25,147 bases of DNA. Source: a virus. Both the position numbers and the translations under genes were made by a program. The notes under the pieces were generated by a model. It had not been told where the DNA came from. It saw only the letters and a program-made list of their open reading frames with translations, and did no database searches. This document shows, piece by piece, positions 1 to 25,147 of the stretch. Each line of letters opens with the position of its first letter. The stretch's first letter is position 1. The DNA lies in IMG/VR virus record IMGVR_UViG_3300008117_004642, positions 1-25,147 of that record; one strand, written 5' to 3'.

Positions 1-1
1 T

Positions 2-1555
2 TCAGTGGGTGTAAGTAATAATGTAACATATGGTTGGGGACTAAACAATGCAGGTCAATTAAGTCAAAACAATACCATTGCACGTAGCAGTCCTGTAGTT
101 ATTAACTCAGGCACTACTTATAATAGATTAAGTGCAGGGGTTAGTTCAAGTGCTGCGGTGAGAGCAGATGGTTTAGCTTTTGTTTGGGGTTTAGGCACAA
201 GTGGACAATTAGGTGATGATCTTGCAATCTCAAGATCAAACGCCGCACAGTTAGGTACAACAACACGCACAGTACAAAGATTAGGTAATCCTACAGTTGT
301 AAATGAAACACTAAGTTGGACAAGTGTAGCAGCAGGACAATCATTTAGTTTAGCAACTGATAATTTAAACAGAGCATATGCTTGGGGCGTTAACAATTTA
401 TTCCAATTAGGTCAGAACACAACAATTACTGCAACACGTAGTAGCCCAACACAAGTAGGAGGATTATTTAGTTTCTCATTAGTTAATGCTGGATTAAGTC
501 ATAGTATGGGATTAAGCCTTTCTGGTAACCCTTTAGTAGATGGAAGCTCATATAATGCTACTATTACAACTGGTGGAAGTCCTGCTTATAATTATTCAAA
601 CATGCCGTTCCCAGGAACACTTTCAGGAAGTTTTGATGGCCTAGCAGGAACAATAATAGTTGCACCTAACAACGTAAATCAATATGATATTACTACAGGT
701 ACTTTTACAATGGAATGTTGGGTTTATCCAACACAGTCTAATTATGCAACCATTGCACCAATTATAAGTCATAACTATTATAGGCAATTAGGAATTGGAA
801 CAGTTGTTTGCAATATGTTGTGTTGTTTAGGTGATAAAGTGCAATTTTTTGCAGAACAAAGTAGTAATGAAGTATACACGACAGTAAGATTAATAGAGAC
901 AACATTTACAGTAAATGTTTGGACACATATTGCTGTTTCTGTAAATTCTTCAACCGCAACATTTTACAAAGATGGGGTTTCAATAGGATCAGGTAATACC
1001 ACAATATCAAATACTTTTAATGGGTTGAGAATAGGAAATGCTGCAAATCAAAATGTATCAGTATATCCAAAATTCAAAGGTTTAATAAGCAATGTAAGAT
1101 TTGTAAAAGACATTGCTGTATATACAGGTAATTTTGCTCCTCCCACACGACCAATAACAGCAAATCAAGTTGCAGGAACTAATATTGCAGCTATTACAGG
1201 CACACAAACTTCCTTAGTATTATATTCTAACCTTGCTGCAAGTAATCAGCTTTATGCTTGGGGCAGTAGTGCTTCAGGACAAATAGGTGACACAGCTACC
1301 ATTAACCGTTCAAGCCCAACGTTAATTGGTAACGCTGCAACACTGAACACACTTGTTAATATACCTACAAAACTTGATGATAATAGTTGGATAGCTGCAA
1401 GCGCCGGAGCAAGTCATACAGTAGCTATTAGAAGTAACTTTACTGCCTTCGCTTGGGGATTAGGTACAAGTGGACAGTTAGGTAATATTGCATCAGTTAC
1501 AAGAAGTAGTCCAGTTCAAGTAGCAGTGATAATTTATTATATACATGGGGCTTAG
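2..1555 (+). CDS. Giant RCC1-repeat/LamG adhesin-like phage protein, upstream fragment (5' end outside window, 3' end frameshifted)
   Basis: This frame is open from the first bases and has no convincing start, so the gene continues upstream; the GTG at 5 is just the first possible codon. It carries RCC1 propeller repeats (W-G-x5-G-Q-L-G cores near 185-213, 384-414, 1256-1286 and 1454-1482). A LamG/concanavalin-like domain at about 524-1240 has the usual marks: F-T-M-E-C-W-V-Y-P-T, W-T-H-I-A-V, Y-K-D-G, then S-N-V-R-F-V-K and Y-T-G-N-F. RCC1 repeats form seven-bladed propellers and LamG domains often bind glycans, so a receptor-binding or fibre role is likely but inferred. After R-S-S-P-V-Q-V (ending at 1522) the frame degenerates and stops at 1555. 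The repeat pattern resumes one frame over, from 1525. This is therefore the front part of the same gene as the next entry, not an independent protein. Confidence 0.8.
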   Translation, partial: SVGVSNNVTYGWGLNNAGQLSQNNTIARSSPVVINSGTTYNRLSAGVSSSAAVRADGLAFVWGLGTSGQLGDDLAISRSNAAQLGTTTRTVQRLGNPTVVNETLSWTSVAAGQSFSLATDNLNRAYAWGVNNLFQLGQNTTITATRSSPTQVGGLFSFSLVNAGLSHSMGLSLSGNPLVDGSSYNATITTGGSPAYNYSNMPFPGTLSGSFDGLAGTIIVAPNNVNQYDITTGTFTMECWVYPTQSNYATIAPIISHNYYRQLGIGTVVCNMLCCLGDKVQFFAEQSSNEVYTTVRLIETTFTVNVWTHIAVSVNSSTATFYKDGVSIGSGNTTISNTFNGLRIGNAANQNVSVYPKFKGLISNVRFVKDIAVYTGNFAPPTRPITANQVAGTNIAAITGTQTSLVLYSNLAASNQLYAWGSSASGQIGDTATINRSSPTLIGNAATLNTLVNIPTKLDDNSWIAASAGASHTVAIRSNFTAFAWGLGTSGQLGNIASVTRSSPVQVAVIIYYIHGA

Positions 1556-1611
1556 GTACAACAGGACAATTAGGATTAACAGCAGCAGCAAACGTTAACA
1601 GACCAACCTTA

Positions 1612-4600
1612 GTGTCACCAACAACTATTGCAAGTACAGCTTGGACAGAACCTACATTAATAGATTCTTCTAGTTATACTCAAATTGGTGCAGGTAATAG
1701 TAATTCTTTTGCAATTGCTAGTGATGGAACTGCATATGTTTGGGGGCTTAATACATCAGGTCAATTAGGTTTTAGTGATACTATAAGCAGATCAAGTCCA
1801 ACTGTATTTAATAAACCAACTGTAATAGGTTATAGTTGGAAACAAATTGTACTTGGTTATGGTGATGCAGACTATACTGGCTCAATAGGAGCAGATAAAA
1901 GTTTATATCTTTGGGGAAATAATCAAAGAGGTACGATAGGTGATAATTCAACTATAAGCAAATCAGCCCCAGTATCAGTAGCGCAAGACGCTACAACAAA
2001 TATAAATTTTGCCGTACCAACAAGGTTGTTTGATAATTATAGTTTTAGTCAAATAAATGCAGGAATAAGTTATTCGTTAGCAGTAAAATCAAACGATAGT
2101 GCAATGTTTGCATGGGGACAAAATACTTCAGGTCAATATGGAGATGGTTCAGTAGTTAATATTAGTGCTCCAGTAATTGTAGGTCAAAGTCCAATAAGTG
2201 CTGATGCAGCATTAGCAGTATTAACTATTACAACACCGAGTGGCGGCCCGAAGGCAACATTTGATAGTCCGTTTGCTAGTGGTTCTTATAATATGATAAC
2301 CTACGGTGGCAGCGTATATTTTAATGGAGGTTCCAGAGGATTAATTGCAGCAGAGACAACAACTAATATTTTTTCTGGAATATTTGCTTCCCTTGAAGTT
2401 TTCTTTAAATTAGATGTGTTAAATGTTGACCAAATTTTTGTTGCTCAGGATGCCGGGGGCGCAACGAATGCACAAATATTCCAATTTGGAGTAAACGCAA
2501 ATAATAAGTTATATTTTACATACTTTACCACTAGTTCAAGAGCATCAATAACAACCCTCACTTCGGTAAACACAATTAATGTAAATACATGGTATCATGG
2601 ATTAATAACTTATGAAAAGAATTCAATCGTATTAACAGATTATAGCAATTATGAAGCAGCGTTATCCTATACTTTCCCGCAAGTTTCTACTACTGTAATT
2701 CCGACATCTGCTGAAATTTCAGGGTACTTTGATGGTACAGTCAATACGATTGTTGAAGCCCCTAATACAGATAATAGATTTGATTTTGGTACAGGCGCAT
2801 TCACAATGGAATGTTGGTTCTACCCAACATTAGCAAGCTATCCAAGTAGAGGTTGGAGTCTTTTAAGAGTAGGAACTTATAATGGATCTGAATACGGTAT
2901 CGCAATAACTGTTTTTGGTGCAAATGTAAGGATGGCTTGGACTATTCCTAATTCTACTGGTAGTACCGCAACTGCTGAACCGTTCGTTCAAAATCAATGG
3001 CAACACGTTGCTGTAGTGCGTAGCGGATCGGTATTAAGTTTTTATTATAATGGCACTTTAGCTGGCACACAAAGTGGCAGAGGACAAAATATATCTACTA
3101 TAGGAGGTGCTGTAATTGGTGGAGGATATGCAGCTAATGGTTCGACAACTCTTTCTTATCCGTTCCAAGGTTATATTAGTAATGCACGTATAGTTAAGGG
3201 TGTTGCTGTTTATACAGGAAACTTTACTGTACCTACCCCCTTATTGACAGTAACACAAAGTGCTGGTACTAATATTAGTGCGATCACAGGTAATGAAACT
3301 TCATTATTAACATATACAATATCGTCAGGTGTAAGTAGTACAGGATATTTACGATTATTTTTAAATGGAAATTTAGAAACTAGTGGAGCTCCTGTTGCAA
3401 TCTATACCGCACTTGACAGAGCAACCGGTATAGGATCTACGAACAGTTCTATACAAAATCCATTGTACGGTAGGTTAAGCAATCTAAGAATGGTTAAAGA
3501 TAGTATACCAGCAGATTATGATACGGATATTACAGTTGGTATCACTGATCAAAGTACGTATGCTTCAACTATACAAAATGCAGGAGCAACCTTTACTACA
3601 AGTTCACCGATTCCTTTTGTAGGTGCTGCTAGTGCGTTGTTTAATGGTTTTGGTAGCTATTTACAAATATCTAATAGTGGTAATAAATTTGATTTTGGGA
3701 CAGGTGACTTCACATGCGAAGGTTGGGTATATGCAACTAGTGAGGTAAGTAATTTAACTGGTCCATTTAGTTTTGGTAATTACAATACTGGAGTAAGCGG
3801 AGTTCCATATCTTTCAATAAATGGATATCTTGGAAAAGTAGCTGCTTATAGTAACATAACTGGAAATACAGGTGGCGGCAATTACTTGTTTGGACCTACT
3901 TGGAATATTAATACTTGGTATCATTTTGCTATAGTAAGAAGTAGTGGAGTTTTATATTTTTATGTTGATGGAATATTTATTGACAGTTTAATTCACACTG
4001 CAAACTATACAAGTATACCTGGCACAAGAATTGGTGCTGGCGATGCCACTGGATCAACTTGGAGAGCCGGATATTATTTCCCAGGGTATGTATCCAATAT
4101 CCGTATCGTTAAAGGAGTAGCTGTATATACAGGTAATTTCACAGTACCAACTAGTCCATTAACAGTAACACAAAGTGCAGGTACAAACATAAGTGCAATT
4201 ACAGGTAATGAAACATCACTCTTGACTCTTACTAATCCTAGTAGTATAAACACCGGACCTGTTAATAGTATCTTTACTGTACCAACAAACTTGCTAACAT
4301 CTACTAGTGAAAACACTACACCTGAAAATGTTGTTTACTTAGGCTTAAGATCGGTACCAGAATATACAGTAAGCAATGTTGTCGCTACAGGAGCAACGAC
4401 GAACTTCTTAAACAGTGATATGATATTTTACAACACTGGACTTAACAGTGTAGCACAATTAGGTATTAATACAACTATTAATCGTTCAACACCAGTTCAA
4501 CTTGGCGATAATACAATTTTCAATGGTATTAATACTGGTTTTGTGAGTCCATTAATAGCAACTGGATTACCCGGTAGCTGGGCACAGATAAGTGCAGGAA

Positions 4601-7600
4601 ATTCATACAGCGTAATCAGAGATAATGTTGGCGTAGCATATGCATGGGGATTTAACACAAGTGGTCAGTTAGGCACGGAAAATCTTATTGCAACACGTTC
4701 TATTCCAACTGTTGTTGGACCAACTACAGGTGTCACTGTTATAGATCAAAGCATATTTGCAAATATAGTTACTGGTGTAGGAACACAAGTTGACACTGAT
4801 GTAATACCTACAAGTGGCACTATAAGTGGATTATTCAATGGCATAAACGACTATTTAAGATGTGATGCTGCATTATCTACCTTTACAACTAATACAGATG
4901 AATTTACAATTGAAGGATATGCGTATCCTACAAGTTATACTGGATATACAACTGGTAGATTCATAATTGGTATTAATAGTATTGCAGGGGCGAATAATAA
5001 TTTATTAATAGGTGCAGATAGGCTTTACTATAATAATACAGTTGCTAATGGCGATAACATACCGTTAAACACATGGACACATTTTGCTGCTACATTTGAT
5101 GGAGTAACCTTTAGATATTTTATAGCTGGGGTAGAAGTTTATTCAACTGGTAGTAACCCTAATTTTGTGCTTAGCGATTGTGTGTTCTTAATTGGAACAG
5201 AGGCTGACAGTAGTAATGGGGCTGGATTAAGTAATTTCTTCCAAGGATACTTGTCAAGCATTAGAGTGACTCCTCAAGCTTTATATACAGGAGCATTTAC
5301 ACCCCCAACTGGTATACTTACAACAACAAGCGTGGGTACTTCTGGACCAAATGTTGCAACTAGTATTGAAGAAAATGTAACCTTCTTAATATATACCACA
5401 CCATCATCTGTTTCTGCACCTATCATACCTGAATTTAATGATATTCAAGCTGGATTTAACACTAGTGTTGGAATACAATCAGATTCATTATTATATACTT
5501 GGGGTGCAGGCACAGTTGGACAATTAGGAGTAGGTACTGCAATAAGTAGATCAAGTCCAATATTAGTTGGTGCTGATGGACAAACATTAAACACCTACAC
5601 TAATAGTCCAGTACAAGTTACAAATGCAAGTAACTATACACAAGTTTGGGCTGGTCAAAGCTTTAGCTTAGCAAAAGATACTTCAGGTAATGTTTATGGT
5701 TGGGGATTAGATACTTCAGGACAACTAGGATTAAATGTTGTAGCATCCCGTTCAAGTCCTGTGTTATTAGCAGCAAGTTCACCTTATGTGTTCACAGATA
5801 AAAGTGCATACGTTCAGACGATCACTAATGTTAATTCTTCCGTAGGTGTAGGACTGGCATTAATACCTTTTGTAGGATCTACTGCAGCGTATTTTATAGG
5901 TAATGCAACAAGAGCTGGTTTAAATTCATATCTTACTGTACCAACTACAGAAAGATTCCAATTTGGTACAGGCGATTTTACTGTTGAATTTTGGATACGA
6001 AAAGACACCTCATATCAAGCCGGCACAATAATGGCGTTAAATACTGCATCTTTAGGAAATTGGGCTGTTATAATGAGTTCTAGTTTCCTCTTTTGGCAGA
6101 ATGGGTATAGTGTCAATTCATTAGGATCTGGTGTTAATATAGATGCGTATTTGTCTATTAACACTTGGTCCCATGTTGCAGTTGTTAGAATTAGTAACTT
6201 TACTAACATATATGTAAACGGTATAAGTAGAGATAGTTTCACTGATAACCAAAATTACAATGGTGGGGGTATACTTAATATAGGAAGTACAAGCTCCCCT
6301 AACTATGGACCACTAGAGGGATACCTAAGTAATTTAAGAATTGTAAAAGGTGTGGGTGTTTACACAGGTACATTTACGCCACCTAACTCACCGCTACAAA
6401 GTTCACAGTCATCAGGTACAAATATCCAAGCGGTAACTTTAGGACAAACAAGTTTACTAGTTTTCAATATTCCATCATCAATAACCACTACTTCAGGTAC
6501 AACTTATACAAACTATTTTGTAAATTCTACAGCTACAGCAGCAATTGACACAACCGGTTTGTTATATATTTGGGGAGACAATTCAGCTGGTCAGTTAGGA
6601 TTAAACAATATAATTAATAGATCAAGTCCTACTATAGTTGGTGCAGGTAATTTTATTAACACAGGAACACGTAGTCCAGTTCAAGTTAAGTTCGGGTCGC
6701 CTAATAGTTGGTCTAGTGTAGCTGCAGGCAAATCATATAGTTTAGCAGTTGATGATGCAGGATCATTGTATGCATGGGGATTAGGCACAAGTGGACAATT
6801 GGGCCTAAGTGATATAATATCACGCTCATCACCGACCTTAGTTGGTGTTAACTTTACTGTTCTTGATTTAAGTGGACAAAATAATATTATCACTAGAAAC
6901 GGTAGTAGTTTTTCTACAACTGTTATCCCAACAGCAGGCTCAGTATCAGGATATTTTAATGGAATAAGTGATTACTTAAGAATTGATACAGCATTAGACA
7001 TATTTACTACAACTACTGATCAGTTTACTATTGAAGGTTATGTATATCCAACTAAGTTTGGTGAATTTTTTGATGCGAGTAGCTATTACTCTACAATAAC
7101 TGAAAGTTCAATGTCATATAGTGCTACAACAGTTCCTATGATAGGAGCTGCATCAGGATATTTTAGTGATGGATATTTTGCTGTAGCACCAACAAACACA
7201 GAAATTTTTGATTTTGCATCTGGCAATTTTACAGTTGAATGTTGGTTCTATATCGAAGGTAACAGTTTAACCGATAATCAAGGGAACAGAACAGCAACAC
7301 TGTTTTCAGTAGACAAAAGAAGTTTACCATTTTTAGATGATGGTTGGGGATTACTTATAAATGGAGATAGTTCTATAACAGGAACAGCGATTGCGTTCTT
7401 AGCTAGGAATGCAGGAGTTGCAACTTTCTTAACGTACACTGCAACTATAACGCAACAAATATGGCACCACGTTGCTGTGGTAAGAATTGGCAATTCACTA
7501 ACGATTTATTATGATGGTAGTAGTGTCGCTCAAAACAATAGTTGGACAACAACAGTAGTTAACAGCGGAGATAACTTACGAGTAGGCAGGCAGTTAGATG

Positions 7601-10600
7601 CAGATTATGTAAGAAATTTCTACGGATATATATCTAATGCTAGAGTAGTAAAAGGAATAGGAGTGTATACAGGTAACTTCACAGTTCCTACAAGCCCACT
7701 AACAGCTACTCAAAGTGCAGGAACTAATATTAATTCTATAAGTGGAACAGAAACAGTATTTTTATCATTGACTACTGAAGCAGCATCAATTTCAGGCGCT
7801 GCAAATGAATATTTTGTAGGTGTTAACTCGGCTGCAGGTGGTGAAAACACAGTAGGATTAGGTAACACTGGATATTTTTGGATGGGAGGTGTTGCTAATT
7901 TAAGATATTATTTCCCAATTAATACTTGGACGCATTTTGCATTAACCTTTGATTCAACACAAGGTACTCCTATTAAAGCTTTTGCAAATGGTATTCAGGT
8001 CGAAGAATCTACCACTGCCTCAACCACTGCCCTAGCCGATTGTACTTTCTTAATAGGTGCAGAAGCGGACAGTCCTAATGCAGGTGGATTAGGAAATTAT
8101 TACACTGGTTATCTTTCTAATCTACGTGTTGTTAAACAATGTTTATACACAGGTAATTTCACACCTCCTACAGGTATATTGACTGATTCAAGTGTTGGTA
8201 CTAGTGGTGCCAATGTTGCAGCTAGTTTAACAGGTACAGTGTCATTACTGACGTACACAACCCCTGCAAGTATAAGTGGAGGAGAACCAACTTATTTTAG
8301 TACAGTGGCGGCAGGCGATGGATACGCAGGCGGAATAGCAAACGATGCTTTATTGTATACTTGGGGTCTAAACACTAGTGGACAATTAGGACTTGACAAC
8401 GCTATCAGTACAAGCAGTCCAATACTAGTTGGTAATCGTCTTAACAGTAATACAAAGAGTCCGATATTAGCTGCATATGGTAGCTGGGCAACTGCAAGTG
8501 CTGGTGTTAGTTACAATCTTGCTATACAAGAGGATGCTACATTATGGGCATGGGGAATTAATAATGTTTATCAATTAGGACTCGGTGACATTATTACAAG
8601 ATCAAGCATTGTTCAGGTAGGAAGCGGAAGTATTGCATTTACTGACTCAAGCACAAATGCGTTTACGATATCAGTAAATGGTGCTCCATATATGGTGAGT
8701 ACAGAATCGCCTTATGCAAATTATCCTTATGATGTAGGTACGTATGGAGGCAGTGCATATTTTGATGGGGCAGATGATTATCTTTATATTACTGATGCAG
8801 TAGCAGGCACAAGTCTACAAATGGGAACAGGAGATTTTACTATTGAGTGTTGGATTTATTCTATCATAAGTCAACCAACCAATAGCGGGGTATTCAGTAA
8901 AGGTTCTCAGGCTGGATCAGGGTTTACACTAAACGTTTCAGCTACATCTATTGCAGTAAATGGGATAAGTTTAAGTAGTGCAAATACCATAACATTAAAT
9001 GTTTGGCATCATGTAGCTCTTGTAAGATATTCAGGTACAGCATATTTATACGTTGATGGCATTAGGCGTGACAGTGTACCAGATAGTCAAAACTTTAATC
9101 AAACTAATGATTTTAAGATTGGTCAGAGTAGAACCACTGGCAATTTTAATGGTTACATAAGTGACTTCCGTGTAGTAAAAGGCACAGCAGTCTATACTGA
9201 TGCAACCTATACAGTCCCAACTGAGCCTTTAACTGATGTTTCAGGTACAAATTTACTGACAGTAAGATATATTGACACAAGTTCAACAAATGCTTATGTA
9301 GATGTATCAGCAGGAAACAGTACTTCTGCTGCAATTAGAGTTAATAATTTACTATACACATGGGGGTTAGGTACAAGTGGACAATTAGGTGATAACTCAG
9401 CCGTAACGAAATCATTACCTACTCAAGTAGGAACAAGTAGTTGGAGTATTGTACCACGTAGTGGTAGTGTACACATGATAGGTTCTCAAATTGATTATTT
9501 ACTTTATGGATTTGGAAATAATGCGCAAGGACAATTAGGCACTAATACTGTAACAAACAGAAGTAACCCTATATTAGTAAGAGGCGTAAACGTTGTAACC
9601 AATTCTCCAACATTAGTTGAATCACAATGGGATGAAGTAAGTGCAGGGTTATCTTACACTGCTGGTATTTCAAGTACTAATCTATATACTTGGGGATTAA
9701 ATAGTTCAGGTCAAATAGGTGATGGCACAACAATAACAAAATCAAGCCCAACATTAATTGGTACTGCAGTTACAGTGACGGATGCTAGTGCAAATGGAAT
9801 TGCCATAACATTAAATAAAGCAGCAGCAATCACTACAAATAATATACCTTTCCCAAATAATACAATAGCTGTTTCATTGAATTTGACTAAAACAGGTGGT
9901 CAAAAAGGAAATTCTGATTACATTAGCTTCCCAACTAGCGCAGCAGTGACATGGGGAGGTTATGCTAATTATACTATTGAATGTTGGATTTATATAACAG
10001 GATATGGCGGCGTCGCCTCAACATTGTTAAGTGTAGGTACAGGTGGCTCAGCAACCTATGGCAGATGGGTAATTAGAAATGACGGATCAATTTATTACAG
10101 TCCAGGAACAGGAGCTTGGGCTTGGAATGATGCAACTATAGTTTCTACTGCTGCAGGTGTTGTGGAACTAAATGCTTGGCGACATGTTGCCATTGTAAAG
10201 GAAGGAGCACAGGTATCTCTCTATTACAATGGTAATAGAGAAGCTTATGACGCTACAAATACATTTAATGCTACTTCAACAGGAACGGTCTTTATAGGTT
10301 CTAATTATGACGATTGGAACGGACTTGGTGCTTATATCAAAGGTTATATTAGTAATTTTAGAATGACTTCTGCAGCCCTATACTCAGGTACAACTTACAC
10401 AGTTCCAACAAGTATATTTACAGTAGATAATGATACACAACTACTCATAATGGGAGAAGCTAATTTTTCAGCCCAATACAACGAAGTATTCACAGGTAGC
10501 GCAGCAACCTATGCAATACGTACCGATGGTAATTTCTATGCATGGGGATTAGGAACTACAGGTCAAGTAACTGGTCATATGTTAGCAATAAGTAGAAGTA

Positions 10601-12270
10601 ATCCAAATCAAATAGGAAATAATTATATCAATACTAATGTAAGTAGCCCTGCATTAATCGGAACAGGCAGTTGGAGTCAAGTTAGTGCAGGCATGAGTGC
10701 TAGTGCAGCAATTAGAAGCGATGGAAAATTATTTGTATGGGGCCGTGCAAGTGAAGGTCAGATCGGAAATAGTTCAACAATACAAAGATCAAGTCCAGTA
10801 CAAATTGGAACAGAAAGTTGGACTACTGTAAGCCTAAGAGAATACCATACTGCAGCTATAAACACAGCAGGAGAGTTGTATACTTGGGGTCAAAATGTTA
10901 TTGGTCAATTAGGATTAACGAATGTTAACGCTGCAGGAGATAAAATTAGTAGAAGTAGTCCGGTGCTTGTAGGATCAGCCTACAGTATCACTGATGTAAG
11001 TGGTCAAAGCAATATAATTACAAGAGTTGGTACTACATTTACTACAACAAATGTTCCTGTTGTTGGCTCTGTATCAGTGAACTTTAATGGAACAACTGAT
11101 TATCTAAGAGTTGATACTGCATTAGATATTTTTACAGTAAACACTGATGTGTTTACTATAGAAGGTTATATTTTCCCTACTTCTGGCGCATCAACTTTCT
11201 TTTTAGGAATAAACGGTGCTACAAGTGGTAGTAATATTGTGGTATTTGGACCAACTTCACAAACTTATTCAGCAGGTACAAATGTAAATTTAACTACATC
11301 CTTCCCACTTTCTACTTGGTCTCATTTCGCAGTTTCTTTTGATGGGGCTACTGCAAGATTTTTTAACAATGGCGAAATCGTTTCAACAGGCGCTGGCGTT
11401 CCAGGAACACTAGCAAATTGCGTATTACTTTTTGGGTGTGAAGCAGATAGTGCAGGTGCAGGAAGTTTAGGTAATTTCTTCTCAGGCAATTTATCTAATT
11501 TAAGAATTGTTAAGCAATGTTTATATTTTGGTGCATTTACACCGCCAACTGGTATATTAACTGATTCAACAGTAGGCACTTCAGGTGCAAATGTTGCTGC
11601 AAGCTTAACAGGTACGGTTTCTCTACTTACACTTACAACAGAGGCTGCAACAATTAACGGTGGAGTACCTGTGTATTTTAGTGATGTATCTACCGGATCA
11701 TCTACAACTGGTGCTGTAAGATCAGATGGATTGTTATTCATGTGGGGTAGCGGCACACGTGCTGAATTAGGCAATAACAGTTTAATAGATCGTTCAAGTC
11801 CAGTGCAGGTAGGACCTGTGGGTATAGGAGCATCAAATACAAGTTATACATCTGTCAATGCAGGTTATTTCTATTCAGGCGCAATAGGCAGTAACGGATT
11901 ACTATATATGTGGGGCTTTAATACCGCCCAAACTAATTTCCCTTCAATTTGGTATAATGCAACTGCAAGATCAAATCCAACTCAAATAGATGGAGTATAT
12001 GCTACTACAGCAGCAGCTACTAAGGTGCCAATTAGAAGTGGTAATAGTAGTTGGACGCAAGTTGAGGCTGGAAATAGTTTCTCATCAGGTTTATATTATA
12101 AAACTGCTGGACAAAATGGGTTATTGTACACATGGGGGCTTAATAGCATAGGTCAATTAGGGTTGAATGATACAGTTAATCGTAGTAGTCCTGCTCAAGT
12201 TGGTGTTAATACTTACTTGACAACAACAGTTGGATCAAGTAACGCAGGCGCAATAGGTAAGGCTACATAA
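1612..12270 (+). CDS. Giant RCC1-repeat/LamG adhesin-like phage protein, main fragment (3552 aa)
   Basis: The frame is open from 1510 and already reads as an RCC1 repeat from 1525 (D-N-L-L-Y-T-W-G-L-G-T-T-G-Q-L-G), so the GTG at 1612 is not a natural start; no ribosome binding site precedes it. About 20 more RCC1 repeats follow, usually two or three in a row, with LamG-like domains between them at about 4720-5418, 5780-6490, 8634-9285, 9770-10460 and 10972-11650. Two compound LamG units, at 2186-4340 and 6847-8276, contain further LamG domains inside them. Sequence is rich in Ser, Thr, Asn and Gly with almost no Lys or Cys, typical of secreted or virion fibres. There is no signal peptide or membrane segment. 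The family is known from large virion-associated proteins; adsorption to a host surface glycan is the best guess. The C-terminus after 12205 has no recognised anchor or autoprocessing domain. Confidence 0.85.
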   Translation: MSPTTIASTAWTEPTLIDSSSYTQIGAGNSNSFAIASDGTAYVWGLNTSGQLGFSDTISRSSPTVFNKPTVIGYSWKQIVLGYGDADYTGSIGADKSLYLWGNNQRGTIGDNSTISKSAPVSVAQDATTNINFAVPTRLFDNYSFSQINAGISYSLAVKSNDSAMFAWGQNTSGQYGDGSVVNISAPVIVGQSPISADAALAVLTITTPSGGPKATFDSPFASGSYNMITYGGSVYFNGGSRGLIAAETTTNIFSGIFASLEVFFKLDVLNVDQIFVAQDAGGATNAQIFQFGVNANNKLYFTYFTTSSRASITTLTSVNTINVNTWYHGLITYEKNSIVLTDYSNYEAALSYTFPQVSTTVIPTSAEISGYFDGTVNTIVEAPNTDNRFDFGTGAFTMECWFYPTLASYPSRGWSLLRVGTYNGSEYGIAITVFGANVRMAWTIPNSTGSTATAEPFVQNQWQHVAVVRSGSVLSFYYNGTLAGTQSGRGQNISTIGGAVIGGGYAANGSTTLSYPFQGYISNARIVKGVAVYTGNFTVPTPLLTVTQSAGTNISAITGNETSLLTYTISSGVSSTGYLRLFLNGNLETSGAPVAIYTALDRATGIGSTNSSIQNPLYGRLSNLRMVKDSIPADYDTDITVGITDQSTYASTIQNAGATFTTSSPIPFVGAASALFNGFGSYLQISNSGNKFDFGTGDFTCEGWVYATSEVSNLTGPFSFGNYNTGVSGVPYLSINGYLGKVAAYSNITGNTGGGNYLFGPTWNINTWYHFAIVRSSGVLYFYVDGIFIDSLIHTANYTSIPGTRIGAGDATGSTWRAGYYFPGYVSNIRIVKGVAVYTGNFTVPTSPLTVTQSAGTNISAITGNETSLLTLTNPSSINTGPVNSIFTVPTNLLTSTSENTTPENVVYLGLRSVPEYTVSNVVATGATTNFLNSDMIFYNTGLNSVAQLGINTTINRSTPVQLGDNTIFNGINTGFVSPLIATGLPGSWAQISAGNSYSVIRDNVGVAYAWGFNTSGQLGTENLIATRSIPTVVGPTTGVTVIDQSIFANIVTGVGTQVDTDVIPTSGTISGLFNGINDYLRCDAALSTFTTNTDEFTIEGYAYPTSYTGYTTGRFIIGINSIAGANNNLLIGADRLYYNNTVANGDNIPLNTWTHFAATFDGVTFRYFIAGVEVYSTGSNPNFVLSDCVFLIGTEADSSNGAGLSNFFQGYLSSIRVTPQALYTGAFTPPTGILTTTSVGTSGPNVATSIEENVTFLIYTTPSSVSAPIIPEFNDIQAGFNTSVGIQSDSLLYTWGAGTVGQLGVGTAISRSSPILVGADGQTLNTYTNSPVQVTNASNYTQVWAGQSFSLAKDTSGNVYGWGLDTSGQLGLNVVASRSSPVLLAASSPYVFTDKSAYVQTITNVNSSVGVGLALIPFVGSTAAYFIGNATRAGLNSYLTVPTTERFQFGTGDFTVEFWIRKDTSYQAGTIMALNTASLGNWAVIMSSSFLFWQNGYSVNSLGSGVNIDAYLSINTWSHVAVVRISNFTNIYVNGISRDSFTDNQNYNGGGILNIGSTSSPNYGPLEGYLSNLRIVKGVGVYTGTFTPPNSPLQSSQSSGTNIQAVTLGQTSLLVFNIPSSITTTSGTTYTNYFVNSTATAAIDTTGLLYIWGDNSAGQLGLNNIINRSSPTIVGAGNFINTGTRSPVQVKFGSPNSWSSVAAGKSYSLAVDDAGSLYAWGLGTSGQLGLSDIISRSSPTLVGVNFTVLDLSGQNNIITRNGSSFSTTVIPTAGSVSGYFNGISDYLRIDTALDIFTTTTDQFTIEGYVYPTKFGEFFDASSYYSTITESSMSYSATTVPMIGAASGYFSDGYFAVAPTNTEIFDFASGNFTVECWFYIEGNSLTDNQGNRTATLFSVDKRSLPFLDDGWGLLINGDSSITGTAIAFLARNAGVATFLTYTATITQQIWHHVAVVRIGNSLTIYYDGSSVAQNNSWTTTVVNSGDNLRVGRQLDADYVRNFYGYISNARVVKGIGVYTGNFTVPTSPLTATQSAGTNINSISGTETVFLSLTTEAASISGAANEYFVGVNSAAGGENTVGLGNTGYFWMGGVANLRYYFPINTWTHFALTFDSTQGTPIKAFANGIQVEESTTASTTALADCTFLIGAEADSPNAGGLGNYYTGYLSNLRVVKQCLYTGNFTPPTGILTDSSVGTSGANVAASLTGTVSLLTYTTPASISGGEPTYFSTVAAGDGYAGGIANDALLYTWGLNTSGQLGLDNAISTSSPILVGNRLNSNTKSPILAAYGSWATASAGVSYNLAIQEDATLWAWGINNVYQLGLGDIITRSSIVQVGSGSIAFTDSSTNAFTISVNGAPYMVSTESPYANYPYDVGTYGGSAYFDGADDYLYITDAVAGTSLQMGTGDFTIECWIYSIISQPTNSGVFSKGSQAGSGFTLNVSATSIAVNGISLSSANTITLNVWHHVALVRYSGTAYLYVDGIRRDSVPDSQNFNQTNDFKIGQSRTTGNFNGYISDFRVVKGTAVYTDATYTVPTEPLTDVSGTNLLTVRYIDTSSTNAYVDVSAGNSTSAAIRVNNLLYTWGLGTSGQLGDNSAVTKSLPTQVGTSSWSIVPRSGSVHMIGSQIDYLLYGFGNNAQGQLGTNTVTNRSNPILVRGVNVVTNSPTLVESQWDEVSAGLSYTAGISSTNLYTWGLNSSGQIGDGTTITKSSPTLIGTAVTVTDASANGIAITLNKAAAITTNNIPFPNNTIAVSLNLTKTGGQKGNSDYISFPTSAAVTWGGYANYTIECWIYITGYGGVASTLLSVGTGGSATYGRWVIRNDGSIYYSPGTGAWAWNDATIVSTAAGVVELNAWRHVAIVKEGAQVSLYYNGNREAYDATNTFNATSTGTVFIGSNYDDWNGLGAYIKGYISNFRMTSAALYSGTTYTVPTSIFTVDNDTQLLIMGEANFSAQYNEVFTGSAATYAIRTDGNFYAWGLGTTGQVTGHMLAISRSNPNQIGNNYINTNVSSPALIGTGSWSQVSAGMSASAAIRSDGKLFVWGRASEGQIGNSSTIQRSSPVQIGTESWTTVSLREYHTAAINTAGELYTWGQNVIGQLGLTNVNAAGDKISRSSPVLVGSAYSITDVSGQSNIITRVGTTFTTTNVPVVGSVSVNFNGTTDYLRVDTALDIFTVNTDVFTIEGYIFPTSGASTFFLGINGATSGSNIVVFGPTSQTYSAGTNVNLTTSFPLSTWSHFAVSFDGATARFFNNGEIVSTGAGVPGTLANCVLLFGCEADSAGAGSLGNFFSGNLSNLRIVKQCLYFGAFTPPTGILTDSTVGTSGANVAASLTGTVSLLTLTTEAATINGGVPVYFSDVSTGSSTTGAVRSDGLLFMWGSGTRAELGNNSLIDRSSPVQVGPVGIGASNTSYTSVNAGYFYSGAIGSNGLLYMWGFNTAQTNFPSIWYNATARSNPTQIDGVYATTAAATKVPIRSGNSSWTQVEAGNSFSSGLYYKTAGQNGLLYTWGLNSIGQLGLNDTVNRSSPAQVGVNTYLTTTVGSSNAGAIGKAT
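2623..3339 (+). other. LamG domain nested inside another LamG domain (first insert of compound unit 2186-4340)
   Basis: A complete LamG domain (F-D-F-G-T-G-A-F-T-M-E-C-W, W-Q-H-V-A-V-V-R, Y-I-S-N-A-R-I-V-K-G, Y-T-G-N-F-T-V-P-T) sits directly after the W-Y-H-G-L-I-T-Y-E-K-N strand of an outer LamG that began at about 2186. The outer domain resumes at about 3340 with Y-L-R-L-F-L-N-G-N-L and R-L-S-N-L-R-M-V-K-D, the parts the first half lacks. Boundaries are good to roughly ten codons. Confidence 0.7.
3505..4254 (+). other. LamG domain nested inside another LamG domain (second insert of compound unit 2186-4340)
   Basis: After the outer domain's S-N-L-R-M-V-K-D-S, a second full LamG domain begins at I-T-D-Q-S-T-Y and runs through F-D-F-G-T-G-D-F-T-C-E-G-W to N-E-T-S-L-L-T-L-T. 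The outer domain then appears to finish with V-N-S-I-F-T-V-P-T-N-L-L-T, which matches the normal Y-T-G-N-F-T-V-P-T-S-P-L-T tail of the family. The split into three pieces is inferred from this pattern of missing and recovered motifs. Confidence 0.6.
7063..7800 (+). other. LamG domain nested inside the LamG domain spanning 6847-8276
   Basis: The outer domain starts as usual (Y-F-N-G-I-S-D-Y-L-R, Q-F-T-I-E-G-Y-V-Y-P-T) and is cut after that strand. A full LamG domain follows (F-D-A-S-S-Y-Y to L-T-T-E-A-A-S-I-S). The outer domain resumes at 7801 with N-E-Y-F-V-G-V-N-S-A-A-G-G and W-T-H-F-A-L-T-F-D. The intact relatives at 4720-5418 and 10972-11650 have these two halves joined directly. Confidence 0.75.
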
Positions 12271-12277
12271 ATTTTTG

Positions 12278-12291
12278 CAAGCTCAAGCTTG
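12278..12291 (+). terminator. Small hairpin after the giant gene, possible weak terminator
   Basis: The bases CAAGC-TCAA-GCTTG form a 5-bp stem with a four-base loop, eight bases after the stop codon. The stem is short and is followed by ACTTTATAAATA and not by a run of T, so it would be at best a weak terminator. Confidence 0.3.
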
Positions 12292-12295
12292 ACTT

Positions 12296-12303
12296 TATAA
12301 ATA
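12296..12303 (+). promoter_or_regulatory. T4-type late promoter (TATAAATA)
   Basis: The octamer TATAAATA is the exact consensus of T4 late promoters, recognised by the phage sigma factor gp55. It lies in a 60-base gap between the giant gene and the glycosylation cassette. The expected start of transcription would fall about 12 bases downstream, leaving a short leader with a ribosome binding site (AAAGGGA, 12318-12324) before the ATG at 12331. The position makes a chance match unlikely. The exact initiation site is inferred. Confidence 0.65.
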
Positions 12304-12330
12304 ACTTACGTTAGTTTAAAGGGAAAATTT

Positions 12331-14046
12331 ATGCATCCAATTGATCAATTATTGGCTTATCAACTAGAAGGAAAACAAAAAGAAGCTTGGGCGATATCCG
12401 AGCAAATGGAAAGTGAAGGTCCAGACAACTGCAAGGACCCATCAGGAAAAGTAAATCCAGAAACATGGATACGTCATAGCTTCAATCGCGGCTGGTTTTT
12501 GTTACAACAAGGCGATTATCAAAAAGGTTGTCAGTTATTAGAGAATGGAAGGTTCATTAGTGTATATGGAAGTGGACCATTAAAAACTGATGCACCTATC
12601 TACAATCCACAAGAGCATGATATTAAGGGTAAATCAATCATTATATCATTGGAAGGTGGTTATGGTGATGAAATTATTCATGCACGTTTTGCACAAAGTT
12701 TTAAAGAGCAAGGCGCTGATAAAGTTTATCTAGCAGCAGCGCCTGAAATGGTGAGCGTGTTTAAACGAATACCTGGTGTTGATGATGTAATATTACGCAA
12801 TGCTGCGCACACAGTGAAACATGATTATTGGGTACCTGGCTTTAGTGCAGGATGGGTAGCCGGTCACACATTTGATAACTTCCCAGGCAAACCATATATG
12901 AGTCCACTAGACGCAAGCGTGGAAATATGGAAGAATTTAATTAATAGTGATAAGATTAAAATTGGAATTCGTTGGGCAGGAAATCCTAAGTTTGAACATC
13001 AACAGTTTAGAAAGTTTCCTGAAGCTTTCATGACTAATCTTGTGAAGTATAAAGAAGTACAAATTTATAGTTTGCAACGTGATCATAACATAATTCAATT
13101 ACCTGAAGGTGTGACTGACTTACAACATTTCTTGTTAAGTTGGGAAGATACAATGGCATGTATTGCTAACTTAGATATCGTTATTACTAGTTGTACAAGT
13201 ATTGCACATATTGCTGCAGCAATGGGTAAAGAAACATGGGTCACACCTCCTATACTACCTTATCATACATGGGCGTATGGAAGTCCTGAAAATGATCGTA
13301 GTCCTTACTATGAATGTGTAAGATTGTTTAGACAAGAAGAAGCAGGTAAATGGAATACAACATTTCAAAAACTATACCGTGCATTAGAAGAAAAGTTTAA
13401 TTTAGAGCATGTTGAGATGCCAAATGAAGATAAACAATTAAAACGTCTTAATTTAGGGTGCGGACTCAAAAAGTTTGATGGATACTTAAATGTTGATAGT
13501 AGTGAACTAGTAAAACCAGATGAAGTTGTTGATTTAAATGTTACTCCTTGGCCTTGGCGTGACAATGAATTCGGACATATTGTTGCCAAAGACATATTAG
13601 AACATTTAGGTGATACACCTGATGACTTTATTAAAATTATGAAAGAGATGTATCGTGTCAGTGACAATGGTGCTGTATGGGAAGTACAAGTACCACATTG
13701 GCGTTGTGATGTTGCATTAGATGATCCTACACATAAACGATTGCTAACGTTGGGTTCGTTTATGCTGTTAAATCAAAAGAAAATGTTTGAAAGACTAAAA
13801 GAAGATAACAGCGATTCATTATTATCATTTGAACATGATATTGATTTAGAAGTTTGTGATGTAAACTTTGATTATTTACCACACTGGAAAGAACGACTTA
13901 AAAAGGGTGAAATAACTGAAGATGATTTGAATTATGCATTAAACACGTTTAACAATGTCGCATTAAGTATGCGTGTGTTAATTCAAGTTAATAAACCAGG
14001 TCGTGTATCATTGGGTGAACTAGAAGCTTATATTGCGAATAGATAA
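12331..14046 (+). CDS. Glycosyltransferase (GT9/OGT-like, TPR-type N-terminus) fused to a SAM-dependent methyltransferase
   Basis: The first 80 residues include a TPR-like helical pair (G-W-F-L-L-Q-Q-G-D-Y-Q-K-G). A GT-B fold transferase follows: S-L-E-G-G-Y-G-D-E-I-I-H-A-R-F at about 106-120, a Rossmann-like strand K-I-G-I-R-W-A-G-N at 210-218, and the sugar-nucleotide region with S-C-T-S-I-A-H-I-A-A-A-M-G-K at 287-300. This resembles TPR proteins with a GT9 (heptosyltransferase-like) or GT41-like domain. From about 370 there is a class I methyltransferase: L-N-L-G-C-G-L-K-K-F-D-G-Y at 373-385, an acidic D-L-N-V, and D-I-L-E-H-L at 421-426. The product would be cytosolic. The acceptor is unknown. 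It is the first gene after the late promoter and has a good ribosome binding site. Because ADP-heptose genes lie downstream, heptose is a plausible donor sugar, but this is inferred. Confidence 0.75.
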   Translation: MHPIDQLLAYQLEGKQKEAWAISEQMESEGPDNCKDPSGKVNPETWIRHSFNRGWFLLQQGDYQKGCQLLENGRFISVYGSGPLKTDAPIYNPQEHDIKGKSIIISLEGGYGDEIIHARFAQSFKEQGADKVYLAAAPEMVSVFKRIPGVDDVILRNAAHTVKHDYWVPGFSAGWVAGHTFDNFPGKPYMSPLDASVEIWKNLINSDKIKIGIRWAGNPKFEHQQFRKFPEAFMTNLVKYKEVQIYSLQRDHNIIQLPEGVTDLQHFLLSWEDTMACIANLDIVITSCTSIAHIAAAMGKETWVTPPILPYHTWAYGSPENDRSPYYECVRLFRQEEAGKWNTTFQKLYRALEEKFNLEHVEMPNEDKQLKRLNLGCGLKKFDGYLNVDSSELVKPDEVVDLNVTPWPWRDNEFGHIVAKDILEHLGDTPDDFIKIMKEMYRVSDNGAVWEVQVPHWRCDVALDDPTHKRLLTLGSFMLLNQKKMFERLKEDNSDSLLSFEHDIDLEVCDVNFDYLPHWKERLKKGEITEDDLNYALNTFNNVALSMRVLIQVNKPGRVSLGELEAYIANR

Positions 14047-14729
14047 TGTTAAAACTAGATTATAGTTATGATCTAAGCATTGAGTCTACCTACATTATAA
14101 CAATTAAGAATCATTCCGTAAGTGAAGGTTTGTCAGCAAGGTGTCAACAAAGCCTTGCTGCACTTAATATGCCTTACAAAGTATGGGACGCATTTGATGG
14201 TACTAGTGGACAGATCAAACTGCCAGATCACGCACAAGGTAAAAGTTGGTATAGTTGGCTAAAGTGGGTAGATAAAGAACTTAGTATTACAGAGGTTAGT
14301 GCTGCACTTAGTCATATCAGTTTATGGGCGCATTGCATAGAGTTAGATAGACCTATTATAATTTTAGAGCATGATGCAATTATGATTAAAGAGTTACGTG
14401 ACCATCCTGTTATAGGTTGTATTCACTACTTAGGTGCTATTGAACAAGCAAAGAAGGGTTGGCCTGTATTAGTTACACCTCCCCATGCAACTAATGGTCA
14501 CAACTATCATTTTATTTGTAGGGCACATGCATATTCTATTGATCCATGGGTAGCTAAGAATTTATTATCACAAGTATTAAAATATGGCATCTGTGAAAGC
14601 TTAGATATAATGATTAGAAGTGATATCTTCCCTGCAGTGCAAATGGGATTGTATGCATATGATGAACCTGATTTACCAAACACAACAATAGTTGGAAGAA
14701 AAAAAACTATTGATGGTAAGGAACGCTAA
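14046..14729 (+). CDS. Glycosyltransferase family 25-like protein
   Basis: The 227-residue protein has the layout of GT25 transferases of LPS oligosaccharide synthesis. An N-terminal strand S-T-Y-I-I-T-I-K is followed by S-L-A-A-L-N-M-P-Y-K-V-W-D-A-F-D-G (36-52), then the conserved block I-T-E-V-S-A-A-L-S-H-I-S-L-W (81-94) and the nucleotide-sugar/metal segment I-I-L-E-H-D-A (105-111). That segment is E-D-D-A in most relatives; the first Asp is a His here, which could alter metal use. The start overlaps the previous stop (TAATG), so translation is probably coupled. Length is close to the family norm. Donor and acceptor cannot be read from the sequence. Confidence 0.75.
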   Translation: MLKLDYSYDLSIESTYIITIKNHSVSEGLSARCQQSLAALNMPYKVWDAFDGTSGQIKLPDHAQGKSWYSWLKWVDKELSITEVSAALSHISLWAHCIELDRPIIILEHDAIMIKELRDHPVIGCIHYLGAIEQAKKGWPVLVTPPHATNGHNYHFICRAHAYSIDPWVAKNLLSQVLKYGICESLDIMIRSDIFPAVQMGLYAYDEPDLPNTTIVGRKKTIDGKER

Positions 14730-16027
14730 TGTATTCTATTGTTATACCACACTTAAGTAATAGCAGATATATTGATAAATGTATTGAATACATTAAGAAG
14801 AATAGTAAATATGATCCTGAAATAATTCAAATAGTTGACGAAACTGATGTCTACTATGCCTTTAACAAAGGTGTTTATCAAGCAAAATATGATGTAGTTG
14901 TTTTGATGAGTGATGACATGTTCGTTAGCAAACATTGGGATGAGGTGTTTCCAATGTATGTTGCAGAAGATACATTTTTAACTATGCATGTAGTTGAGCC
15001 TGAGCCAGGAAAAATGAATGGCCCACAATGTATAGAATTTGATTGCGGCGATGACCTAACTAACTTTGACTACGATAAGTTTCAGCAATTTGTAGATGTT
15101 AACAAAGCATACGTGCCTGAAATTGAGTTTAATAAAATTGGTTGGTACATGCCATTTGTAGTACACCGTAAAAGTTTCGTGTCATATCCAAACATTGACA
15201 AATTCCCTTTATACGCCAATGATGTGACACTTTTTCATTCAATTTTACCTAATTTAGGATATAAATTTGCATTAGTTAACAGTTTCGTGTATCATTTCCA
15301 AAGAAAGAGCACCAAACAACTTTACCAAGAGAAAATTATGAAAAAACGTGCTATATTTACATATAGTAATCATCAAATAGAAGATAAGATATCTTACCTA
15401 CAAAAGCAGATGATTGCTAAGTTTAACAAAAATAAGTTATGCAAATACGAATATTTGCATTATAAAAAACCAGACGGGGAAATGACACCAGACGAAGTTA
15501 TTACGTATGGGCTAGAAAAACTTTTTTACGAAGATAATTATCACACTATACTGATGCTTGATATTGATTGTGTGCCATTAAGTGAACATGCACTAGAATA
15601 TACATTTCAACGTGCAGAAGAAGGTGTTCTAATTGGTAACGTGCAGCGCAGTAATCATTTAGAGAATGGTAAACACATATATCCTGCTCCTAGCTGTATT
15701 GCATTGACTAAAGAAATGTACGAAAAATTAGGTAAGCCTAGTTGGAAACCAAACGCACGTAGCGACATAGGTGAAGAGTTAGCTTATGAAGCAGAAAAGC
15801 AAGGTATAGAAATGGAAATGTATATGCCAAGCAAATATGAAGAAATTCCATATTGGAATACAGGAGAACGTAAACCTTGGGACTTACGTGACGGTGACCC
15901 ACAATTTGGTATCGGCACTACGTTTGTAGACAAGGACGGTAATGAAATGTTCTATCATTTATTCCAAAGTAGATTGAATGTATTCAATCACTTATTCTTC
16001 TTAAAATGTGCGAGTGTCATGCTATGA
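14729..16027 (+). CDS. Two-domain glycosyltransferase (GT2-like plus a second DxD-containing domain)
   Basis: Residues 1 to about 200 look like a GT2-type GT-A fold: Y-S-I-V-I-P-H-L at the N-terminus, A-F-N-K-G-V at 44-49, and the metal-binding region V-V-L-M-S-D-D at 57-63. Residues 204-432 form a second unit that starts at an in-frame ATG (15338) and contains L-M-L-D-I-D-C (274-280), a likely DxD motif, and P-S-C-I-A-L-T. I do not recognise that second unit's family exactly. An AAGAG stretch at 15327-15331 sits six bases before the internal ATG, so the second unit could also be made separately. The gene starts in a TAATG overlap with a strong AAGGA site (14718-14722) and ends in an ATGA overlap. 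It looks like a fusion of two transferases acting in one glycan pathway. Confidence 0.65.
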   Translation: MYSIVIPHLSNSRYIDKCIEYIKKNSKYDPEIIQIVDETDVYYAFNKGVYQAKYDVVVLMSDDMFVSKHWDEVFPMYVAEDTFLTMHVVEPEPGKMNGPQCIEFDCGDDLTNFDYDKFQQFVDVNKAYVPEIEFNKIGWYMPFVVHRKSFVSYPNIDKFPLYANDVTLFHSILPNLGYKFALVNSFVYHFQRKSTKQLYQEKIMKKRAIFTYSNHQIEDKISYLQKQMIAKFNKNKLCKYEYLHYKKPDGEMTPDEVITYGLEKLFYEDNYHTILMLDIDCVPLSEHALEYTFQRAEEGVLIGNVQRSNHLENGKHIYPAPSCIALTKEMYEKLGKPSWKPNARSDIGEELAYEAEKQGIEMEMYMPSKYEEIPYWNTGERKPWDLRDGDPQFGIGTTFVDKDGNEMFYHLFQSRLNVFNHLFFLKCASVML

Positions 16028-16704
16028 CAAGTACATACGATATTTTTTACAAGTTAAAGTTACTTAGTAAAAAGTGGAATAATTATTTTGAAGTTTACGA
16101 TAAAATTCTTAATCCCTATATAGGTAAAAATCCTAAAATGTTAGAGATTGGGGTCGCACACGGTGGTAGTGTTGAATTGTGGCTCAAGTATTTTGACAAT
16201 GAAGTTGACCTTCATGCAGTTGACATTAACAAAGATTTTCTAGATTATAAATTTGACGATGCTAAGGTAAATTATGCTTGTGTGGACCAAAGTAGTTTGG
16301 AGCATTGGAACGCATATTTAAGTAGCCATTCAAATTTTGATATCATAATAGATGATGGTAGTCATGATAGTGATCATCAAATCATTACTTTATTAACACT
16401 ATTTCCAATTTTAAATGATAATGGTATCTACGTTATTGAAGATACACATACTAGTTATTGGCCAGAGTGGGGCGGTGGTTTACACAAAAAAGGAACCTTT
16501 ATTGAATTTGCTAAACAACTTGTTGACTTATTACACGCACCTCACATAAGAGAAAGTGCGCCACCTGCATTAGAAAAAGCATTTAAAAATTTAAAGTCAG
16601 TAACCTTCCATAATAGTATGGTTGTACTTGAAAAAGGAATAACAAGACCATCTACAGAGGCGGTAAGTACTGCTAATAGAAACCCTAATTTTACTTGGGG
16701 ATAA
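16024..16704 (+). CDS. Class I SAM-dependent methyltransferase (TylF/CmcI-like)
   Basis: The start is placed at the ATG at 16024, which overlaps the previous stop as ATGA. A possible ATG at 16006 would add six unconserved residues. The motif I SAM-binding loop is M-L-E-I-G-V-A-H-G-G-S at 39-49, followed by an acidic H-A-V-D-I-N at 64-69. The pair I-I-D-D-G-S-H (108-114) and V-I-E-D-T-H-T-S-Y-W (137-146) are typical of TylF/CmcI-like sugar or small-molecule O-methyltransferases and of rhamnosyl-type methyltransferases in polysaccharide clusters. Its place among glycosyltransferases suggests that it methylates a sugar or sugar chain. Length (226 residues) fits. The substrate is unknown. Confidence 0.75.
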   Translation: MTSTYDIFYKLKLLSKKWNNYFEVYDKILNPYIGKNPKMLEIGVAHGGSVELWLKYFDNEVDLHAVDINKDFLDYKFDDAKVNYACVDQSSLEHWNAYLSSHSNFDIIIDDGSHDSDHQIITLLTLFPILNDNGIYVIEDTHTSYWPEWGGGLHKKGTFIEFAKQLVDLLHAPHIRESAPPALEKAFKNLKSVTFHNSMVVLEKGITRPSTEAVSTANRNPNFTWG

Positions 16705-16705
16705 C

Positions 16706-17497
16706 ATGGTAGATTTGCTTGTAGTTTTACAAAGTCACAGCCTAACAAATAATCAAAAACAAATTACTAGGTACATGTGTCAAGATAAAAGCGAGATTAG
16801 TTATCGCTGTATAAAATCATTAGTAAACACATTAAATCATTGCAAAAAAGAAAAGCCAAATGAAGTTAACATAAAACTTGTAGTGTTAGATGACCATAGT
16901 GATGAACCTTTTCTTAAAAGATTGGATTCTATTTTGTCTGAGTGTAATTTTCAATATGAATTGCGACATTTAGAAACACGTGGAATTATGCCAAGCATTC
17001 TTGCATGTTATGAATATGGCAGAGATAAAGGCAAAGATTTAGTTTATTTTGCACAAGATGATTATCTTTATTTTGAAACGTGCATGTATGAAATGCTAGA
17101 TGCATATTTTAGATTTAGTGAAAAATCTAAATTACCTGTATGTATATATCCATTTGATGACCCATATAGATATGGGATACCTCCTGACAGACAGCCATTA
17201 GTATCTGTTCATTTAGGAATCAAACGGCATTGGAGAACAGCATTTGGTACTGCTAGTTGCTTTATGGTAGATCATCCGACATTGGTGAAAAACTTTGATT
17301 TATTTGACGCCATGGGAAAACACGCTGTAGATAGTGTGATGGAAGACGAAACTATAAATAGATTGTTCAATGAAAGAGGATGTCTACTATTCACTCCTAT
17401 TCCAAGTATAGCATTACATGCTCAAGCAGATACAGAAAAAGATCCATACATTGATTGGAAAGCATTATGGGATCAATTTGAAGAGGGTAAAATATGA
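16706..17497 (+). CDS. Glycosyltransferase family 2-like protein
   Basis: The protein (263 residues) starts two bases after the previous stop and has a GT-A style layout. There is a strand with an acidic cluster, K-L-V-V-L-D-D-H-S-D-E (57-67), as in GT2 proteins, and a second site, L-V-Y-F-A-Q-D-D-Y (112-120), matching the DxD-type metal and nucleotide-sugar site. It lacks any membrane segment. A conserved-looking E-D-E-T near residue 216 could supply the catalytic base. It ends in an ATGA overlap with the nucleotidyltransferase gene, so the two are probably translated together. The TATAAATA at 17353-17360 inside this gene encodes T-I-N-R and is probably incidental. Donor and acceptor are unknown. 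Confidence 0.65.
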   Translation: MVDLLVVLQSHSLTNNQKQITRYMCQDKSEISYRCIKSLVNTLNHCKKEKPNEVNIKLVVLDDHSDEPFLKRLDSILSECNFQYELRHLETRGIMPSILACYEYGRDKGKDLVYFAQDDYLYFETCMYEMLDAYFRFSEKSKLPVCIYPFDDPYRYGIPPDRQPLVSVHLGIKRHWRTAFGTASCFMVDHPTLVKNFDLFDAMGKHAVDSVMEDETINRLFNERGCLLFTPIPSIALHAQADTEKDPYIDWKALWDQFEEGKI

Positions 17498-17889
17498 AAA
17501 AAGTTTTTGTAAATGGTACATTTGATTTACTGCATGAGGGTCACATAGCCTTGCTAGAATATGCAAAAACTTTAGGTGAAACTTTAGCAGTTGCAATTGA
17601 TAGTGATGAAAGAGTTAAACAATTAAAAGGTCCTGATAGACCTATACAAGATCAAAAAGAAAGAACAAACGCCCTAATAGCATTGAAAGCAGTCAATGAC
17701 GTTTATATATTTGATACTGATGATGAATTAGAGTGGCTTGTTTCAGTTCATGATGTAATGGTAAAGGGCAGTGACTACAAAGACAAACCAATAATTGGTG
17801 AAAGTGTTTGTAAAGAATTAGTGTTTTTTGATAGAATAGATGGATATAGCACAACACAAAAAATACAAGATATTGCTGATAGGGGATAA
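17494..17889 (+). CDS. hldE (C-terminal domain): Heptose-1-phosphate adenylyltransferase, HldE C-terminal-domain type
   Basis: This is a short nucleotidyltransferase (131 residues) with the signature V-N-G-T-F-D-L-L-H-E-G-H at 6-17, whose H-x-G-H motif binds nucleotide. The rest follows the E. coli HldE C-terminal domain closely: L-K-G-x-x-R-P (44-50), D-V-M-V-K-G-S-D-Y-K, then the end motif D-G-Y-S-T-T-x-x-I. The last element and the overall fit favour ADP-heptose synthesis over the related glycerol-phosphate cytidylyltransferase TagD. The reaction would join D-glycero-beta-D-manno-heptose 1-phosphate and ATP to give ADP-heptose. In E. coli this domain is fused behind the kinase. Here it is a separate gene placed before the kinase. 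A strong site (AAGAGGG, 17481-17487) precedes the ATG. Confidence 0.8.
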   Translation: MKKVFVNGTFDLLHEGHIALLEYAKTLGETLAVAIDSDERVKQLKGPDRPIQDQKERTNALIALKAVNDVYIFDTDDELEWLVSVHDVMVKGSDYKDKPIIGESVCKELVFFDRIDGYSTTQKIQDIADRG

Positions 17890-18592
17890 TGGGATTGACC
17901 AATATCAATACGGGACTGTAGATAGATTAAGTCCTGAAGCTCCTGTGCCGGTGTTAGCATTCATTAAAACTGAATCCAAACCTGGTATGGCAGCAAATGT
18001 AAAAGAAAATTTATTAGCATTAAATTGTGACGTTGATTTTGAACACGGAGTAAAAACTTGTATAAAAACAAGAATTATAGATTTAAAAAGTAAACAACAG
18101 TTATTAAGAATTGACCAAGATGCATTAAGTCGCCCTGTCAATATTAATTATGATCTATCCGTTTTTGATGCAATTGTGATTAGTGATTATAATAAAGGCT
18201 CAGTCACATATGAGTTAGTAGAAAAACTTATTACTACATATAAAGGACCTATTTTCGTTGATACTAAAAAAACTGATTTACAAAGATTTGAAGGATGTTT
18301 TGTAAAAATTAATCATAAAGAATACGAAGCTGCGAAAACGTTCCCTAGTGAATTAATTGTTACTTTGGGTAGTGAAGGAGTTAAATATAAAGACAAAAAG
18401 ATTCCAGCAAGCAACGTAGAGGCATTTGATGTATGTGGTGCCGGAGATACCTTTTTGTCAGCACTAACGTATGGATATTTAGAAAGTAAAAATATTGTTG
18501 AAGCAATAGAATTTGCAGTAAAAGCAAGTACACTAACAATTCAACATATTGGAGTTTATGCACCAACATTAGAGGAGATTAAGAATGTCTGA
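17840..18592 (+). CDS. hldE (N-terminal domain): Heptose-7-phosphate kinase, HldE N-terminal-domain type (PfkB family, compact)
   Basis: This PfkB/ribokinase-type kinase shows the HldE-specific start K-I-L-L-I-G-D-x-x-x-D-Q-Y-x-Y-G (10-25) and R-L-S-P-E-A-P-V-P-V (29-38). The glycine motif appears as K-P-G-M-A-A-N-V (47-54), and then come Q-L-L-R-I-D (87-92) and S-D-Y-N-K-G (115-120). The catalytic anion-hole motif is D-V-C-G-A-G-D-T (197-204), with Asp203 as base. It would phosphorylate heptose 7-phosphate at C1. At 250 residues it is about 65 shorter than the E. coli kinase domain. The main loss is after residue 70, where the lid region of the family lies. The ATG at 17840 is the first codon after a stop in this frame and is needed to keep the first strand. 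It overlaps the preceding gene by 50 bases, with no clear ribosome binding site. Confidence 0.8.
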   Translation: MDIAQHKKYKILLIGDNGIDQYQYGTVDRLSPEAPVPVLAFIKTESKPGMAANVKENLLALNCDVDFEHGVKTCIKTRIIDLKSKQQLLRIDQDALSRPVNINYDLSVFDAIVISDYNKGSVTYELVEKLITTYKGPIFVDTKKTDLQRFEGCFVKINHKEYEAAKTFPSELIVTLGSEGVKYKDKKIPASNVEAFDVCGAGDTFLSALTYGYLESKNIVEAIEFAVKASTLTIQHIGVYAPTLEEIKNV

Positions 18593-18974
18593 AAGACTTC
18601 AAGGACAAGTAGAAAAAGGATGGGGTAGTGAATTTATTTTTACTACAAATGATAAGTATTGTGGCAAATTGCTATCTTTTAAAAAAGATAGTAGATTTAG
18701 TATGCATTTTCACAAAGAAAAAGATGAAACATGGTTAGTTTTGTCTGGGAAATTTATATTAAGATACATAGATTTAACTAATGCCACACATTATGAAATG
18801 GAATTAGCTGGAGGTAATGTTTGGAGAAACCCACCATTAACACCGCATCAACTTATATGCATAGAAGAAGGCACTATAGTCGAGGTCAGTACTCCTGACA
18901 GTGTGGAGGACAACTATCGAATACTACCGGGTGATAGCCAAAAACAACAAGCTGAACAAACAAACGAAGAATGA
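18585..18974 (+). CDS. Cupin protein, sugar isomerase/epimerase-like
   Basis: A single-domain cupin of 129 residues. The first cupin motif is textbook: H41-x-H43-x4-E48-x6-G55, supplying three metal ligands. The second motif is G-G-N-V-W-R-N-P-P-L-T-P-H88, supplying the fourth. The tail V-E-V-S-T-P-D-S-V-E-D-N-Y-R-I resembles the mannose-6-phosphate isomerase-type cupins that occur in sugar-nucleotide clusters. The exact reaction cannot be assigned. A strong AGAGGAG (18571-18577) precedes the ATG at 18585, which lies within the last codons of the kinase gene. The gene sits between the kinase and HldD, so its substrate may be a heptose phosphate or ADP-heptose, but that is context only. The Gln-rich end (after 118) is probably disordered. 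Confidence 0.65.
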   Translation: MSERLQGQVEKGWGSEFIFTTNDKYCGKLLSFKKDSRFSMHFHKEKDETWLVLSGKFILRYIDLTNATHYEMELAGGNVWRNPPLTPHQLICIEEGTIVEVSTPDSVEDNYRILPGDSQKQQAEQTNEE

Positions 18975-19768
18975 AATTATTAATTACAGGTCATAAAGGC
19001 TTTATTGGAAGTAATATGGTTAAAGCCTTATCTACAGATCACGACATAATCACATACGAGTGGGAAGAGGAATTTCCTAACATTTCTGATTGTGATTGTG
19101 TAATTCATATTGGTGCTATTTCAAGTACAACTGAAAAAAATGTAGAAAAAATTATGACACAAAATTATGATTTTAGTTGCATGTTACTTGATAAATGTTT
19201 ACAGCTAAAAGTAAATTTTCAATATAGCAGCAGTGCTAGTGTTTATGGTCTTAATGAAAATTTTAGAGAAGATGCTCCTGTAGATCCTCGCACACCTTAT
19301 GCGTGGAGCAAATATATGTTTGAAAGATACGCTCAATCAAAACATGATATAGCAAAAGATTTGAATTTAAGTATTCAAGGGTTTCGATATTTTAATGTTT
19401 ATGGACACAATGAAGAACATAAAGGAAGCCAAGCTAGCCCGTACACTCAATTTAGTAAACAGGCTAGCGAAAATGGAGTTATAAAGGTTTTTGAAAATAG
19501 CCAAGCTTATATGCGAGATTTCATACACGTAAACAAGGTAATTGAAATTCATAAAACATTTTTATCAATAAAATCTCAGGGAGTTTATAATGTTGGTACT
19601 GGTAGTACAAAAAGTTTTATGGAAATTGCTTCAGGTATTGCAATTCAAACCGGCGCTACAATTGAAAAAATACCAATGCCTCCGGAGCTAGCACATAGCT
19701 ATCAAAAATATACCTGTGCAGATTTATCACTATTAACAACAACAATAAATGAACATCTTTCAAATTGA
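18971..19768 (+). CDS. hldD: ADP-L-glycero-D-manno-heptose 6-epimerase
   Basis: This is a short-chain (extended SDR) sugar-nucleotide epimerase. It has the NAD(P) loop G7-H-K-G10-F-I-G13 and the catalytic Y110-x-x-x-K114. S-S-S-A-S-V-Y-G (86-93) precedes the catalytic pair. It shares HldD-specific blocks with the E. coli enzyme: G-F-R-Y-F-N-V-Y-G (137-145), E-H-K-G-S-Q-A-S (149-156), M-R-D-F-I-H-V, G-V-Y-N-V-G-T-G, and a C-terminal S-Y-Q-K-Y-T-C-A-D-L. It would invert C6 of ADP-D-glycero-D-manno-heptose, the last step of the pathway. The length of 265 residues is some 45 below the bacterial norm. The start is an ATGA overlap with the cupin gene. These blocks make it much more likely HldD than a generic UDP-sugar epimerase. 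Confidence 0.85.
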   Translation: MKLLITGHKGFIGSNMVKALSTDHDIITYEWEEEFPNISDCDCVIHIGAISSTTEKNVEKIMTQNYDFSCMLLDKCLQLKVNFQYSSSASVYGLNENFREDAPVDPRTPYAWSKYMFERYAQSKHDIAKDLNLSIQGFRYFNVYGHNEEHKGSQASPYTQFSKQASENGVIKVFENSQAYMRDFIHVNKVIEIHKTFLSIKSQGVYNVGTGSTKSFMEIASGIAIQTGATIEKIPMPPELAHSYQKYTCADLSLLTTTINEHLSN

Positions 19769-20183
19769 TTATGAGACTAGATTACAAAGTTGGCATGACC
19801 TTAAACAAGAGGTAAAAAATTCTAATTTGAAAGAAAAATGTATTAAAATAGACTATTGGTGGCAGCAAGCACCCACAGTGAATCATTATTTGCATATTAA
19901 GGATACCCTTAATTGGCCAAATCCTTGGGAACTTTTGGTAGAAAATTTATATTGCAATGTTGCTAAAGCATTAGGAATGTGCTATACTTTACATCTATTA
20001 GGAGAAAAAAATGTAAGAATGGTTAATGCTAGTGATAAGTTTGGTAATGACGTTATTTTGGTTGTTGTAAACAGCGAATTTTTTCTTAATTACTGGCCTA
20101 ATACAGTTGAGACAAATACTGTAGCAGATTTCACAATAAAGAGCGAAATTGACATCAGTGATCACCTAGCAAGATTAAAGTAA
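19749..20183 (+). CDS. Unrecognised small protein at the end of the heptose cassette
   Basis: This 144-residue protein overlaps the end of hldD by 20 bases, and this overlap plus the clear ORF argue that it is real. It has no signal peptide, membrane segment or known motif that I can see. It is rich in Trp and Asn in the first 60 residues (Y-W-W-Q-Q-A-P near 36-42, L-N-W-P-N-P-W near 54-60). A second part, from about residue 100, is predicted beta-rich (V-I-L-V-V-V-N-S). No function is claimed. Its position suggests a role in sugar metabolism or glycosylation, or simply co-transcription. Confidence 0.6.
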   Translation: MNIFQIDYETRLQSWHDLKQEVKNSNLKEKCIKIDYWWQQAPTVNHYLHIKDTLNWPNPWELLVENLYCNVAKALGMCYTLHLLGEKNVRMVNASDKFGNDVILVVVNSEFFLNYWPNTVETNTVADFTIKSEIDISDHLARLK

Positions 20184-20194
20184 AAACACTAGTC

Positions 20195-20234
20195 TTACAG
20201 GATACGTAAAATATATATGTAGTTTATCCTGTAA
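20195..20234 (+). other. Perfect 10-bp inverted repeat between the sugar cassette and nrdA
   Basis: TTACAGGATA (20195-20204) and TATCCTGTAA (20225-20234) are exact reverse complements around a 20-base AT-rich loop. The stem can be extended a little with a bulge (C205-G219 region). No T-run follows, so a simple rho-independent terminator is doubtful. An RNA processing hairpin or a protein-binding site is possible. The remainder of the 115-base gap (20184-20298) shows nothing else convincing. Confidence 0.45.
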
Positions 20235-20298
20235 CACACATTAAATATCTTATCACCTGCAGTAACCCATTCAAATAATTATAATAGGCACATAAAAC

Positions 20299-22620
20299 AT
20301 GAATATAAACGTAGTAAAACGCAACGGCGAATCAGTCCCATTAGACATAAGCAAGATACAAAGACAAGTAGCATACGGGTGCAAGGGCATCGATAACGTT
20401 AGTCCTAGTATGATAGAAATTAAAGCACAAATACAACTTCACGACGGAATACACACAAAAACAATAGACGAGTTGCTATTGAAGGCAATGGTCGATCTAA
20501 TTGATGAAAGTGAAAACACAGATATTAATGACGTAAATTATCAATATGTAGCAGGTAGACAAAAAGTATCCATGCTGCGTAAAGAAGTGTATGGTCAATA
20601 TGACCCTCCTAGTCTATACGATATCGTGAGAAAAAATGTAGACCTAGGAATGTATACCAATGAATTACTTGAATGGTATTCGAAAGAAGAATGGGACATC
20701 ATTGATCTCTTTATTGACCATAGCAAGGACGAAAATTATACCTATGCGGCTATCGCACAATTGGCAGAAAAGTACTTAGTTCAGAACCGTGCTACTGGTC
20801 AAATTTTTGAAACACCGCAAGTAAGATATGCAATCGCTGCTGCAACTGCTTTTCACAATGAATCTAAAGAAAAGAGATTAAAATATGTTAAAGAATATTA
20901 TGAGTGTGCTAGTGACGGGCATTTCACTTTGGCCACGCCGGTGTTGGCAGGTTTGGGAACAACTACTAAACAATTTAGTAGTTGTGTCCTTATTAGTAGT
21001 GATGATACTCTTGATTCAATTTTTGCTGCTGGTGAAATGATGGCAAAATATGCTAGCAAACGTGCTGGCATAGGTTTAGAGATAGGTCGTATCCGCCCAT
21101 TAGGATCACCTATACGCAACGGTGAAATTAAACACACTGGTATGATTCCTTTTCTAAAGAAATGGTTCGCCGATCTACGTAGTTGTAGTCAAGGGGGTGT
21201 GCGCAATGCAAGTTGTACGGTTACATTTCCTATTTGGCATTATCAGTTTGAAGATTTAATTGTGTTAAAGAATAATCAAGGTACAGAAGAAACACGTGTG
21301 CGCCAATTAGACTATAGTGTAGTCGTAAATAAGATGTTTTGGAATCGTTATAAGAATAATCAGAACATAACACTATTTGATCCACACGAAGTTCCTGATT
21401 TGTATGAAGCATTCTATAGTGACACAAACGAATTCGAACGTTTGTATAATATATATGAACATAAAAAAGGATTACGTAAAAAGGTTTTACCAGCCGTAGA
21501 AATATTCAAAAATGGTATATTGAAAGAAAGGACAGATACAGGTCGTATCTACATGGTTAATATAGATAACGTAATTAATCAAGGCCCTTTTGATACTACG
21601 GTTGATCCAATATATCAAAGTAATCTTTGTCAAGAAATACTATTGCCTACTAAACCATTTCAGCGAATTGAAGATGTAAATGGGCGTATCGCTCTCTGTA
21701 CATTGGGTAGTGTTAATTGGGGCGCATTTAAAAATCCACAAGATATGCGAAAAGCTTGTAGAGTTCTTGTGCGCAGTTTAAGTAATTTGTTAAATTATCA
21801 GGACTTCTTAAGTGTTCAAAGTAAATTAGCAAATGAAGATTTTGAACCATTGGGCGTCGGCATTACTAATTTAGCATATTGGCATGCAAAGCGCCATTTA
21901 AAGTATGGAACAGCCGATGGGCTTGCAGAAGTAAAACGTTGGATGGAACATCAAGCATATTATCTTACTGAAACTAGTGTCGAGTTAGCACAAGAACGTG
22001 GAGCATGCAAGAACAGTAGTCGTACATACTACGGCAAGGGCATTTTTCCTTGGGAGCGTAGAGCAGAAGGAGTTAATGAACTAACAGATTTTAGTCCTAG
22101 CATGGATTGGGAAGCACTACGTGAGAAATTAAAAAAATACGGTATTCGTAATGCTACATTAATGGCAATCGCACCAGTTGAAAGTTCTAGTGTAGTATTA
22201 AATTCTACTAATGGCATTGAATTGCCAATGGAATTAATTAGCGTCAAAGAAAGTAAAGCTGGTAGTTTTGTTCAGGTAGTGCCAGAATACAAGAGGTTAA
22301 AGAATCGTTATCAATTAATGTGGGAACAACAGGATTGTGTAGATTATTTAAAAACGTCAGCCGTTTTGGCAGCTTACATTGATCAGAGTATCAGCACAAA
22401 TACTTTTTATAATCCTGCATTTTTTCCAGAAGGTAAAGTTAGTGCTACGCTGATAGCGAAAAACTTAATGTTAGGTTATAAATGGGGACTAAAAACCATT
22501 TACTATAGTTTGATAAACAAAGTGGGATCAAAGGCTGCACTAAAAGAAGATAACGTAATTGAGTTTACAAAACTAGAACCTTTAGAAGATGAAGAAGCTT
22601 GTGAGGCATGTGTATTATGA
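20299..22620 (+). CDS. nrdA: Ribonucleoside-diphosphate reductase, class Ia alpha subunit
   Basis: Converts ribonucleoside diphosphates to deoxynucleotides for phage DNA synthesis, together with NrdB. The length (773 residues) is normal. The N-terminal ATP-cone is present (V-V-K-R-N-G-E, residues 5-11 onward). Active-site residues can all be found: Cys229 and Cys467 (the redox pair, in F-S-S-C-V and A-L-C-T-L-G), Asn442, Cys444 and Glu446 (in N-L-C-Q-E), and the radical-relay Tyr735-Tyr736. The C-terminal redox tail C768-E-A-C771-V-L is intact, so thioredoxin or glutaredoxin can regenerate it. No intein or intron interrupts it. The ribosome site before the ATG at 20299 is weak (TAGG, about 11 bases away). 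The stop overlaps the nrdB start as ATGA. Confidence 0.97.
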   Translation: MNINVVKRNGESVPLDISKIQRQVAYGCKGIDNVSPSMIEIKAQIQLHDGIHTKTIDELLLKAMVDLIDESENTDINDVNYQYVAGRQKVSMLRKEVYGQYDPPSLYDIVRKNVDLGMYTNELLEWYSKEEWDIIDLFIDHSKDENYTYAAIAQLAEKYLVQNRATGQIFETPQVRYAIAAATAFHNESKEKRLKYVKEYYECASDGHFTLATPVLAGLGTTTKQFSSCVLISSDDTLDSIFAAGEMMAKYASKRAGIGLEIGRIRPLGSPIRNGEIKHTGMIPFLKKWFADLRSCSQGGVRNASCTVTFPIWHYQFEDLIVLKNNQGTEETRVRQLDYSVVVNKMFWNRYKNNQNITLFDPHEVPDLYEAFYSDTNEFERLYNIYEHKKGLRKKVLPAVEIFKNGILKERTDTGRIYMVNIDNVINQGPFDTTVDPIYQSNLCQEILLPTKPFQRIEDVNGRIALCTLGSVNWGAFKNPQDMRKACRVLVRSLSNLLNYQDFLSVQSKLANEDFEPLGVGITNLAYWHAKRHLKYGTADGLAEVKRWMEHQAYYLTETSVELAQERGACKNSSRTYYGKGIFPWERRAEGVNELTDFSPSMDWEALREKLKKYGIRNATLMAIAPVESSSVVLNSTNGIELPMELISVKESKAGSFVQVVPEYKRLKNRYQLMWEQQDCVDYLKTSAVLAAYIDQSISTNTFYNPAFFPEGKVSATLIAKNLMLGYKWGLKTIYYSLINKVGSKAALKEDNVIEFTKLEPLEDEEACEACVL

Positions 22621-23720
22621 GTAAAGAACAATATAATTTAACAAAACAAACAAATTATTTAAAACGTACAATGTTTTTGGATCCTGCAGGGCCTGTAACA
22701 GTACAAAGATTTGAGGAGGTAAAATATCCCAAAATTGCCAAATACGAAGAAACAGCACGTGGATTTTTTTGGGTGCCTGAAGAAATAACTTTGACTAAAG
22801 ATAAGATTGATCATAAAGAAGCTAGTGAGGCAGTAAAACATATTTTTACTAGTAATCTATTGCGTCAAACTGCACTTGATAGTATACAAGGTCGTGCGCC
22901 CTCACAAGTATTCAGTCCAGTGATTAGTATTCCAGAACTAGAAGCACTAGTTAACAACTGGAGTTTCTTTGAAACTAATATACATAGCAAATCATATAGT
23001 CATATCATTCGTAATGTGTATGGTGTACCTAAAGAAGAATTTAACAAGATACATGACACAAAAGAAATTATTGAAATGGCAGCAAATGTTGGTCGTTACT
23101 ACGAGGAGTTACATCAACTGAACTGTTTTAAGGAAACATCTCAAAAAGCAGTTAGTGAAGAAAGTCATATTAAAGCTATATGGATGGCACTAAATGCAAG
23201 TTACGCACTAGAAGCATTGCGTTTTATGGTTAGTTTTGCTACTAGTCTTGCAATGGTGGAGAATAGAATATACATTGGTAATGGTAATATTATAAGTCTT
23301 ATACTACAAGATGAATTACTGCACACTGAATGGACTGCATATTTAATTAATCAAGTGGTGAAAGAAGATGAAAGGTTTGCAAAAGCAAAAATCGAATGTG
23401 AACAGGAAGTTTACAATATGTACTTAGAGGTAATCAAAGAAGAAAAAGATTGGGCTGACTATCTTTTTAGTAAGGGTGTTGTAATAGGACTAAATGCAGA
23501 TATACTTAAAGATTTTGTAGACTGGACTGCTTTTAACAGGCTTAAGGATATTGGTATTAAGTATTTAGAAAATCATCCAAAAACAAGTCCTATTCCATGG
23601 TTCAATAAACATGTGAATATCAATAAAAAGCAAACTGCTTTACAAGAAAACGAAAGTACAAACTACGTAATTGGTGTTATGAGTGACACTGTAGATTACG
23701 ATGCGTTACCAGTTTTATAA
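22617..23720 (+). CDS. nrdB: Ribonucleoside-diphosphate reductase, class Ia beta subunit
   Basis: Holds the di-iron centre and tyrosyl radical for NrdA. The start is set at the ATG at 22617, which overlaps the nrdA stop and has GAGG (22603-22606) at a suitable distance. The ATG at 22608 is too close to that site. All iron ligands are present in the 367-residue protein: Asp88 (L-D-S-I-Q-G-R), Glu119 and His123, Glu199, Glu233 and His236 (Q-D-E-L-L-H). The radical-bearing Tyr127 is present in S-K-S-Y-S-H-I. This puts it in the tyrosyl-radical subgroup, not the subgroup with Phe or dopa at this site. The C-terminal peptide D-Y-D-A-L-P-V-L would dock on NrdA. Confidence 0.97.
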   Translation: MSKEQYNLTKQTNYLKRTMFLDPAGPVTVQRFEEVKYPKIAKYEETARGFFWVPEEITLTKDKIDHKEASEAVKHIFTSNLLRQTALDSIQGRAPSQVFSPVISIPELEALVNNWSFFETNIHSKSYSHIIRNVYGVPKEEFNKIHDTKEIIEMAANVGRYYEELHQLNCFKETSQKAVSEESHIKAIWMALNASYALEALRFMVSFATSLAMVENRIYIGNGNIISLILQDELLHTEWTAYLINQVVKEDERFAKAKIECEQEVYNMYLEVIKEEKDWADYLFSKGVVIGLNADILKDFVDWTAFNRLKDIGIKYLENHPKTSPIPWFNKHVNINKKQTALQENESTNYVIGVMSDTVDYDALPVL

Positions 23721-23729
23721 GAGGAAAAA

Positions 23730-23954
23730 ATGAAAGCAATAGTTTGGAGTAAGGACATGTGTCCTTTTTGTGATAAAGCCAAGGCTTTATTAAAGTTAAA
23801 GGGTATTGAGTTTGAAGAAAGAAATATAACTAAAGACTGGTCTAAAGAACAATTATTAGAAGCAGTGCCAAATGCACGTGCAGTGCCGCAGATATTCATT
23901 GACGAAGAATTAATTGGTGGATATACAGAATTACATAGAAAATTAATGGGATAA
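23730..23954 (+). CDS. grxC-like: Glutaredoxin (NrdH/Grx type)
   Basis: A minimal glutaredoxin of 74 residues. The active site is C11-P-F-C14; the cis-proline loop A-V-P-Q-I-F-I (51-57) and the glutathione-binding G-G-Y-T-E-L (63-68) are both present. It reduces disulfides and most likely re-reduces NrdA after each turnover, which fits its place nine bases after nrdB. A strong AAGAGGA (23719-23725) precedes the start. The C-P-F-C motif differs from the usual C-P-Y-C of bacterial Grx. It is also compatible with an NrdH-like protein, so the electron donor (glutathione or thioredoxin reductase) is open. Confidence 0.9.
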   Translation: MKAIVWSKDMCPFCDKAKALLKLKGIEFEERNITKDWSKEQLLEAVPNARAVPQIFIDEELIGGYTELHRKLMG

Positions 23955-23956
23955 AC

Positions 23957-24256
23957 ATGGATCTTAACATAAATGAAGTATATTCGTTCAAATTAAATAG
24001 TGGAGAAGAATTAGTCGCTAAAGTCATAAAAATTACTGATAAAACCGTTGAAATCAGTGAGCCTGTGAGCATTGCTCCTAGTCAAAAGGGTATAGGAATG
24101 GTTCCTAGCCTATTTACTACAGATATGAACGGTATTTTTAGACTAAATATTAATAGTGTCGCAATTGTTGCTGATACGAATGAACAAGTAAAGGTAAAGT
24201 ATATTGAAGCTACTACCGGTATACAAGTACCTGAAAAGCAAATTATATTAGGATAA
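23957..24256 (+). CDS. Conserved-looking small beta-rich phage protein, Sm-like fold possible
   Basis: The gene begins two bases after the glutaredoxin stop, with GGG upstream. The 99-residue product opens with Y-S-F-K-L-N-S-G-E-E-L-V-A-K-V-I-K (9-25), a strand-turn-strand pattern seen in Sm-like and SH3-type barrels. The next strand is K-T-V-E-I-S-E-P-V-S-I. No catalytic motif, signal peptide or membrane segment is visible. I recognise the pattern but cannot name the family. RNA binding is a possible role for an Sm-like fold, but this is conjecture. Its location between the reductase genes and the spike genes does not decide its role. Confidence 0.6.
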   Translation: MDLNINEVYSFKLNSGEELVAKVIKITDKTVEISEPVSIAPSQKGIGMVPSLFTTDMNGIFRLNINSVAIVADTNEQVKVKYIEATTGIQVPEKQIILG

Positions 24257-24258
24257 GG

Positions 24259-24540
24259 ATGCCAAAATTAAGTAGAAAAGGTGATACAGATCAACCCGGC
24301 GGAGCTATAATGCGAGGTGCAGGGACTGTATTTGCGAATGGTATACCAGTAGGCTTACATGTAAGCCGAATAACACCACACGCACCATGGGGTGACCCTC
24401 ACCCGCCGCATCGTGCGGCTACGACTACAAATGGTAGTCCAAGTGTTTTTGCTGAGGGATGTCCTGTGCTTAGAGTAGGTTCGGGAAATAGCTGTGGACA
24501 TAGTATCGTCACAGGTAGCCCTGACATATTTTGCCCATGA
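24259..24540 (+). CDS. PAAR-domain tail spike tip protein
   Basis: PAAR proteins cap the membrane-piercing spike of T4-like phages (gp5.4) and type VI secretion systems as a zinc-bearing cone. The 93-residue protein is full length for a single domain and has the repeated short beta motifs of the family: G-A-G-T-V-F-A-N-G-I-P (20-30), N-G-S-P-S-V-F-A-E-G-C-P-V (58-70), then H-S-I-V-T-G-S-P-D-I (81-90). Likely zinc ligands are among His34, His41, His48, His51, His81 and Cys92. The middle segment (34-51) is unusually His- and Pro-rich. It starts after GGATAAGG and ends in an ATGA overlap with the next gene. Confidence 0.8.
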   Translation: MPKLSRKGDTDQPGGAIMRGAGTVFANGIPVGLHVSRITPHAPWGDPHPPHRAATTTNGSPSVFAEGCPVLRVGSGNSCGHSIVTGSPDIFCP

Positions 24541-25147
24541 GTTTACAAGGTCAACAATCTCCCTTAAGTGTAAATGTATCTTCTTGTTTAATATCTGGTG
24601 TAGGAACATATGCAGCAAACACCGGTGTTTTCACTTCCACTAATAACAATATTGGATTCGCTACTCCGTTAGGACTTCCCGCATCTGTTACTAACGGTTC
24701 AGTAATATCAAATACTGTTTTAAACACATTATATAATGCAATGTCACTAGCGGTAGCATTACCTGTTAGTGCTACAGTCTTAGCTAATTTAAATAAAATA
24801 GGATCTAGTACAATACCTGCCTTAGGAAATTCAGCACCATCTACGTATCCTATTGTCGGAGCTACAATTGCAATTGACAGTTATAGATATTTAAATGGTT
24901 TGGGTTTCATAAAGTATCTTGCAGGAAGGGCAAACGCATCGTTGAGTGGAAACATAAATCCTGCGTCACAATTAAACTCTTATAGGCAGTTTTGTCAAGA
25001 TTTTATAAATTGCTACAGTTATAAAGTACAAACAAACCAAACCATCAACACATTTGTAAATAGTAAAACTTTTTTAAAAGGCATTTTTAGTAATATGAAT
25101 GATTTAACAACTGCGGACATTGCAGGAGTTAATCAATCGATGTTATT
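24537..25147 (+). CDS. Probable virion structural protein, partial (3' end outside window)
   Basis: From the ATG at 24537, overlapping the PAAR stop as ATGA, the frame stays open to the end of the window (about 203 codons). The start reads M-S-L-Q-G-Q-Q-S-P-L-S-V-N and continues Ser/Thr/Asn-rich with few charges. Around residues 65-90 is a hydrophobic stretch (A-M-S-L-A-V-A-L-P-V-S-A-T-V-L-A) that could be a helix but is not a clear membrane span. A later part (from about 145) is more ordinary, with Cys residues near 153 and 159. No family is recognised. The link to the PAAR gene suggests a baseplate or spike-associated role. Confidence 0.65.
   Translation, partial: MSLQGQQSPLSVNVSSCLISGVGTYAANTGVFTSTNNNIGFATPLGLPASVTNGSVISNTVLNTLYNAMSLAVALPVSATVLANLNKIGSSTIPALGNSAPSTYPIVGATIAIDSYRYLNGLGFIKYLAGRANASLSGNINPASQLNSYRQFCQDFINCYSYKVQTNQTINTFVNSKTFLKGIFSNMNDLTTADIAGVNQSML

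Follow-up and report, generated by a model that had tools for sequence, protein, structure and literature searches.

Does the giant protein encoded by this viral record contain a LamG domain that is itself broken by other LamG domains, or simply a row of neighbouring units? The record, from an uncultured virus, is 47,417 bases long, and the window, meaning the whole stretch of DNA analysed here, is its first 25,147 bases. The initial annotation had described a LamG domain split into three by two insertions of its own family. We think it very probable that two complete LamG domains interrupt another LamG, each in a turn between strands. The giant RCC1-repeat protein in which they lie is most likely a virion surface adhesin.

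The Giant RCC1–LamG Gene and Its Surroundings

The gene is represented in the window by two frames, the upstream one carrying an inserted module of its own:

1612..12270, + strand: giant RCC1 and LamG frame, 3552 aa from GTG, open back to 1510
2..1555, + strand: upstream part of the same gene, with RCC1 repeats and one LamG; joined to the later frame in the relative L010
530..1246, + strand: LamG inserted in an RCC1 repeat; the same place is empty in L010 (around 7167)

The 1612–12270 frame probably forms the 3′ portion of a gene whose start lies upstream of the window. In L010, a contig from another metagenome (IMGVR_UViG_3300043448_000382), the counterpart of both window frames is a single frame of more than 6800 aa. 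Near 1510 the window lacks about 58 bases compared with that contig, an out-of-frame difference by which the frame at 2–1555 ends and the second, open from 1510, continues. This is either a deletion in the population or an assembly error.

According to Pfam, RCC1 repeats and LamG domains are spread along the whole 3552-residue protein, with the RCC1 repeats (PF00415, 362.9 bits across 14 stretches) flanking the LamGs. The protein had been described as LamG inside LamG inside an RCC1 propeller; RCC1 repeats do surround the LamGs, and the support for this outermost layer reaches the level of the repeats only. The gene is a patchwork of repeated, similar modules, in which no long identical repeats were found. 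The module at 530–1246 is clearly present in one relative and absent from the other, by gain or loss, and since it is missing from that spot in L010, modules come and go in this gene.

Directly downstream of the giant gene, at window positions 12331–20183, is a cluster of sugar genes, identified by eye with few checked against PHROGs. By the same inspection it encodes glycosyltransferases, a sugar epimerase, and a heptose-type nucleotidyltransferase and kinase as separate overlapping genes. The cluster could modify the giant protein or the host surface. Ribonucleotide reductase genes follow at 20299–23720, and the remainder of the record (24000–47417, L103 and L104) includes, by eye, a frame for an IscU-like iron–sulphur scaffold, several radical-SAM-like frames and two peroxiredoxin-like frames. 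Judged by eye, this metabolic gene content is unusual for a phage record.

One LamG Domain in Three Pieces

The region in question is divided as follows:

2197..2619, + strand: outer LamG piece A, residues 196–336, profile positions 3 to ~124 (LamG profile, Pfam; pLDDT mostly 60–90)
2620..3336, + strand: insert 1, a complete LamG, in the outer-domain turn between strands WYHGLITY and LRLFLNG
3337..3507, + strand: outer LamG piece B, residues 576–632, profile positions ~126–177 (LamG profile, Pfam)
3508..4266, + strand: insert 2, a complete LamG with linkers, in the outer-domain loop after strand LSNLRMVK
4267..4353, + strand: outer LamG piece C, residues 886–914, profile positions ~182–195 plus the probable last strand; it lengthens the spliced match

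The order of motifs and the coordinates given in the initial annotation hold in the frame of the 1612–12270 ORF, while a frame read literally from 2186 is out of phase. The borders shift somewhat. The first insert, placed at 2623–3339, is corrected to about 2620–3336, and the second, placed at 3505–4254, is corrected with its linkers to about 3508–4266. The outer domain, which had tentatively been ended at IFTVPTNLLT, runs instead to about 4353, with ENVVYLGLRS as its probable last strand.

These assignments come from a LamG profile of 195 positions made solely from LamG domains of other viral contigs and rebuilt from 375 domains, leaving out the window, L010 and L009. In the uncut protein it matches residues 208–339 (profile 3–128, piece A), 358–548 (profile 16–194, insert 1), 561–629 (profile 109–175, piece B) and 651–853 (profile 6–194, insert 2). 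The match to B overlaps slightly into insert 1, and once this is trimmed B starts at profile position ~126. The outer domain is divergent, with 36.7 bits for A, 25.1 for B and 3.7 for C when scored separately. C is thus almost free of signal by itself and too short to be detected alone, yet when the three stretches are spliced in silico (residues 192–336, 576–632 and 886–916), they give a single continuous match of 73.8 bits over profile positions 3–195 of 195. Permuting the order to BAC yields two separate matches. The Pfam model Laminin_G_3 (PF13385, 151 positions, curated cut-off 27.6 bits) behaves in the same direction: A scores 27.5 bits (positions 19–89), just below the cut-off, and B 12.5 bits (91–142), whereas the spliced outer domain reaches 50.4 bits (19–144), above it. 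Both inserts are complete domains by this model, at 69.1 bits (insert 1, positions 9–142) and 42.2 bits (insert 2, positions 4–142).

The host pieces are therefore complementary, and each complete insert lies wholly within the gap, the arrangement that characterizes domain insertion (A1-B-A2). The initial annotation had set beforehand, as one of the points that could refute it, whether the outer pieces correspond to complementary stretches of a single LamG profile; they do. LamGs without interruption, from many viruses, also align with the spliced outer domain over both of its joins. The best of these is L005 (35% identity, 1e-13, over 17–216 of the 233 spliced residues), and uninterrupted homologues for the sites of inserts 1 and 2 are in general about 25–35% identical. 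No close empty site was found for either insert, and searches of viral and genome contigs yielded no nearer homologue in which the outer domain is uninterrupted.

Structure Prediction and Positions of the Splits

AlphaFold2, run with 77 alignment rows, gave a mean pLDDT of 71, with piece A and both inserts confident. The rows are tandem-LamG proteins, which provide depth for A and both inserts and none for B and C; the latter pieces have pLDDT of about 30 at an alignment depth of about 1 and are not placed relative to A. With the window and L010 alone in the alignment, the pLDDT was 30, the RCC1 part included. Rows built with MAFFT to span the outer domain across its gaps mixed up host and insert when simulated on a second nested case in the same protein (see below). 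The nearest solved folds to A and the inserts are laminin LG4-5 and neurexin, together with other LamG structures. From the sequence matches, we infer that A, B and C would pack into one jelly-roll.

Every split that was mapped lies in a turn between predicted strands, the strands of the inserts being read against the profile. In profile numbering the split points are ~124/126 and ~179/182 in the outer domain, ~66/68 in the second case, and ~79, ~109 and ~142 in the contig G001, discussed below.

Conservation and Selection

The relative L010 is about 66% identical over the region and has both inserts at the same places. The outer pieces are better conserved (A 79%, B 74%, C 72%) than insert 1 (65%) and insert 2 (51%). 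With dS at ~1.0–1.1 for all pieces and inserts, dN/dS is 0.12 for A, 0.18 for B and 0.14 for C, against 0.28 for insert 1 and 0.44 for insert 2. Purifying selection on A, B and C is strong, more so than on the intact inserts.

This bears on the possibility that the region is only five neighbouring units, the outer pieces being either domains in their own right or decayed remnants of LamGs, left behind when repeats recombined unequally. Such an origin would suit a patchwork gene in which relatives differ by the presence of one module, and B and C have no confident structure. However, the pieces are complementary and in order, the insertions in L010 fall at the same places, and other proteins too have complementary halves around complete LamGs. 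Moreover, A, B and C evolve alike and are more constrained than the inserts, with dN/dS below that of the intact domains, which argues against decayed scraps. We regard this explanation as improbable.

Less probable still, to the point of being negligible, is that an assembler misjoined repeat copies and created an apparent interruption. The similar modules within the gene and the frame break near 1510 would invite such an error, but the joins are in frame, no long identical repeats were found in the gene, and the architecture also appears in an isolate genome, that of S-SKS1. Above all, the same architecture in an independently assembled contig at a dS of about 1 argues against a misjoin; L010 refutes it for practical purposes, and we reject it. 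The reading of a single split domain, in turn, is upheld by the retention of both insertion points in the relative, the similar selection on A, B and C, and the uninterrupted homologues that span both joins.

Nested LamG Domains Elsewhere in the Protein and in Other Viruses

The same protein contains a second interrupted LamG, which the initial annotation had missed:

6853..7053, + strand: N-terminal piece of the second interrupted LamG, profile 2–64 (LamG profile)
7054..7797, + strand: insert 3, a complete LamG after strand FTIEGYVYPT; the site is empty in a paralogue at 11152
7798..8331, + strand: C-terminal piece of that same LamG, reaching profile position 193, together with its tail (LamG profile)

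In this second case (6853–8331), residues 1748–1814 and those from 2063 are two halves around a complete LamG, and spliced together they match profile positions 2–193 with 108.7 bits. Around 11152 the protein has a paralogous LamG with no interruption at the corresponding position; FTIEGYVYPT/insert/AANEYFVGVN in the one corresponds to FTIEGYIFPTSGASTFFLGIN in the other.

Among 113 LamG-bearing loci (482 complete domains in 138 frames), nested LamGs were found at 4: the window, the L010 contig, G001 (the contig of L009) and S-SKS1. The figure is rough, as the sample came from similarity searches and hand picking and the parser misses short end pieces. A first survey gave 3 reversed-order control pairs against 6 forward ones. 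Because those reversed pairs were not itemised, the later survey used the gain in score on splicing (33–65 bits) in place of counts. Nesting had been called rare, and at 4 of 113 loci that description stands; it is not unique, given the second case in this protein, the two other environmental contigs and S-SKS1.

In G001 (L100, G001:C1:19500-38200, reverse strand), a frame of 5765 aa has LamG in LamG in LamG, with at least three levels. An N-half at 820–957 and a C-half at 2358–2409 enclose five LamGs, the last of which (1907–2004 / 2236–2323) itself encloses one; the spliced halves score 150.6 and 113.7 bits. Several more half-domains are visible between residues 3113 and 5326, with ambiguous pairing, one C-half fitting two N-halves.

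The cultured Synechococcus cyanophage S-SKS1 provides the isolate case. Its SWZG_00005 product (AGH31518.1), annotated as ‘hypothetical protein’, has a LamG cut in three, with outer pieces at ~21–140, ~366–422 and ~906–960; the first gap holds one LamG and the second two. Like the outer domain of the window protein, the spliced pieces give one continuous match (66.7 bits, profile 27–183), and the order ACB breaks it. It differs from the window protein in its length of 960 aa, in that no RCC1 motifs were found in it, in its other LamG sequences and in its split points, at ~97–105 and ~145.

By the splicing test, about ten other RCC1–LamG frames of viral contigs showed no nesting, though LamGs are present in them. 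Seven giant viral frames of 3600–6600 aa (L149, L102, L110, L112, L119, L143 and L175) have 16–40 RCC1 motifs and LamGs. The PHROGs label ‘regulator of chromosome condensation’ for such RCC1–LamG families is probably misleading. A literature match to RCC1 in prasinoviruses was discarded, since it referred to strain codes and not to the domain. We found no published description of a LamG nested in a LamG in a literature search of partial coverage. Judged by these sequences, the nested LamG architecture is real, rare but recurrent.

Origin of the Inserted Domains

In a tree of 29 LamGs, inserts 1–3, the 530–1246 module, the inserts of L010 and a swapped module from that contig group together (95/92), and both interrupted host domains fall outside this group. 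The topology fits a history in which a single lineage of modules was copied into loops again and again, but the branches are long and other histories possible. No signature of a mobile element was seen at the joins, which were inspected by eye only. A tentative extension, which we rate as possible but doubtful, is that nesting is a route of diversification, in which one LamG donor lineage would be copied repeatedly into the RCC1-repeat and LamG loops of giant phage adhesins, building branched clusters with fast tips on a conserved scaffold.

Proposed Architecture and Function

In the architecture we propose, the chain of the outer LamG, a concanavalin A-like jelly-roll, would be broken twice, each time by a complete LamG in an inter-strand turn. 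The ends of a LamG domain lie close together in the fold, and a whole LamG can therefore sit within a turn of another and leave that domain's fold intact. The product would be a branching group of lectin domains in place of a linear chain. In it the outer domain would serve as a conserved scaffold, and the inserted domains would be outer tips that change faster and probably bind host glycans. The protein as a whole would be large and lie on the virion surface, with lectin domains borne on its RCC1 repeats and, in some cases, on other lectin domains.

PHROG matches are to virion structural and baseplate-wedge families, and the annotation of these relatives makes a virion lectin or adhesin the likely role. 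Laminin G3 domains have been described on tail fibres and other virion parts (jumbo-phage review, PMC7824862). The faster change of the inserts than of their host domain fits host-facing tips, or simply relaxed constraint.

Alternatively, the domain is truly split, and shuffling of modules produced the nesting as a neutral side effect, functionless in a giant protein that tolerates insertions in any loop. The splits fall in several different turns, and most giant LamG and RCC1–LamG proteins do without nesting, as such neutrality would have it. Against it, both insertions have been kept in the relative at a dS of about 1 and the outer domain is the best conserved part, observations with which neutrality is still compatible. 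We give this alternative a substantial chance, though somewhat short of even. Nesting may instead be a means by which phages branch or diversify their binding sites.

Relation to Known Systems and Significance

Besides the S-SKS1 protein, the closest known systems include the tandem-LamG phage virion proteins, among them LamG-bearing cyanophage gp7/baseplate wedge proteins, which have the same LamG family and, by annotation, the same virion context. Their LamGs stand side by side and are not nested at nearly all loci surveyed. Among the fold matches is also the Vibrio cholerae neuraminidase (1kit/6eks), in which ConA-like lectin domains are attached to a beta-propeller. One of its lectin domains is inserted in the propeller; it is an enzyme and is not known to have a LamG within a LamG or RCC1 repeats. 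The jumbo phage phAPEC6 encodes many copies of RCC1 repeats, for which a DNA-organising role has been suggested (PMC7247149). The window protein differs from those RCC1-like proteins in having lectin domains on its repeats, and these suggest a place on the virion exterior.

Domain insertion of the A1-B-A2 type, in which the interrupted domain still folds, is well known, and multi-level nesting has been described in the part of the survey by Schaeffer et al. (2026, PMC13114784) considered here. According to that part, host and insert belong to different homology groups in 65.8% of insertion events, and the insert is usually the smaller of the two; no LamG-in-LamG case is named in it. Compared with the insertions as described there, host and insert in the window protein are of one family and about equal in size. 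A family that serves both as host and as insert, on several levels and in a variety of turns, makes an unusually clear natural experiment on how much a beta jelly-roll can tolerate.

For annotation, the finding is a caution, in that linear domain callers give partial or missing domains for nested proteins. The cultured phage S-SKS1 makes the nested LamGs open to experiment. If the nested lectins bind, phages could multiply and swap binding sites without a longer fibre.

Follow-up and report, generated by a model that had tools for sequence, protein, structure and literature searches.

ADP-heptose synthesis in Escherichia coli proceeds through GmhA, HldE, GmhB and HldD. ADP-heptose genes are already known from phages as well, namely from the cyanophages P-SSM2 and S-CAM1. 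The cyanophage heptose cluster (PSSM2_309-313 in P-SSM2, with counterparts in S-CAM1, S-SSM7 and Sf-FS3) contains an adenylyltransferase, a kinase, a cupin and an HldD-type epimerase. The same set is found in the window analyzed here (a stretch of 25,147 nucleotides of viral DNA), as four overlapping genes on the plus strand (17494-19768) whose open reading frames are all intact:

17494..17889, plus strand: stand-alone HldE-type adenylyltransferase, 131 aa
17840..18592, plus strand: compact HldE-type heptose-7-phosphate kinase, 250 aa
18585..18974, plus strand: cupin, the proposed stand-in for GmhA, 129 aa
18971..19768, plus strand: HldD-type epimerase, 265 aa

The proteins are about 34-51% identical to those of the cyanophage cluster, and no close relation to these cyanophages is seen at the DNA level. 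Compared to E. coli, three of the five activities are present by homology and the order of the reactions is the same. However, HldE is split into two proteins, the kinase is compact, GmhA (SIS fold) is missing with a cupin in its place, and GmhB is missing from the record. A sequence-only reading had already recognized three heptose genes here, which the positions of the open reading frames and profile matches far beyond chance confirm. Its gene list is correct for those three but omits the fourth member, the cupin. We propose, with a probability of roughly 0.7, that the four genes form a phage ADP-heptose cassette in which the cupin is a predicted metal-dependent sedoheptulose-7-phosphate isomerase replacing GmhA.

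In the proposed pathway, the cupin would convert sedoheptulose 7-phosphate of the host to D-glycero-D-manno-heptose 7-phosphate (the GmhA step), after which the PfkB kinase would phosphorylate O-1. The 7-phosphate would then be removed, either by a HAD phosphatase (present in the cassette of about half of the relatives) or by a host enzyme. The small adenylyltransferase would generate ADP-D,D-heptose, and the HldD-type enzyme would epimerize C6 to yield ADP-L,D-heptose. Finally, glycosyltransferases of the phage or the host may spend this donor, altering the glycan on the surface of infected cells. Candidate users of the donor are the surface-glycan genes upstream (12331..17497, plus strand), which have the same orientation as the cassette:

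12331, plus strand: methyltransferase domain, with a weak GT9 signal
14046, plus strand: GT25-like
14729, plus strand: GT2-like
16006, plus strand: methyltransferase
16706, plus strand: no family, conserved among the nearest relatives

The GT9 (heptosyltransferase family) signal of the first gene has a Pfam E-value of 0.15, and a PDB sequence search gave no convincing match. Seven relatives of this gene were found, which are too similar for a deeper profile.

For each of the three enzymes named by the sequence-only reading, profile searches gave the heptose model as the best match, although the scores lie below the curated NCBIfam equivalog cut-offs. The adenylyltransferase matches rfaE_dom_II with 109.7 bits (E 9.9e-32) compared to 51.6 bits for the TagD model (E 9.5e-14), and phrog_7878 with an E-value of 2.7e-40. 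It carries the HxGH nucleotidyltransferase motif as HEGH (residues 14-17), KGSDY at 91 and GYSTT at 117. Its score is too low for equivalog status (cut-off 181.5 bits); judged by its sequence, it represents a divergent phage subfamily. The kinase reaches 152.4 bits with rfaE_dom_I (E 1.5e-44, cut-off 345 bits) and 56.9 bits with the ribokinase model. At 250 aa it is shorter than the full-length domain of ~315 aa, and its catalytic GAGD motif (residues 200-203) is invariant (alignments A2 and A4). When its AlphaFold2 model (mean pLDDT 92.9) is compared to the PDB, ranks 1-7 are all HldA chains (4e84/4e8w/4e8y/4e8z, E 1e-21 to 5e-19), followed by a ribokinase (E 5e-15). HldA (4e84) is its closest solved relative. 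Sequence and model thus support its prediction as a D-glycero-D-manno-heptose 7-phosphate 1-kinase of the PfkB fold. The epimerase matches heptose_epim (TIGR02197) with 221.4 bits (E 1.5e-65, cut-off 274.6 bits) and the GalE model with 81.7 bits, and its closest solved relative is HldD (1eq2, E 2.7e-44). Its YxxxK motif is formed by Y110 and K114. In addition, K151 (in EHKGS) aligns with K178 of E. coli HldD (1eq2), the second catalytic lysine that is specific for HldD.

That all three proteins fall short of their cut-offs and that the phage enzymes are shortened could point to a cassette for another sugar (e.g. a CDP- or ADP-activated polyol or hexose), built from TagD-like, fructokinase-like and GalE-like enzymes. 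This is improbable, as the heptose models lead for all three by 58 to 140 bits, the HldD lysine is retained and HldA takes the first seven places among the structures matched by the kinase. Furthermore, the three genes remain linked both in phages and in archaeal operons, and in the latter the kinase and adenylyltransferase do exceed the cut-offs. The score margins, the residues and the structure matches of the kinase speak against TagD, ribokinase and GalE identities for the three enzymes. The identities proposed from sequence are thus supported, and the motifs quoted for them are indeed present.

The cupin matches Pfam Cupin_2 and comes close to MannoseP_isomer, where its 23.0 bits fall just short of the gathering score of 23.6; this family is matched by 27 of its 46 relatives at E <= 0.01. 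Its metal motif HxH...E...H is complete, and the residues H41, H43, K46, E48, H88, E100, D109 and R112 are invariant (alignment A3). The AlphaFold2 model (pLDDT 93) adopts a jelly-roll fold that resembles the archaeal phosphomannose isomerases 7zvm and 7zvy (VIA Z 14.2). These type II phosphomannose isomerases (C-terminal GMP/PMI domain) share both the fold and the metal motif with the window cupin, and catalyze the aldose-ketose isomerization of a sugar phosphate, as is proposed here in a heptose instead of a mannose context. D-lyxose isomerases, which perform the same aldose-ketose chemistry, are also among the near structural matches. Cupins are nevertheless known for many different reactions: oxalate decarboxylase and the CapF cupin domain match as strongly as the isomerases. 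As many cupin enzymes tie, assignment from the fold alone was set aside and the fold is not used as proof of function. The papers searched include none that connects a cupin with sedoheptulose-7-phosphate isomerization.

A search of IMG/VR gave 370 relatives. In the 41 non-redundant phage loci with enough flank around the kinase, the cupin lies near the kinase in 39, the adenylyltransferase in 40 and the epimerase in 34, while GmhA is found near it in none (0/41). GmhA is likewise absent from 28 phage records that were searched whole, including 7 complete cyanophages. The whole 47.4-kb record of the window phage contains no match to GmhA (TIGR00441 / SIS fold), nor did three HAD profiles and a DxDGT-type motif find a phosphatase in its open reading frames, though the record may be a fragment. 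The earlier statement that the window lacks GmhA and GmhB is borne out as to homologues, but it overlooked the cupin, which most probably performs the GmhA step.

The missing phosphatase could suggest that the cassette consists of passenger genes, non-functional or transient, that play no part in infection. With intact reading frames, conserved active-site residues, hundreds of relatives and the cupin-containing set kept in nearly all loci, this is very improbable. Exactly one of three types of HAD phosphatase is present in 19 of the 41 loci and two together in none. In the cyanophages, a gene annotated as 'phosphoheptose isomerase' adjoins the cupin and is lacking in the window phage. It was considered as the missing GmhA and rejected, as it encodes a HAD phosphatase (DIDGTIC motif; EcbF-BcbF E 1e-8). 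These genes hence do not supply GmhA.

The same cupin family and pathway, again without GmhA, occur in complete operons of nanoarchaea (L135 and relatives), which are cellular and often fused, with a full-length kinase and a canonical GmhB. One such operon (L135) has the order cupin, HldD, HldE kinase, GmhB and HldE adenylyltransferase. Its kinase and adenylyltransferase score above the curated cut-offs, its epimerase 4.8 bits below, and the cupin gives a match to the PMI portion of GMP_PMI (E 9e-8). Across 39 kinase-bearing nanoarchaeal genomes, the neighbor of the kinase is a cupin in 11, GmhA in 9 and both in none (one-sided Fisher p 0.03, ignoring genome kinship). Genome-wide, canonical GmhA is present in 12 and the cupin in 14 of these genomes, without overlap (Fisher p 0.001, again ignoring kinship). 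C-terminal fusions of the kinase have the cupin as partner in five genomes and GmhA in a single one. Other fusions join GmhB, cupin and adenylyltransferase (one genome), cupin and epimerase (archaeal L136), and cupin and adenylyltransferase (phages L089/L090). It is from this gene swap in viruses and archaea, and from the fusions, that a GmhA-like activity is predicted, and the cupin is probably an unrecognized replacement of GmhA.

Some observations count against replacement. The bacterial genomes L095, L110 and L114 possess the cupin and a real GmhA elsewhere, the gene cluster L138 combines the cupin with a weak SIS protein, and SynMITS9220M01 shows a weak SIS hit of 47 bits next to a second HddA. 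A repeat of the exclusion test in Paceibacteria agreed in direction with the nanoarchaeal result, but its 9 kinase genomes are too few, and none of them has a cupin adjoining the kinase. Of the cellular loci that the cupin query retrieved, only half have a heptose kinase nearby, so the cupin family is broader than the heptose pathway. Alternatively, the host GmhA could supply heptose 7-phosphate and the cupin could epimerize or modify the sugar, e.g. after activation, to yield a variant heptose. In favor of this, some cupins are known to epimerize or otherwise modify nucleotide sugars, and the CapF domain ranks high among the structural matches. The nearest NCBIfam match is to WbuC-like cupins, and some genomes have GmhA along with the cupin. 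We consider this alternative unlikely, since the cupin and GmhA never occur together beside the nanoarchaeal kinase and take the same position in fusions, and the cupin-containing five-gene operons otherwise miss the isomerase alone. In addition, the cupin adjoins genes of the GDP-heptose branch, namely HddA (E 7e-83 to 3e-85) and HddC-like genes. The isomerase step is common to this branch and the ADP branch, and their common steps lie upstream only.

If the cupin is the isomerase, the window phage covers four steps out of five, with the phosphatase coming from the host, and sedoheptulose 7-phosphate would be the sole supply needed from the latter. The LPS of the Synechococcus hosts of the cyanophage relatives lacks heptose (PMC4515613). 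Of 121 genomes sampled from the Prochlorococcus family, only 27 contain any GmhA-like gene. As regards the cyanophage relatives, both findings fit the suggestion of the sequence-only reading that the phage may infect a host lacking heptose. The cyanophage 'phosphoheptose isomerase' annotation is corrected to a phosphatase. We also favor, slightly less firmly than the replacement itself, that the cupins of phages, nanoarchaea and some bacteria constitute a second, unrelated class of sedoheptulose-7-phosphate isomerases serving the ADP- and GDP-heptose branches, with which phages of heptose-less hosts could make the donor. If true, this would account for the first step of heptose synthesis, so far missing from hundreds of phages and from nanoarchaea, and would explain how cyanobacterial phages may synthesize heptose in hosts whose LPS is mostly devoid of it.

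The virus record, 47,417 bases long in total and beginning with the window, carries four genes in succession with overlapping ends:

17494-17889, + strand, adenylyltransferase (rfaE domain II), profile E 1e-31
17840-18592, + strand, kinase (rfaE domain I) of 250 residues, profile E 1.5e-44
18585-18974, + strand, cupin of 129 aa, third gene of the four
18971-19768, + strand, epimerase (heptose_epim), profile E 1.5e-65

The sequence-only reading had recognized genes one, two and four as adenylyltransferase, heptose kinase and 6-epimerase, but left out the cupin. The three assignments are borne out by profile scans: the two rfaE domain models and heptose_epim score best, and the models for the alternatives it had named (TagD, fructokinases, UDP-sugar epimerases) or for families nearest to these, namely TagD, ribokinase and GalE, score 58 to 140 bits lower. 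None of the three proteins reaches the NCBIfam curated cut-offs, and they are therefore divergent. In a sequence search of solved structures the kinase matches HldA and the epimerase HldD; K151 of the phage epimerase corresponds to K178, HldD's second catalytic lysine. The predicted kinase structure (mean pLDDT 92.9) retrieves HldA chains at ranks 1 to 7 of a PDB search, although the protein is ~65 residues shorter than the HldE kinase domain. The same shortening, with the catalytic motif kept, is seen in its aligned phage relatives; the phage heptose kinase is a compact variant.

A tblastn search of phage records found the same genes in the cyanomyoviruses P-SSM2, P-SSM5, S-CAM1, S-CAM3, S-SSM7, S-T4, Sf-FS3, P-TIM68 and S-SM2 (~34-51% identity), and heptose-related LPS genes have already been mentioned in a published cyanophage genome note (PMC7378029). 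ADP-heptose synthesis encoded by a phage is therefore not new in itself. The earlier finding is correct as written, but concerns a gene set of a kind already known in phages, and the window phage is a further, diverged member of this group.

A relative of the window kinase is encoded by 370 IMG/VR stretches, from which 80 loci were retained; one profile was built per component, with these loci and the cyanophages as background. In 41 non-redundant IMG/VR loci the sequence extends at least 2.5 kb beyond the kinase on each side. Of these, 40 have the adenylyltransferase near the kinase, 39 have the cupin there and 34 the epimerase; none has GmhA. A HAD phosphatase (102-aa type, 160-aa type or canonical GmhB) lies near the kinase in 19 of the 41, never two types together. 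Two phages, L089 and L090, encode cupin and adenylyltransferase as a single fusion protein.

The absence of GmhA noted earlier extends to the whole record of the window, one of 28 phage records (seven complete cyanophages among them) that were searched whole with TIGR00441, all without a match. The cyanophage 'phosphoheptose isomerase' was ruled out as a SIS-fold GmhA: it is a ~110-aa HAD phosphatase (EcbF-BcbF, E 1e-8) that starts with MRYxVDIDGTIC in most copies and is probably GmhB-like. The annotation appears to be wrong throughout many cyanophage records; the gene is PSSM2_311 in P-SSM2 (L002:7737-8081), with counterparts in S-CAM1, S-SSM7, Sf-FS3, Sf-CH5, P-TIM68 and S-SM2. These phages are thus left with kinase, adenylyltransferase, epimerase and often a phosphatase, without a known isomerase, plus one conserved cupin.

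The cupin model (pLDDT 93) has a complete metal motif (H41, H43, E48, H88), invariant over 62 sequences, as are K11, W13, E16, K46, E100, D109 and R112. In structure it comes close to the CapF cupin domain at Z 14.9, to archaeal phosphomannose isomerases at Z 14.2 and to D-lyxose isomerases at Z 13.3-13.4; numerous further cupins follow at little distance, so that the fold alone settles no function. Isomerization between mannose 6-phosphate and fructose 6-phosphate is the equivalent of the GmhA reaction, one carbon shorter.

Scanning genomes with nothing but the cupin alignment yielded 56 cellular loci, and 28 of these have a heptose-type kinase in the vicinity. Several Woesearchaeota and Nanoarchaeota have the gene order cupin, HldD, kinase, GmhB, adenylyltransferase. 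One archaeal locus, L135, is a complete ADP-heptose pathway with the cupin in the expected place of GmhA: the kinase scores 383 bits and the adenylyltransferase 190.7, both over the curated cut-offs; the epimerase falls just short (269.8 vs 274.6), GmhB is a clear match yet stays below the threshold of its model, and the cupin aligns with the isomerase portion of GMP_PMI at E 9e-8. In another, L136, the cupin is fused to the epimerase.

Replacement was examined in a sample of 234 genomes of the archaeal class with these operons, 39 of which have the kinase. Within 5 kb of it, GmhA occurs in 9, the cupin in 11 and both in none (one-sided Fisher p 0.03, ignoring genome relatedness, as do all p values here). 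Genome-wide, 12 carry canonical GmhA and 14 carry the cupin, without overlap (p 0.001); with laxer thresholds the overlap rises to 1 genome (p 0.005) or 3 genomes (p 0.04). Among the loci examined, the C-terminal fusion partner of the kinase is the cupin in five genomes and, at the same position, GmhA in one. Such a fusion is chemically sensible, since the kinase is the next enzyme after the isomerase. Another archaeal genome has a GmhB-cupin-adenylyltransferase fusion. The same comparison in Paceibacteria covered 9 genomes with the kinase, too few to be informative; the tendency was the same, and none had the cupin next to the kinase. Against replacement, some bacteria have the cupin plus a true GmhA elsewhere in the genome, and one gene cluster (L138) holds both the cupin and a weak SIS protein.

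The GmhA step lies upstream of both the ADP- and GDP-heptose branches. In SynMITS9220M01 (L168:4943-6946) and Bellamy (L169:4973-6946) the cupin lies between an HddA-type GHMP kinase (E 7e-83 in Bellamy, 3e-85 in SynMITS9220M01) and a nucleotidyltransferase; a scan of the Bellamy nucleotidyltransferase showed it to be HddC-like. These loci are an apparent GDP-heptose branch in cyanophages. As counter-evidence, SynMITS9220M01 has a second HddA, which is followed by a weak SIS gene.

Read by eye, a 3,552-aa ORF (1612-12270) alternates between RCC1-like AWGLGTSGQLG repeats and LamG-like FTMECWVYP domains, which suggests a giant repetitive tail fiber or adhesin; the open ORF before it (2-1555) has the same make-up. 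Also by eye, a 93-aa PAAR-like protein of the tail spike tip type (24259-24540) lies between a small gene and the next long ORF. Downstream of the window, the same reading shows a radical-SAM-like and dioxygenase-like cluster, partly on both strands (L009:4172-11075, L010:311-5863). L010:7234-9717 encodes two peroxiredoxin-like proteins, one diverged, along with one of AhpD-like type and a small cytochrome-c-like one (CLGCH). Similar peroxiredoxin and AhpD-like genes recur next to heptose cassettes on other contigs (clusters 28 and 29).

Judged from context, exclusion and fusions, the cupin is probably a second class of sedoheptulose-7-phosphate isomerase. In the proposed pathway it would act first, followed by the kinase, a phosphatase supplied by the host or by a gene outside the record, the adenylyltransferase and then the epimerase. 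The lack of a phosphatase match in the record does not prove absence, because the record may be a fragment. The heptose donor would be used by the glycosyltransferase-like genes upstream (12331-17497), among which GT9, the heptosyltransferase family, is only hinted at (E 0.15). The Synechococcus hosts of cyanophages have LPS without heptose (PMC4515613), and among 121 genomes sampled from the Prochlorococcus family only 27 have any GmhA-like gene; an isomerase from the phage would thus be needed in most cyanophage hosts. Novelty here lies in the cupin, probably a second isomerase class, and not in the phage ADP-heptose genes themselves.
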